Shown here piece after piece: positions 1 to 64,000 of a stretch of 64,000 nt of DNA. This stretch comes from Mycolicibacterium alvei. Its GTDB lineage: Bacteria > Actinomycetota > Actinomycetes > Mycobacteriales > Mycobacteriaceae. The notes under the pieces were generated by a model. The model worked only from the letters and a program-made list of their open reading frames with translations, made no database searches and was not told the DNA's origin. Positions within the stretch are counted from its first letter, which is position 1. Every line of letters starts with the position of its first letter. The position numbers were made by a program, and so were the translations under genes. The DNA lies in contig NZ_AP022565.1 of NCBI RefSeq assembly GCF_010727325.1, forward strand, positions 1,116,001 through 1,180,000. The letters run 5' to 3'.

Positions 1-368
1 TGCTTGACGGCGCGCGCCCCGGCGAGATCGACCTCGATCAGCACCGGGCGCCCGGCACGGGTGGCATCCCGAACCGGCTGGGCCGGCGTCCCCGATCGGT
101 GCAATCCGCCGTGGATGTCGGCCCATTCGAGCAGCTCACCGTCATCGATCAGCTGCTGAAACCGTTCTTTGGACACGAATGTGTAGTCGACGCCGTCGAC
201 CTCGCCGGGGCGCGGGGCCCTGGTCGTGACCGAGACGGAGAAATACAGGTCGGGAAGCTGCTCGCGCAGACGGCGGACCACAGTGGACTTCCCGACGGCG
301 GAGGGGCCGGACAACACGACGACCGGAGCCGTCGCTGTGTGTTGCCCAGCCCCTCTACCAGCGCTCAA
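1..368 (-). CDS. gmk: Guanylate kinase, N-terminal part (cut by window edge)
   Basis: Phosphorylates GMP to GDP with ATP in the cytoplasm. The reverse strand encodes a P-loop (GPSAVGKST) near residue 24, followed by the [13 protein letters not shown] and VDYTFVS segments that bind GMP, and then the EWADIHGG region, as in M. tuberculosis Gmk. About 122 codons are present and the C-terminus lies beyond base 1. I chose a TTG start at 366-368: it opens a short polar N-terminal extension of the mycobacterial type and has GAGG about 8 nt upstream. It follows mihF closely on the same strand, the mihF-gmk order seen across mycobacteria. High confidence in identity, moderate in the start. Confidence 0.93.
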
Positions 369-379
369 TGCGGGAGCCT

Positions 380-694
380 CTACTGGTCGAACTTCTCCAG
401 GAGGGCCTTGCGCTGACGATCACCGAGACCGCGCAGACGGCGGGTCGGGGCGATCTCCAGCTCGGTCATGATTTCCTGCGCCTTGACCTTGCCGACCTTC
501 GGCAGGGCTTCCAGCAGTGCGGAAACCTTCATCTTGCCCAAGACCTCGTTGGTCTCGGCGTCGGTAAGCACCTGCTTGAGGTTGGTGCCGCCACGCTTGA
601 GCCGATCCTTGAGCTCAGCTCGCGCTCGACGTGCGGCAGCAGCCTTCTCCAACGCTGCCGCGCGCTGTTCGTCGGTCAACTGGGGAAGGGCCAC
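380..694 (-). CDS. mihF: Mycobacterial integration host factor mIHF
   Basis: A 104-residue nucleoid-associated protein that binds and bends DNA; in mycobacteria it is essential and is needed for L5-type integrase recombination. It has a basic N-terminal helix ([21 protein letters not shown]) followed by the helix-two-turn-helix segment ([20 protein letters not shown]) and ends in the arginine-rich [18 protein letters not shown]. The start is GTG with a strong GGAGG 6 nt upstream. The length matches the short, trimmed mIHF form. It lies directly upstream of gmk and is probably cotranscribed with it. About 500 bp of non-coding DNA precede it, consistent with a regulated promoter. Confidence 0.96.
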
Positions 695-1194
695 GGTTTC
701 CTCCGTCTCCTGGCGATTTATCTTCGGCCATCACTTGTTTTGTACGGCTGGAGTACAAACCAGCCAGCGACGACGAACCTACCCACGCAGGCCGACTAAC
801 GCTAACCCCACCCCCTGGTAACGGCGCTAAAAGCCCAGCGTGTAGTGCGCTCCGACAGCCTGTGAATTTCCGCCGAATCGGCCGCTGGGCATCGCACACG
901 ACGCCGCATTGAGCCGGATATTCCTGCATGTCAATGGTTTTCGAGGGACCGACAGCTAACTGCTCGGCTGTCCGACACCGGTTCCGACACCCCCGGCCCT
1001 GGTTACCGCCGGGTATTCGAGAAAATTTTCGCTGGTCACGGCGTGTCGGGCGTGTCGGAACCGGCGACACGCACGTCGAGCGGCGTGCGTTTTGCGACAT
1101 CCGGCTCGCGCCTAATTGCCACCTAACGATTACACAGCGTGGCTAAATAGCCTCCCCTGGTCGGGTTTGCATGACCCCCGAAGGCAAGCTGGAC
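695..1194. other. Long intergenic region upstream of mihF
   Basis: About 500 bp without a convincing gene. In M. tuberculosis this interval holds a PE/PPE pair; none is seen here. Besides the 739-759 palindrome it contains a spaced 13-bp inverted repeat: CCGGTTCCGACAC at 978-990 and its exact complement at 1052-1064, with 61 nt between. The right arm sits in a local GTGTCGG direct repeat. It probably holds the mihF promoter and the promoter of the small secreted-protein gene at 1195. Confidence 0.5.
739..759. promoter_or_regulatory. Palindrome upstream of mihF
   Basis: Perfect inverted repeat with arms TTTGTAC and GTACAAA and a 7-nt spacer, 45 to 65 bp upstream of the mihF start codon. The position suits an operator or promoter element. 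No binding protein can be named from the sequence. Confidence 0.45.
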
Positions 1195-1519
1195 ATGAAC
1201 ATCAAGCGTCTGACCTGCGCTTCTGCTATCGCGATCGCGCCGGGAACCACCAGTCTGGCGGCGGGGAGCGGCGTGGCGGCGGCTCAACCGGGACCACCGT
1301 GCGGCTTTCGGCAACTGCCAGGGAACGGGCGGCCCGGGTATGCCGGGCCCATGGGACAACCCTCCCCCGACTCCGCCCGACCTGCCCTGGCGTGGAATCG
1401 ACCAGGGCCGCTTCCATCACCAGCCGTTCAACTACAACCGGCGCTGGGTTTCACCGTTCTTCAACCCACAGTTCAACAATTGGGGTTTCTGGCTGTTCGG
1501 TATCTGGATCCCGCTCTGA
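1195..1519 (+). pseudogene. Small secreted mycobacterial protein, frameshifted
   Basis: Reads MNIKRLTCASAIAIAP..GVAAAQPGPPC from an ATG at 1195, a clear export signal. The matching C-terminal half lies in another frame from about 1320: GGPGMPGPWDNPPPTPPD, then RGIDQGRFHHQPFN, then NWGFWLFGIWIPL and a TGA at 1517-1519. I recognise this Pro/Gly/Trp-rich ending from small exported mycobacterial proteins of unknown function. The span is 325 nt, not a multiple of three, so one extra base (or two missing) lies near 1305-1320. Without the shift the product would be about 107 residues. Either a real frameshift mutation or a sequencing error. Confidence 0.7.
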
Positions 1520-1685
1520 CCGGTTGCACCGCAACAGATCTGAACGGTCGACCGAGTAATCCGATTGGGCTCGACCGCTTCTCGACCCAGCCATCGCTTT
1601 CTACACCCGGGTCGCGATAGCGCGGGCGGATACGACCCTGGTGTGGAAGCCGGCGCGGGGACACGACGTAATGGGCGGGACGCCG

Positions 1686-2498
1686 TCAGACGAGATAGGC
1701 GACCTCGTCGCGCAGGCGTTCGGCCGCCGCACGCAGATCGGCCACCGCCGGGCCGGCCCGGAGCACCTCCCGCGAGACCGTGGGCAGCACCAATTCGGCC
1801 CCTGCGAACCCGCCCAGCGCATCGGCGCGGCCGCCCTGGGCTCCCACCCCGGGCACCAGCACCGGGCCCCCCAGTGCGCTGAGATCGGGCGGGTCGGTCA
1901 CCGTCGCCCCGACCACCACACCGACCGACCCGGTGGGTGTGCCTGCGGCTCGATTGACGGAGGCCACATCGTCGACGATGGACTGGGCCACGGTGCGTGA
2001 CCCGGCCATCGCCCGCTGCACACTCGCCCCCTCCGGATTGGAGGTGGCGGCCAGTACGAACACCCCGCGACCGTGGGCCGCCGCGGTGTCCAGCAGGGGT
2101 TGCAACGACCCGAAGCCCAGGTAGGGCGATGCGGTCACCGCATCGGCCGCCAACGGCGAGTCGCCGGCCCAGGCGGTGGCGTAGGCCGCCATGGTCGAGC
2201 CGATATCCCCCCGCTTGGCGTCGGCCAGTACCAGCACGCCGGCCTCACGCAGCGCGGCGATGGTGCGTTCCAGTACGGCGAAACCGGCCGAACCGTAGGC
2301 CTCGAAGAACGCCACCTGAGGCTTGACGATCGCGAACCCGGTATACGCCGTGACGCAGATGTCGCAGAACGCGGCCAGACCGTCGGCGTCGACGGAGAGA
2401 TTCCAGGCCCGCAGCAGTTCTGGATGAGGGTCGATGCCGGGGCACAGCGGGCCCCGCTCCGACACCGCTGCGGCCAACAGCTGCCCGAAAGCCTCCAT
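1686..2498 (-). CDS. pyrF: Orotidine 5'-phosphate decarboxylase
   Basis: Last step of UMP synthesis: decarboxylates OMP. The 270-residue protein follows the actinobacterial type-2 PyrF family, with [14 protein letters not shown] near the N-terminus, VKPQVAFFE, the catalytic [11 protein letters not shown] motif near residue 94, and the phosphate-binding [12 protein letters not shown] near the C-terminus. The ATG at 2498 lies 2 nt beyond the carB stop, so it is the last gene of the pyr operon and is translationally close-coupled to carB. Reading further upstream in frame only enters carB, so the ATG is preferred. Confidence 0.97.
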
Positions 2499-2500
2499 CG

Positions 2501-5854
<3,354 letters not shown>

Positions 5855-7000
5855 CTACTTCTCTCCTGCCATCAGGTCGACGAACTGGTCGAACAGGTAT
5901 TCCGCGTCATGTGGCCCGGCTGCGGCTTCCGGGTGGTATTGGACCGAGAACGCCCGGCCATCGACCAACCGGATCCCTTCCACCACACCGTCGTTGGCGC
6001 AGGTGTGGCTGACCTCGGCTGAGCCGAAGGGGGTGTCGAACCTCTCCCCCGCTTCGCCTTCTAAGGCGAACCCGTGGTTCTGGGCGGTGATCGCCACCCG
6101 CCCGGTGATGTGATCGATGACCGGGATGTTGATGCCGCGGTGGCCGAACACCATCTTGTAGGTGGACCGACCCAGTGCGCGGCCCAGGATCTGGTTGCCG
6201 AAGCAGATGCCGAACAACGGGATTCCGGCGCCGAGGACCTCACGGGTCACCGCGACGATCTGGTCAGCGGTGGCCGGATCGCCGGGGCCGTTGGACAGGA
6301 ACACCCCGTCCGGCTTGAGGTCGGCGATCTGATCGAAGGTCGCCGACGACGGCAGCACGTGGCTGCGGATTCCGCGCCGGGCGAAGTTGCGCGGCGTGTT
6401 GGTCTTGATACCCAGATCGATCGCCGCGACGGTGAACCGGTGCCCACCTTCGGGTTCCACGATGTAGGAGCTCTCAGTACTGACCTGTCCGGCCAGATCC
6501 GCGCCGAGCATCGAGGGCTGGTCGAGAACCCGGGCCACCAGCGCGTCGACTGACGCCGCAGCCGCCTCTCCGGAGAACACCCCGGCCTTCATCGACCCGC
6601 GGGTGCGCAGGTGGCGCACCACCGCTCGGGTGTCGATCCCCGCGATGCCCACGATGCCCTGCCGGACCAACTCGTCGTCGAGTGTCCCACTGGCACGCCA
6701 GTTGGATGCCCGCGGCGAGGGGTCACGCACGGCATAACCGGCCACCCAGATCTTGTCGTCGCGGCTTTCGCCGTCCTCGGTGTTCCAGCCCGTGTTGCCG
6801 ATCTGCGGCGCGGTGGCCACCACGATCTGGCCGTGGTAGCTGGGGTCGGTGAGGGTTTCCTGATAGCCCGACATTCCGGTGGAGAACACCGCCTCGCCGA
6901 GGGTCTGCCCGACCGCTCCGAATGTCGTACCGGTGAAGACGCGTCCGTCCTCGAGTACCAGGACCGCCTTGCCGTTGTGGTTGTCTGCGTTGCTCGTCAT
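5855..7000 (-). CDS. carA: Carbamoyl-phosphate synthase, small (glutaminase) subunit
   Basis: Hydrolyses glutamine and channels ammonia to CarB. The 381-residue protein has the N-terminal CPSase_sm domain ([16 protein letters not shown]) and a C-terminal class I glutamine amidotransferase domain. The nucleophile cysteine is in [10 protein letters not shown] (about residue 265) and the His/Glu pair in SVQYHPEA (about residues 356 and 358). I start it at the ATG at 7000, which overlaps the stop of the upstream membrane protein gene (ATGA); longer in-frame reading only enters that gene. Confidence 0.97.
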
Positions 7001-7497
7001 GCCTCTTCCTCCAGCCAGCGGTCGTACTCTGCGCGATTGTCTGCGCGGAACCCGGTGTCGATCTCGGTGCCCGAGGGCAGCCGCCACCTGATCGCCAGAA
7101 TCCCGTCGTAAGTCAGTGCCTTGCCTGCGATTCCGCGTTCGGTCCTGATCGCGGTAACAGACTCGGCGGGAATCCAGACCGGACCGGCCCCGCTGCGCTG
7201 CAACATGATTCCCTCGGGGTAGCGGGTCAGCACGGCCTTGGCGCGGAAGCCCAGGGTGCCCGCCGCCACCTTGTCGTTCCAGTGCGGCACCACCGTGCTG
7301 CCGACGTACATGCCCTTCATGGGCGGGATGATCGATGCGCTGACGGTGTCGGGCAGGGGCGGCAGGGTGCCGATCAGTTCGGCCTGGCGCTGTGCGCGAT
7401 GCAGCCAGCCGCGCATCATCTGGCGGATCAGGAAGGCGATCAGCACGGCCAGCAGCGCGGCCAGGATCAGCGAGGCGATCAGCGTGGGGGTGTTCAC
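6997..7497 (-). CDS. Pyr-operon membrane protein (Rv1382-like)
   Basis: A 166-residue protein with one strong N-terminal membrane segment (about residues 5-26, [19 protein letters not shown]) followed by a soluble domain rich in beta-strand-forming residues. It resembles the uncharacterised M. tuberculosis Rv1382, which sits at the same place between pyrC and carA. The GTG start overlaps the pyrC stop and the stop overlaps the carA start, so it is translationally coupled to pyrimidine genes on both sides. Function unknown. Its fixed place suggests a link to the pathway or to the membrane, which is inference only. Confidence 0.85.
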
Positions 7498-8819
7498 AGC
7501 TTGGATCCCGACTTGCCGTACAGCGCGGTGATCTTGCCGCGCAGCAGGGTGGCGGTCACCGTCGCCGGCAGCGTCATCGATTCGAAGGGCGTGTTGTCCG
7601 ACCTGCTGGCCAGCCCGTCACCTTCGACCGTCCAGCTTGCGTCGGGATCGACCACAGTGAGGTTGGCCGGCTCCCCCACTTCCAGCGGCCGGCCCTGATC
7701 GGGCAGGCCGACGATCGCCGCCGGAGCCTCGCTCATCACCTTCGCCACGCCGCGCCAGGTCAGCAGGCCGGGCCGCACCATGGTCTCGGCCACCACCGAC
7801 AGTGCGGTCTGCAAGCCGAGCATGCCCGGGCGGGCGACCGAGAACTCACAGCACTTCTCGTGCTCGGCGTGCGGCGCGTGATCGGTGGCGACACAGTCGA
7901 TCACCCCGTCGGCCAACGCCTGACGCAAGGCCTCGGCATCGCTGGACTCCCGCAGCGGCGGGTTGACCCGGTTACGACCGTCGTAGCTGGCCAGCCGGCT
8001 GTCATCGAGCAACAGGTGGTGCGGGGTCACCTCGGCGGTGATCGAAATACCCTGCGCTTTGGCCCATTTCAGCAATTCCACGGTGCCCGCGGTGGACGCG
8101 TGGCAGATGTGCACCCGGGCACCTGCATCGCGGGCCAGGATCGCGTCGCGGGCTACGATCGATTCCTCGGCCGCCCGGGGCCAGCCCGCCAGGCCCAGCC
8201 GGGCGGCGTTGGGCCCTTCATGGGCAACCGCACCGACGGTCAACCGCGGCTCTTCGGCGTGCTGGGCGATGAGCACCCCGAGGCCGGTGGCGTATTCCAG
8301 CGCCCGCCGCATCACCAGCGGATCATCGACACACAGCCCGTCGTCGGAGAACATCCGTACCTGGCCGACACCGTCGGACATCAGGCCCATCTCGGTGAGT
8401 TGCTTACCTTCGAGGCCGACCGTGACCGCACCGACCGGGTGCACGTCGACCAAGCCCACCTGCTGGCCGCGGTTCCAGACGTGGTCGGTGACGACGGCGG
8501 AATCGGCGACCGGATCGGTGTTGGCCATGGCGAACACCGCGGTGTAGCCACCGAGAGCCGCTGCAGCCGAGCCGGTTTCGATGTCCTCGGCGTACTCGCG
8601 GCCCGGCTCGCGCAGATGGGTGTGCAGGTCGACGAGGCCCGGCAGCAGCACCTGACCTGCGGCATCGATCACCTCGGCGCTCTTGGGAGCCTTGAGCGCG
8701 GAACCGATCTCGGCGATCTGGCCATCGGCGATCAGTACGTCGAGTTGGTCCCCCTCGCCGTAGAGCCGGACCCCGCGGATGAGCACCGGCGGATTCGAGT
8801 CTGCGATGTGTTTCGTCAT
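7494..8819 (-). CDS. pyrC: Dihydroorotase
   Basis: Cyclises N-carbamoyl-aspartate to dihydroorotate, the third step of UMP synthesis. The 441-residue protein is a class I amidohydrolase with the metal-binding [11 protein letters not shown] motif (His66 and His68), [28 protein letters not shown] and the catalytic-aspartate segment CVATDHAPH. It follows pyrB with a 4-nt overlap. The N-terminus is about 10 residues longer than the M. tuberculosis enzyme (MTKHIADSN ahead of PVLIRGVR), so an internal start is possible, but the ATG at 8819 is the one coupled to pyrB. Confidence 0.97.
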
Positions 8820-9772
8820 ACGCTGATCGCCTCCCGATCCGCGCCCACCAGAAGATGGAACAGCACCGCCATCCGCACGTGGACACCATTTGAAACCTGT
8901 TGCAGAACAGCTGATTGCGAAGAATCAGCGACCGGGAACGCGATCTCCATGCCGCGCAGCATCGGGCCCGGGTGCAGCACCACGGCGTGGCCGGGCAGCA
9001 TGGCCTGACGCTTCTCGGACAACCCGTAGCGCACCGAGTATTCACGGGCCGAAGGGAAGAAGGCACCGTTCATCCGCTCGGCCTGCACACGCAGCATCAA
9101 CACCGCATCGGCCGCGGGCAACTCCGCATCCAGGTCGTGCGACACCGTGACCGGCCACCCGGACACCCCTACCGGCAGCAGCGTCGGCGGCGCCACCAGC
9201 ACCACCTCGGCACCAAGGGTGGCCAGCAGCAACACATTCGACCTGGCCACGCGGCTGTGCAGCACGTCGCCGACGATCACCACACGCTTGCCCTCGATGG
9301 AGCCCAGCCGCTGCCGGATGGTCAAGGCATCGAGCAGGGCCTGGGTCGGATGCTCATGAGTGCCGTCACCGGCGTTGATCACGGTGGGACCCGAGCCCCC
9401 GTCCTCGGCGGTCCACTCGGCGAGCTGTTGCGCGGCGCCCGAAGCTGGGTGGCGGATGATGAGGGCGTCGGCACCGGCGGCGCGCAGGGTCAGCGCGGTA
9501 TCGCGCAGCGATTCCCCTTTGGCCACCGAGGATCCCGACGCGCTGACGTTGATCACGTCGGCGCTCATCCACTTGCCCGCCACCTCGAACGACACCCGGG
9601 TCCGGGTCGAGTTCTCATAGAACATGGTGATGACGGTGCGGCCGCGCAGCGTGGGCAGCTTCTTGACCTCACGGCCGAGCAGCGCCTCCCGGAAACGGTC
9701 GGCGTCGTCGAGGATCGCCGTCGCGTCCTCACGGCTGAGGTCCGCCGCCGACAGAAGATGACGCGTCGTCAT
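8816..9772 (-). CDS. pyrB: Aspartate carbamoyltransferase catalytic chain
   Basis: Condenses carbamoyl phosphate with aspartate. The 318-residue protein has the carbamoyl-phosphate loop STRTRVSFE (Ser55-Thr-Arg-Thr58), the [12 protein letters not shown] 80s-type loop, the HPTQALLD motif near residue 137 and the C-terminal [11 protein letters not shown] aspartate-binding segment. It overlaps pyrR by 4 nt (ATGA) upstream and pyrC downstream. No pyrI regulatory chain is present, as is usual outside enterobacteria. Confidence 0.97.
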
Positions 9773-10326
9773 TTCGAGATCACCACCCCATCACGGTCGT
9801 CGTCCTCGGCCAGCAGCACATGGACACTCTCGCTTCGCGAGGTCGGCACGTTCTTGCCGACGTAATCGGCGCGGACCGGCAGTTCCCGGTGACCGCGGTC
9901 GACCAGCACCGCGAGTTGCACCACCCGTGGGCGGCCGATGTCACGAAGCGCATCCAGCGCCGAGCGCACCGAACGCCCGGAGTACAAGACGTCGTCGACG
10001 AGGATCACCACTGCGTCGTCGATGCCGCCGGGCGGGATCGAGGTGGTCTCCAGTGGTCGCGGAGGCTTGAAGTTGAGGTCATCGCGGTAGAGCGTGATGT
10101 CCAGGGCGCCGACCGGCAGGGCGATGTCGGCGAACTCGTTGATCTTTTCCGCCAGGCGGGTGGCTAGGGTCACACCGCGCGTGGGGATGCCCAGGAGGAC
10201 GACCCGCTGACGTTCGGCGGGATCGTCGAGAGCGGTCTTCTCGATGATCTGGTGAGCGATCCGGGAAATGGTGCGGCCGACGTCCGACGCAGACAGCAAT
10301 TCCCGGTCGGTCCCTGAAGAGCCCAT
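9769..10326 (-). CDS. pyrR: Pyrimidine operon regulator / uracil phosphoribosyltransferase-like PyrR
   Basis: A 185-residue PRTase-fold protein that senses UMP/UTP and binds a hairpin in pyr mRNA; many PyrR proteins also have weak uracil PRTase activity. The PRPP loop is [20 protein letters not shown] (about residues 105-124) and the [10 protein letters not shown] segment is conserved. It is the first gene of the pyr operon. The ATG at 10326 lies 13 nt from the GGAGG at 10341-10345, which itself lies beside the PyrR-binding hairpin (10349-10364). That layout supports autoregulation of translation, as reported for M. smegmatis PyrR. Confidence 0.96.
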
Positions 10327-10348
10327 GAGGTGACCCTGACCTCCTTCT

Positions 10349-10364
10349 CCGCCTCTCTGGACGG
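10349..10364 (-). promoter_or_regulatory. PyrR-binding RNA hairpin in the pyrR leader
   Basis: On the transcript strand the leader reads CCG, UCCAGAGAGG, CGG. This is a short stem closing the conserved UCC-AGAGAGG loop that PyrR recognises in Bacillus and mycobacterial leaders. The Shine-Dalgarno stretch AGAAGGAGG follows within a few bases. There is no antiterminator/terminator pair or U-tract, so protein binding would block ribosome access rather than cause attenuation. A weak -10-like TAAGCT lies about 30 bp upstream at 10393-10398. Confidence 0.88.
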
Positions 10365-10475
10365 ATCGTTAAAGGACGTCGAACTGCGAAGCAGCTTAGC
10401 AGGCCGACAAGGTCCGGCCCGATGCGGTCACGGTGAGCCACCGGGAGCGGGCGGTCGCCCGCTAACCTGGCGCGG

Positions 10476-11678
10476 GTGAACCTCGACGGCAATCAATCGT
10501 CCATCCGTGAGGCCATCGACGCCGGCCTGCTTGCCGGAGCGGTGACCCTCGTGTGGCAGGCGGGCCGCATCCTCCAGGTCAATGCCCTGGGCCACCGCGA
10601 CGTCGATGCAGGGCTGCCGATGCAGCGCGACACCATCTTCCGGATCGCCTCCATGACGAAGCCCGTCACAGTGGCCGCGGCGATGAGTTTGGCGGAGGAG
10701 GGCAAGTTCACGCTGAACGAACCGGTGACGAAATGGCTGCCGGAACTGGCCGACATGCGTGTGTTGCGCGAGGCCCGCGGCCCGTTGGACCGCACCGAGC
10801 CCGCGCGGCGGCCCATCACATTCGATGACCTGATGACCCATCGCAGCGGCCTGGCCTATGTGTTCTCAGTCCTGGGCCCGCTGGCATCGGCTTACGGCAG
10901 GCTGTCGCTGCGCCAGGATCAGGACCGCTGGCTCGGCGAGGTGGCCACACTGCCGTTGGCCCATCAGCCGGATGAACGCCTCACCTACAGCCACTCCACC
11001 GATGTCCTGGGGATCGCGTTGTCCCGGATCGAGGGCAAGCCGCTGGCCCAGGTGCTGTCCGAACGGATCTTCGCGCCACTGGGCATGGTCGACACCGGGT
11101 TCTCGGTCGATGCGGCCGGCCGGCGACGGGCGGCGACGATGTACCAACTCACCGCCGACAACGCCTTGACCCACGATGTGATGGGACCGGCGCCGATCAC
11201 CGATCCCCCGTTCTGCACGGGCGGGGCAGGGTTGTTCTCCACCGCCGACGACTACCTGAAATTCGCCAGGATGTTGCTGGCCGGCGGCACGCTCGACGGG
11301 GTGCGCGTGCTGTCCGAGGAGTCGGTACGGATGATGCGTACCGACCGACTCACCGCCGAACAGAAGCAGCACCCGTTCCTCGGGGCACCGTTCTGGGTCG
11401 GCCGGGGCTTCGGCCTGAACCTGTCGGTGGTGACCGACGCGGCGAAGTCACGTCAGTTGTTCGGCCCCGGCGGATTGGGCACTTTCAGTTGGCCCGGCGC
11501 CTACGGCACCTGGTGGCAGGCCGACCCGTCGGCGGATCTCATCCTCATCTATCTGATCCAGAACCATCCGAATCTCTCGGTGGATGCGGCCGCCATCAGC
11601 GGCAACACCTCGACCGCGAAACTTCAGATGGCACAACCCCGATTCGTCCGGCGCACGTATCAGGCTCTGGAACTCTGA
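10476..11678 (+). CDS. Serine hydrolase of the beta-lactamase / class C esterase family
   Basis: A 400-residue protein divergent from pyrR. The SxxK nucleophile is SMTK (Ser59-Lys62) in FRIASMTKPV, and the second motif is Tyr171-Ser-His in LTYSHSTD. A G-G-A-G-L segment (CTGGAGLFSTADDYLKFA) and a C-terminal GPGGLGTFSWPGAYGTWW region replace the KTG box, as in EstB-like esterases and LipL/Lpq-type mycobacterial hydrolases. No signal peptide is evident. The start is GTG with no strong ribosome site (GCGCGG upstream). The substrate cannot be inferred. A hairpin follows the gene at 11691-11711. Confidence 0.88.
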   Translation: MNLDGNQSSIREAIDAGLLAGAVTLVWQAGRILQVNALGHRDVDAGLPMQRDTIFRIASMTKPVTVAAAMSLAEEGKFTLNEPVTKWLPELADMRVLREARGPLDRTEPARRPITFDDLMTHRSGLAYVFSVLGPLASAYGRLSLRQDQDRWLGEVATLPLAHQPDERLTYSHSTDVLGIALSRIEGKPLAQVLSERIFAPLGMVDTGFSVDAAGRRRAATMYQLTADNALTHDVMGPAPITDPPFCTGGAGLFSTADDYLKFARMLLAGGTLDGVRVLSEESVRMMRTDRLTAEQKQHPFLGAPFWVGRGFGLNLSVVTDAAKSRQLFGPGGLGTFSWPGAYGTWWQADPSADLILIYLIQNHPNLSVDAAAISGNTSTAKLQMAQPRFVRRTYQALEL

Positions 11679-11690
11679 ACCCTCTACCCG

Positions 11691-11711
11691 GTCGTTAGCA
11701 GCGTTAACGAC
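11691..11711. repeat. Inverted repeat after the serine hydrolase gene
   Basis: Arms GTCGTTA and TAACGAC are perfect with a 7-nt loop, 13 bp past the stop codon. A second small inverted repeat (TCAGCG, 6 nt, CGCTGA) follows at 11771-11788, about 50 bp before the protease start. The first could be a weak terminator and the second part of the protease promoter. There is no T-tract. Confidence 0.4.
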
Positions 11712-11838
11712 AAACTTGGCGGGGCCATGTTGCGAAATTGAAGTAGTGCGGTACGCGCGTCAACTCTGAGTCAGCGCTGGAACGCTGAGTATCTGTCGAT
11801 CCATGAGCGATCTGGCGCGAGTTGAAAGGGCCGTAGAC

Positions 11839-14073
11839 ATGACTGATATCGAGATTCCGGCGTATCGCAGCCGCGACAATATCGACCTTGCGGACAGCGA
11901 TCTCACCGAAGGCTTTGATGAACTCGAAGCCCCGGTGATTCCTATTCCGCCGTGGCTCATCCCGGCGGCAAGCGGGCTCTACACATGGCGACTCGTGGAT
12001 ATCCTGAACGGAAACGGTCGAGACGCCACGCTTTCTCCGGTCCTGTTGCGGCGCGAGGAATTACGTCTTGATGTCGATCGACAGTACCCGCAGATGACCG
12101 CGAGTGGGACCTCGTTCGCCGTGACCGAGCGCTACCACTGGGTCGCTTCGCTGGCCAAGATCGGAGCCAACCATTGGGCTGGTCCGATCTGGTTCAAGGA
12201 TGGCAATGCCGCAGCCTTCGGATACACCAATATCGATGTCACCGTTGTGAAGAGCCCCTTTGTCGATCAGCGGTCGGCAAAGGTGACCTTCAGTGGCGGC
12301 GGACAGCGAGCCTTCACCCGGATCTATCGCTGGACATCGTCAGCGTTTCATCCGGTCGAATTCGAGTTCGACCACACGCCGGACGCCAACCCGGTGTATG
12401 CCATTGATACCCATGCGCACCCCAACCGGCCGGCGTCGTTGCCAGCGGAGAATTTGTCGATCGAGGATGTGTTCGGCCGCGCGGGATTCAAGGTGACGAA
12501 GTCAAGCGGCGACAGTGTCGTTCCCATCGGTGGCTCCGGCGCCAACGGAACGTGGAGCGATGCCGAGATGCACGATGCCATGCAGACCTACTGGTCGCGT
12601 TTCAAGAATGCGCCGCAATGGTCGATGTGGACCTTCTGGGCAGCGCTGCATGACCAGGGAACGTCGTTGGGCGGAATCATGTTCGACGACATCGGCCCCA
12701 ACCACCGCCAAGGCACGGCAATCTTCACCGAAGCCTTCATCAAGGATCCGCCCGCAGGTGACGCGGCTCCCGGTGCCTGGGTGGCACGTATGCGGTTCTG
12801 GACTGCAGTGCACGAGATGGGTCACGCTTTCAACTTGGCCCATTCTTGGCAGAAGGCGCTTGGTACACCGTGGCTTCCGCTTTCCAATGAGCCTGAGGCG
12901 CGTTCATTCATGAATTACCCCTACAACGTCCAGGGGGGTCAGGGAGCGTTCTTTGCCGACTTCCCCTTCCGTTTCAGCGATCCCGAGTTGCTGTTCATGC
13001 GCCACGCGCCCTCTCGCTTCGTACAGATGGGGAACGCCGAATGGTTCGACCACCACGGTTTCGAGCAAGCCGAGCTTGATGGCCAGTCGACGTATCGCGT
13101 CGAGGTCCGGGTCAATCGAGATAGGCCGGTATTCGAGTTTCTTGAGCCCGTCATACTCGAAGTCAAACTTACGAATACCGGCAGCCAGCCCAAGCTTCTA
13201 CCCTCGACTGTTGTCGACCCGCAGGAAGTGCTGGTAATCCTCAAACAGAAGGGTAAGCCGGCGCGCCAATGGATGCCGTACTCGCGACAGTGCCGCGAAC
13301 TCGACATGACTGTGCTGCAACCGGGTGAATCGATCTACCAAGCGCTACCGGTTTTCGCCGGGCTGAACGGTTGGGACATTTCTGATCCCGGGGTCTATCA
13401 GATTCAGGTTGCGGTCGACGTTGGTGGTTCGGTGGTCACGAGCAGCCCGCTGCAGCTGAGAATCGCACCACCCCGAAGCTGGGACGAGGAAGACGTTGCC
13501 CAGGAGTTCTTCTCCGAGGAGGTGGGCCGCACACTGTCGTTCACCGGTACAGCGGTCCTGGCCTCAGCGAACGAAGTGCTGCGGGACACCGTCGAGCGGT
13601 TACCTCAAACCCGGGCAGCGATCCATGCCGCGGCGGCTCTCGCGGCCCCACTCGCAAAGGACTACAAGATGCTCGTGATACCAGAGGCGTCGCCGATGGC
13701 GGCGAATCGTGTGGCTGAGGCGGGCGGCATCGTCGAGCAGCGGCCCGCTCGCGTCGACGCTGCGGTGAAGTTGGTCGGAGATAGCGTGACGACGCAAGAA
13801 GCTGCAGAAACCTTTGGTCACATCACCTTCCGCCGCAACGTGGAGGCGATCAACCAGGCTCTGGCCACCAGTGGTGCAGTCCAGCCCGCTGCGGCAATGC
13901 AGCAGTCATTGGGCGACATCCTCGGACAACGTGGCGTTTTACCTTCCGTGGTCGAGGCAGTTGATGACAAAGCCAGGGCGCTCGCTGCCGCGGCGTCGAC
14001 GGGGTCCGGGAAGAACCGGCGAACCAACGGCGGCAACGGGGACCTGCGGGTGCAGAAACGTCGGAACTCGTGA
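11839..14073 (+). CDS. Large metzincin-like zinc metalloprotease
   Basis: A 744-residue protein of no family I can name. The zinc signature HEMGHAFNLAH (His325, Glu326, His329, His335) and a downstream SFMNYP with Met358 match the HExxHxxGxxH-plus-Met-turn pattern of metzincins, except that Asn replaces the usual Gly. There is no signal peptide or membrane segment. The N-terminal ~300 residues and the C-terminal ~350 residues (with beta-rich stretches, then an Ala-rich helical tail ending KNRRTNGGNGDLRVQKRRNS) are unassigned. I prefer the ATG at 11839 because GAAAGGG lies 9 nt upstream; an in-frame ATG at 11803 adds 12 residues. Codon use is visibly more AT-tolerant than in neighbouring genes, which suggests transfer. 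Coupled to the next gene by a GTGA overlap. Confidence 0.72.
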   Translation: MTDIEIPAYRSRDNIDLADSDLTEGFDELEAPVIPIPPWLIPAASGLYTWRLVDILNGNGRDATLSPVLLRREELRLDVDRQYPQMTASGTSFAVTERYHWVASLAKIGANHWAGPIWFKDGNAAAFGYTNIDVTVVKSPFVDQRSAKVTFSGGGQRAFTRIYRWTSSAFHPVEFEFDHTPDANPVYAIDTHAHPNRPASLPAENLSIEDVFGRAGFKVTKSSGDSVVPIGGSGANGTWSDAEMHDAMQTYWSRFKNAPQWSMWTFWAALHDQGTSLGGIMFDDIGPNHRQGTAIFTEAFIKDPPAGDAAPGAWVARMRFWTAVHEMGHAFNLAHSWQKALGTPWLPLSNEPEARSFMNYPYNVQGGQGAFFADFPFRFSDPELLFMRHAPSRFVQMGNAEWFDHHGFEQAELDGQSTYRVEVRVNRDRPVFEFLEPVILEVKLTNTGSQPKLLPSTVVDPQEVLVILKQKGKPARQWMPYSRQCRELDMTVLQPGESIYQALPVFAGLNGWDISDPGVYQIQVAVDVGGSVVTSSPLQLRIAPPRSWDEEDVAQEFFSEEVGRTLSFTGTAVLASANEVLRDTVERLPQTRAAIHAAAALAAPLAKDYKMLVIPEASPMAANRVAEAGGIVEQRPARVDAAVKLVGDSVTTQEAAETFGHITFRRNVEAINQALATSGAVQPAAAMQQSLGDILGQRGVLPSVVEAVDDKARALAAAASTGSGKNRRTNGGNGDLRVQKRRNS

Positions 14074-14369
14074 AGCTGCACATCGAACTGCAGGAGGGAT
14101 GGGGCGGCGATCTCGTCGAGGTCAGCGTCGGCGGCAAGCGAGCATACGACGGCCGCCCCACAACCCGAATGCAGACGGGCTATGCCGCCGGCGTCGAAGT
14201 TGATCTACCCGACCCGGAAGAATCGGTGACCGTCGAGGTCCGCCTTCCTGATCGCGGCATCATCACCCGCCACGAGGTGAGCATCAGACACGAGACCTGG
14301 ATCGGCCTCAATCTCGAGGGCGATGAGGTGCGGGTACGCGAACAGCCTGAACAGTTCGGATACGTCTGA
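14070..14369 (+). CDS. Small unknown protein coupled to the metalloprotease
   Basis: A 99-residue acidic protein from a GTG that overlaps the protease stop. It alternates hydrophobic and charged residues in a way that suggests a beta sandwich (HIELQEGWGGDLVEVSV, VTVEVRLPDRGIITRHEVSI). No cysteines, signal or known domain. The tight coupling implies it works with the protease, for example as inhibitor, chaperone or substrate; this is inference. Its stop lies 21 nt from the stop of the convergent flavoprotein gene. Confidence 0.7.
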   Translation: MKLHIELQEGWGGDLVEVSVGGKRAYDGRPTTRMQTGYAAGVEVDLPDPEESVTVEVRLPDRGIITRHEVSIRHETWIGLNLEGDEVRVREQPEQFGYV

Positions 14370-14390
14370 TCTTGTGGGTGAGTGCCACGC

Positions 14391-17090
14391 TCAACCGGTC
14401 AACGCCTGACGCGCGTAGGCGCGCACGTCGGCATCACTGTCGTCCAATGCCGCGGTGAGCGCCCGGCGGGCCGTCGACTCCGATCCCGCCCACCGGCTCA
14501 GGCTCAGCACTGCGGCCTTGCGGACGTCGAGATGCTGATCTTCGAGCGCGCGTGACAGGGTCGGAACGGCCAACTCGGATCGGGCCCCGGCCAACGCGCG
14601 TGCCGCACCCTGGCGGATCTGCCAGGCCGACTCGGTGAACGCCTTCTCGACGCTGACCACGTCGCCGTCGGTGCAACCGACCGCGCCGAGGGCGGCCAGT
14701 GCCGTCGCCCGCACCAGCGGGTCGGGATCATCGAGTGCCACGCGCACCGCATCGGCGCCGGCCCGCAGCGTCGCCAGGCCGCCCACCGCGGCGATCCGCA
14801 CTTCCCGGTTGCCGTCGGTCGTGGCGGCCGCCACGCCGGCGTGATCGTCGACCGACACCAGGGCGCGCACCGCTTCGATCCGGACTCGGTGATCGGCGTC
14901 GGTCGAGGCGACCCGGTACGCGTGGGCGCTGCCGACGCGCCGGGAACTCAGCAGGTACACCGTCACGGCACGGACCACCGGGTCCGCGGAGGCCAACCGG
15001 TCGACCAACGTGCCCGGATCCGGCAGGACCTCGACGAGTTCGCGGACGGAGTCAGCGGTCTCGCGGCGCACCTCGGCGTCGTCGTCGGCCAGGGCGGCCA
15101 CCAGGGCGGGCTGGTATCCGTCGGGCAGATGCTCGACGAGGGTGGCGACCGCGGTACGGCGCACGCCCGCGTCCGGATCGGTCAGGTAGGTGCTCAGATC
15201 CTCCAATGTGGGCTCCTCCAGTGCCAGTACCGCGGCGATGCGTGGTGACGGCGGCTGCGCGGATGAGGCTGGGCGGACCCGGGAATTCTCGGCCGCCGGA
15301 GCCCGGCCGCCGTGGAGGTGGGGTTGTTCGACAGTGGTCACCGGGTCCTGCGAAGTCAGATGGTTCAACTCGGGAACCGCGACGAAATACGGTGCCACGG
15401 GCCGCTTCACGAACTTCATGGCGCCGTCGGCGTCCTTGTACAGGTTGAGGTGGTAGCGCCACTCCGTGTCGTCGCGCTGGGGCAGATCGGCCCGCTCATG
15501 GTAGAGGCCCCAGCGTGATTCGGTCCGGGTCAACGAGGATCGGGCCGCCATCTCCGCGCAATCACGGATGAAGGACACCTCAGCGGCACGCATCAACTCG
15601 TGCGGGGTACGGGCTCCGATACCCTCGACCTCGGCTGTCATGCGCTCGAAGGTCTGCACCGCGATCGACAACTTGGTCGCGGTCTTCGGTGGGGCCACAT
15701 AGTCGTTCACGAATCGGCGGAGCTTGAACTCGACCTGCGGTTGCGGCGGGCCGTCCGGGTGCCGCAGCGGGCGGTAGATCAGCTCGTGCGCCTGCGCCAC
15801 CTGATCGGCCGGAAGACTTTCGGGTGCAGCCACTTCCGACAGCGTCGAGGCCGCGTGCTCACCGGCGAGATCACCGTAGACGAAGGCACCGATCATGTAG
15901 TTGTGCGGAACGCACGCCAGGTCGCCCGCCGCATACAGGCCCGGCACCGTCGTCCGGGCATGCTCATCCACCCACACACCCGAGGCGGAATGCCCTGAGC
16001 ACAAGCCGATCTCGGAGATGTGCATCTCGATATCGTGGGTCCGATAGTCATGCCCGCGATTGGCGTGGAAGGTTCCGCGGGTAGGCCGTTCGGTGGTGTG
16101 CAGGATGTTCTCCAGCGTGGCCAGCGTCTCGTCGGGCAGATGGCTGACCTTGAGGTAGATCGGTCCGCGCGCCGATTCGATCTCTTCCTTCACCTCGGCC
16201 ATCATCTGCCCCGACCAGTAGTCGGAATCGACGAACCGCTCCCCCAGCGCATTCACCTGATAGCCGCCGAACGGGTTGGCCACGTAGGCGCAGGCCGGGC
16301 CGTTGTAGTCTTTGATCAGCGGATTGACCTGGAAGCACTCGATTCCGGAGAGTTCGGCGCCGGCGTGGTAGGCCATGGCGTACCCGTCACCGGCGTTGGT
16401 CGGGTTCTCGTACGTGCCGTACAGATACCCCGACGCGGGCAGCCCGAGGCGCCCGCACGCCCCGGTCGACAGGATTACTGCTTTGGCCGCGACGGTGACG
16501 AATTCTCCCGTGCGGGTATTGAATGCGGCCGCACCGACCGCCCTGCCCGCTTCGGTGAGCACACGGACCGGCATGAGCCGGTTCTCGATGCGGATCTTCT
16601 CTCGCATCGACCGCTGCCGCAGCACCCGGTACAGCGCCTTCTTGACGTCCTTCCCCTCGGGCATCGGCAGCACGTAGGAACCGGACCTGTGCACCCGCCG
16701 CACCGCGTACTCCCCGTGCTCGTCCTTCTCGAACTTGACCCCGTACCGCTCCAGCCGCTGCACCATGGCGAATCCACGGGTGGCGGTTTGATAGACCGTG
16801 CGCTGGTTGACGATTCCGTCGTTGGCGCGGGTGATCTCGGCGACGTAGTCCTCGGGCTCGGCCTTGCCGGGGATGACGGCGTTGTTGACGCCGTCCATCC
16901 CCATCGCCAAGGCACCGGAGTGCCGTACGTGGGCCTTCTCCAGCAGCAGCACCTGGGCACCGTTCTCGGCAGCGGTGAGTGCGGCCATGGTGCCCGCGGT
17001 CCCGCCGCCGATCACCAGCACGTCGCAGTCGATCCGGACCGCATCGTCTACAGCGGGGATCTCGGTGGGGATCTCGGTCATTTCAGTCAC
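14391..17090 (-). CDS. AprA/FrdA-like flavoprotein oxidoreductase with C-terminal HEAT repeats
   Basis: An 899-residue protein, last gene of a six-gene operon. The N-terminal ~590 residues form an FAD-dependent fumarate reductase/adenylylsulfate reductase-type module: dinucleotide fold VLVIGGGTAGTMAAL (about residues 25-39), RHSGALAMGMDGVNN resembling the AprA SGA-Q-G-INT segment, and the FAD-binding PGLYAAGDLACVPHNYMIGAF. From about residue 615 to the end the sequence turns into tandem ~30-residue alpha-helical HEAT (PBS-lyase type) repeats (DPDAGVRRTAVATL, DDAEVRRETADSV, DPLVRATALAAL, DSDADVRAYARQAL). The start is a GTG overlapping the ATPase stop; an ATG three codons on is an alternative. 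The co-encoded ferredoxin is the likely electron partner, as in AprAB. Substrate unknown. Confidence 0.82.
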   Translation of the reverse strand: MTEMTEIPTEIPAVDDAVRIDCDVLVIGGGTAGTMAALTAAENGAQVLLLEKAHVRHSGALAMGMDGVNNAVIPGKAEPEDYVAEITRANDGIVNQRTVYQTATRGFAMVQRLERYGVKFEKDEHGEYAVRRVHRSGSYVLPMPEGKDVKKALYRVLRQRSMREKIRIENRLMPVRVLTEAGRAVGAAAFNTRTGEFVTVAAKAVILSTGACGRLGLPASGYLYGTYENPTNAGDGYAMAYHAGAELSGIECFQVNPLIKDYNGPACAYVANPFGGYQVNALGERFVDSDYWSGQMMAEVKEEIESARGPIYLKVSHLPDETLATLENILHTTERPTRGTFHANRGHDYRTHDIEMHISEIGLCSGHSASGVWVDEHARTTVPGLYAAGDLACVPHNYMIGAFVYGDLAGEHAASTLSEVAAPESLPADQVAQAHELIYRPLRHPDGPPQPQVEFKLRRFVNDYVAPPKTATKLSIAVQTFERMTAEVEGIGARTPHELMRAAEVSFIRDCAEMAARSSLTRTESRWGLYHERADLPQRDDTEWRYHLNLYKDADGAMKFVKRPVAPYFVAVPELNHLTSQDPVTTVEQPHLHGGRAPAAENSRVRPASSAQPPSPRIAAVLALEEPTLEDLSTYLTDPDAGVRRTAVATLVEHLPDGYQPALVAALADDDAEVRRETADSVRELVEVLPDPGTLVDRLASADPVVRAVTVYLLSSRRVGSAHAYRVASTDADHRVRIEAVRALVSVDDHAGVAAATTDGNREVRIAAVGGLATLRAGADAVRVALDDPDPLVRATALAALGAVGCTDGDVVSVEKAFTESAWQIRQGAARALAGARSELAVPTLSRALEDQHLDVRKAAVLSLSRWAGSESTARRALTAALDDSDADVRAYARQALTG

Positions 17091-17860
17091 GGTTGCTCCA
17101 GGGCGGCAATGATCTCGGCGCGCAGCGCGGTTCGTTCGGGATCGTCGGTTCGGGGCTGGCCCACCTCGATGAGGGCGCGTAACGGCTGCCCGGCGCGGCC
17201 GAGTACGGCAACTCGGTCACCGAGGGTGAGTGCCTCGTCGACGTCGTGGGTGACGAACACGATCGTCGTCGGATGGGCCTTCCAGGTGTCGATCAACAGC
17301 CGCTGCATGGCCGCCCGGGTCTGCGTGTCCAGCGCGGCGAACGGCTCGTCCATCATGACGGCGCGGGGTGCACCGGCCAGGCCTCGAGCGAGCTGGACCC
17401 GCTGCCGCATGCCGCCGGAGAGACTCTTCGGCAGGAAGTCGGCGAACCCGGCCAGTCCGACTTCGGCGATCCACCGGTCGGCACGTTCGCGCCGACCCGC
17501 CTTTGGCTCGCCCCTTTTACCATTGCGCGGCTCGCCGCGGAGCTGCAGGGCCAGTTCGATATTGGACCGCACCGTGCGCCACGGCAGCAACGCGCTGTCC
17601 TGGAACACCATGCCGCGGTCGCGTGACGTAGTGGTGACCGGTTCGCCGTCGGCCAGTACCCGGCCGCCGTCGGGCCGCAGCAGCCCGGTGAGTGCACGCA
17701 ACACTGTGGACTTACCGCAGCCCGACGGCCCGGTGAGCACCAGGATCTCACCGGGTTCCACTGCGAGACTCAGATCCTTGATTACCGGAGTGCCGGTGTA
17801 GGACAAGGTGATTCCGTCGAGCTCCAGCTGCATTCCATTACTGGCAAATGTTGTGGTCAT
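17087..17860 (-). CDS. ABC transporter ATPase, nitrate/sulfonate/taurine type
   Basis: A 257-residue cytoplasmic ATPase with Walker A GPSGCGKST, Q-loop MVFQDSALLPW, signature LSGGMRQRVQLARGL, Walker B AVMMDEPFAALD and the switch histidine in VFVTHDVDEAL. The sequence pattern is that of SsuB/TauB/NrtD. It overlaps the permease and flavoprotein genes by 4 nt each. It should power the permease encoded just upstream in the operon. Confidence 0.93.
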   Translation of the reverse strand: MTTTFASNGMQLELDGITLSYTGTPVIKDLSLAVEPGEILVLTGPSGCGKSTVLRALTGLLRPDGGRVLADGEPVTTTSRDRGMVFQDSALLPWRTVRSNIELALQLRGEPRNGKRGEPKAGRRERADRWIAEVGLAGFADFLPKSLSGGMRQRVQLARGLAGAPRAVMMDEPFAALDTQTRAAMQRLLIDTWKAHPTTIVFVTHDVDEALTLGDRVAVLGRAGQPLRALIEVGQPRTDDPERTALRAEIIAALEQP

Positions 17861-18717
17861 CGCACATTCTCCTCTGCGCGCGGCAGCCAGCGGGTGGCCC
17901 GGCGCCCGATCAGCTCGACCGCCGCTGCGGTGAGGAAACCGAGAACACCGATCGTGAGGATGCCGACGAACACGTCGGGATAGTTCAACACCGTATACGC
18001 CTGCCAGGTGCGGTAACCCACACCCAGTCGGCCCGAGATCATCTCGGCGGAGATCACACAGATCCAGGCCACACCCATGCCGACCGAAAGCCCACCGAAC
18101 AGGCCGGGCAGGATGCCGGGCAGCACCACCCGGCGGAGCACGTCGAGGCGACCGCCGCCCAGGGTGCGAACCGAGTCCTCCCAGATGGTCGGAAGGGCAC
18201 GCACCGCGTGCCGGACACTGACCATGATCGGGAAGTAGGCCGCCAGGAACGTGATGAATACGATCCCCGCCTCATCGCTGGGGAACACCAGGATCGCCAC
18301 CGGCACCATCGCGATCGCCGGGATCGGTCGGGCCAATTCGGTGAGCGGGCCGAAGATGTCGGCGAACCACGCGGTCCGTCCCAACAGGATTCCGGTGATC
18401 ACACCGACCACCGCGGCCAGACCGAACCCACTGAGAATCCGGATCAGGGACTGCCCGAGATCCAACCAGTACTCCGGCGTCCCCAGCCGGTTGATCAGCG
18501 CCGCAGTAATGTCGGTGACGGTGGGCAGAGTGTCGAATCGCAGACCGAACCGCACGTCGTTGGCGGTCAACAGCTGCCAGAGCACGATGGCACTCACCAC
18601 CGACGCCAGCCGCACGAGGCGATGAGGCCAGACCGAGGGCGTCCGGTGAGAATGCTCCGCTTGCGGCGGGGCCGGAGGATCACTGACCGCGACGGGCGGG
18701 GTCTCGGTGGTGGTCAT
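17857..18717 (-). CDS. ABC transporter permease, SsuC/TauC type
   Basis: A 286-residue inner-membrane protein with a hydrophilic N-terminus of ~40 residues and about six hydrophobic segments. The EAA loop is visible in ALPTIWEDSVRTLGGGRLDVLRRVVLPGILPGLFGGL, the ATPase-contact motif of the nitrate/sulfonate/taurine permease family. I start it at the ATG at 18717, which overlaps the stop of the solute-binding protein gene (ATGA). Reading further upstream only runs into that gene. Confidence 0.92.
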   Translation of the reverse strand: MTTTETPPVAVSDPPAPPQAEHSHRTPSVWPHRLVRLASVVSAIVLWQLLTANDVRFGLRFDTLPTVTDITAALINRLGTPEYWLDLGQSLIRILSGFGLAAVVGVITGILLGRTAWFADIFGPLTELARPIPAIAMVPVAILVFPSDEAGIVFITFLAAYFPIMVSVRHAVRALPTIWEDSVRTLGGGRLDVLRRVVLPGILPGLFGGLSVGMGVAWICVISAEMISGRLGVGYRTWQAYTVLNYPDVFVGILTIGVLGFLTAAAVELIGRRATRWLPRAEENVR

Positions 18718-20144
18718 GCCGCACCTGCCAGCGCTTGCCGGTAGTCGACGATCGCCGCACCGGGATGCGCCGCGGTGTAGCGTTCGGCACCCGCCTGGGT
18801 TCCGAACGGCAGATAGCCTTCGGTGGCCGGCCCAGGCAGGCGCACCCACACCGCCTTGTCCGCGAACCATCGCGTACCCAGTTCGGCGTCGGTGATGTAG
18901 GCGGCGCGGATCTTCTTGCCCTCGCCCTCAGCCTGCCGGATCGCCTTGAGCAGGCATACCGGCGTTGCGGCGGCCGTGGTGGTATCCGAACCGTCGAGCC
19001 AGAGCTCGCCTGCGGTGGCGGAATTGTCGACAGCACTGTGGCACACCGGATCGGCGCCGCTCAGCGCCGACGGGTTGGCGTTCGAGGCCAGTGCTTTCTC
19101 GTAGTCCTGGCCGCGCGCGGCGAACGCCGCCCGCAGCGGTGCGTCCTGCACGAAGCCGGGCACATCGAGGTCGGCGAAGTTGTCGATCGACTTCAGGTAG
19201 GGCACATCGCCTTTGAGCGCGTCGACCAGCGACGGTTTGAGCGTGGTGTCGAACGAGGTTCCACCCGGCCCGTTGTACAGGTAGACGACCTCCTGCGGCA
19301 GCCCACTGCCCTCGGCCACGAGGCGGGCAGCCTCCAACGGCTTGGTGTTGAGAAAGTCGGTGGCATCCAGTTGTGCCTGCAGGAAGGCATCGACTACCTC
19401 CGGGTGATCGGCCGCATACGCCCGGCGCACCACGACACCGTGCAGGGTCGGATAGTTCAGTTCGGCCCCGTCGTAGAGCAGCTTGGCCTTGCCCTGCTGG
19501 ACCAACAGCCCCGGCCAGGCGACGAACTGCGAAAGTGCCTGAACCTGAGCCGATTCCAGCGACGACGCGCCGACCTGAGGCTGCTGGTTGAGCACCTCCA
19601 GACCGGCCTTGGCGTCGATGCCGGCCTTGGCGAGGGCTTGCACCAGCATGCCGTGGCCGGCCGATCCAACACTGGCCGAGACCTTCTCGCCGGCCAGATC
19701 GGTCAACGACTTGGCCGGCGAATCCGGCGCCACCACAACCATGTTCAGCGCACCCTTCGGGTTGTACCCGGTGACCGAGACCATCTCGGTCTTGGCGCGT
19801 TCGTTGGCCTGGGTCTTGGACCCGTTGATGAGCATCGGATAGTCACCCATCGACCCGATGTCGATCTTCTCGGCCACCATCTGCGCGGTGATCGGGGCGC
19901 CGGTGTCGTAGTCCTGCCACGTCACGTTGTACTTGGTGCCGGTACGGATGGTGATGTCGGCCAGGCGGCGCTCCAGGTATCCCTGGGCGCGCAACAAAGT
20001 TCCGGCGGTAACGGTGTTGATGGTCTTGGACTGGTAGCCGACGACCACGTCGACGGTACCGGCCGATTTCGTCGCCGAGTCCAGGGAGCAACCGGCGGTC
20101 GCGACCGTGAGACCGGCGGCCAGAGCGATCAGGGCTGTTTTCAC
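18714..20144 (-). CDS. Lipoprotein solute-binding protein with C-terminal NosL-like domain
   Basis: A 476-residue exported lipoprotein: KTALIALAAGLTVATAGC ends in a lipobox with Cys19. Residues ~30-340 follow the SsuA/THI5/NMT1 periplasmic-binding fold (VVVGYQSKTINTVTAG, NMVVVAPDSPAKSLTDLAGEKV, VVRRAYAADHPEVVDAFLQA). This is longer than usual (~320). The last ~115 residues (DPVCHSAVD, LDGSDTTTAAATPVCLLKAI, AAYITDAELGTRWFADKAVWVR, GYLPFGTQAGAERYTAAHPGAAIVDY) match the pattern I know from NosL copper-chaperone domains. The start is GTG with AGAGGA 7 nt upstream. Only 10 nt separate it from the ferredoxin gene. Confidence 0.82.
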   Translation of the reverse strand: MKTALIALAAGLTVATAGCSLDSATKSAGTVDVVVGYQSKTINTVTAGTLLRAQGYLERRLADITIRTGTKYNVTWQDYDTGAPITAQMVAEKIDIGSMGDYPMLINGSKTQANERAKTEMVSVTGYNPKGALNMVVVAPDSPAKSLTDLAGEKVSASVGSAGHGMLVQALAKAGIDAKAGLEVLNQQPQVGASSLESAQVQALSQFVAWPGLLVQQGKAKLLYDGAELNYPTLHGVVVRRAYAADHPEVVDAFLQAQLDATDFLNTKPLEAARLVAEGSGLPQEVVYLYNGPGGTSFDTTLKPSLVDALKGDVPYLKSIDNFADLDVPGFVQDAPLRAAFAARGQDYEKALASNANPSALSGADPVCHSAVDNSATAGELWLDGSDTTTAAATPVCLLKAIRQAEGEGKKIRAAYITDAELGTRWFADKAVWVRLPGPATEGYLPFGTQAGAERYTAAHPGAAIVDYRQALAGAA

Positions 20145-20154
20145 TTCGGGTCCT

Positions 20155-20382
20155 CTAGCGGATGAGGTAGGGCATGTTGACGGTGACGGCGCCGGTGGGG
20201 CAACGGGCCGCGCAGGGACCGCAATACCAGCACTCGTCGACGTGCATGAAGGCCTTACCGTTGGCGGGGTTGATGGCCAGCGAGTCAAGCGGACACACAT
20301 CGACGCACAACGTGCAGCCCTCGATGCACAGGGATTCGTCTATGGTCACCGGGACATCGGCGCGTTGATTGACCAGCGTCAT
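20155..20382 (-). CDS. Small ferredoxin with two [4Fe-4S] clusters
   Basis: A 75-residue protein with two cysteine sets: CIEGCTLCVDVCP (around residues 19-31) and CWYCGPCAARCP (around residues 51-62). The pattern is the bacterial 2[4Fe-4S] fold and resembles the N-terminal part of AprB, the electron-transfer subunit of adenylylsulfate reductase. The ATG overlaps the GntR gene stop (ATGA). With the flavoprotein encoded later in the operon it probably forms a two-subunit oxidoreductase. Confidence 0.9.
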   Translation of the reverse strand: MTLVNQRADVPVTIDESLCIEGCTLCVDVCPLDSLAINPANGKAFMHVDECWYCGPCAARCPTGAVTVNMPYLIR

Positions 20383-21137
20383 GCATCTCTCCTGACAAGG
20401 TTGCCGCGCATGGTGATTCGATCACCACGCATCCTGATGTACTCCAGGTCCACGGGAGTTCCGTCGTCCAGACTCGTGAGCCGTTCGGCCATCAGCAGCG
20501 CCGATCCGGCGGGAATCTGCAGCGCCGCGGCGGAGTGCGGGTCGGCCGAAATCGCTTCCAGGGCAAGGCCCGCACCGCCCAATCGCCGACCACTCACACG
20601 TTCGATGAGCGCGAAGATATCGTTGTCCTCCAACGGGTGACCGATCACCTGGTCGCCGATATCGGGAGCCAGGTACGTCAGATCGAGCGACAGCGGCAGG
20701 TCGGCGAGGTAACGCAGACGCTCGATGAAGACCACTTGCGATCCCGGCTCGAGTGCCAACTTCCGGGCCACTGCTGGCGGGGCTGAAAGTCGCTGCACGG
20801 CACGGACTTCGTTGCGCACGTCGCCGTAGTCCTTGAAAGTCTCCTTCAGCCCCACCAGCGCGTCGAGGCCGTGGTTGTACTTGCGGGCCGCCACATGCGT
20901 GCCCACCTTGGTGCCACGGTCGATCAAGCCCTCGGCCTTGAGGACGGCGAGGGCTTCGCGGATGGTGTTGCGGGAGACGAAGAATTCGGCGGCCAGCTCC
21001 GCCTCGGCCGGCAGCGCGCGGTCATACGTGCCTTCGTAGATCTGGTGACGCAGCACGTCGGCCACCTGGCGGGCCTGATCGGCGCGCGCACGGCGGCTCG
21101 ACAGCGATACGGGATGGGCTTCGGGCTGCGACGACAC
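20379..21137 (-). CDS. GntR-family regulator of the HutC/FarR type
   Basis: A 252-residue repressor-type protein. The N-terminal winged helix is RQVADVLRHQIYEGTY, then LPAEAELAAEFFVSRNTIREALAVLKAEGLI and GTKVG. A C-terminal UTRA ligand-binding domain follows from about residue 100 (VVFIERLRYLADLPLSLDLTYL, then ALLMAERLTSLDDGTPVDLEYIRMRGDRI). It is the first gene of the operon, so it probably controls its own transcription and that of the transporter and oxidoreductase. The start is GTG with weak CTTGAG upstream. Ligand unknown. Confidence 0.9.
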   Translation of the reverse strand: MSSQPEAHPVSLSSRRARADQARQVADVLRHQIYEGTYDRALPAEAELAAEFFVSRNTIREALAVLKAEGLIDRGTKVGTHVAARKYNHGLDALVGLKETFKDYGDVRNEVRAVQRLSAPPAVARKLALEPGSQVVFIERLRYLADLPLSLDLTYLAPDIGDQVIGHPLEDNDIFALIERVSGRRLGGAGLALEAISADPHSAAALQIPAGSALLMAERLTSLDDGTPVDLEYIRMRGDRITMRGNLVRRDA

Positions 21138-21190
21138 GCACTCAAGGTAAGGGCGATCCAGGGGCGTCGCAGTGCGGCGAATTCACCGTC

Positions 21191-21213
21191 GGCGCAAGTT
21201 AACGGATTGCGCC
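21191..21213. promoter_or_regulatory. Candidate operator of the GntR operon
   Basis: Inverted repeat GGCGCAA, 9 nt, TTGCGCC, 54 to 76 bp upstream of the gntR start codon. The position suits a GntR-type dimer site near the promoter. The pairing is GC-rich and could be chance. Confidence 0.35.
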
Positions 21214-21346
21214 GCCTACCGCCGTCGAAGTACCTGGCGAAACCGTCCTCGAGGGCTCGCATTGCGCCACCTCCGCGGTGACACGAATTTACAAATCCCG
21301 ATGATCGAAAGGTCGTCAAAAAACTTTGGCCACTTTGGTCGCATCG

Positions 21347-21361
21347 GCCCCAAACAGCGGT
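21347..21361. repeat. Target-site duplication, left copy
   Basis: GCCCCAAACAGCGGT, identical to 22796-22810 and directly flanking the IS481 element. Deleting the element and one copy joins the upstream DNA to the LexA box region. Confidence 0.92.
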
Positions 21362-21366
21362 TGTGA

Positions 21367-21441
21367 TGTATCAGGACATCGGTGACAGTTCTGTATCAGG
21401 ACATCGGTGACAGTTGATGTATCAGGACATTGGTGACGTTT
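21367..21441. repeat. Three tandem terminal motifs at the IS481 left end
   Basis: Near-identical ~24-bp units beginning TGTATCAGGACATCGGTGAC start at 21367, 21392 and 21418, spaced 25 and 26 bp. The third has two changes near its end (ATTGG and GACGTTT). These are probable iterated transposase-binding sites. Confidence 0.85.
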
Positions 21442-22698
21442 CATCGGTCTTGGCGTGGGCCGCGGGGTTGTCCGTTGCCGACGTATCGCACTCCGGGTGC
21501 GGGTCGTGTGTGCTCGATGAGGACTTCGCCGTCGAGGTCGGCCACGGTGATGCTGTCGCCGTCGATGACGACGAGGACCTGGTCGAAACTGCGTCGGCCG
21601 TCGACTTGGTAGTGAATTCCGGCGACGCTGAACGAGCCTGTGCTGGTCAGCGTCTTGACGAAGGTGCCTGCGGGTAGGTCCTTGGGTGTCGGCGCGGGCC
21701 GGTGCTTCTTGGGTGTGGGTGGGGCGAATAACGGCTTGTCAGGCTTGGGGCGAGGAGCTTCGGCTTTGGGGGGTGGCCTCCCACGCCGCGCGCGGCGTGA
21801 CACGTCCAGGTAGTCCTTGGTGAGGACGTTCGGTGTTGTAGATGACATCGAAGGCGTCGACCTGGGCCTGTAGTTCTTCGAGCGTCTCAGCGAGGGGCTG
21901 TTTGTCGAGGTAGCGAAACAGGGTCTGGTGGAAGCGTTCGTTTTTGCCCTGGGTGGTGGGCTTGTGGGGCTTGCCGGTGATCGCCTCCACGCCCAGGCGC
22001 GACACATGCGCGACGAGTTGGCCGTTCTGCCCGCGTCGGGACGGATTCAGCGCAGCCCCGTTGTCAGAGAGCAGTCGTTGCGGGACGCCGTGGGCGGCAA
22101 TAGCCTTGTCCACCACAGTGATTGCGTCCTTGGCGGTCTCGCCCCAGGCGACGTGGGAGGCAACCGCGTAGCGGGAGTGGTCGTCGATGAGCTGGAAGAT
22201 CACGCACTTGCGGCCACCGGCGAGGACGTACTCGGTGGCATCGAGTTGCCAGCACGCGTTCGGGGCTGGATAGACGAACCGTCGCCACGCCGAGCGGGGC
22301 TTTTTCTTCGGCTCAAGCCGAGCGACCCCGGCCTCACGGAAGATGCGTGCCAGCGACGCGGTGGAGGGGACCTGCTGAAGGCCCATCGCACCCATCTTGT
22401 CGTACACGCTGATCGGCCCGTGGTCTAGGCCGGAGGCCTCCAGAGCGGCTCGCACGGCCACGGCCTGTTGTTTGAGCTCGTCGCTCAACGTTGCCGGACT
22501 GGACTTCGGTCGTCGGGTCCTGGGTTCGAGCACCGCGGCCGGCCCGTCGGCCTTCGCCCGCTTGCGCAACTCGTAGAACGTTTTTCGGGAGATTCCGTGC
22601 TCGGCGCAAAAGGTTGATACCGCCCCGCGGGGCGCGTCATCGGGCCACTGGGAGATCGCCAGGCGGATCCGAGGATCGATGGGTTCATTGACAGCCAC
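21441..22698 (-). pseudogene. IS481-family transposase with a frameshift
   Basis: The N-terminal 319 residues (from the ATG at 22698) carry an HTH (AEHGISRKTFYELRKRAK) and an rve-type DDE domain: CWQLDATEYVL (first Asp), LLSDNGAALN (second Asp) and TQGKNERFHQTLFR (Glu). The frame stops at about 21739, but a good continuation (KAEAPRPKPDKPLFAPP.. to GVRYVGNGQPRGPRQDR) lies in another frame to 21441. The switch falls at a run of six C on the coding strand (21768-21773); removing one C restores a single ~418-residue protein. Either a loss-of-function indel, a sequencing error at a homopolymer, or +1 slippage at CCC-C. The catalytic core is encoded before the shift, so activity cannot be excluded. 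Confidence 0.82.
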
Positions 22699-22741
22699 CG
22701 CCTGAGCCTGCGGGCAGAAGTGTCACCACCAAGACCATCCG

Positions 22742-22790
22742 AACTGTCACCGATGTCCTGATGCAGAACTGTCACCGATGTCTTGAGACA
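22742..22790. repeat. Inverted copies of the terminal motif at the IS481 right end
   Basis: Two reverse-oriented copies of the left-end unit lie at 22742-22765 and 22767-22790 (AACTGTCACCGATGTCC/T core). A third degenerate copy (AAGTGTCACCACC) precedes them at about 22719. Confidence 0.82.
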
Positions 22791-22795
22791 TAACA

Positions 22796-22810
22796 GCCCC
22801 AAACAGCGGT
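22796..22810. repeat. Target-site duplication, right copy
   Basis: GCCCCAAACAGCGGT, the second perfect copy of the 15-bp duplication created by IS481 insertion. It lies 15 bp upstream of the LexA box. Confidence 0.92.
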
Positions 22811-22824
22811 TTCTTGTCGGGCTA

Positions 22825-22840
22825 TCGAACTAGTGTTCGA
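22825..22840 (+). promoter_or_regulatory. LexA (SOS) box
   Basis: TCGAAC, TAGT, GTTCGA: an exact match to the mycobacterial SOS box TCGAAC-N4-GTTCGA. It sits 4 nt upstream of the ATG of the 13E12-type HNH gene. LexA boxes ahead of 13E12-family genes are known in M. tuberculosis. With so little room for a leader, the transcript is probably leaderless or nearly so. Confidence 0.88.
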
Positions 22841-22843
22841 ATC

Positions 22844-24301
22844 ATGAAGGTCGGGTTGGCGCAGAACCGGGGCACGGTGCAGACCGCGCTGGCCGGCCAC
22901 CTGGCCGCGACCGCGACGCTGGCCGATGTGGACTTCACCGGATTCGACACCGCGGAATTGTTGGCGATCCAGTCCCAACGCGAGCAGCAGGCCCGCACCG
23001 CGGCCATGATCGATCACCGCATCCAGGCCGCCCTGATGGCTCAGGCCACCCCACACCAGATCGGCGGCAAGTCCTGGAAAGATGTGCTGGCCACCCGGAT
23101 GCGCCTCAGCGGCAAGGAAGCCGCACGCCGCGTCACCGCCGCCACCGAACTAGGGCCGCGATATGCCATCGGCGGTGAGATGCTGCAACCGCTACTGCCC
23201 GCATGCGCCCAGGCGCTGGCAGCGGGGACGATCAACACCGAACACATCACCATCATCGGCAACACTCTGGCGAATGCCGAAAAATACGTCAGCACCACCG
23301 AACTCGCCCAGATCGAAACCGACCTGGTCACCGCGGCGACCCGCGACACCCCCGAAACACTGAAAGCCGCGGCAGACAAACTGCTGTACCTGCTCAACCA
23401 GGACGGCGACAGCCCCGATATCGCCGCACACCTGCGCGGGCTGCGGATCGGCAAACAAGACGCCGACGGATTGGTCCACGTGCAGGGCTGGCTGGACCCC
23501 GAGACCGCGTCCTATCTGCGAGCCGTCACCGGGGCGTGGGGCGCACCCGGCCTCAACAACCCCAACGATCAAGAACCGGTCCACAACCCCACACCCAACC
23601 CACTCGATGAACCCGACGTACACAAGGCCGCCGCGCCCGAGCCCGACACCTCCCACGCCCAGCAAGCCCAGCAGGCCGCCGCCGACCGTGACACCCGAAC
23701 CCAGGCCCAACGCAACCACGACGCACTCAAAGTGGCACTGCGCGAACTGCTGATGTCCAAACGACTCGGCCAGCACGGCGGCCTGCCGGTCACCGTGGTC
23801 GTCTCCACCACCCTGGCCGAACTGGAAGCCGGGGCCGGCATCGCCATCACCGGGGCGGGCCTGCGGATGCCGATGACAGACCTCATCCGCTTGGCATCGC
23901 ACAGCTTTCACTACCTGATCGTCTACGACCACCACACCGCAGAACCGCTCTACATGGCCCGCACCACCCGACTGGCCACCAAAGCCCAACGCCTACTGCT
24001 CTACAACCGCGACCGCGGCTGCACCCGCCCCGGATGCACCGCCCCCGCCGACCACTGCCAGGCCCACCACGCCAAAACCGACTGGCAACACGGCGGACAC
24101 ACCGACGCCCCCGACCTCGCCCTGAGCTGCGGACCCGACAACCGCCTAGCCGGACTCGGCTGGACCACCAACATCGACCCACACACCGGCCGCATCCACT
24201 GGCACCCCCCACCCCTGATGAACACCGGCCAAGACACCCTCAACCACCACTTCCACCCCGAAGAACTACTGGCTCCACCCGATGCGGCCGATGACGGGTG
24301 A
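22844..24301 (+). CDS. 13E12-family protein (DUF222 plus HNH endonuclease domain)
   Basis: A 485-residue protein of the mycobacterial REP13E12 repeat family. Residues ~10-320 form the DUF222 region (LATRMRLSGKEAARRVTAATELGPR, ALAAGTINTEHITII). The C-terminus has the HNH nuclease fold: CTRPGCTAPADHCQAHHAKTDW followed by GPDNRLAGL. The middle (residues ~240-300) is a low-complexity Pro/Ala/His/Gln linker. I start it at the ATG at 22844; a TTG at 22814 in frame lies inside the LexA box region and is unlikely. The gene should be induced by DNA damage. IS481 inserted about 50 bp upstream. The cellular role of the family is unknown. Confidence 0.9.
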   Translation: MKVGLAQNRGTVQTALAGHLAATATLADVDFTGFDTAELLAIQSQREQQARTAAMIDHRIQAALMAQATPHQIGGKSWKDVLATRMRLSGKEAARRVTAATELGPRYAIGGEMLQPLLPACAQALAAGTINTEHITIIGNTLANAEKYVSTTELAQIETDLVTAATRDTPETLKAAADKLLYLLNQDGDSPDIAAHLRGLRIGKQDADGLVHVQGWLDPETASYLRAVTGAWGAPGLNNPNDQEPVHNPTPNPLDEPDVHKAAAPEPDTSHAQQAQQAAADRDTRTQAQRNHDALKVALRELLMSKRLGQHGGLPVTVVVSTTLAELEAGAGIAITGAGLRMPMTDLIRLASHSFHYLIVYDHHTAEPLYMARTTRLATKAQRLLLYNRDRGCTRPGCTAPADHCQAHHAKTDWQHGGHTDAPDLALSCGPDNRLAGLGWTTNIDPHTGRIHWHPPPLMNTGQDTLNHHFHPEELLAPPDAADDG

Positions 24302-24317
24302 CACCCGTCCCTCACCG

Positions 24318-26567
24318 CTAGATCATCGTCCGGCTGACGGTGACGGGGATGCCGTTGAGCGCGCCGTTTCCGGACGGCTCGTCGATGAAGTCCGGCAGCG
24401 ACAGGATGTTGGTGTTCACCCCGGGTGCCGCGTTGGCGACGCCGAGCCTGGTACCGGGCTGGCCGTGTCCCCAGCCGTGCGGCATGGACACCACACCGGG
24501 TTTGATCGCCTCGGTCACCTCGACCGGCACCACGATCTTGCCGGCGGTCGACGCCACTTCCGCGTTGTCGCCGTTGGCGATACCGCGCTCGGCGGCATCG
24601 CGGCGGTGCATCAGCAGGGTGCACCGGTCACGGCCCTTCATCAGCGGGCCGACGTTGTGCAGCCAGGAGTTGTTGGACCGCAGATGCCGCCGACTGACCA
24701 GTACCAGATCATCGGGGGCACGTTCCAGTCGCTCGGCCAGCCGGGGCAGGTCGTCCAGCAGATACTGCGGTGCCACCCGGATCTTCTGATCGGCGGTCCC
24801 GAGCACGTCGGGCACGCGGGGCACCATCGGGCCGAAGTTGATTCCGTCCGGATGAGCCTTGAGCTTCTCCAGGGTCAGTCCGTCCGGGTTCTCGCCGTAC
24901 CGATCGCCGAACGCCGCAGTCCGCAGCGTCAGATCGAGCATGCGTTCCGGTCCGCCGTGGTCGTAGTGCCTACGAATGTCTGCGCCGTCGAGACCCTGGG
25001 TGAAGCACAGGTAGTCGAACCAGCCGTCGTCGAGCGCGGCGATGTCGACGTCCTCGGCCGGAGTGCCGGTGCACAGCCCGGTCAGCCGGATCAGGATCTC
25101 CCATTCCTCGGGCGCATCGGGATCCTCGCGACGGAACACCGGCGGCGAGTAACGCGCGAAGCTGTTGATCGCCGAGCCCAGCAGCAGATCGGCGGAATGT
25201 GGCTGCTCGAGCGCCGAGGCACCGGGCAGGATGACATCGGCGTGCTTGGTCGTCTCGTTGAGCCACAGATCCACCGAGATCATCGCGTCGAGCTGCGGCA
25301 GCGCCTCGTCGAGTTTGTCGCCACCCGGAGTCGACAACACCGGATTACCCGCCACCGTGATCAGCGCCTTGAGCTGTCCCTCGCCGGGGGTGACGATCTC
25401 TTCGAGCATGCACGACACCGGGACCTGGCCCATCACCTCTCTGGCCCCGCGGACCCGGGTTCGGTAGCGGCCGAAGTTGGGCGCCCCGTCCTCCAGTCCC
25501 GGGATCGGCTGGCTGGTGACGGTCCAGGCGGTCGGGGTGGCGAACATTGCGCCGCCCGGGGTGTCGAAATGGCCGGTGACGATGTTGACCACGTCCACCA
25601 GCCAGCTGGCCAGGCTGCCGAACTCCTGATTGCAGGTGCCGATCCGGCCGTAAACCACCGCCCGCGGTGTGCCGGCCAGCTCACGGGCCAGACCACGAAT
25701 CCGCTCTGCATCGATACCCGTTGTGGCAGAGACCCTTTCGGGCGACCAGTCCGACACCACCTGCTGCAGCGTCGACACCCCGTCGAGATGGCGCTCCAAC
25801 TCACCGAGGTTGACCAGCCCCTCGTCGAAAACGGTGTGGACGATCCCGAGCAGCAGTGCCGCATCGGTGCCGGGCGTGATCGGCACCCACTCGTCGGCCT
25901 TGGCGGCGGTCTGGGTCCGCACCGGGTCGACAACGATCACCTTGCCGCGCTGACGGATACCGCCGATGATGCCCATCACGTCCGGCGCGGCCAGCAACGA
26001 ACCCTGGGACGCCGCGGGATTGGCGCCCATGATCACCAGCAGGTCGGTGCGCTGGATGTCGGGGGTTGGGAACGCCCACCAGCTGCCGTACATCAGATGT
26101 GACGACAGATTCTTCGGCCACTGGTCGATGGTCCCGGGCGAGTAGGTGATCGGCATACCGGACAGGCCCAGCAGGACGGCCGCGTAGCGCGACAACGAAA
26201 ACGAGTGCGCCAGTGGGTTTCCGGTGTACGCGGCGACGGCGCCGATACCGTACTTCTCGATGACGGGTGCCAGCAGTTCGGTGCAGCGACGGAACGCGGT
26301 ATCCCAGTCAACCTCGTGCCACCGGCCGTCGATCTTGATCATCGGCCGGCGGATCCGGTCGGGGTCGTCGTGCAGTGCGGCCAGCGACGCGCCCTTCGGG
26401 CAGATGTGACCCGCACTCCACTGGTCGACCTTGTTCGGCCGCACACTCGCCACTTTGCCGTCGGAGACCTGAATCTCCAAGCCGCACATTGCCTCACAGA
26501 GGGGGCAGGCGTGCAGGTGTAGACCGTCCTCGCCGATCTCCGCGATTCTTCTCGGCTCGTGTCCCAT
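24318..26567 (-). CDS. Molybdopterin-dependent oxidoreductase with N-terminal [4Fe-4S] site
   Basis: A 749-residue cytoplasmic enzyme of the DMSO-reductase superfamily (formate dehydrogenase/BisC-like). The N-terminal cluster motif is CPLCEAMCGLEI with the fourth Cys in GHICPKGASL, then FRRCTELLAPVIEKYG and the molybdopterin-binding segments LLVIMGANPAASQG, IVVDPVRTQTA, WVPITPGTDAALLLGI and the C-terminal MPHGWGHGQPG domain. No twin-arginine signal is present. The residue in the metal-ligand region (AVAAYTGNPLAH) is not Cys or Sec, so it is unlikely to be a classical formate dehydrogenase. GGAGG lies 6 to 10 nt upstream of the ATG. A long palindrome lies just upstream. Confidence 0.85.
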   Translation of the reverse strand: MGHEPRRIAEIGEDGLHLHACPLCEAMCGLEIQVSDGKVASVRPNKVDQWSAGHICPKGASLAALHDDPDRIRRPMIKIDGRWHEVDWDTAFRRCTELLAPVIEKYGIGAVAAYTGNPLAHSFSLSRYAAVLLGLSGMPITYSPGTIDQWPKNLSSHLMYGSWWAFPTPDIQRTDLLVIMGANPAASQGSLLAAPDVMGIIGGIRQRGKVIVVDPVRTQTAAKADEWVPITPGTDAALLLGIVHTVFDEGLVNLGELERHLDGVSTLQQVVSDWSPERVSATTGIDAERIRGLARELAGTPRAVVYGRIGTCNQEFGSLASWLVDVVNIVTGHFDTPGGAMFATPTAWTVTSQPIPGLEDGAPNFGRYRTRVRGAREVMGQVPVSCMLEEIVTPGEGQLKALITVAGNPVLSTPGGDKLDEALPQLDAMISVDLWLNETTKHADVILPGASALEQPHSADLLLGSAINSFARYSPPVFRREDPDAPEEWEILIRLTGLCTGTPAEDVDIAALDDGWFDYLCFTQGLDGADIRRHYDHGGPERMLDLTLRTAAFGDRYGENPDGLTLEKLKAHPDGINFGPMVPRVPDVLGTADQKIRVAPQYLLDDLPRLAERLERAPDDLVLVSRRHLRSNNSWLHNVGPLMKGRDRCTLLMHRRDAAERGIANGDNAEVASTAGKIVVPVEVTEAIKPGVVSMPHGWGHGQPGTRLGVANAAPGVNTNILSLPDFIDEPSGNGALNGIPVTVSRTMI

Positions 26568-26578
26568 CAGCGGCCTCC

Positions 26579-26614
26579 GATGTTGTTACATGTGCGGACA
26601 CACGTAACAACATC
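26579..26614. promoter_or_regulatory. 36-bp palindrome upstream of the molybdoenzyme
   Basis: Left arm GATGTTGTTACATGTG (26579-26594), 4-bp centre CGGA, right arm CACACGTAACAACATC (26599-26614). The 16-bp arms differ at one position. It starts 12 bp upstream of the molybdoenzyme start codon. Size and symmetry fit an operator for a dimeric repressor (TetR or GntR class). No regulator gene is adjacent, so control would be in trans. A transcribed hairpin is the alternative. Confidence 0.65.
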
Positions 26615-26662
26615 GTGGCACCCAAGGGCACCGGTGTTCCCGATGTTCGGGAAACCCTGCAG

Positions 26663-27151
26663 CTACGGCTCGGGCCGGTCCTGAACCGCGCCCTGCACAG
26701 CCGCGGCCGCGGCACGGATCTGCGGGGTCACCAGCATCACCTGGCCGAGCACCCCGTTGACGAATCCGGGCGATTCATCGGTGGACAACTCTTTGGCGAG
26801 TTCGACGGCTTCGTCGACGGCCACCGGCTCGGGAACGTCCTCGGCGTGCAGCAGCTCCCAGACTGCCACCCGCAGGATGGCGCGATCCACGGCGGGCAGC
26901 CGCTCCAGCGTCCATCCCTGAAGGTGCGCCGAGATGAGATCGTCGATGTGGGCGGAGTGCTCGGTGACGCCGCGCGCCACCGACACCGTGTAGGGATTGA
27001 GCGGACTGACTTCGGGCTGATCCTCGGCCAACGCGGCACGGCCATCGGCCACCGCCTCCGGCGTCAGACCACGCGCCTCGGCCTCGAACAGCAGATCCAC
27101 GGCCCGCTTGCGGGCCTGGTGGCGGCCCCGGTCGCCACGGCGGTCAGGCAT
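26663..27151 (-). CDS. nusB: Transcription antitermination protein NusB
   Basis: A 162-residue all-helical RNA-binding protein that, with NusE/S10, assembles on boxA of rRNA transcripts. The conserved start [21 protein letters not shown] and the end [44 protein letters not shown] are diagnostic. It starts 3 nt past the efp stop, in the usual efp-nusB pair. The last ~15 residues are an Ala/Gln-rich tail. Confidence 0.97.
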
Positions 27152-27153
27152 GG

Positions 27154-27717
27154 TCAGCCATTCACGCGGCCGAGGTAGTTGCCGTCACGAGTGTCGACCT
27201 TGAGCTTGTCACCGGTGTTGATGAACAGCGGCACCTGGATCTCGGCGCCGGTCTCCATGGTGGCCGGCTTGGTGCCGGCGCTGGAGCGGTCGCCCTGCAG
27301 GCCCGGCTCGGTGTGGCTGACCACGAGCTCGACCGACACCGGCAGCTCCAGGTACAGCGGGGACGACTCGTGGAAGGCGATCTGCACCGCCATGTTCTCC
27401 AGCAGGAAGTCGGCCAGCCGGCCGACCAGTGCCTCCGGCAGCGGGTGCTGCTCGAAGTCCTCGGAATCCATGAACACGAAGTCGCTGCCGTCGCGGTACA
27501 GATAGGTGGCGTCGCGGCGGTCCACGGTGGCGGTCTCCACCTTCACGCCGGCGTTGTAGGTCTTGTCGACGACCTTGCCGGACACCACGTTCTTCAGCTT
27601 CGTGCGGACGAAGGCCGGGCCTTTGCCGGGCTTGACGTGCTGGAATTCCACGATCTGCCACAGCTGGCCGTCGATCTGCAGGACGAGCCCGTTCTTGAAG
27701 TCGGCAGTCGATGCCAT
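27154..27717 (-). CDS. efp: Translation elongation factor P
   Basis: A 187-residue three-domain beta-barrel protein that relieves ribosome stalling at polyproline. It begins [20 protein letters not shown]; the tip of domain I is [15 protein letters not shown] with Lys at the site modified in other bacteria, and the C-terminal signature is [28 protein letters not shown]. It lies between pepQ and nusB on one strand. Full length. Confidence 0.98.
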
Positions 27718-27741
27718 GAGGGTGTTGCTCCTAAGTTTCTG

Positions 27742-28827
27742 TCACAAGATGGCCAGTTCCTTGGGGAACCGGGTAAGCAGGTCGGGCGCCCCCTCGCCCA
27801 CGACCAGGGTGTCCTCGATCCGGACACCGCCGCGATCGGGCAAGTAGACACCGGGCTCAACGGTGACCGCAGAGCCAGCAAGCAGTGTACCGGCGGCCGC
27901 GGCGTTGATTCCCGGCGCTTCGTGGATCTGCAGTCCGACGCCGTGGCCGAGCCCGTGGCCGAAGTTGTCGCCGTAACCGGCATCGGCGATGACCTGGCGC
28001 GATGCGGCGTCCACAGCGCTCAGTGACACGCCGGGGGCCAGCGCGTCGCGCCCGGCCTGCTGCGCGGTCGCAACCAGGTCATAGATGTCACGCTGCCACT
28101 GTGCCGCCGGGCCCAGCACGAATGTGCGCGTCATGTCGGAGTGGTAACCCTCCACCAGGGCGCCGAAGTCGATCTTCACGAAGTCCCCGGCGGCGAGCAG
28201 GGCATCGGTGGGCCGGTGGTGCGGGATGGCCGAGTTCGCGCCCGTCGCCACGATCGTCTCGAAGGACGGTCCGTCGGCACCGTGGTCGAGCATCAGGGCT
28301 TCGAGTTCGTTGCGGACCTCGCGCTCGGTACGACCGGGCCGCAGACCGCCGCGCTCCAGCAGATCCGTGAGCGCCGCGTCGGCGGCCTCACAGGCCAACC
28401 GCAGCATCGCGATCTCGCCTGCATCCTTGACCTCCCGCAGGGCCTCCACCGTGCCGGCCGCGCGTACCCACTCGACCGAGTCACCGGCCGCCTTCTTCAG
28501 GGCCGTGTAGGCGTCCACGGTCACCACATGGCTCTCGAAACCCAACCGCAGGGCGCCGGCCCGGGCGGCGCGCCCGGCCAGGTGCGACCCACAGGCTCGC
28601 TCGATGACCACCTCGGCGTCCGGCGACTGATGCGCAGCCTGGGTGCGGTAGCGCCCGTCGGTGGCCAGCACCGGCGCGACATCCTCGGCGAAGATCAACA
28701 GGGCCGCGTTCGAACCGGTGAATCCGGACAGATAACGCACATTGACCAGGTCAGTTACCAGCATCGCGTCCAGGCCCGATTCGGCCAGCCGACGGCGCAA
28801 TCGGTCTCTGCGCTGGGAAATAGTCAC
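27742..28827 (-). CDS. pepQ: Xaa-Pro dipeptidase / M24 aminopeptidase
   Basis: A 361-residue cytoplasmic metallopeptidase. It has an N-terminal creatinase-type domain (RRDRLRRRLAESGLDAMLVTDLVNVRYLSGFTGSNAALL) and a C-terminal pita-bread fold with metal ligands in VKIDFGALVEGYHSDMTRTF (two Asp), HGLGHGVGLQIHEAPG (His) and the Glu segments VTVEPGVYL and GVRIEDTLVV. It precedes efp, matching Rv2535c in M. tuberculosis. GTG start. The start codon lies 33 bp from the divergent membrane protein gene. Confidence 0.94.
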   Translation of the reverse strand: MTISQRRDRLRRRLAESGLDAMLVTDLVNVRYLSGFTGSNAALLIFAEDVAPVLATDGRYRTQAAHQSPDAEVVIERACGSHLAGRAARAGALRLGFESHVVTVDAYTALKKAAGDSVEWVRAAGTVEALREVKDAGEIAMLRLACEAADAALTDLLERGGLRPGRTEREVRNELEALMLDHGADGPSFETIVATGANSAIPHHRPTDALLAAGDFVKIDFGALVEGYHSDMTRTFVLGPAAQWQRDIYDLVATAQQAGRDALAPGVSLSAVDAASRQVIADAGYGDNFGHGLGHGVGLQIHEAPGINAAAAGTLLAGSAVTVEPGVYLPDRGGVRIEDTLVVGEGAPDLLTRFPKELAIL

Positions 28828-28846
28828 GGTCGGTGACGCTACTCGC

Positions 28847-28852
28847 TACAGT
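28847..28852 (+). promoter_or_regulatory. Candidate -10 element for a leaderless transcript
   Basis: TACAGT matches the mycobacterial TANNNT -10 pattern and ends 8 nt before the ATG at 28861, with no ribosome site between. This is the spacing expected for transcription starting at or next to the A of ATG. Confidence 0.5.
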
Positions 28853-28860
28853 GTGCCCCC

Positions 28861-29427
28861 ATGAGCAAGTGGTTACTGCGCGGAGTGGTGTTCGCAACAG
28901 CGATGGTCATAGTGCGCTTATTGCAAGGAGCACTGATCAACGCCTCGCCGGGTAATGCCACCTGGTTCAGCCTGGGCCTGATCACGTTGTTCGGGATCGG
29001 CGTGCTGATCTGGGGCCTGCTCGACGGCCAGAGCGACGCACGTGCCAATCCGGACCCGGATCGTCGCGCCGACATGGCGATGATCTGGCTGATCGCCGGC
29101 CTGTTCGCCGGCATCGTCAGCGGCGCGGTGGCGTGGTTCATCGGGCTCTTCTACAAGAGCCTGTACACCGATGCGCTGCTCAACGAGGTCACCACCTTCG
29201 CGGCGTTCACCGCGCTGCTGGTGTTCCTGCTGGGGGTGGCCGGTGTGACGGTGGGCCGTTGGTTGGTGGACCGCAAGGCCCCGCCGCAGCCCCGTCAACG
29301 CCACCACGGCCTGGCCGCCGAGGATCGCGCCGACACCGATGTGTTCGCCGCTGTGAGCGCCAACGGCGCCACGGAAACCCCAGACACCACGCAACCCGTC
29401 GACTACCCCGACCAGCCCAAGCAGTAG
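28861..29427 (+). CDS. B-4DMT family membrane protein (Rv2536-like)
   Basis: A 188-residue integral membrane protein with four hydrophobic segments (about residues 7-25, 36-55, 75-100 and 118-137) and a hydrophilic, Pro/Thr-rich C-terminal tail of ~50 residues. It matches the actinobacterial B-4DMT family, which occupies the same position next to pepQ in M. tuberculosis. Transport substrate unknown. No Shine-Dalgarno sequence is seen, in line with a leaderless mRNA. Confidence 0.85.
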   Translation: MSKWLLRGVVFATAMVIVRLLQGALINASPGNATWFSLGLITLFGIGVLIWGLLDGQSDARANPDPDRRADMAMIWLIAGLFAGIVSGAVAWFIGLFYKSLYTDALLNEVTTFAAFTALLVFLLGVAGVTVGRWLVDRKAPPQPRQRHHGLAAEDRADTDVFAAVSANGATETPDTTQPVDYPDQPKQ

Positions 29428-29469
29428 CGATCCCCTGCCCGCGCGGGCAGAACAGAATTTCAGGCGCAG

Positions 29470-31270
<1,801 letters not shown>

Positions 31271-31271
<1 letters not shown>

Positions 31272-32488
31272 CAGCCCAGGGCCTGCGCCGCCGGCTCGCG
31301 CTCGGCGACGGCCCGCAGGTAGGCGTCGATGTTGGCGCGGGTCTCGGCCAGGGAGTCTCCACCGAACTTCTCCAGCACGGCGCGGGCCACCACCAACGCG
31401 ACCATGGTCTCCACCACCACACCGGCGGCCGGCACCGCGCAGACGTCGGAACGCTGGTGAATGGCAACGGCTTCTTCACCGGTCGCCATGTCGACGGTTG
31501 CCAGTGCCCGCGGGACGGTCGAGATCGGTTTCATCGCGGCCCGGACCCGCAGCGCCTGGCCGTTGGTCATGCCGCCTTCCAGTCCGCCGGCCCGGTTCGT
31601 CGAGCGCAGAACGCCGTCGGGGCCGGGGTACATCTCGTCGTGGGCGACGCTGCCACGACGGCGCGCGGTCTCGAAGCCGTCGCCGATCTCGACGCCCTTG
31701 ATCGCCTGGATGCCCATCACCGCGGCGGCAAGCTGGCTGTCGAGGCGGTTGTCGCCGCTGGTGAACGAGCCCAAACCGATCGGCAGGCCCGCCACGACGA
31801 CCTCGACCACACCGCCGAGGGTGTCGCCGTCCTTCTTGGCATCTTCGATCTCGGCGATCATCGCTGCCTCGGTGTCCTTGTCGAACGCCCGGACCGGGCT
31901 GTCGTCGATCGCCTCCAGATCGGAGAACTGCGGCGGCGGACCGTCGTAGGGCTTGGAGGCACCGATGGAGATGACGTGCGAGACGATCTCGACACCGAGG
32001 GCCGCCCGCAGGAAGGCGCGGGCCACGGTGCCTGCCGCCACCCGCGCCGCGGTCTCGCGTGCGCTGGCACGTTCCAGCACCGGGCGGGCATCGTCGAAGC
32101 CGTACTTGAGCATGCCTGCGTAATCGGCGTGCCCTGGGCGGGGACGGGTCAGCGGGGCGTTGCGCGCTGAATCTTTTTCGGCAAGCAGGTCCTGATCTAC
32201 CGGGTCGGCAGACATCACCGTCTCCCACTTGGGCCATTCGGTGTTGCCGATCTCGATGGCGATCGGCCCGCCCAGGGTGGTGCCGTGACGCACCCCGGCC
32301 AGCATCGTGACCTGGTCCTGTTCGAACTTCATCCGGGCACCCCGCCCGTAGCCGAGGCGACGGCGCTTCAGCTGCGCCCCGATCTCCTCGGAGGTGATGG
32401 GTACGCCTGCAACCATGCCTTCGACCATCGCCACCAGGGCACGGCCATGAGATTCACCTGCGGTAGTCCATCGCAACACGGCTGTCAT
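31271..32488 (-). CDS. aroC: Chorismate synthase
   Basis: Last common step of aromatic synthesis: EPSP to chorismate with reduced FMN. The 405-residue protein begins [15 protein letters not shown] and has the family signatures [50 protein letters not shown] and the C-terminal [17 protein letters not shown]. Full length. It is followed by aroK with a 4-nt overlap. Confidence 0.98.
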
Positions 32489-32539
32489 TCTCCCACGTGG
32501 GGTTTGCCTCCCCGAAATCCGTGGTTGTCGGCGACGAAG

Positions 32540-32965
32540 CTAGGCCAGAACCAGGGCAACCGCCGCCGCGCTGGCCGCACACATCGACGGTCCGTGCGGC
32601 ACGGTCCGGATGCCACGCACGGCCGCGACGAACGCCAGGACGGCGGTGAACATCGGGGCGGCCAACGCTGCCAGCAGCCACACATCGATACCGAACGCAC
32701 CCGTCATCGCACCCAATCCGACCGCGAGTTTGACGTCACCGCCGCCCATGGCCCGCGGCGATACCAGGTGCACCAGCAGGTACAGCACCGACAATGTCGC
32801 CGCGCCGGCCAGTGCGGCCAGACCGCGTCCACCCAGTGTCGCCACGCCGAGAACCAGCACCGCGCCGGGAAACGTCAACCAGTTCGGCAACCTGCGTTCG
32901 GCAATGTCATAGCCGCTCAACGCCAGTAGCCAGGCGCCCGCGATGACGGCCTCCCCCACCCCCAT
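32540..32965 (-). CDS. Prepilin peptidase (A24 family), short form
   Basis: A 141-residue membrane aspartic peptidase with the two catalytic aspartates: one in GYDIAERRLPNWLTFPG and one in GGGDVKLAVGLGAMTG. About five hydrophobic segments. It lacks the N-terminal methylase domain of full-length PilD, like Rv2551c of M. tuberculosis, and sits between aroE and aroC as it does there. It may process type IV pilin-like (Flp/Tad) proteins; none is in this window. The ATG lies 9 nt beyond the aroE stop. Confidence 0.88.
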   Translation of the reverse strand: MGVGEAVIAGAWLLALSGYDIAERRLPNWLTFPGAVLVLGVATLGGRGLAALAGAATLSVLYLLVHLVSPRAMGGGDVKLAVGLGAMTGAFGIDVWLLAALAAPMFTAVLAFVAAVRGIRTVPHGPSMCAASAAAVALVLA

Positions 32966-32974
32966 CTACCGAGG

Positions 32975-33790
32975 CTAAGCCCCGATCAGCGCGTCTCTCA
33001 TCGCCTGTTTGGGAGCCGCCCGGCCGGTGAACTGCTCCACCTGGGCGAACGCCTGGTTCAGCAGCATTTGCAGCCCGTTGATCGCCTCACCGCCCGCGGC
33101 CTCGACCGCCGCGGCCAGCGGGGTGGGCCATGGGTCGTAGATGGCGTCGAGTACGCGCGGCACCGCGGCCAGGGTGCCCGCGTAGGCGGCCGCCGCGTCG
33201 GCCGGGATGGTGCTGACGGCGGCGTCCGCGGTGGCCACCGCGTCGCTCAACGCCGAGCTGTCGATGTTGCACCAGCTGCTGTGCGCCCCACAGCGACCGG
33301 CCAGCTCCACCAACCGTGCAGCCTTACCCTCGTCGCGCGCCACGATGGTGATCCGCTGCACGCCGAGTTCGGCCAGGGCCACGACCGCCGCCGGGGCCGT
33401 GCCGCCGGATCCGATGACCAGCGCCGAATCGCCGGCCGTGCCGAGCGCACCGATCACTCCGTCGACATCGGTGTTGTCGGCACGCCAACCGCCCGTGGGC
33501 ATCCGGACCAGGGTGTTGGCCGAGCCCACTAATTCGGCGCGTTCGGTGCGCTGATCGGCGAACTCCAGTGCGGCGAACTTGCCGGGCATGGTGACCGAAA
33601 GGCCGACCCATTCCGGGCCCATGGCGCTGACGAGTCCGGGCAGTTGTTCGGCCGTGCACTCGATGCGCTCATAGGTCCACGACGGCAGCCCCAGCGCCCG
33701 GTAGGCGGCCAGATGCAGCTGCGGCGACCGCGAATGGGTGATCGGGGAGCCGAGGACTGCGGCCTTGCGGGCGCTATTTCCTGTTGTCAT
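32975..33790 (-). CDS. aroE: Shikimate dehydrogenase
   Basis: Reduces 3-dehydroshikimate. The 271-residue protein has the shikimate-binding LGSPITHSRSPQLHLAAYRALGL near the N-terminus, GLSVTMPGKFAALEF (the usual Lys is at MPGK), NTLVRMPTGGWRADNTDVDG and the nucleotide fold ALVIGSGGTAPAAVVAL. The GSGGTA loop and following residues suggest NADP/NAD use typical of actinobacterial AroE. Overlaps mltG by 4 nt (ATGA). Confidence 0.95.
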   Translation of the reverse strand: MTTGNSARKAAVLGSPITHSRSPQLHLAAYRALGLPSWTYERIECTAEQLPGLVSAMGPEWVGLSVTMPGKFAALEFADQRTERAELVGSANTLVRMPTGGWRADNTDVDGVIGALGTAGDSALVIGSGGTAPAAVVALAELGVQRITIVARDEGKAARLVELAGRCGAHSSWCNIDSSALSDAVATADAAVSTIPADAAAAYAGTLAAVPRVLDAIYDPWPTPLAAAVEAAGGEAINGLQMLLNQAFAQVEQFTGRAAPKQAMRDALIGA

Positions 33791-35031
33791 CTGGCGCTGT
33801 CGAGGACACCGTTGTTCTGCGCCAGTTCGATGTTGGCCAGGTGCTGGTCGTAGTCGCGGGTGAACAACGTGGTGCCCTGCAGATCGATGGTCACGAAGTA
33901 CAACCAGTCCCCTGCCGCCGGATGCTCGGCCGCGGCCAGCGCCTCGGTACCGGGCGAACAGATCGGAGTCTGCGGAAGCCCTTCACTCATATAGGTGTTC
34001 CACGGGGTGATCTTGGCCCGGTCGTCATCGGTGGTCGCCACTTCCTGGCGGTCCAGCGGATAGTTCACCGTCGAGTCGAACTCCAGCTTGCGGTGTTCGG
34101 CCAGCCGGTTGTAGATCACCCGGGCGACCTTGTCGAAGTCCTGTGGCTTGGCCTCGCGTTGCACCAGGGATCCGACCGTGAGGATCTGATACGGCGACAT
34201 CTGCATTGCTGCGGCAGTGTCGAGCAGACCGCTCTGCGTGTAGAGGGTCGTGCTGCCGCCGATCAGGGTGGACAGAATCTCCTGTGCCGACCCCGCCGGA
34301 TCGACGTTCCAGGTGCCGGGCGCGATCAGGCCTTCCAGCCGCCGGTGATCGTTGGGCATCGCCGCCACCGGAGCCGCCGCCCATTCGGGTACCGCCAACG
34401 CGGCAGCGGGAGCCGATTGCGCGGCGGCGCGCAGCTGATCGACCGGTACGCAGCGCTGTGTGCCGTCGAGTTCGACACAGGAGGCCTGTGAGATCAGCGC
34501 GAAGATGCCCTGCGTGACCGCCTTGGTCTTGACATCGGCGATGTCGTCGAGCTGGCGTCCCTCCGGGATGGTCAGCTTGCCCACCCGGCTTTCCGGATCA
34601 GCCAGGCGCGCAACGGCGTTGGCCGCCGGGATCTCGGTGCGCAATTTGTAGAAGCCGGGTTGAATCGCCGAGATCGCCGCGTTCTCGTGGGCCGCCTCGA
34701 CAAACGCCTTGACCGTGGCGACCACCTTCTGGTCCTGCAGGGTCTTGGCGATGGCCGTCGTGGAGTCACCGTCGTGGACCTGGATGACGACATCGGCGAC
34801 GCCGTCACCCGCGTAGTCGCCGGTGGTCCCGGACATGCCGTGCCACAGCTTGGAACCCAGGAAGACCGCGCCGATCACCACCATGATGAGCGCTGCGAGT
34901 GAGAGGCCCCGGGTGGCGCGTCGCTTCCGGTCACTGCGGGCTCTACGGGCCCGCTCGGCCTTGCTCATCCCGCGTCGCGGTGGTCCGATCGCCTCGGGCT
35001 CGGCCTTGTCGGCACCCCACTTCTCAGCCAT
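33787..35031 (-). CDS. mltG: Endolytic murein transglycosylase MltG
   Basis: A 414-residue membrane-anchored enzyme that cuts nascent peptidoglycan strands. It has a ~50-residue basic cytoplasmic N-terminus ([24 protein letters not shown]), one membrane segment ([17 protein letters not shown]), a LysM-like region and the YceG catalytic domain with LVQREAKP (the catalytic Glu), DSTVNYPLD and the C-terminal [24 protein letters not shown]. The ATG at 35031 overlaps the ruvX end by 8 nt. Matches Rv2553c in order and length. Confidence 0.93.
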
Positions 35032-35542
35032 CCATGCCCTCTCCACGCGCGGACAGCGCCGCACGTCGCTGATCCAGCCAGCTTTGCAGAATGCCCACCG
35101 CAGCGGCCTGGTCGATCATCGCCTTCTGCCCCTTTGCCCGGACCCCCGCTTCGCGCAACGATCGCTGCGCCGACACAGTAGTCAGCCGCTCGTCGGCCAA
35201 CCGCACCGGTATGGGGGCGATCCGACGGGCCAGCAGTTCCGCGAGTGCGATGGCGTCGGCGGCGGACGTGCCGGCCCGGTCCGCGAGGGTGCGCGGCAAG
35301 CCGACGACGACCTCGACGGCGTCGTACTCGCCGATCAGTGTCACCAGCCTGCGCAGGTGCTTGCCCGACCGATCCCGCTTGTCCCGCTGCACGGTCTCGA
35401 CCGGCGTGGCCAGTATCCCGTCGGGATCGCAACTGGCCACACCGATCCGCACGGTGCCGACATCGATGCCGATGCGCCGCCCACGTCCGGGGTCATCGTC
35501 CCCTGGGCGGTCCGGTAACCGGTCGTCGATCGGGTCGGACAC
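35024..35542 (-). CDS. ruvX: Holliday junction resolvase-like protein RuvX/YqgF
   Basis: A 172-residue RNase H-fold nuclease. Conserved [20 protein letters not shown] (first Asp), [16 protein letters not shown] and the C-terminal [17 protein letters not shown] and [15 protein letters not shown] with acidic catalytic residues. An N-terminal acidic stretch of ~20 residues precedes the domain. It follows alaS with a 5-nt gap, the common alaS-ruvX-mltG order. Confidence 0.95.
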
Positions 35543-35547
35543 GACGG

Positions 35548-38238
<2,691 letters not shown>

Positions 38239-38492
38239 GTTGCTCGTGTCCTCGTGTTCGTGGGTGGCTGGGGTTGCGCAGGCAACCACCAGTGAGACCG
38301 CTTTACATTACCGTTCTGCGCGTTCGCCCCGAAAAGGCGACGATCCTCACGCCTCGAGAAAGCTCAGCCGCACCGATCGCTGCAGCCCGCGAGCCTTCCG
38401 CCAGACCATTGCCACCTGCGACACACCGGAGGATGGTTGAGGTGGAACCGGTGGCGCCACCGGGGCGCCGCCCTGGCAGGAAGGGGTGGATC
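38239..38492. other. Intergenic region between alaS and the ABM-like gene
   Basis: About 250 bp between divergent genes. It must hold both promoters. Nothing distinctive was seen apart from ribosome-binding sequences next to each start. Confidence 0.5.
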
Positions 38493-39113
38493 GTGTTCGC
38501 ACGTTCAACCACGATCGCGGCGCGCACCCAGGCCATCAACGCCGGCATCGCCCATGTCCGCGACGCGGTCATGCCCGCCCTCGACACCATCGACGGCTGC
38601 GTCGGGCTTTCCCTGATGGTGGATCGGCAGTCGGGCGACTGTGTCCTGACGACGGCCTGGCGGTCCGAAGAAGCCATGCATGCCAGCGCCGCCGCGATCG
38701 CGCCGATGCGCCATCGGGTGGTGGATACATTCGCCGGCACCGCGTCCGTCGACGAATGGGAGATCGCGGTGGTGCACCGCGAGCAGTACTCCGGACCGGG
38801 CGCCTGTGTCCGGGCAACGTGGCTGCGCACCCGCCCCGAACTGTTCGACCGGGCCGTCGAGTTCTACCGCACCTCGGTATTGCCGGCGATGGAAGACCTC
38901 GAGGGTTTCTGCAGCGCCAGCCTGATGCTCGACCGTGGGACGGGCCGGGCGGTGTCCTCGGCCACTTTCGACAGCGCCGAGGCGATGGACCACAACCGCG
39001 ATCAGGCCAGGGCGTTGCGCACGGCCCGGCTCCGCGATCTGAGCGCCGATCAGATCGATGTCGGCGAGTTCGAACTCGTGCTGGCCCACCTGCGGGTACC
39101 CGAGATGGCGTGA
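38493..39113 (+). CDS. Tandem dimeric alpha-beta-barrel (ABM-like) protein
   Basis: A 206-residue protein with two copies of a ~100-residue ferredoxin-like (antibiotic-biosynthesis-monooxygenase-type) domain: FARSTTIAARTQAINAG..VGLSLMVDRQSGDCVLTTAWRSEEAM and RATWLRTRPELFDRAVEF..CSASLMLDRGTGRAVSSATFDSAEAM. The repeat is clear in the SLMxDRxxG segments. The GTG at 38493 has GGAAGGGG 5 to 10 nt upstream and begins the first domain cleanly. Its place between alaS and rarA parallels Rv2557/Rv2558 of M. tuberculosis, which I believe are related. Function unknown. Confidence 0.75.
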   Translation: MFARSTTIAARTQAINAGIAHVRDAVMPALDTIDGCVGLSLMVDRQSGDCVLTTAWRSEEAMHASAAAIAPMRHRVVDTFAGTASVDEWEIAVVHREQYSGPGACVRATWLRTRPELFDRAVEFYRTSVLPAMEDLEGFCSASLMLDRGTGRAVSSATFDSAEAMDHNRDQARALRTARLRDLSADQIDVGEFELVLAHLRVPEMA

Positions 39114-39203
39114 CCCGCTGACGAAAACGAATTGACGGCACCGTTTGCGATATGACGGTGCCGGGTACTTCCTGGTCAGCCCAATCCAACCTCGGAGGAG
39201 AAC

Positions 39204-39512
39204 ATGACCATCACCGGCATCATCAGTGCGATTTTGATCGGCATCGTCGTCGGGGTGATCGGCCGCTTGATCGTCCCCGGCAGACAACCCATCGGCATGT
39301 TGGTGACGATCCTGGTAGGTATCGTCTCCGCATTCATCGGTACCGCGCTGGCGCGCACCATGGGCATCGCGACCGCGACCAGCGGCGTCGACTGGCTCGA
39401 ACTGCTCGTCCAGGTCATCGTGGCTGCGCTCGGCGTGGCGCTGCTGTCCGCCCTGATGGGGCGCAGGAAGACCGGCATCTTCGGAGCTCGACGGTCCGGC
39501 CTGCTGCGCTGA
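39204..39512 (+). CDS. GlsB/YeaQ/YmgE family small membrane protein
   Basis: A 102-residue inner-membrane protein with three hydrophobic segments: ITGIISAILIGIVVGVIGRLIVPG, GMLVTILVGIVSAFIGTALART and LLVQVIVAALGVALLSALMG. The GRLIVPG...G-T-G layout is that of the stress-linked transglycosylase-associated (YmgE) family. Strong GGAGGAG is 6 nt upstream of the ATG. A strong hairpin terminator follows. Monocistronic. Confidence 0.88.
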   Translation: MTITGIISAILIGIVVGVIGRLIVPGRQPIGMLVTILVGIVSAFIGTALARTMGIATATSGVDWLELLVQVIVAALGVALLSALMGRRKTGIFGARRSGLLR

Positions 39513-39526
39513 CAACTGCCCCCGCG

Positions 39527-39562
39527 CCACGGTCCCGGTTGAACATTCAACTGGGACCGTGG
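39527..39562 (+). terminator. Strong hairpin terminator after the YmgE-family gene
   Basis: Outer stem CCACGGTCCC with GGGACCGTGG (10 bp, perfect), extended by an inner GTTGAA/TTCAAC stem, then CTTTCGGTT. It lies just before the displaced rarA 3' end, so it also closes transcription coming from the right. Confidence 0.8.
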
Positions 39563-39580
39563 CTTTCGGTTGCGAAAGGC

Positions 39581-39820
39581 TCAGCGCCGCGCGCGTCGAA
39601 TGATGGCCCGCAGCTTGTCCACCCGGCTGGTCAATTCGCGTTCGAAGCCGCGCCCGGTCGGCCGGTAGTAGTCGGTCCCCACCAGTTCTTCTGGTGGATA
39701 CTGTTGCGGCACAACACCATCGGGATGATCGTGGGCGTATTTGTAGCCCACGGCGTTGCCCAGTTTCTCCGCGCCCGAATAGTGGCCGTCCCGCAGATGC
39801 GGAGGCACCAATCCGGCCTT
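39581..39820 (-). pseudogene. Displaced native 3' end of rarA
   Basis: Encodes the last ~79 residues of RarA ([20 protein letters not shown] ... [19 protein letters not shown]) without the ATPase part. It differs at about 14 of 79 positions from the C-terminus of the full-length rarA at 49668. Upstream of the core at 39816-39820 the similarity stops and integrase-side DNA begins. Joining the right flank (DIRAGKA) to this fragment gives an uninterrupted native reading frame. It is the attL-side remnant left by element integration and is unlikely to be expressed. Confidence 0.9.
39816..39820. other. attL crossover core
   Basis: GCCTT, shared with attR, is the point where native rarA sequence gives way to element DNA, 32 bp before the integrase start. 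On the coding strand the host side reads on as GGA-TTG-GTG-CCT-CCG. The exact dinucleotide exchanged by the serine integrase cannot be fixed by eye. Confidence 0.6.
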
Positions 39821-39851
39821 TACGGCTCTGCAGTTATGACACACTAGAGGG

Positions 39852-41264
39852 ATGAGTAAGGCGAACCGAATCCCCGCCGCGATCTACGTGCGGATATCCC
39901 AGGACCGCAGCGGCGCCGGTCTCGGCGTGGAACGCCAGGAACAGGACTGCCGCAAGCTGGCCGAATCACTCGGCTGGCGAGTCGCCCAAGTGTTCTGCGA
40001 TAACGACACATCCGCCTACTCAGGCCGACGCCGACCGCAATACGAGGCCCTGCTGGCTGCCATCGAGGCCGGTGAAGTGAAGGGGGTGCTGGCCTGGCAT
40101 CCCGACCGACTGCACCGCTCCCCCCGCGAGCTGGAGACTTACATCGACACCAGCGAGCGCCACGGCGCAGTCACCCACACGGTGCAGACCGGAATATGGG
40201 ACCTGTCCACGCCTTCGGGCCGCATGCTGGCGCGTCAATTGGGTGCGGTGTCCAGGTACGAATCCGAGCACAAGGGTGAACGCATCCGGCGCGCACGCGA
40301 GCAACAGGCCAAAGCCGGACGATTCCACGGCGGTATCCGCCCGTTCGGGTTTGAGTCTGACGGCGTGACCGTCCGCCCCGTGGAGGCCGCTGAGGTGGTG
40401 AAGATGGTGGAGTCCGTCGTCGGGGGCATCTCGCTGCGGTCGATCGTCCGTGACCTCAATGAGCGTGGCGTCCTTACCGCGACCGGTAAACCGTGGAGGT
40501 CCCAGTATGTCCGGGAGCTGATCTGCGCCCCGCGTATCGCTGGTTTGTCAGTCCACCACGGCGAGATTGCCGGGATCGCCGTCTGGCCTGCCCTAGTCCC
40601 CCGCGAAACCTGGGAGGCTGCCCGCCACATCCTCAACGATCCCCGTCGCCGTACAAATCCTGGGGGTGGACCCGCACCCAAGCATCTCGGTTCGGGTATC
40701 TACATCTGCGGGGTGTGTGGTGAGCGCACGTTGCGCGTTGGGCGTGCGAGCGGCCAGGAACCGGCCTACCGCTGCGGTAACCGTGACGTGCGCTTTACCG
40801 GGGGGCATGTGAGTCGCCGCGCCGCACAGCTCGACGGTTACGTGGAGGCCGTCATGGTGGAGCGGCTCTCCCGCCCTGGCCTGATCGACAGTGCGAAACG
40901 GCGAGACGATTCCGCAGAGCTGGCGGCGCTGCGCACCGAGCAGGACGCGATCAGACTGCGCCTGGAGCAACTGGCCGAGGCGTTCGCCGATGGTGAGATT
41001 GACCGCGCACAGCTGGCCGCTGGCACCAAGAAACTCACGGCGCGAGACACCGCGATTACCGCGACCCTCGCCCACCTTGGAGGCCGCAGCCCGCTGGACT
41101 TCATCACGGACACCACTGTGGACATTCCGGAACTGTGGCAGTCCCTCACGATGGGCCAGCGCCGCGCCGTCGTGGACTATCTCGCCGATGTGAAGATCGT
41201 TCGGCTAGGACGCGGCACTAAGGGGTTCAGCCCCGAGGGCGTCAAGATCACCTGGAAGCGATAG
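39852..41264 (+). CDS. int: Large serine integrase
   Basis: A 470-residue site-specific recombinase. The N-terminal resolvase domain has the nucleophile Ser16 in [13 protein letters not shown], with [26 protein letters not shown] and the [14 protein letters not shown] arginine segment. A recombinase domain follows ([21 protein letters not shown]), then a zinc-ribbon ([18 protein letters not shown]) and a coiled coil ([22 protein letters not shown]). The architecture and ending ([20 protein letters not shown]) resemble phiRv1 integrase. It starts 32 bp inside attL and reads away from it. Confidence 0.95.
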
Positions 41265-41766
41265 ACCGGCACCGGTTATCCGACCGATCCCCCGCACTGT
41301 CTCGGCAGTCATCGTCGGGGCGGCATCTACGACAGCACGCACGGCAGCGGCAAAATCGCTGCGGTCGGCTGGCGTTCCCATAAGTCCAGAAGGTACTCAG
41401 AGCCGACGACGGCTCTTGTGACCGAACATCATTCGGTCCCCGCCCACCGGTTGCGCTGCGGAAACGGCGCGCCGCCCTACACCATCATGTTTGGGGCGGT
41501 GGGCGCCGGTCCTGCGAATATGCCACCGCGCCAACCGGTCTGGCTTCTTCGGCATCGGCCTACGAAACCGACACTCCCGACTGCGGAAACCGGCACGACA
41601 CGCCGAAAAACCTCCGTGCTGTCCAGGTGGACTGCCTGCGACCTGCGTAAATGCGCCGATTGTGGTTCACGGAAAATTCCTGCGGTGTACCGACATTGTC
41701 AACCACTGTCCACGCCAACGACTTTCAGGCTCAATCGTCGTCGGAGCCGAGCGCTGTACTCGACGC
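41265..41766. other. Control region between integrase and excisionase genes
   Basis: About 500 bp with no gene I can support. A perfect hairpin GACCGAA, CATCA, TTCGGTC lies at 41420-41438. An open frame of 127 codons starting inside it (41418-41801) has a composition typical of chance GC-rich frames. The promoter for the 41767-44545 gene run probably lies near the right end. Confidence 0.45.
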
Positions 41767-42195
41767 ATGGAAACGCTAGAACGTGCGCTATCGCGCCATG
41801 AAACCGTGAGTATGACCGGGCTGTCCCTACGGGTAATCGACAAGCTCATCGAAAGCGGCGAGTTGCCCGCGTCAAAGATCGGTCGCCGCGTGCTCGTCCA
41901 GCCCCGGCATGTGCGCGAACTGCTGGAGAAGAACACCAGGGAGACCACCGTGAACCGTCCGGACGAACAGGAACTTGCTGCCCTGACCGTGCTGCGAGCC
42001 GTAGAGCACCGAATGAATCACGACGGTGAGGCGATGGTGAAAACCCTGCGGGGCACGGGGCGGCAAGTGTCCCTGCGCCTCTGTGAGGCCGTCGAACTCC
42101 TGGCCTACCTCGTGCGCCTATCTGACCCATCTGATCGGCCCGCCGAAATGTTGGCCGCGCTGCGCGAACGGGTGCAGTCTGCATCCTCCGACTGA
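41767..42195 (+). CDS. HTH protein, probable excisionase/recombination directionality factor
   Basis: A 142-residue protein. Residues ~12-60 form a MerR/excisionase-type HTH_17 domain (SMTGLSLRVIDKLIESGELPASKIGRRVLVQPRHVRELLEKN). The rest is helical with no known domain. Its position after the integrase gene suits a directionality factor, as in phiRv1, although a transcription regulator is also possible. ATG at 41767 gives the longest plausible start; a second ATG at 41812 would keep the HTH. Confidence 0.68.
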   Translation: METLERALSRHETVSMTGLSLRVIDKLIESGELPASKIGRRVLVQPRHVRELLEKNTRETTVNRPDEQELAALTVLRAVEHRMNHDGEAMVKTLRGTGRQVSLRLCEAVELLAYLVRLSDPSDRPAEMLAALRERVQSASSD

Positions 42196-42268
42196 AAACG
42201 GAAACCGCCCCGCGTGGTGGACATGCGGGACGGTCTCTGAGATTCCTAAACCGAGGAACGAGACTCCA

Positions 42269-43003
42269 ATGGTAGACGAAAGTGCCGACAAGGCGGAGCG
42301 CACGGACAAGTTCAAGTGGCTAAAGGCGATTCGGGCCGATTCCCGGCTGTCACCTGCGGACAAGTACGTCCTTCATGCCGCCGCCGTCGAATATGTGAAG
42401 CACGAGAAGGACACGTTCTATGTCCGCCAGATTGTCATGGCCAAGAGTTTTGGCGTTAGTCGCAGCACTATTCAGCGAGCCATCGGGAAGGCAAGGGAGC
42501 TTGGCTATCTCGTCCTACTTGCCGATCAGACTCGCCGTCAGGGTCGCGGCTATCACGACGCCGACTGTCATCGGCTGGTGATTCCCAGTGGGGTATCGGG
42601 CGTCAGGTTGACGCATAACGGGCGTCAGGTTGACGCAAAACGGGCGTCAGAGCCAACTCATCTACCTGCGGAAACGTCAGACCTAAGGGTGGTTAACAAG
42701 GGTGGATACAAGGGTGAAGTAACTACAACGGGTGAACTATGCGCATTTTCTGCCGAAAACGCGCCGATCAATAAACCGGACGTCCGTCTCGTTGATCTTG
42801 AACCTGAACAAGAACACGGTTCGCTTCGCTCACCGGGCCTGGACGAGAAGCAGGTGGTGGATTTTGATGCCGAGCTCTTGTGTGTGCGCTGCCAAAAGAA
42901 TCCGGCTCATTTCGCGTCGGACGATCAGCTTTGCCCCGATTGCATGGCAGATGCAGAAGACGACCGGAGGCGAGAATTTTCGGTGAGGGAGCTTTTTGGA
43001 TGA
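42269..43003 (+). CDS. Winged-helix DNA-binding protein, possible replication initiator
   Basis: A 244-residue protein. The N-terminal ~110 residues contain a helix-turn-helix (FYVRQIVMAKSFGVSRSTIQRAIGKARELGYLVLL). A middle disordered part follows, then a C-terminal zinc-ribbon-like LLCVRCQKNPAHF..DDQLCPDCMAD. GAGGAA precedes the ATG. Such HTH proteins next to int/xis in small elements often start replication; here this is inference. The central part (42590-42760) is visibly less GC-rich than host genes. Confidence 0.6.
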   Translation: MVDESADKAERTDKFKWLKAIRADSRLSPADKYVLHAAAVEYVKHEKDTFYVRQIVMAKSFGVSRSTIQRAIGKARELGYLVLLADQTRRQGRGYHDADCHRLVIPSGVSGVRLTHNGRQVDAKRASEPTHLPAETSDLRVVNKGGYKGEVTTTGELCAFSAENAPINKPDVRLVDLEPEQEHGSLRSPGLDEKQVVDFDAELLCVRCQKNPAHFASDDQLCPDCMADAEDDRRREFSVRELFG

Positions 43004-43809
43004 CCATGACACCGACACCAACTACTGCGCAAATCCCCACCAAATCAGTTGGTGGTGAACAACTTGCGCGCCCGATCGCCGACGACGCCACGATGGCGAT
43101 TACTGGGGCTGAGTCGCCCGCACAGCATCGAACGGCTCGCGGGCAGGGTGGTTCTACCACCAAAAGCTCTACGGGCCGCACAGGGCCGCGTTTCGGGTAT
43201 CGCATCGTGCGCGTTGCCGACCTCCGCAGCGACCTCCACCCGCTGTGGCATCGCGGTCGCCGTGAACGCTGGCGTCCGGTCCCCGGGTGGGGATACGAGG
43301 TTTCCGACTTGGGACACGTGCGCTCGGTGGATCGCATCGTCGCCCGCAGCGACGGCAGTACCCAACGCGTCCTAGGTCGGATGATTCGCCCGACCACGCA
43401 TCGCAGCGGGCATCTGCGAGTGATGCTCCACCGCAACGGCAAGCGGGCCACGCGCTACGTCCACCGATTGGTTTTGGAGGCATTCTCAGGACCCGCCCCA
43501 CCCGGCATGGAAATGTGCCGTCACTGGAATGACGATTGCCGGGACAATCGCGCCGAAAATTTGGTCTGGGGCACCGACGACCAGAACCGACAAGATCGGG
43601 TGCGCAACAGTCGGCGCCACAATCCCAAAAGGTCTCGCTGCGCATGCCGCAGTTGTAGGGCACGCGCACGTGAACGTGCCGCAAATATCGCCAGAGCGAG
43701 CACCGCGTACCCGTCCTGCGAGGTCTGCGGGAGTGCTGTCGTGGCTGGTCAAGGCACAGTTCACTTCTCGTGCGCACCTAGCCGGGATATTCGTCGTCGG
43801 CGGGCATGA
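43000..43809 (+). CDS. NUMOD4-HNH endonuclease
   Basis: A 269-residue protein coupled to the upstream gene (ATGA). After a ~90-residue low-complexity N-terminus there is a NUMOD4 motif (WRPVPGWGYEVSDLGHVRSVDR) and an HNH_3 nuclease core (YVHRLVLEAFSG, then CRHWNDDCRDNRAENLVWG). The C-terminal part is very basic with cysteine pairs (RCACRSCRARARERA, CEVCG). Such enzymes in phages are homing nucleases or take part in packaging. The frame extends upstream inside the previous gene but the overlapping ATG is the likely start. Confidence 0.8.
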   Translation: MTMTPTPTTAQIPTKSVGGEQLARPIADDATMAITGAESPAQHRTARGQGGSTTKSSTGRTGPRFGYRIVRVADLRSDLHPLWHRGRRERWRPVPGWGYEVSDLGHVRSVDRIVARSDGSTQRVLGRMIRPTTHRSGHLRVMLHRNGKRATRYVHRLVLEAFSGPAPPGMEMCRHWNDDCRDNRAENLVWGTDDQNRQDRVRNSRRHNPKRSRCACRSCRARARERAANIARASTAYPSCEVCGSAVVAGQGTVHFSCAPSRDIRRRRA

Positions 43810-44303
43810 GCACGATGGAGTCGAGGAGAGAATCGCAAATGACTGCACCGGCCTGGACTATCACCCCAACCGCCGAACAATGGTGCGCCGTGGTGGATTC
43901 TGCGGAGTACGCCGCCCACGGCGACCGGACCCGCAGTGCCGGAGCGCTCATCGAGTCGGGGCAGGACGTTCGGGTGCTCGCGGTGGTCGGTATTCGTCTC
44001 CTGGCCGGGGTGCTCGCTGAAGGTGTGAGCGCCGATGAGATACGGCGAGAAGTGTTGGCGTTGGCCAGCTGTACCGGCGCACCCGACCGCACAGTCAACG
44101 CCGCGCTGGAAACTCTAGGTATGGCCGAAGCGCTCACCCGAGACGATTGGGCGGCAGTTGACGCGCTCTGCGCCGGGAGCCAAATCGCCGTGGTGGATAT
44201 CGTGGTGATGGCTACCGCGCTGGCAGGACAGGCCATCTCGTCCTCGACAGACGACGTGGCCGGAGCGTTCTATCGGCTCCGAGAAGCTTGGGGTGCAGCA
44301 TGA
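43806..44303 (+). CDS. Unknown element protein
   Basis: A 165-residue mainly helical protein without known motifs (AGALIESGQDVRVLAVVGIRLLAGVLAEG, then NAALETLGMAEALTRDDWAAVDALC). No signal peptide. Its ATG overlaps the upstream stop and its stop overlaps the WhiB start, so it belongs to one translational chain. I do not recognise it. Confidence 0.65.
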   Translation: MSTMESRRESQMTAPAWTITPTAEQWCAVVDSAEYAAHGDRTRSAGALIESGQDVRVLAVVGIRLLAGVLAEGVSADEIRREVLALASCTGAPDRTVNAALETLGMAEALTRDDWAAVDALCAGSQIAVVDIVVMATALAGQAISSSTDDVAGAFYRLREAWGAA

Positions 44304-44545
44304 GCGTGAACCGGGCCGAACAGGGACCTGTGAGTCTAATAGCTGCCGTCCTGCGGGGTGTCCCCATGTTGCACGGCGCATTGTGTGTTGGTGCGCGGGG
44401 GCGGTTCTGGGAAGCCGAGAATGGCAACAAAATTCGCGTCCGCGAGTGCATCGCGTTGTGCCACCAATGTCCATGTTTGGCACAGTGCCGCCAGCTCTGC
44501 GAGGAGATGATCCGCCCCGGCATGTCGGGAGGTTCTCTTATCTGA
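44300..44545 (+). CDS. WhiB-like [4Fe-4S] regulator, 3' end cut by an IS
   Basis: An 81-residue protein with four cysteines in WhiB spacing: Cys29, then Cys54-x2-Cys57-x5-Cys63 (ALCHQCPCLAQC), preceded by FWEAENGNKIRVRECI and followed by RPGMSGG at the place of the GVWGG turn. Two extra cysteines (Cys50, Cys59) are present. The natural C-terminal DNA-binding basic tail is missing: the frame ends within a few codons at the edge of the IS3-family element. Phage WhiB proteins often antagonise host WhiB2; this copy may be inactive. Confidence 0.68.
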   Translation: MSVNRAEQGPVSLIAAVLRGVPMLHGALCVGARGRFWEAENGNKIRVRECIALCHQCPCLAQCRQLCEEMIRPGMSGGSLI

Positions 44546-45486
44546 GTGCCTCCTCGGCATGAGGGTGCCGTTGGCGATGGTAGTAGAGCGCTTCGGCCCG
44601 ATCGGGGGTCAGGTCCTGGCAGTAGCCGTTGGGTCGCTGACGGTTGTAGAAGGCCACCCATTCGGCGGTCCCCAGCGCCAGTTCGGTGGCACCGGGATAG
44701 AGCGGCTGGCGGTCGATGAGTTCGGTCTTGTAGCTGCTGTTCACCGATTCGGCCAGAGCATTATCGAAACTATCCCCGACGGATCCGACTGAAGGCAGGA
44801 TCCCCTCAGCGGCCAGACGTTCGGTGAACGCGACCGCGGTGTATTGCGAGCCCGCGTCGCTGTGGTGGATAAGTGAATCCAAAGATGCTGCACCCGAACG
44901 CTTTCTGGTGTCGATAGCGTGGTCGATCGCATCGGTCACCAGCTTCTGGGTCATCTCGGTAGCCACCTTCCAACCCACGATCTTGCGGGCATAGACATCG
45001 GTGACGAACGCCGTAGGCCCAGCCGGCACGAGTCCGGCAGTAGGTGAAATCGGCCACCCACAATCGGTCAGGCGCACCGGCGACGAAATTACGCCGGACC
45101 CGATCCGGGGCTCGCGTCGCTGCCGGATCGGCGACGGTGGTGCGCACCCGCCGGCGCTTGCACGCACCCCGCCAACCCATCTCCCGCATGACCCGTTCCA
45201 CGACACAGCGCGATACGTCGATACCATTGGTGCGCAATACAATCCATGTTTTACGAGCGCCCAGGACTCGGTACAGACTCTGCGATTGGCGAAGCTGCCA
45301 GATCGCATCGATCACCTGCGCATCGGCCCAGTCGGCTTTCGAGGGCCCTGACGGGCGCGGTGGGCGTAATACGTCGACGGGCGATCGTGACGCCGTACTC
45401 GGAAAGCACAGCGCACATCGACTCGACACCCCACTTGACCATCAACGCCCACCCGCATGTGCTGGTGGGCGCTGATGAACTCCACG
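44538..45486 (-). pseudogene. IS3-family transposase OrfB with multiple frameshifts
   Basis: The rve/DDE domain is recognisable only by hopping frames: EFISAHQHMR, then VKWGVESMCAVLSEYGVTIA, then PSTYYAHRARQGP, then SKADWADAQVIDAIWQL through RLWVADFTYCRTRAGWAY (first Asp), then AFVTDVYARKIVGWKV, SLIHHSDAGSQYTAV (second Asp) and GDSFDNALAESVNSSYKTEL (Glu). At least four indels, three of them in short G or C runs plus a 2-bp loss near 45024, break it. It cannot make an active transposase. Confidence 0.85.
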
Positions 45487-45487
45487 A

Positions 45488-45814
45488 CTACTGAGAGGGC
45501 CGGTCGAGCTCGGCGGCGAAGAAAACCGAGGCCGCCTTCAAGATCGCGTTGGCCCGCTTGAGTTCGGCATTCTCCCGGCGCAGCTTGCGCAGGACCTCGG
45601 ATTCCTCGCTGGTCTGCCCCGCCCGAGAGCCGGCGTCGATCTCAGCCTGGCGAACCCATTTGCGCACCGTTTCGGCAGTACCGACGCCCAGCAGGTCAGC
45701 AACCCGGCCCATCGCCTCCCACTCCGAAACTGTCTCGCTGCGCAGATCGGCCACCATCTGCACCGCCCGCACCTTCAGCTCGTCTGGATACCGCCTCGAT
45801 GACTTCGATCCCAC
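45488..45814 (-). CDS. IS3-family transposase OrfA
   Basis: A 108-residue HTH protein: RRYPDELKVRAVQMVADLRS, then LLGVGTAETVRKWVRQAEID and a leucine-rich coiled coil (LRKLRRENAELKRANAILKAASVFFAAEL). It has the standard layout of OrfA in the IS3 family, including the end at which a frameshift into orfB normally occurs. GTG start with GGAAGG upstream. Confidence 0.88.
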   Translation of the reverse strand: MGSKSSRRYPDELKVRAVQMVADLRSETVSEWEAMGRVADLLGVGTAETVRKWVRQAEIDAGSRAGQTSEESEVLRKLRRENAELKRANAILKAASVFFAAELDRPSQ

Positions 45815-45850
45815 GTGCCCATCCTTCCCAACGGAAGAACTCTCCAGACA

Positions 45851-46611
45851 CGCCGGGGCGGATCACCGGGTCCAATAGCACCAGATTCCCGGTGATCGTT
45901 GAGGACCCGTCGAATTCGTGGACCCAAAACGGAGCCGAGATACCGGTGTCAGACCCGGACATTAATGAGATAGATGTAATCCCTTCCGGCCTTAAGGGTT
46001 TGGTGGTGGTGACTAATGAGTTGGTCGCTGACAGTGACCCGTCCGCGCTCGACGTGGTGGGACAAGGACTTGTCCGCGACCTGCGCACCAAACTGGACGC
46101 CGCGTTCCTGGGCAACACTGTTGCCAATGGCCCCAGCGGAATCGAGTCCCTGACCGGGGTAAGCGAAACCACGCTGAGTTTCGACGGCTCACTCGACGTG
46201 ATCGCCGAAGCTGTGTCGCTGGCGGAGAATGCCGGTGCACCCACCGTCCACCCCGATGGGCTGCCCAACTTCTCACTGGTCGCCAATCCCTCCGATGTGT
46301 TGGCACTCAGCACCGCCAAGGTCTCCGACGACAGCCACCAGCCACTACTGGGACCCGACGCGACCAAAGTCACCGGACGTTCCGCGTTGGGTGTCCCGAT
46401 CTTTTCGGCACCCGCATGTGAGCAGGGCACCGCGTGGCTGATTCCCCGGGACCGTGTGTTCGTGGTGCTGCGGGACGATCCCGAAGTCATTGCAGACACC
46501 AGCGCGTTCTTCTCCAGTGCCCGCACGGCTATCCGCGCGGTGCTGCGGGTGGGCATCGCCTTCCCGCACGAGGCTGCCGTGGTGCGTGTCGCCATCGACG
46601 GCGGCAGCTGA
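45851..46611 (+). pseudogene. HK97-type major capsid protein, 5'-truncated
   Basis: About 253 codons of the C-terminal capsid fold: TRFPVIVEDPSNSWTQNGAEIPVSDPDINEIDVIPSGLKGLVVVTNELVADS (E-loop/P-domain transition), LDAAFLGNTVANGPSGIESL, then AWLIPRDRVFVVLRDDPEV and HEAAVVRVAIDGGS. The N-terminal arm is absent because the IS3-family element ends at 45850. The open frame continues a little into IS DNA (ATG at 45799), so a fusion product could be made. No prohead protease remains. Confidence 0.85.
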
Positions 46612-46684
46612 CAGACCCACCGCTGCCTGACCGGGTGAGCCTTCCTGGCTACTCCTGGCCTGGGCAGGTAGCGGTGCACCAAGC

Positions 46685-46726
46685 CACCCGGCTGCCCGTG
46701 AAGTCCCCGCCACGGGCAGCCGGGTG
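46685..46726 (+). terminator. Hairpin terminator after the capsid gene
   Basis: Perfect 16-bp stem CACCCGGCTGCCCGTG with its complement, 10-nt loop, 74 bp past the capsid stop. No T-tract follows, as is common in mycobacterial and mycobacteriophage terminators. Confidence 0.75.
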
Positions 46727-46750
46727 CCACACACCCCTGGAGAACAAACC

Positions 46751-47080
46751 ATGACGTGGACAGGTGACCGCAGGACCCGTCCCCGCAACGGTGCACGGCG
46801 ACTCCCCGAACGGCTACGGCAACGAGTCCTGCGCCGATACCCTGTCTGCTGGCTCAACATTCCCGGTAGGTGCACGATCACCTCTGTCGAGGTCCACCAT
46901 GTGCGGGATGACGCCGATGGTGGAACCGATACCGAATTCAATCCGGACGGCTCACCGCAGCTGGTCGGGGTCTGCGCGGAATGTCACCGTCACGTCAGTG
47001 CCCGCAACTCTGCTGCCCGCAGCAATGTGGGCACCCGCGTCATGCGGGAGAAGGAACGCCACCCCGGTGTCCTACCCTGA
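46751..47080 (+). CDS. Phage HNH endonuclease
   Basis: A 109-residue protein with a compact HNH core: RRYPVCWLNIPGRCT, VEVHHVRDDADGG, then LVGVCAECHRHVSARNSAAR. The paired cysteines and HH/N/H pattern match phage HNH proteins that lie beside terminase genes and help packaging. GGAG sits 8 nt upstream of the ATG. It follows the capsid terminator and precedes the repeat-rich region and a TerS-like gene. Confidence 0.82.
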   Translation: MTWTGDRRTRPRNGARRLPERLRQRVLRRYPVCWLNIPGRCTITSVEVHHVRDDADGGTDTEFNPDGSPQLVGVCAECHRHVSARNSAARSNVGTRVMREKERHPGVLP

Positions 47081-47371
47081 CCAGGACGAACCCCACCGAA
47101 GTGCGCCAACCGCAACAACATTCGGCACAGCAAACACGTCAAAAGTGTTGCGTCACAACACATCCGAAATCACCAAATCTGGTGTGCCGCAACGTATTAC
47201 AAGCATCCACCAGCAACGCGGGACGTGGTGACATCTGTGGACACAGCTAACATGTGGACGCGATGAATAGGGCTCTGACCTGCGTAAACAATGCCCTGGG
47301 GGATGTCCCGCTAACCCCACTTCTCCCGCGACCGGAACGGTCTCGCTCGCATTCTCCGTACTACGCGGTAC

Positions 47372-47401
47372 ATTTGCGCAGGTCAGGGGCTATTTTTGGC
47401 C
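47372..47401. repeat. Direct repeat copy 1 in the element gap
   Basis: ATTTGCGCAGGTCAGGGGC followed by TATTTTTGGCC. It matches copy 2 except for a few bases. Confidence 0.75.
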
Positions 47402-47434
47402 CACCGGGACGCTTTGCGGCACAACAATTCTCAC

Positions 47435-47465
47435 GTTTGCGGCAGGTCAGGGCATATTTTTGGCG
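47435..47465. repeat. Direct repeat copy 2 in the element gap
   Basis: GTTTGCGGCAGGTCAGGGC followed by ATATTTTTGGCG, 64 bp after copy 1. Same orientation. Confidence 0.75.
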
Positions 47466-47561
47466 TGTCCGAATCCCGTTGTGTGGCAACGTCTGTCAGC
47501 GTACGTATCGCATTGTCTACCAACGGTTTTGGTGACTGCCATGCGGCCTACACTCAATGTC

Positions 47562-47942
47562 ATGGTGAAGACTGCGGGTGAGGCACTGCGGGAACGGCTG
47601 GATACCGCCCTGGCCGAACGCGGTCCCGGATGGGAATGGACTGCCCTGGACCTGGAGGTAATCGACTCGGCTGCCCGCCACGCGGACCGGGCCGAACAAC
47701 TCCAGCGGGTGTATGACCAGAACCTCACGGGTGAGTCGCCGAGCGTGTCGGCCCTGGCGAGGTTGGCTGCCGAGTGTCGGCACCATGAGCGCCGGGTGCT
47801 GGAGATGGTTTCGCAGTTGGCGGCGCCGGAGGATGTGCCGAAGAGTGCGAGGCATCAGGCGGCGGTAAATTCCCGGTGGAATCGTAAGCGTCGGCGGGAT
47901 GCTGCCCGGGTGGGTCCGCGTCCGATTCGGGCGGTGGACTGA
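47562..47942 (+). CDS. Small-terminase-like phage protein
   Basis: A 126-residue mostly helical protein (ALRERLDTALAERGPGWEWTALDLEVIDSAARHADRAEQLQRVY, then ALARLAAECRHHERRVLEMVSQL) with a basic C-terminus (SRWNRKRRRDAARVG). Its size, helix pattern, opening 'residues before a DNA-binding segment', and position beside an HNH gene resemble actinophage small terminase subunits. I cannot confirm it without a search. ATG at 47541 is an alternative start. It overlaps the next gene by one base (TGATG). Confidence 0.55.
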   Translation: MVKTAGEALRERLDTALAERGPGWEWTALDLEVIDSAARHADRAEQLQRVYDQNLTGESPSVSALARLAAECRHHERRVLEMVSQLAAPEDVPKSARHQAAVNSRWNRKRRRDAARVGPRPIRAVD

Positions 47943-48190
47943 TGCCCCGCCGTAATCCGGCGTTGGTGGCGCCGAGTCGGGACGGTTTGGGGCCGGTGTA
48001 CCGGCGACTGTTGGATCGGGAACGGGACTTGCAGAGGCGGTTTGGTGTGGTGGGCCAGCATCGCCGCCCCCGGCATCTGTTGGATGCCCTGGAGCGCGGG
48101 GAGACGGTTGAGGTGCCGTTTTGGCGGGTGCCGTCAGAGTTTCTGCCACGCGACCACGGCGAGATGGTTGTGGTTGACCCGGGCATGTGA
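47942..48190 (+). CDS. Small basic unknown element protein
   Basis: An 82-residue basic protein (MPRRNPALVAPSRDGLGPVY.., then RQRRFGVVGQHRRPRHLLDALE-type charged helix). It starts on the TGATG overlap of the previous gene, so it is translated with it. No known domain. The stop at 48188-48190 lies 6 bp from the convergent cargo gene. Confidence 0.6.
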   Translation: MPRRNPALVAPSRDGLGPVYRRLLDRERDLQRRFGVVGQHRRPRHLLDALERGETVEVPFWRVPSEFLPRDHGEMVVVDPGM

Positions 48191-48196
48191 GGCGGC

Positions 48197-49078
48197 TTAG
48201 TGATAGAGCGCTGACCAGTTCGCAATTGTCGGGTTGAGGGTGTGCGGGTGAAGTTGCTGCCGACTGGTAGGCGCGTCAGTTCGCTGTGCCTGTGCTTCGT
48301 AAAGTGCGACTGCGCATTCGGCCATACCGACTGCCGCCGCTAGTCCGTCAGCGACCATGCGAAACGTCTCCAGTTCGCCGGTCTGCACATAGCGCAACGC
48401 CCATTTGAAGCCGTGGACGAAGCTAGAACCGAGCACGTAGAACCGCTCCACGCCCGCCTCGAACCCGCTGCCAAATAGGCCCTGATCGTGGGCAGGCGGG
48501 TGCGCGTCTATCCACGTTCCGGCTTTCGTCACGAACCCCGAAGAGTTCGGCGGCTTCTCACGTTTCAAGCCGTTCAGCATGTCGACCTGCTCGTCAAACA
48601 ATCGGACGTGCTCCTCGAACTTTGCATAGACCGGTTCATTTTGGTACCCGGGCCTCAGGCGTAACCGTTTGCGTTCAGCCGCGAGAAAGCCACGTTGTGC
48701 ATCGAGCTCCGAGTTAGTGAATCCGACGCACCGAGCGCGCCGCTCGGCGCGTTCGGTCGGTGACAGTAGCCAGATCGTCTTGGCTGCCGACTCCACCGCC
48801 CCCCGGCATAGGGCACAGATCGAGGAGATGTGGGCGTTCTTGCTTTGGGGTCGAAACTCGATTAGGTCGGCAACTGCCGCAAGGTTGTCGGTGGCGTTCA
48901 TGATCGGGAACGACGCGGTGAGATTCACGAGGCCGTCGACCATGAAGCCCTCGTCATCGAGTGCCAGGCTGCTGCCAGCGTCGCACAGCTGTGGTCGTAC
49001 GCCCCAGACTTTGAGGGCGCGTCCCCGCTTGGCCCTGCTGTAGGTTCGCTCCAGGATTGGCTGTCTTGGATCTGTCAT
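48197..49078 (-). CDS. Element cargo protein B, unknown
   Basis: A 293-residue soluble, mainly helical protein. Features: ICALCRGAVESAAKTIWLLSPTERAERRARCVGF (an R-x3-E-x3-W-L-L type helix followed by an Arg-rich stretch), a central AERKRLRLRPGY region and C-terminal FYVLGSSFVHGFKWALRYV with a conserved-looking S-x2-H. The pattern recalls DUF5677-like proteins, but I am not sure. The ATG overlaps the stop of the upstream membrane-anchored gene, so the two are made together. Convergent with the phage genes and adjacent to attR, the usual place for element cargo such as defence or exclusion genes. Confidence 0.65.
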   Translation of the reverse strand: MTDPRQPILERTYSRAKRGRALKVWGVRPQLCDAGSSLALDDEGFMVDGLVNLTASFPIMNATDNLAAVADLIEFRPQSKNAHISSICALCRGAVESAAKTIWLLSPTERAERRARCVGFTNSELDAQRGFLAAERKRLRLRPGYQNEPVYAKFEEHVRLFDEQVDMLNGLKREKPPNSSGFVTKAGTWIDAHPPAHDQGLFGSGFEAGVERFYVLGSSFVHGFKWALRYVQTGELETFRMVADGLAAAVGMAECAVALYEAQAQRTDAPTSRQQLHPHTLNPTIANWSALYH

Positions 49079-49608
49079 CAGTTGACGTACTCGCGTGCCG
49101 GAAGGAAGCGGTAGCGCAGATACGTCCAATATCCCCCGAGTCCGTGGTTGTCCATCTTGCCCAACGCTCGTAGGTATTTCTGCGAGTCCGTGTCCAGGCT
49201 CTCCCATGCGATGCCGAGTCGGCGCTGGTTTTCGGCTGTCAGTTTGGCGTGGAGTTCAGCACCGTGAGCCGCCTTCGATAGCTGCAACGTGGATCTACCG
49301 CGCACATCACGGAGAATCCACTTCAGGCGCTCCAGGTGTGAGCGGCTTGGCGAGATAAGCCCGTCCTCGTGAATCTGGTCAAGTGCCTGAAAGCTGTATT
49401 GCGGCGACCGGTCAACCACCTCCCAACCTTCATGCTGGAAGTACACGAGGCAGGCGAGGTTCATCTCACGCAACTGTTTGCGTAGCCGATCCCTGAGTTG
49501 GCGCTGGTTGCTGCTACGGGCCGTTACGAAGCTCGTGCCGAAGGTGATCAGCCCGGTGACGCCGGTAGCGATCCCCAGGCCAGCCGCGACAGTCTGCACG
49601 ACGCTCAT
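49078..49608 (-). CDS. Element cargo protein A, membrane-anchored, unknown
   Basis: A 176-residue protein with one N-terminal membrane segment (VVQTVAAGLGIATGVTGLITFGTSFV) followed by a charged helix (ARSSNQRQLRDRLRKQLREM) and a soluble domain (LVYFQHEGWEVVDRSPQYSFQALDQI, HLERLKWILRDVRGRSTL, LGGYWTYLRYRFLPAREYVN). No known family. It lies between cargo B and the hybrid rarA and reads with them on the minus strand, starting 60 bp past the rarA stop. Confidence 0.65.
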   Translation of the reverse strand: MSVVQTVAAGLGIATGVTGLITFGTSFVTARSSNQRQLRDRLRKQLREMNLACLVYFQHEGWEVVDRSPQYSFQALDQIHEDGLISPSRSHLERLKWILRDVRGRSTLQLSKAAHGAELHAKLTAENQRRLGIAWESLDTDSQKYLRALGKMDNHGLGGYWTYLRYRFLPAREYVN

Positions 49609-49667
49609 AGCGGCACCTTACGGGCGGTCAGGGTAGGCGGCGGGCTGCCACGCGCGGGAGCTGTCAT

Positions 49668-51005
49668 TCACCGCCGCATTTTGCGAATGATGGCCCGCAG
49701 CTTGTCTACCCGCGAGATGAGTTCACGTTCGAAACCGCGCCCGGTCGGCTGGTAGTAGTCCACCCCCACAAGATCGTCGGGCGGATATTGCTGCGCCACC
49801 ACACCGCTGGGATCGTCGTGCGCGTACTTGTAGCCGATGGCGTTGCCCAGTGATTCCGCCCCGCTGTAATGCCCATCTCTTAAGTGTCTTGGGACCGCCC
49901 CCGCCTTGCCGGCCCGGATGTCGTTCATCGCCGCACCGAGCGCCGTGGTGACGGCATTGGACTTGGGCGCGGTGGCCAGGTGCACGGTGGCATGCGCCAA
50001 GGTCAACTGCGCCTCAGGCATTCCGATCAATTGCACGGTCTGGGCGGCGGCGACCGCGGTCTGCAACGCGGTGGGATCGGCCATCCCGATGTCCTCGCTG
50101 GCCAGGATCATCAGGCGGCGCGCCACGAAACGCGGATCCTCCCCCGCCACCAACATCCGGGCCAGGTAGTGCAGGGCCGCATCGACGTCGGATCCGCGGA
50201 CCGACTTGATGAAGGCGCTGACGACGTCGTAGTGCTGATCGCCGTCACGGTCGTAGCGCACCGCGGCCTTGTCCAACGACTGCTCGATCACCTCGACGGT
50301 GACCCGCTCCCGGGGCTCGGCAGCGACTTCCAACGCAGTGAGCGCCCGCCGCGCATCACCGGCGGAGAGCTGCACCATGAGGTCGACGGCCTCGTCGGTG
50401 ACCTCGACCGCACCACCCAGCCCCCGCGGGTCGGTGATCGCACGACGCAGCACGATCTCGATGTCCGGCGGGGTCAGCGGTTGCAACTGCAGGATCAATG
50501 ACCGCGACAGCAGCGGCGCAACCACCGAGAACGACGGGTTCTCCGTGGTGGCCGCCACCAAAAGCACGACCCGGTTCTCCACGGCCGCCAGCAACGCATC
50601 CTGCTGGGTCTTGGAGAAGCGATGCACCTCGTCGATGAACAGCACGGTCTGTTCGCTGTGATGAATGAGAGCCACCCGTGCCTTTTCCAGCACGGCGCGG
50701 ACCTCCTTGACGCCGGCGCTCAGCGCCGACAGCGCCTCGAACCGGCGGCCGGTGGCCTGCGAGATGAGCGAGGCCAGGGTGGTCTTGCCGGTGCCGGGCG
50801 GGCCGTAGAGGATGACCGATGCGGCGCCGGATCCCTCCACCAGGCGGCGCAAGGGCGAACCGGCCTGCAGCAGATGGGTTTGGCCGACAACCTCGTCGAG
50901 GTCGGCCGGGCGCATTCGCACCGCCAGCGGCGCCGAAGCGGGAGCCGACGCACCCGGCCCTGCGGGTGCGGGCTCACCGGGCACGTCGAACAAACCGTCG
51001 GACAC
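49668..51005 (-). CDS. rarA: Replication-associated recombination protein RarA (MgsA), hybrid 3' end
   Basis: A 445-residue AAA+ ATPase acting at stalled forks. Walker [12 protein letters not shown], Walker [10 protein letters not shown], sensor 1 [10 protein letters not shown], the arginine finger region [13 protein letters not shown] and the C-terminal RarA tetramerisation domain ([28 protein letters not shown]). The last ~78 codons (49668 to ~49902) come from the integrative element and replace the native end now at 39581. The element-derived part keeps [14 protein letters not shown] and [14 protein letters not shown], so the protein should be functional. GTG start. The N-terminus has a Pro/Ala-rich stretch. 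Confidence 0.94.
49903..49907. other. attR crossover core
   Basis: GCCTT again. To the right is host rarA (GACATCCGGGCCGGC on the coding strand). To the left the codons become AT-richer (AGA-CAC-TTA-AGA-GAT), marking element-supplied rarA 3' sequence. Host attB can be rebuilt as the right flank plus the left remnant. Confidence 0.6.
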
Positions 51006-51035
51006 GCCTTCTGCTTACCACGCCGACGCGACGGA

Positions 51036-51869
51036 CTACGCCGGCGCGGTGACGAAGTCGATCAGTTCCTCGACCCGGCCGATCAGCGCGGGCTCCAGGT
51101 CGTTCCAGTCCCGGACCCGGCCGCGGATCCGCTGCCAGGCCCGGGCAATGTCGGCCTGTTCCCGATGCGGCCAGCCCAGCGCGTCGCAGATGCCGTGTTT
51201 CCACTCCACGTTGCGCGGGATGGTCGGCCAGGCCTTGATCCCGAGCCGGGCCGGTTTGACGGACTGCCAGATGTCGACGAACGGGTGCCCGACCACCAGG
51301 GTGTGCTCACCACCGGGGCCCCTGCGCACCGCCTCGGCGATGCGCGCCTCCTTGGATCCGGTGACCAGGTGATCGACCAGCACGCCGAGCCGACGGCCCG
51401 GCTCGGGCGCGAACTCCGCCACGATGTCGGCCAGATCGTCGACACCGCCCAGATATTCGACGACGACACCTTCGATACGCAGATCCGCGCCCCAGACCTG
51501 TTCGACCAACTCGGCGTCGTGACGGCCTTCGACGTAGATCCGGCTGGCCCGCGCCACGCGGGCCTTGGCGTTCGGTACCGCAACGGAGCCGGACGCGGTA
51601 CGTGCCTGGGTCGCGGTCCGCTTGGGTACGGTCAGGCTGACCGGCTTGCCGTCGATCAGGAAACCCGGGCCCATCGGGAAAGCCCGGACCTTGCCGCGGC
51701 GGTCTTCGAGTTCGACCCGACCGCCCTCGATCCGAACCACCGCACCCACGAATCCACTCTGGGCGTCCTCCACGACCAGGCCCTTCTCCGCGGGCTGATC
51801 AATCGATCGAGTCAGCTTCGGGGTGTGCGGGTTTCGGGACAGGATGTCGGAACCGTAGCGATCAGTCAC
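51036..51869 (-). CDS. DUF3097 family protein
   Basis: A 277-residue actinobacterial protein of unknown function. It starts MTDRYGSDILSRNPH and has a beta-rich N-terminal part (FVGAVVRIEGGRVELEDRRGKVRAFPMG) and a C-terminal TOPRIM-like part (ASRIYVEGRHDAELVEQVWG with an acidic Glu, RLGVLVDHLVTGSKEARIAEAV with Asp, VVGHPFVDIWQSVKP). This suggests a nuclease or primase-like metal site, which is inference. It precedes rarA on the same strand. Confidence 0.88.
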   Translation of the reverse strand: MTDRYGSDILSRNPHTPKLTRSIDQPAEKGLVVEDAQSGFVGAVVRIEGGRVELEDRRGKVRAFPMGPGFLIDGKPVSLTVPKRTATQARTASGSVAVPNAKARVARASRIYVEGRHDAELVEQVWGADLRIEGVVVEYLGGVDDLADIVAEFAPEPGRRLGVLVDHLVTGSKEARIAEAVRRGPGGEHTLVVGHPFVDIWQSVKPARLGIKAWPTIPRNVEWKHGICDALGWPHREQADIARAWQRIRGRVRDWNDLEPALIGRVEELIDFVTAPA

Positions 51870-51937
51870 GCGGCGATCCTAGAAACGCCCGCGGCGGCAG
51901 CGGGGTCGCGACATGCCGTCGTGATCGTGCTGTTAAC

Positions 51938-52963
51938 TCAGCCGCCGGTGATCTCGTCGATCACGGTGTGGACGAACCGCATCTTCTCCAGCACCGCGGG
52001 CGCCAACACGAACGGGTACAGATCGTCGTGGCCCATCGACCGGTTCACCATGTTCAGTGACCACGCCAGCGGCAGCCACATTTCGATGATCGTGTCGAAT
52101 GCGGCAGGCCCCAGCAGACGCCGGCCGAACGCCGCGCCGGCGGGGGCGAACCCGAAAGCCGCGGCGGTGTCGAGGGTGTCACGGATGTGCAGATAGTGGG
52201 CGAAGGTCTCCGCCCAGTCCTCGGCAGCATGCATGGTCGCATAGGACGAGACGAAATCGTTGTCCCAGCCCGGCGGCGGCCCGTCCCGATAGTGCCGGTC
52301 CAGTGCGGCCTGATAATCGGCGTCCGGGTCGCCGAACAGTCCGATAAACCGCGCGCGGAACTCCACAGACGGCGCCACCAGGCGATAGAAGTAGTAGTGC
52401 CCGATCTCGTGGCGAAAGTGGCCCAGCAGGGTTCGGTACGGCTCGTCCATCGCGATCCGTAACTGCTCGCGGTGCACATCGTCGCCCTCGGCCAGGTCGA
52501 GCGTGATGACCCCGTTGTGATGGCCGGTGTACACCGTCTCGAACTTGCTGGAGAGCAGGTCGAAAGCCAGCCCGAACCGAGGGTCCTCGGCGCGGCCGAC
52601 GATCGGCAACTTCAGTTCGTGCAGTTCGGCGATCAACCGGCGCTTGGCCTGTTCGGCCTCGGCGAACGACACCATCGCCGCGGTATCGGTGTCGGCGGGT
52701 CGGATCCTGGTGAGCGTGCATGACGCACACAACGGGTCGCCGCCGATGCGTACCAGCCAATTACATTCGGCCCGATGCAGATTCGCGCACAACCGATACT
52801 GATTCTCGTCGACCGCACCGGCGTGGCCGCTGTGCTGGGAGTCGGCGATCACCAGCAGCGCCATGTCCTCGAGCGAGAAACCCAGGGCGCTATGGCACGA
52901 GAGGCACAGGGAGTTGTCGAACGCCAGACGTTGGCCGCAGTTCGGACAGGTGAAATCACGCAT
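51938..52963 (-). CDS. Putative zinc-binding metallopeptidase (Zn_peptidase_2 type)
   Basis: A 341-residue protein: an N-terminal zinc ribbon (FTCPNCGQRLAFDNSLCLSCH), a second Cys/His-rich part (CANLHRAECNWLV, CASC) and a peptidase core with HEIGHYYF (His185, Glu186, His189) and a downstream acidic helix AAEDWAETFAHYLH that can give the third ligand. No signal peptide. It overlaps the transglutaminase gene by 8 nt and is the third member of the ATP-grasp/transglutaminase unit. Confidence 0.87.
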   Translation of the reverse strand: MRDFTCPNCGQRLAFDNSLCLSCHSALGFSLEDMALLVIADSQHSGHAGAVDENQYRLCANLHRAECNWLVRIGGDPLCASCTLTRIRPADTDTAAMVSFAEAEQAKRRLIAELHELKLPIVGRAEDPRFGLAFDLLSSKFETVYTGHHNGVITLDLAEGDDVHREQLRIAMDEPYRTLLGHFRHEIGHYYFYRLVAPSVEFRARFIGLFGDPDADYQAALDRHYRDGPPPGWDNDFVSSYATMHAAEDWAETFAHYLHIRDTLDTAAAFGFAPAGAAFGRRLLGPAAFDTIIEMWLPLAWSLNMVNRSMGHDDLYPFVLAPAVLEKMRFVHTVIDEITGG

Positions 52964-53885
52964 GGCGCGTACCCTCTCGATCGAGCGGGTACGGCGCCAC
53001 GTCGACCGACACCTCGATCACGCTGCTGACCGAATCTGTGTAGATGATGCCGCGCAGCGGGGCGATGTCGGCGTAGTCGCGGCCGAATCCGGCCACGATG
53101 TAGCGCTCGTCGACCATCTGATCGTTGGTGGGATCCATTCCCAGCCAGAGGTTCTGCGGCGTCCACACCGACGCCCAGGCATGCGTGGCGTCCACCCCGA
53201 TCATGCGTTCCTTACCGGGCGGCGGGTCGGTGGCCAGGTACCCGGAGACATAGCTGGCCGCCAGGCCGTTGGCCCGCAGGCAGGCGATCGCCAACCGGGC
53301 GAAATCCTGACAGACTCCCTCCCGCGCCGCCAGCACCTCGGCAACCTGGGTGGACACCGTCGTCGAACCCGACCGATAGGTGAAGTCGGAGTAGATCCTC
53401 GACGTCAGGTCCCGAAGGACCTCGATCAGTGGCCGGCCGGGCACGAAACTGGGTGCGGCGTACGAGCGCACGGCATCGGTGATCTCCGGCGGCGCGAGGT
53501 CGAGGGTGAACTCCGCGGCCAGCGCGCCATCACCGCCGACCGGACGGGCCAGCTCCCACGGCGCCTTGGCCGACGCACCCGAATAGTGTTCGGGCGCAAA
53601 CGGATCCACCTCTACCACGGATCGGCTGGTGATACTCAGAGTGCGGTGGCGCTCGGTGACATGAAAATACGAACTGATGTTGCCGTAGGCGTCGCGGCTG
53701 GTGGAGCTGTCGGCCGCGTCCGGGTCGATCACCAGCAGGTGGGACAGGCACCGCTGCCACGGCAGGTCTCGCGGTGTCAGAAACCCGCGCCCGTAGGAGC
53801 TGGTCACATCGTCGGAATAGCGGTAGACGGTGCGGTGGGTGATCTCGTAGCAGCGGGTTCCCGTCACGCCGGTGGGACCGGTCAT
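52956..53885 (-). CDS. Transglutaminase-like protease-fold protein
   Basis: A 309-residue protein with an N-terminal bacterial transglutaminase-like beta domain (RCYEITHRTVYRYSDDVTSSYGRGFLTPRD) and the catalytic core: Cys192 in AREGVCQDFARLAIACLRANGL, His in GVDATHAWASVW and Asp in LGMDPTNDQMV. In this gene neighbourhood such proteins are thought to be amide-bond hydrolases or transferases acting with the ATP-grasp protein. ATGA overlap with the upstream gene. Confidence 0.92.
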   Translation of the reverse strand: MTGPTGVTGTRCYEITHRTVYRYSDDVTSSYGRGFLTPRDLPWQRCLSHLLVIDPDAADSSTSRDAYGNISSYFHVTERHRTLSITSRSVVEVDPFAPEHYSGASAKAPWELARPVGGDGALAAEFTLDLAPPEITDAVRSYAAPSFVPGRPLIEVLRDLTSRIYSDFTYRSGSTTVSTQVAEVLAAREGVCQDFARLAIACLRANGLAASYVSGYLATDPPPGKERMIGVDATHAWASVWTPQNLWLGMDPTNDQMVDERYIVAGFGRDYADIAPLRGIIYTDSVSSVIEVSVDVAPYPLDREGTRHA

Positions 53886-56545
53886 GGCATCACCCGCCGT
53901 TCGTCAGGCCCCCACAGCGGCTGCATCCCACCGGGCAGTGCCAGGTGCGCCGCGGTGATGACACCCGAGAGATCGCGCAGGCCGGTATGCACACCCTCGA
54001 GTAGTCCGGCGAGTTCGGCCCGGGTCCCGTCCTCGGCGACCACCTCGAGGTCCGCCGGGTCGAGACGACGCAATCGGGTGGCCAGTTCGTCGATCAGACG
54101 TTCCGGACGCGACGAGCCCGACGTTCCGGGCAGGGGCTTGAGGTCCGAACGGATGCGCTCCAACTGGTAGATCAGCGATCTCGGGTTCTCGGCGTCGAAC
54201 AACAGCAGTTCGGCGATCGCGGCGATGCTGATCTGCCCGGGGTTACGCCGCCGGTAGATCACCGAGGATTCACAGACCACGAGGGTCGACTCGGCCACCG
54301 CGCGTTCGACGGCCATGCTGCGCACCGTCGTCAAGGTGGCTCGCAGCAGCGCGGTCAGCGCCAGCCCGCGCTCGATGCGCTTGCCGAGATCCATCATGAT
54401 CCAGCCGACGTCCTGCACCATCGATTCCGCGGCCACTCCGGACAACGCCAACATCCCGGCCAGAGTCTGGCTGTGCGCGGTGGCGAGGTAGGCCTCCGCG
54501 ACGTTGGGCGACCGGGGCGGGACGACCGAGGGCCGGATCACCGCGCGTTCGACGCCGGCCAGCACCATCCAGGTGTCGTTGGACATCTGGTCGCGGACCG
54601 CCCGGGCGGCCAACCCGAGCCGGTCCACCGATTGGGCGAGCGATCCCGGCTGATGCCGGTCGGCGGTGGCCGACCACAGTGTGGTCGGGGCGATTGCGGT
54701 CATCTCGTGGGCATCGGCGGCGTCACCGGTGTCGGCGCCGGTGATCGCGCCGACGGCGGCCAGCAGCACCGGGACGCACTGGCTTTCCTCGAGATCCCGA
54801 CGGTAGCGGTATTCGTGGTAGCGCTCGCGGGTGGCGGTGAGCAGTCGCGCCATGCCCTCGGCACGTTCGGCGTACCGGCCCATCCAGAACAGATCGGCGA
54901 GCACCCGTGGTGAGCTGACCGCCAGGGTCGGGCTGGGGATCGCGCCCACAGAAACCGGTTCACCCGAGACCGGCGGGATGCGCTCGGCCGTGACACGTTG
55001 CGGCGTCTGTACCCAGACATCCTTGGCGGCAAGGGTGTTCATCCGGTAGGCGGAATTCCCGGGAGCGACGACATAGCCCAGTCCGCCGATCATCGGCGCA
55101 TATCCGCCGCGCTGGGCCACGGTGAACAGCCGCATGCCGATGTTGCCCGCCGACAACCCCTTGGACCGGTAATTGGTCGGTGCGGTGGAGAACTGGGGCA
55201 GCTCCTGCCCCACCCACTGGGTGGGATCTGTTTCGATGCGTGCGGCCAGGTCGTCGCGTTCGCGGGCCGCCAACGTCGGCCCGACGATCGTGGCGCCGCC
55301 GCTCACCGGCCTGATCAACAACGACGACAGCTTGGTCAGCAGATGAGAGCGTTCGATATCGATTCCACCCCAGTACATCGGCGCGGTCGGCAGCTGCGGG
55401 GTCTCATCGAGCAACAGCTCCGCCAGCTGCGGCAGAAACCTTGCCAGACCGGGACTTTCGAGAATTCCGCTACCCAAGGTGTTGACCACCGTCACCGAAC
55501 CGCGGCGCAGCGCCTCGACCAGACCCACTACACCGAGCCGGGAATCGGGACGCAGGTCGAGTGGGTCCGCATAGTCGGCGTCGACGCGACGCAACACCAC
55601 GTCGACGCGTTTGAGGGTGCCCAGCGACCGCATCCACAACGTGCCGTCCCGGACCACCAGATCGGCACTCTCGACCAACGGAAAGCCGAGCACCCCAGCC
55701 AGGTAGGCCTGGTCGAAAGCGGTCTCGGAATGGATCCCGGGGCTGAGCACCACGACCATCGGCTCTTCGGCGGTCTCGGGCGCGGCGTCGAGCAACGCGA
55801 GTCGCAACGTCTGAGCCCACGGCGAGGAGGGCCGGGGACCGACCCGCTCGTACAGGTCGGGAGCCGCGTGTGCGATGACACAGCGATCGGCCAAGGCATA
55901 GCCGGCACCCGAAGGTGCCTGTGTCCAATCGGCATTCACCATGAAGGCGCCGTCGTCGCCGCGGCTGACGTCGCAGCCATGGAGGAACAGCTGATGGCGT
56001 CCGGGCACCACGATGCCGCGGGCGGCCCGCAGATATCCGGGATGGGCGAACAACAATTGGGCCGGCAGCACCCCGCTGGTGATCGAGCGGCGGGCGCCGT
56101 ACAGATCGGTGAGCACCGCATCGAGCAGTCGGGACCGCTGCACCAGACCTGATTCGAGGCAGTCCCAGTCCGTGGCCGAGAGCACCAGGGGCAGGGCGTC
56201 AAGATGCCAGGGACCGGGCACCGCGGTGCCGTCATCATCGGTGACCACGTCGCCATGACGATCCATCTGGATGTAGGTGATGCCGTCGTTGTCGACGAGG
56301 CTGCGGACCATGGCACGCAGCCGGTCCAGGCCGTCACGGCCACGCTCGCCGACGCCGGCGGCCAGTTCACGCCAGGCCGGCCGGACGTCGCCCGAGGCGT
56401 CGATCAACTCGTCGTAGCCGGCGCCTGCGCCGGCGTCCCGAACCTCGAACAACGCGCGCTGCGCCCGGGAACGGCGGTAGGCGGCCAGCACACCGTCGAC
56501 GTCCATCCCGTCGACCACGCCGCCCGCATCGGTGTGAAGAACCAT
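53882..56545 (-). CDS. Circularly permuted ATP-grasp fused to alpha-E domain
   Basis: An ~887-residue two-part protein. The N-terminal ~510 residues form the circularly permuted ATP-grasp (DUF404/407) amidoligase: DNDGITYIQMDRHG.., LFLHGCDVSRGDDGAFMVNADW, VVLSPGIHSETAFDQAYLAGVLG, VDVVLRRVDADYADPLDLRPDSRLG and VTVVNTLGSGILESP. The C-terminal ~310 residues are the all-helical alpha-E (DUF403) domain: LFWMGRYAERAEGMARLL, GWIMMDLGKRIERGLALTALLRATL. These are often separate genes; here they are fused. The ATG at 56545 is uncertain: no clear ribosome site, and an ATG about 12 codons in (DVDGVLAAYRRSR) is possible. First gene of the three-gene unit. Confidence 0.88.
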   Translation of the reverse strand: MVLHTDAGGVVDGMDVDGVLAAYRRSRAQRALFEVRDAGAGAGYDELIDASGDVRPAWRELAAGVGERGRDGLDRLRAMVRSLVDNDGITYIQMDRHGDVVTDDDGTAVPGPWHLDALPLVLSATDWDCLESGLVQRSRLLDAVLTDLYGARRSITSGVLPAQLLFAHPGYLRAARGIVVPGRHQLFLHGCDVSRGDDGAFMVNADWTQAPSGAGYALADRCVIAHAAPDLYERVGPRPSSPWAQTLRLALLDAAPETAEEPMVVVLSPGIHSETAFDQAYLAGVLGFPLVESADLVVRDGTLWMRSLGTLKRVDVVLRRVDADYADPLDLRPDSRLGVVGLVEALRRGSVTVVNTLGSGILESPGLARFLPQLAELLLDETPQLPTAPMYWGGIDIERSHLLTKLSSLLIRPVSGGATIVGPTLAARERDDLAARIETDPTQWVGQELPQFSTAPTNYRSKGLSAGNIGMRLFTVAQRGGYAPMIGGLGYVVAPGNSAYRMNTLAAKDVWVQTPQRVTAERIPPVSGEPVSVGAIPSPTLAVSSPRVLADLFWMGRYAERAEGMARLLTATRERYHEYRYRRDLEESQCVPVLLAAVGAITGADTGDAADAHEMTAIAPTTLWSATADRHQPGSLAQSVDRLGLAARAVRDQMSNDTWMVLAGVERAVIRPSVVPPRSPNVAEAYLATAHSQTLAGMLALSGVAAESMVQDVGWIMMDLGKRIERGLALTALLRATLTTVRSMAVERAVAESTLVVCESSVIYRRRNPGQISIAAIAELLLFDAENPRSLIYQLERIRSDLKPLPGTSGSSRPERLIDELATRLRRLDPADLEVVAEDGTRAELAGLLEGVHTGLRDLSGVITAAHLALPGGMQPLWGPDERRVMP

Positions 56546-56680
56546 CAGTGAAGAACGGTACGCACCCGACGATGATCCGGGCTGGCTGGCGCACCGTATG
56601 CGCACGATCATGCGGCCCGGATTCGGCCGGATTCGCCCGACGCTGGTTGAATTCAGCGGTGAGGTAACCGAGGCGAAGGG

Positions 56681-57400
56681 ATGTGGCCGCCCACGATGTG
56701 GAGCACCGTGCTGGTGATGGCCGTCGTGGCGGCAGTCGACCCCCTACGGATCGGGGTCGTCGCCTTCATGCTGTCGCGGTCCCGGCCGGTGCGGTTGCTG
56801 CTCCCCTTCTTCCTGCTCGCCTTCATCGCCAACGTCGCGGTGGGCGTTGCGGTGGTATCGGTGTTCAAGAACGTCACCGGTGACGGCGGGCGCACCATGC
56901 CCCCGGGCCTGGAGATCGGCATCGGTGTCGTGGCACTGACGATCGCCGTGCTGTCCGTCACAGGGGTGCTCGAACGCCTGGTCAGTCGAGTGCGGACGCG
57001 CCGGGCTGTGCCGGCCGGGCCCACCGCTGACTCGGTGCCGGGCCTGTCGAATCTGCCGGCCGGGATGCAGGCCGCGTTGCGCGGCGAGGCGCCGTGGGCG
57101 GCCGGACTGCTGGGCCTGATCAACGGTTTTCCCACCCCGTACTACCTGGCCGCGATGGCTGCCGCCCTGACATCGGGCACCGCGGTCGCCGAGCAGATGG
57201 CCGCGATGGTCGTGTTCAATCTGGTGGGTTTCCTGGCGGCGATCATTCCGCTCATCAGTTTCTGGGTCGCTCCGGCGGCCACCAGGTCCGGCGTCGAGCG
57301 GGTCTACGAGTGGATGGGAATCCACCATCGGCTCGTGGTCGCCGTGATCGCCGGCGCGGTGGGCGTGTACTTCGTGGCCACCGGCATCAGCCACCTGTAA
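56681..57400 (+). CDS. GAP family membrane protein
   Basis: A 239-residue integral membrane protein with about six hydrophobic segments; it begins VLVMAVVAAVDPLRIGVVAFMLSRSRP, typical of the mycobacterial GAP/Sap (lipid-addressing) family. A polar loop at residues ~105-135 is followed by INGFPTPYYLAAMAAALTSG and FNLVGFLAAIIPLISFW. GAP proteins of mycobacteria move glycopeptidolipids or sulfolipids; there is no lipid synthesis gene here to identify the cargo. The ATG could be 56681 or 56699. Convergent with the DUF389 gene, overlapping its end by 14 nt. Confidence 0.82.
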   Translation: MWPPTMWSTVLVMAVVAAVDPLRIGVVAFMLSRSRPVRLLLPFFLLAFIANVAVGVAVVSVFKNVTGDGGRTMPPGLEIGIGVVALTIAVLSVTGVLERLVSRVRTRRAVPAGPTADSVPGLSNLPAGMQAALRGEAPWAAGLLGLINGFPTPYYLAAMAAALTSGTAVAEQMAAMVVFNLVGFLAAIIPLISFWVAPAATRSGVERVYEWMGIHHRLVVAVIAGAVGVYFVATGISHL

Positions 57401-58325
57401 CGGCGCGGTCGCGTCGGCGACCGGTAAATCTGCGGTAGGCCGCGAGCGTCAGGACACCCGCCGTCGTGATGCCGACCAGGTTGATACCCAACTGCAGCCC
57501 GGACCGGGCGGCGATGTCCCATTCCCCCACCGTCGCGGCGACCACCGCGAATCCGGCCGCCGGAACCGTCGTCACCGAGATGAAGACACCCACGAGTGCC
57601 TCGGATTTCGCCGACACGAGCGACAACATCCCGGCCGCGCCGGCGAGCAGGGCCACCACCAACGAGAAGGGGCCCACCTGGAAGATGAAATCCACCTGCC
57701 GGAGCTCGCGGAAGCTGGTCAGCGACACCCATCCCAGGGCCTCGAAGCCCAACGTCGCGAGTGCGGTGACGCCCATCGCGACGGGGAAGCCGACCAACAG
57801 CGCCGCGCCGGCACGGCGGGCCAGCGACATCCGCCGCTGCACCAGGGCAACCGCCAGCGCCGCCAGCGGCCCGAACTCGGGTCCGACGACCATGGCGCCG
57901 ACCACAGTGACCGCGGAGTCGTTGATCACACCGATCGCGGCGAGCAGGCACGCGATGCACAGGAACATCAGGTACGTCGTGTTGAGTCGGGACTCCTCGC
58001 GGGTACGCGACACCAACTCATCCCAGATCACCGCATCGGCACCGTCGCCCTCGGCGGCGTCCTCGGCATGGAAGGCCGACTTGGACAGCACGGTGTCGAG
58101 TGGTTCCAGGGTGATGGCACCCAAGTGGGGCACATCGAGGGACTTCAGCCGCTCCACCACATCGTTGGCTGCCTCCCGGACCACGATGGCCGTGATCTCG
58201 TCACCGACCGGATCCCGCGCATCCCCGGCGTGCACAACGACACTCGTGACGCCCGGTTCCCGGTCGAGGACGTTCAGGATCGGCTCTCGGAGATCGGCAG
58301 GCGCGATCACGCGTAAGTGCAACAC
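57387..58325 (-). CDS. DUF389 membrane protein
   Basis: A 312-residue protein with a soluble N-terminal ~100 residues (LHLRVIAPADLREPILNVLDREPGVTSVVVH, an ACT-like fold) and then about five to six membrane segments starting LMFLCIACLLAAIGVINDSAVTVVGAMVVGPEFGPLAALAVALVQRR, the DUF389 signature. Function unknown; members are proposed transporters or channels. GTG start. Its 3' end overlaps the convergent GAP gene. Confidence 0.9.
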   Translation of the reverse strand: MLHLRVIAPADLREPILNVLDREPGVTSVVVHAGDARDPVGDEITAIVVREAANDVVERLKSLDVPHLGAITLEPLDTVLSKSAFHAEDAAEGDGADAVIWDELVSRTREESRLNTTYLMFLCIACLLAAIGVINDSAVTVVGAMVVGPEFGPLAALAVALVQRRMSLARRAGAALLVGFPVAMGVTALATLGFEALGWVSLTSFRELRQVDFIFQVGPFSLVVALLAGAAGMLSLVSAKSEALVGVFISVTTVPAAGFAVVAATVGEWDIAARSGLQLGINLVGITTAGVLTLAAYRRFTGRRRDRAVTGG

Positions 58326-58445
58326 GGCCCGAGAGTAGCGTTCGTCAGTCCCACCAGAAGACCCACAGCGGATACGCTGCCCGGCCAGCGTTGACTTGGA
58401 ACTGGCGCTGTATTTGTGCGAGTAGCGGTGTGCGCAGATTCAAAG

Positions 58446-58925
58446 TCAACGCTCGTAGCGGACGACGAGCTCTTCCGGCGGCACCTGGTGTCCTTCCTCA
58501 CAACGGATTTCCACTCCGGCCGAGGCACCGCACCCGTCGTGTGCGAGCCGCAGGCCCGTGTCGCCGAGATGTTTGCGACCCCACTCGAACATGGCCCACA
58601 CCACCGGCATGAAGTCGGTACCGGATTCGGTGAGGACGTACTCGTCACGCTCCCGCTGACCCGGCTCGCGATACGGCCGCTTCGCCAGCAGACCGGCTGC
58701 CACCAGGTCGGACAGGCGTGCCGAGGTTGCCGCCTTGGTGATCCCGACCCGGCGGGCGAAGTCGTCGAATCTGGTGGTGCCGTAGAAGGCCTCGCGCATG
58801 ATCAGCATCGCCGACTTGGTGCCGGCGAACGCCATGGTCCGCTCGATCGGACAGTGCCCCACCGCCGACCAGCTGTCCCGGTCGGCGAGCTTGCCCTGCA
58901 GCATTCCCACGGAATCAAACCCCAT
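58446..58925 (-). CDS. HxlR-family transcription regulator
   Basis: A 159-residue winged-helix protein: CPIERTMAFAGTKSAMLIMREAFYGTTRFDDFARRVGITKAATSARLSDLVAAGLLAKRPY, then EYVLTESGTDFMPVVWAMFEWG. The pattern is HxlR, whose members often sense redox or electrophiles. The C-terminal extension has two cysteines (DGCGASAGVEIRCEEGH). Divergent from the thiolase gene, with a shared palindrome between them that is probably its operator. The start may be an internal ATG at MLQGKLADR. Confidence 0.88.
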   Translation of the reverse strand: MGFDSVGMLQGKLADRDSWSAVGHCPIERTMAFAGTKSAMLIMREAFYGTTRFDDFARRVGITKAATSARLSDLVAAGLLAKRPYREPGQRERDEYVLTESGTDFMPVVWAMFEWGRKHLGDTGLRLAHDGCGASAGVEIRCEEGHQVPPEELVVRYER

Positions 58926-58944
58926 CCCTGAGTTGTTTCAACTA

Positions 58945-58967
58945 TACCCAGGTGCTATACCTGGGTA
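58945..58967. promoter_or_regulatory. Probable HxlR operator between regulator and thiolase
   Basis: Perfect 9-bp arms TACCCAGGT and ACCTGGGTA with a 5-bp spacer, flanked by CTATAC repeats that look like -10 sequences. It lies 20 bp from the hxlR start and about 40 bp from the thiolase start, so a bound dimer could repress both. Confidence 0.68.
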
Positions 58968-59007
58968 GTCATCACAATACTCAGCGTGGAGCACGAGGAG
59001 GCACGGA

Positions 59008-60192
59008 ATGACCGGATATGCAAACCGCGACGCAGTCATCGTCGGAGCGGTCCGGACCCCGATCGGCAAAGGCAAGGCCAACGGCGCACTGAACGGCGTC
59101 CTGCCGGCTGACCTCCTGGCCCACAGCCTGCGGGAGCTGATCACCCGCACCGGCGTCGACCCGGTACTCGTCGACGACGTCATCGCGGGCGCCGTGACGC
59201 AGGTCGGCGACCAGGCCGTCAACATCGCCCGCAACGCCCTGCTCGGCGCGGGTTTCCCCGAGACCGTTCCCGGGACCACCGTCGACCGTCAGTGCGGCAG
59301 CAGCCAGCAGGCAATCAGCTTCGCCGCCCAGGGCGTGCTGGCCGGCGCCTACGACATCGCGATCGCCGCAGGCGTGGAGTCCATGTCGCGGGTACCGATG
59401 GGCAGCTCGGTGTTGCCCGGCAGCGACCCGTTCGGCCTGGCCTTCGCCGAGCGCTATTCCGAAGGGCTTGTCCCGCAAGGGATCAGCGCCGAGCTGATCG
59501 CAGCCAAGTGGGGATTCACCCGCGCCCAGCTCGACGAGTTCTCCGCGGGCAGCCACGAGAAGGCGGCCCGCGCCACCAAGGACGGACTGTTCGAGACTGA
59601 ACTCGCGCCGATCGCCGGGTTGAGCACCGACGAGATCATCCGGCCGGGCACCACGGTCGACACCCTGTCCGGGCTCAAGCCGGCGTTCTACAACGAGGCC
59701 TATGCCGCCCGGTTCGGCCAGATCAACTGGGCGATCACCCCCGGTAACTCGTCGCCACTGTCCGACGGCAGCGCGGCGGTGATGATCACCAGCGGCGCGA
59801 CGGCCCGGAAGCTGGGTTTGAGCCCGCTCGCGCGTATCCATACCACCACCGTGGTGGGATCGGACCCGCTCTACATGCTTACCGGCGTCATCCCGGCCAC
59901 CGAAAAGGTCCTGGCGCGTGCGGGTCTGACACTGGCGGACATCGACCTGTTCGAAGTCAACGAGGCGTTCGCACCCGTGGTGCTGGCCTGGGCGCAGGAC
60001 ACCGGCGCCGATCTGGGCAAGACCAATGTCAACGGCGGGGCGATCGCGATCGGGCATCCGCTCGGCGCCAGCGGGGCCCGCATCATGACCACCCTGGTCA
60101 ATGCGCTCGAACAGCGCGGCGGACGCTACGGCCTGCAGACGATGTGTGAGGGCGGCGGCATGGCCAACGCCACCATCATCGAGCGGCTCTGA
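59008..60192 (+). CDS. Acetyl-CoA acyltransferase (thiolase)
   Basis: A 394-residue thiolase. Catalytic Cys96 is in VDRQCGSSQQA, the second active-site segment is NVNGGAIAIGHPLGASGARI (His) and the third is MCEGGGMANATI (Cys). It starts TGYANRDAVIVGAVRTPIGKGKANG. This set is typical of degradative acyl-CoA thiolases (FadA type). A strong GAGGAGG lies 7 nt upstream of the ATG. Probably controlled by the divergent HxlR protein. Chain-length preference unknown. Confidence 0.93.
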   Translation: MTGYANRDAVIVGAVRTPIGKGKANGALNGVLPADLLAHSLRELITRTGVDPVLVDDVIAGAVTQVGDQAVNIARNALLGAGFPETVPGTTVDRQCGSSQQAISFAAQGVLAGAYDIAIAAGVESMSRVPMGSSVLPGSDPFGLAFAERYSEGLVPQGISAELIAAKWGFTRAQLDEFSAGSHEKAARATKDGLFETELAPIAGLSTDEIIRPGTTVDTLSGLKPAFYNEAYAARFGQINWAITPGNSSPLSDGSAAVMITSGATARKLGLSPLARIHTTTVVGSDPLYMLTGVIPATEKVLARAGLTLADIDLFEVNEAFAPVVLAWAQDTGADLGKTNVNGGAIAIGHPLGASGARIMTTLVNALEQRGGRYGLQTMCEGGGMANATIIERL

Positions 60193-60203
60193 CGCTGATA
60201 CCC

Positions 60204-60264
60204 GCCGAAACGGTATTCCGGCAGAGAAAGTACGAGTACTCAGCTGCCGGAATACCGTTTCGGC
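60204..60264. terminator. Perfect 21-bp inverted repeat between convergent genes
   Basis: Left arm 60204-60224 (begins GCCGAAACGG, ends TTCCGGCAG) and right arm 60244-60264 are exact complements; the loop is 19 nt and itself contains AGTAC-type symmetry. It lies between the thiolase stop and the stop of the deazaflavin-dependent gene. It can act as a bidirectional terminator. The length and perfection also suggest a small mobile palindromic repeat. Confidence 0.72.
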
Positions 60265-60271
60265 GCAAGAG

Positions 60272-60721
60272 TTAGGCGCGGACGATTTCGAAGAGCGGAA
60301 TGGCCCGGGTGGTCTTCGACTGATACTCCGCGAAGACCGGGGCGACTGCCGTGATCTTCGGATAGGCGGCATCTCGCTCGGCGTCGGGCAGCTCCCGGGC
60401 TGTCGCGTCGTACGCGTCGGTGCCCAACTCGATACGCACCTTCGGATCGGCCCGCAGATTGTGTACCCAGGCCGGGTCCTTGGGCGCACCCGCGTACGAG
60501 CCCACGATCAGCATCCTGCCCTCGACGGTCAGATAGGCCAGCGGCGAGAGGCGCGGCTTACCCGACTTGGCGCCGGTAGTGTGCAGCAACAGCAGGTCAG
60601 CACCCTCGAACTGCCCACCGACCTTGCCCTCGTTCGTTCGGAATTCCTCGACGACATTGCGGTTGAACTCATCGAGGAATGCCGTGTCGGTGTAGAACTT
60701 GCGCTTGTCGATATCGCTCAT
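60272..60721 (-). CDS. Deazaflavin (F420)-dependent nitroreductase family protein
   Basis: A 149-residue protein of the Ddn family: [55 protein letters not shown], then [32 protein letters not shown]. The family binds F420H2 and includes mycobacterial quinone reductases. Its ATG overlaps the aspS stop (ATGA), so it is translated from the aspS mRNA. Substrate unknown. Confidence 0.92.
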
Positions 60722-62493
60722 GCCTTCTTGAGCTCCTCGGGCTTGGCGTCTATTCCCGACTCCTTGCGCTGCTGCGCGGTAATCGGCGCCGGCGCGTCGG
60801 TCAGCGGATCGACGCCGCCGCCCGACTTCGGGAAGGCGATGACCTCGCGGATCGAGTCCACCCCGGCCAGCAACGCGGTGATGCGGTCCCAGCCGAACGC
60901 CAAGCCACCATGTGGCGGTGCACCAAAGGCGAAGGCGTCCAACAGGAATCCGAACTTGTCCTGGGCCTCGGCATGGTCGATCCCCATCATCGCGAACACC
61001 CGTTCCTGGATGTCGCGCCGGTGGATACGGATCGAGCCGCCGCCGATCTCGTTGCCGTTGCAGACGATGTCATAGGCGTCGGAGAGCGCGTTGCCGGGAT
61101 CGGTGTCGAAGGTGCCCTCCGATTCGGGCTTCGGCGCGGTGAAGGCGTGGTGTACGGCCGTCCAGGCGCCCGAACCGACTGCGACATCGCCGGAATCCAC
61201 CGCTTCGGAGGCGGGTTCGAACATCGGGAAGTCCACCACCCAGGTGAATGCCCAGGCGGCCGGGTCGATCAGGTCCAGCCGCTTGGCGATCTCGATGCGG
61301 GTGGCACCCAACAGCGCACGCGCCGACTTGACCGGGCCCGCCGCGAAGAACACGCAGTCGCCGGGCTTGGCGCCGACATGGGCGGCCAGGCCGTCCCGCT
61401 CGGCGTCGGTGAGGTTCTTGGCGACCGGGCCGCCGAGCGTGCCGTCCTCGGCGACCAGCACATAGGCCAGCCCCTTGTGGCCGCGCTGCTTGGCGAACTC
61501 CTGCCAGCCGTCGAGGGTGCGGCGCGGCTGCGATGCCCCGCCGGGCATCACGACGGCGCCCACGTACGGCGCCTGGAACACCCGGAACGGGGTGTCCTTG
61601 AAGTAGTCGGTGCATTCGATGAGTTCGACCCCGAATCGCAGGTCGGGCTTGTCGGAGCCGAACCGGCGCATCGCGTCGGCGTAGCTGATCCGGGGCAACG
61701 GCAGCGGGAGTTCATAACCGATCGTCGACCAGACCGCCTTCAGCACCTGCTCGGCGATCGCCATCACGTCGTCGGCGTCGACGAAGCTGAGCTCCATGTC
61801 CAACTGGGTGAACTCCGGCTGGCGGTCGGCACGAAAATCCTCGTCGCGGTAGCACCGGGCGATCTGGTAGTAGCGCTCCATGCCCGCGACCATGAGCAGC
61901 TGCTTGAACAACTGCGGGCTCTGCGGCAGCGCATAGAACGAGCCGGGCTGCAGACGCGCGGGCACCAGGAAGTCGCGGGCACCCTCTGGGGTCGAGCGGG
62001 TCAGGGTCGGGGTCTCGATCTCGACGAAGTCATGGTCGGCCAGCACGTTGCGGGCAGCCGCATTCACCTTGGAGCGCAACCGGATTGCGTTACCGGGGCC
62101 CTCGCGGCGCAGATCCAGGTAGCGGTACTTGAGCCGGGCTTCCTCGCCTGCGGTCTCGTCGAGCTGGAACGGCAGTGGAGCGCTCTCGGACAGCACCGTG
62201 AGCGAGGTCGTGTTGACCTCGATCTGTCCGGTCGGGATCTCGGCGTTCTCGTTGCCCTCGGGACGTACCTCGACCGTGCCGGTGACGGCGATGCAGAACT
62301 CGGCACGCAACCGGTGCGCGGCGGCGAGCACATCACCTTCGCGGAACACCACCTGCGACACTCCCGAAGCGTCGCGCAGATCGATGAAGATGACGCCGCC
62401 GTGGTCACGGCGGCGCGCCACCCAACCCGCCAGTGTCACCGTCTGACCGGCATCGGTGGCCCGCAACGAACCGGCGGCATGACTGCGCAGCAC
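60718..62493 (-). CDS. aspS: Aspartyl-tRNA synthetase
   Basis: A class IIb synthetase of 591 residues. OB-fold N-terminus ([41 protein letters not shown]), motif 2 with [20 protein letters not shown], a bacterial GAD insertion domain, and motif 3 [13 protein letters not shown]. As in other mycobacteria lacking AsnRS it is expected to be non-discriminating and to serve tRNA-Asn as well. I use the GTG at 62493, with AGGAG 6 nt upstream; the sequence further upstream is a divergent promoter. Cotranscribed with the Ddn-like gene. Confidence 0.96.
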
Positions 62494-62520
62494 GAAAACT
62501 CCTGAGTGTTGAGTCGAGAA

Positions 62521-62547
62521 AGACTGGTGGTGACGACTGACCAGTCT
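62521..62547. promoter_or_regulatory. Palindrome in the aspS/panE-like divergent promoter
   Basis: AGACTGGT, 11 nt, ACCAGTCT: perfect 8-bp arms in the 85-bp gap between aspS and the divergent gene. A candidate operator. Confidence 0.4.
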
Positions 62548-62578
62548 AGAGAGTCGCTTGCGGCAGTAACTTGGCGAC

Positions 62579-62668
62579 ATGGATGAGCGCTTGCGCGAAG
62601 ACCCAGCAGTTATGGATGAGCGCTTGCGCGAAGACCCAGCAGTTATGGATGAGCGCTTGCGCGAAGAC
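62579..62668 (+). repeat. 33-bp tandem repeat containing the start codon
   Basis: Units start at 62579, 62612 and 62645; the first two are 33 bp and identical, the third is identical for its first 24 bp. Each begins ATGGATGAGCGCTTGCGCGA, so the array supplies three in-frame ATG codons and encodes [11 protein letters not shown] twice, then MDERLRED. A coding minisatellite at the gene's 5' end. Confidence 0.95.
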
Positions 62669-63574
62669 GAGGCGGCATCGGCCTCCCCCATCGCCGTCAT
62701 CGGTCCGGGCGCCATCGGATCCACCATCGCGGCACTGTTGTATGCCGCCGGACGGCCGGTCCTGCTGTGTGGACGCACCCCGCGCGACGGCATCGAGGTC
62801 CGGCCCGACGAGGGGCAGCCCATCCGGGTGCCCGGCCCGGTGCACACCGATCCGGCTACCGTCGCCGGACCGCTCGACGTGGTGTTTCTCGCAGTCAAGG
62901 ACACCCAGAACGCCCGGGCGGCGCCGTGGCTGGAGCGGCTCTGTGACGAGAACACCGTGGTGTGCGCGCTGCAGAACGGCGTGGAACAGGCCGAGCGGGT
63001 GAGCGGGATCGGCCGCCACACCGACGAGGCCCACGTCGTGCCCGCGGCGGTGTGGATCTCCTCGGAGACGCAGCCCGAGGGCTGGGTGCGGTTGCGCAGC
63101 GAGGCCCGACTGGTGCTGCCCGACAACCCAGCGGCGGCGAGCGTGGCCGATGCCGTGCGCGGCACCGCGATCGGCGTCGAACTCGATCCCGATTTCCGCA
63201 CCGCGGCCTGGCGCAAACTGCTGGTCAACGCCGTGGTCGGGTTCATGGTGCTGGCCGACCGGCGCGCGGGGATGTTCCGCCGTGACGACGTGGCCGCGCT
63301 GGCGCGGCGCTATCTGACCGAATGCCTGGCCGTGGCCCGGGCCGATGGAGCCGCGCTGGGCGATGAGGTGGCCGACGAGATCACCACGATGCTGGCGGCC
63401 GCACCGGAAGATATGACCACCTCGATGCTGACCGATCATCAGGCCGGCCGGCCACTGGAGTGGGACATCCGCAACGGGGTCATTGCCCGCAAGGCCGCCG
63501 CGCACGGCCTGTCCACCCCGATCAGCGACGTGGTCGTCCCGCTGTTGGCGGCGGCCGGCGACGGGCCGGACTGA
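62579..63574 (+). CDS. 2-Dehydropantoate 2-reductase family protein (Rv2573-like)
   Basis: A 331-residue NADPH-dependent reductase: nucleotide fold [20 protein letters not shown] (about residues 39-58), [30 protein letters not shown] (Lys), [10 protein letters not shown] (Asn) and the C-terminal ketopantoate reductase domain ([20 protein letters not shown], then [22 protein letters not shown]). It resembles Rv2573. The first 24 residues are the tandem-repeat peptide; translation could start at any of three ATGs, with no clear ribosome site for any. Starting at the third (62645) gives a normal-length family member. Confidence 0.9.
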
Positions 63575-63582
63575 CCCACCAC

Positions 63583-63607
63583 TAGACACTCTCCCCTAGG
63601 GTGTCTA
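63583..63607. promoter_or_regulatory. Palindrome overlapping the promoter of the SRPBCC gene
   Basis: TAGACAC, 11 nt, GTGTCTA, ending 3 bp before the ATG at 63611. The loop and right arm contain TAGGGT (63597-63602), a TANNNT -10 at the distance expected for a leaderless start. The palindrome could be an operator on top of that promoter or a terminator of the upstream gene. Confidence 0.45.
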
Positions 63608-63610
63608 CCC

Positions 63611-64000
63611 ATGGCCCGCACCTACCCGTGTGAACGCGTCGAGTTGGACTTCATCGACCGTGCCCCGTTCCGCTTCGTCAGCACCGTCGACCTGGCGATC
63701 ACTCCGGAGCAGCTGTTCGAGGTGCTCGCCGACGCGACCTCCTGGCCACACTGGGCGACGGTCATCACCAATGTGGAATGGACCAGCCCCGAACCCCGCG
63801 GCGTGGGCACCACCCGTACCGTCACGATGCGCGGGCACATCACCGGCGATGAGGAGTTCCTCGCCTGGGAACCCTTCACCCACATGGCTTTTCGATTCAA
63901 CACCAGCACCTCGAACGCGATATCGGCCTTCGCCGAGGACTACCGCGTGGTGGAGACCCCCGAGGGTTGCCACCTGACCTGGGTTATGGCCATGAAGCCC
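63611..64000 (+). CDS. SRPBCC/polyketide cyclase-like protein, 3' end beyond window
   Basis: The first 130 codons of a START/SRPBCC-fold protein: FRFVSTVDLAITPEQLFEVLADATSWPHWATVITNVEWTSPEPRGVGTTRTVTM, then EEFLAWEPFTHMAFRF. This helix-grip pattern binds hydrophobic ligands in its pocket. It is incomplete at base 64000. No ribosome site; probably leaderless. Ligand unknown. Confidence 0.85.
   Translation, partial: MARTYPCERVELDFIDRAPFRFVSTVDLAITPEQLFEVLADATSWPHWATVITNVEWTSPEPRGVGTTRTVTMRGHITGDEEFLAWEPFTHMAFRFNTSTSNAISAFAEDYRVVETPEGCHLTWVMAMKP

Follow-up and report, generated by a model that had tools for sequence, protein, structure and literature searches.

In Mycolicibacterium alvei, a phage-satellite-like element of about 10.1 kb (core to core) lies inside rarA, with the native 3' end of the gene stranded at one end of the element and an in-frame replacement supplied at the other. 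We propose that its large serine integrase drove insertion into rarA together with a rescue end, that the right arm of its attachment site is written into the rescued codons, and that its lineage moved to this target from a secretion ATPase; taken as a whole, we consider this proposal very probable. The analysis concerns a 64,000-nt stretch of the M. alvei genome (hereinafter the window), the features of which are collected in Table 1.

Table 1. Features of the element and its rarA flanks, in window coordinates
Feature	Coordinates	Strand	Evidence
Integrated element	39816..49907	.	AAGGC cores at both ends; absent in G020; same architecture in M. setense (L082)
Stranded native rarA 3' end, 79 codons + stop, attL side	39581..39820	-	89.9% nt identity to G020 native end; G020 synteny continues past the stranded end
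Left attP arm motif GACAC, positions 18-22 outward from core	39838..39842	+	Arm readings
Large serine integrase, 470 aa	39852..41264	+	PF00239 6.2e-30, PF07508 7.9e-13, weak PF13408; PHROG 95 integrase 7.8e-96
HTH_17/excisionase-like protein, candidate directionality factor (predicted role)	41767..42195	+	PF12728, phrog_66; scanned stretch 41731-42195
Helix-turn-helix, replication-initiation-like protein	42269..43003	+	PF13730; phrog_8102 at E 1.5e-4
HNH endonuclease-like phage protein	42880..43809	+	phrog_1492
Insertion sequence inside element, two transposase ORFs	44538..45814	-	PF00665/PF13683, PF01527
Major capsid protein, start abuts insertion sequence	45799..46611	+	PF05065, phrog_10
HNH endonuclease	46724..47080	+	phrog_333
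Two cargo genes without family match	48197..49608	-	No Pfam, PHROG or PADLOC match
Element-supplied rarA 3' end, 79 codons + stop	49668..49907	-	97.5% nt identity to M. setense supplied end; at most 74.4% to 30 native ends compared
Right attP arm motif GACAC, positions 18-22, in rarA codons AGA CAC	49884..49888	-	Arm readings
rarA, 445 aa, chimeric (native body + supplied 3' end)	49668..51005	-	E 2e-99 to E. coli RarA structure 3pvs

rarA is split by an integrated element

The element is bounded by two copies of a common core, AAGGC (39816-39820 and 49903-49907), and interrupts rarA within GKAG, at the Lys codon. A preliminary description of this DNA had read the locus as a serine-integrase element inside rarA with a replacement 3' end, the native 79 or so codons being stranded beside the integrase and differing from the new ones at about 14 of 79 residues. 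The stranded end is indeed 79 codons plus a stop, 31 nt from the integrase start; the residue difference counts to 14 of 79 (DNA identity 73.4%); and the insertion itself is borne out by an empty site, a second host and the anatomy of the att sites. The locus thus displays the pattern of a restored gene, namely a displaced native fragment at one end, an in-frame replacement at the other and a known empty site.

In mechanistic terms, the integrase would recombine attP with an attB inside rarA, and the crossover, its position set by arm symmetry, would fall at the AA of the AAG Lys codon of GKAG. Integration would cut away the last 79 native codons and fuse rarA in frame to the 79-codon copy of the element. 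A full-length RarA would be encoded during integration, and precise excision would restore the native gene.

The empty site and a second host

A relative lacking the element (G020) has one contiguous rarA in which the native frame is visible. Two blocks of its DNA match the window, one (8399-9816) at 38406-39826 and the other (6380-8629) at 49683-51935; they overlap on the rarA 3' end, which is hence matched twice. The preliminary description had named such a relative as a check, an end resembling the new copy being expected to speak against the insertion; the G020 end resembles the stranded piece (89.9% nucleotide identity) and not the copy now on rarA (73.8%).

Mycolicibacterium setense DSM 45070 (L082) is a second carrier of the same element, with the same architecture. 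Between the two hosts the supplied ends are 97.5% identical, the stranded ends 84.8% and the rarA bodies 87.6%. The G020 end is the nearest native end to both stranded ends (89.9% for the window, 86.1% for M. setense), and the supplied ends reach a maximum of 74.4% nucleotide identity to any of 30 native ends. The search for further serine-integrase elements flanked by rarA 3' fragments, also proposed earlier, recovered the M. setense copy and placed the element in rarA in 2 of 396 genomes of the genus. Four of these 396 genomes gave a double match to the rarA C-terminus (E 1e-8): the two carriers, and G186 and G411, whose second rarA 3' ends break at a different codon. An order-wide screen for doubled rarA ends (397 genomes, E 1e-9) returned two matches in the window, M. 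setense, G056 and G543; G056 had two long rarA matches in an earlier search.

Gene content of the element

The integrase has the resolvase catalytic domain, recombinase domain and zinc ribbon of a large serine integrase, the last of these being a weak match (PF13408, 21.7 bits, under the cut-off of 25.3). Its relatives in phage and plasmid collections are every one less than 60% identical, and 3 kb of the element searched as DNA against phages gave no match. The insertion sequence, which we take to be IS3-type, abuts the capsid gene, and this suggests that the element in the window may have lost its mobility. The stretch comprising the two (44491-46611) is unmatched at the DNA level in the M. 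setense copy; nor do the cargo genes match M. setense DNA, which differs at the same place. Both elements encode an integrase and a major capsid protein, the combination by which candidate PICI/phiRv1-like elements are operationally defined in passages of PMC10654092, and no portal or large terminase match was found among the ORFs scanned, which are part of the ORFs of the element.

A probable integrase arm within the rarA codons

Large serine integrases recognize a short crossover core and longer attP arms with a zinc-domain motif, as set out in passages of PMC3783163. The att sites of the rarA element fit this anatomy, with a 5-nt common core and, at positions 18-22, an arm motif predicted to contact the protein. 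Counting from the crossover, [GT][AG]CAC occupies these positions in all 11 attP arms of close relatives, and the narrower G[AG]CAC in 10 of the 11; the arms come from the window, M. setense, N. brasiliensis, G102, G299 and G185. The motif is not invariant in four more distant integrases, where it reads GACAC, AACAC, GACAC and GACGC (2/4 fit G[AG]CAC); a further one, L086, was left out because its junction falls at another point of the ATPase, so that the arms read are these 11 close and four distant ones. It is present at positions 18-22 in none of 54 native rarA ends, and the background of G[AG]CAC in the window element is 0.0036 per position and strand.

The right attP arm would lie within the supplied codons, GACAC being written there as AGA CAC. 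Left-right symmetry over positions 18-29 is 9/12 for the supplied end against 4-6/12 in the 54 natives, and over 30 bp only 14 against 8-13; past positions 18-22 the right arm differs from the other arms. Codons 7, 9 and 10 of the supplied end are AGA, TTA and AGA, each seen in 0/54 natives, and six host-gene stretches use TTA for one of 300 Leu codons and AGA for two of 253 Arg codons. A requirement for GACAC would account for the Arg that replaces Pro/Ala/Thr/Ser and probably for the rare codons adjoining it. The right arm therefore looks dual-coded, serving at once as integrase signal and as rarA codons, though in effect as a single evolutionary event, the rarA element being known from just two copies. 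Neither the supplied arm nor a codon-34 motif was matched when viral_contigs was scanned for the two patterns.

Conservation of the supplied end

The 54 native ends, mostly from near relatives of the window's rarA and no random sample, share 40 invariant residues, and the supplied end retains 40/40 of these in both copies. They represent 54 of 56 loci (L011 and L095 failed a motif filter) and include G186 and G411 with their 3' duplications at another codon. Against G020 the supplied end has dN 0.153 and dS 1.38, i.e. a dN/dS of about 0.11 with dS near saturation. Given the open frame, the retained residues and this ratio, we infer that the chimeric rarA remains working.

Related integrases and a proposed change of target

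The integrase has close relatives with a different target, a type II/IV secretion ATPase (PF00437), presumably TadA or TadA-like: they insert at its P-loop Lys codon and leave the gene broken. In N. brasiliensis the two ATPase halves are about 10.7 kb apart; G102 and G299 have one C-terminal half apiece, and the N-terminal frame runs on across the junction for 10 and 6 codons, respectively, before it stops. Beside the G185 integrase is a P-loop protein with a GATGSG motif, from which we assume it to be EccC; Pfam finds no family in this fragment. Yet another relative (L065) is located in a DUF222 gene, which we liken to the position of phiRv1, an element that sits in the 13E12 repeat.

The AGKAG site of rarA resembles the P-loop of the secretion ATPase. 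The lineage would have moved from the latter to the P-loop-like stretch of rarA, gaining a rescue copy; the integrase tree does not settle the order of rarA-targeting and ATPase-targeting forms. On balance, we favor the view that the element writes an attachment-site arm into a rescued host protein, such that what the integrase recognizes in DNA fixes one residue and some rare codons in a DNA-repair ATPase, and that this arose when a lineage breaking the P-loop of a secretion ATPase moved to P-loop-like rarA codons and was obliged to bring a rescue copy along.

Alternative explanations

An element flanked by two rarA 3' ends might also result from ordinary duplication or gene conversion of that end with a phage element nearby by chance, and other rarA 3' duplications do occur in G411 and in G186, the latter lying at the edge of a contig. 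However, the M. setense copy contradicts this, in that the breakpoint is identical in two species whose host DNA differs; moreover, the supplied ends travel with the element, being far closer to each other than the stranded ends are, and the integrase-arm motifs are symmetric around the break. We regard chance duplication as exceedingly improbable.

Granting the insertion, the unusual codons might reflect drift or a divergent donor rarA and not recognition by the integrase. Rare codons alone prove little because the whole supplied end is divergent: it has only about 74% DNA identity to natives along its length, and outside the arm eight of its codons are unseen in natives, against 0-4 for any native left out. 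Nevertheless, GACAC sits at the very position seen in the other close-relative arms, and codons 0-12 hold three unseen in natives against 0-1 for a left-out native, which makes drift or a divergent donor unlikely. It is also conceivable that the supplied end is a mere by-product of the att site, with RarA non-functional and the restoration having no selected role. Related elements simply break their ATPase target, and rarA may be dispensable, with selection for rescue being correspondingly weaker: G035 has no rarA match at 1e-9, and the rarA of G290 is truncated, with N in that contig shortly downstream. Against this, a full-length open frame is kept in both hosts, along with the invariant residues and the low dN/dS, and we judge the by-product explanation quite unlikely.

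Comparison with known systems

In Durrant et al. (2022; PMC10083194), conserved protein-coding genes serve as targets of large serine integrases, some of them for distant integrases alike; the targets are described there as disrupted, and the stem 'restor' is absent from the main text. The preliminary description had called restoration by such an integrase less usual: that it replaces the rarA 3' end is supported, but integrative elements are known to restore the genes they split, according to the pertinent passages of PMC12884075, making this part less surprising than suggested. The word 'rarA' is absent from the main text of PMC10654092, the passages of which describe no replacement protein-gene end supplied by a serine-integrase element, and none of the papers searched brought attB and rarA together with a serine integrase.

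The preliminary description mentioned neither the apparently dual-coded arm nor the target-breaking relatives that form a contrast to the rarA element. The arm would be a natural case of two codes overlapping in one sequence, one for a conserved protein end and one for integrase recognition. As similar integrases break one ATPase gene and rescue another, it becomes testable when elements pay for gene rescue. Further, rarA is a candidate locus for vector integration in rapidly growing mycobacteria.

Among known systems, the e14 and phage 21 elements lie within the protein-coding icd gene of E. coli, for which they supply a replacement 3' end by means of a tyrosine integrase. The rarA element is alike in supplying such an end inside a protein-coding gene and differs in its large serine integrase, 5-nt common core and an arm apparently within the supplied codons. 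Passages of PMC6109161 describe Bifidobacterium prophages in dnaJ2 (tyrosine integrase, 35-bp att sites, about 39-43 kb), where, as in rarA, the 3' end of an actinobacterial gene is rebuilt after integration. In being small and in combining an integrase with a capsid gene, the rarA element resembles phiRv1, phiRv2 and the mycobacterial candidate PICIs, as these are presented in passages of PMC10654092.

The element and its two rarA ends

The serine-integrase element lies between two copies of the core AAGGC, common to a stranded rarA 3' end beside the integrase and to the supplied end on which rarA now terminates (see table). Between the cores are phage-type genes coding for an excisionase-like HTH protein, a replication-like HTH protein, HNH nucleases and a major capsid protein, along with one insertion sequence and a pair of cargo genes that match no family. 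The stranded and supplied ends differ at 14 of 79 residues, in agreement with the count in the preliminary description, and their DNA is 73.4% identical.

Features of the rarA locus and its element (window positions)
Feature	Position	Strand	Remarks
rarA	51005-49668	minus	445 aa; matches E. coli RarA (3pvs), E 2e-99
Supplied rarA 3' end	49668-49907	minus
Stranded (second) rarA 3' end	39581-39820	minus	10 kb from rarA, 31 nt from integrase
Core AAGGC	39816-39820; 49903-49907
Large serine integrase	39852-41264		470 aa
Divergent part of integrase	40125-40296		short part of catalytic domain
Insertion sequence	44538-45814		two transposase ORFs; adjoins capsid gene
Cargo beside supplied end	48197-49608		L082 counterpart 18005-19318
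Constrained stretch	39698-39715		in stranded end

That the stranded end is the native one, as had been proposed from the window alone, is borne out by an element-free relative (G020). Two adjacent DNA blocks of this genome match window positions 38406-39826 and 49683-51935, and their overlap is confined to the one rarA 3' end that the genome has. Identity of this end is 89.9% with the stranded end, as against 73.8% with the supplied end. We found a second carrier in Mycolicibacterium setense DSM 45070 (locus L082). Between the window and this strain the supplied ends are 97.5% identical, as against 84.8% for the stranded ends and 87.6% (965 of 1101 aligned bases) for the rarA bodies; hence, the supplied end travels with the element. 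Overall identity of the two integrases is 94%, but a short catalytic-domain segment differs sharply, as though patched by recombination. The insertion sequence has no DNA match in the M. setense copy; likewise, the cargo DNA beside the supplied end does not match from one copy to the other, and PADLOC gave no hit to it in either case.

The rarA frame is open in both hosts. Using 54 native ends from the 56 loci given, we identified 40 invariant positions, all of which are kept by both supplied ends. Comparison of the supplied end with that of G020 yields a dN of 0.153 and a dS of 1.38; hence, it has evolved as a protein-coding sequence, though the dS value is close to saturation and calls for caution. 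The position that turned into Arg in the supplied end is variable in the natives (P in 27, A in 21, T in 4 and S in 2); the aligned residue of E. coli RarA is Val.

A probable attP arm within rarA codons

The motif [GT][AG]CAC occurs at positions 18-22, numbered away from the core's AA, in all 11 arms compared, with 10 of them showing G[AG]CAC. One of these arms is from G185 (integrase side); the other ten are the two arms each of the window, M. setense, Nocardia brasiliensis and two further genomes (G102 and G299). The window and M. setense do not count as independent instances. In relatives near 40% identity, four arms on the integrase side have GACAC, AACAC, GACAC and GACGC at these positions. 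This placement agrees with the published layout of serine-integrase attP sites, namely 25-bp half-sites with a zinc-domain motif toward the outside (PMC3783163). In the supplied rarA end the motif is spelled by the codons AGA CAC, and none of the 54 natives has it there. Codons 7, 9 and 10 of the supplied end (AGA, TTA and AGA) are also absent from all natives, and both triplets are rare across six stretches of host genes in the window (AGA in 2 of 253 Arg codons, TTA in 1 of 300 Leu codons); outside the arm, eight further supplied codons are absent from the natives. Left-right symmetry over positions 18-29 is 9/12 in the supplied end and 4-6 in natives, and over the full 30 bp only 14 as against 8-13.

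Relatives of the integrase and their target

In a tree of 37 integrases the rarA pair is recovered with support of 100/100, and groups with the integrases of N. brasiliensis, G102 and G299 in a five-member clade whose support (91/96) is below the tool's star threshold and whose internal branching order the tree does not settle. The latter three target a type II/IV secretion ATPase (PF00437), cut at its P-loop. G102 and G299 have a single C-terminal ATPase half each, and the reading frame of the N-terminal half ends 10 and 6 codons beyond the junction; therefore, the gene is not restored there. In N. brasiliensis the two halves are about 10.7 kb apart. Scored over the 54 natives as the best of three ATPase sequences, the rarA site matches the P-loop on average at 12.1/20 nt before the crossover and 11.4/20 nt after it, as compared to 8.0 and 8.2 at 52 Lys codons taken from the six host-gene stretches. 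That set includes the P-loop of RarA itself, with 12 and 11, and another Gly-Lys site with 13 and 7. A hop between the ATPase P-loop and the P-loop-like AGKAG stretch of rarA is plausible, and could have run in either direction. We regard the joint reading, an integrase arm written in rescued rarA codons together with a lineage hop from the ATPase P-loop, as only somewhat favored, because the tree leaves the direction of the target change unsettled.

Other integrase relatives (L066, L042, L043, L047; L065, L048, L053, L060) adjoin genes for a GATGSG P-loop protein or DUF222-like genes. The former protein, without a Pfam match, we take to be EccC.

A constrained stretch and the frequency of doubled ends

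Native C-terminal codons 34-42 contain the stretch GAT GGT GTT GTG CCG CAA CAG TAT CC, which is under synonymous constraint: by our measure, no other run of eight codons among the last 276 of rarA is as constrained. GTT is retained in 51 of 54 natives, though it makes up 7% of the Val codons in the compared stretch, and TAT in all 54. It contains a partial inverted repeat; a degenerate form is present in one copy in 11 of 14 genus genomes and absent from the 136 others, and the supplied ends have lost the stretch.

Two rarA C-terminal matches were found in 4 of 396 genus genomes, a count that insertions masked by contig breaks escape and in which 10 genomes have no rarA match. Of these four, the window and M. 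setense carry this element; the other two, a decayed copy (G411) and one at a contig edge (G186), are broken at another codon. An overlapping order-wide set of 397 genomes likewise has four with two matches, including both carriers. The rarA 3' duplications or truncation in G411 (L077), G186 (L079/L080) and G290 (L078) break at or near the constrained stretch, about codon 398, which suggests a second, unrelated insertion point. In G015 (C229) rarA lies in two pieces with swapped order on a single contig. As G035, listed as 100% complete, has no rarA match at E 1e-9, the gene may be dispensable.

Comparison with known systems

In the literature searched, no paper combines serine integrase, rarA and attB. 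Restoration of the interrupted gene is well known among integrative elements (PMC12884075). For an M. abscessus serine-integrase vector, the authors left open reconstituted expression of the split gene (PMC10654092), and for another serine-integrase prophage inactivation of the target was called likely (PMC9934374). Bifidobacterium dnaJ2 provides an actinobacterial example of gene restoration, which involves a tyrosine integrase (PMC6109161).
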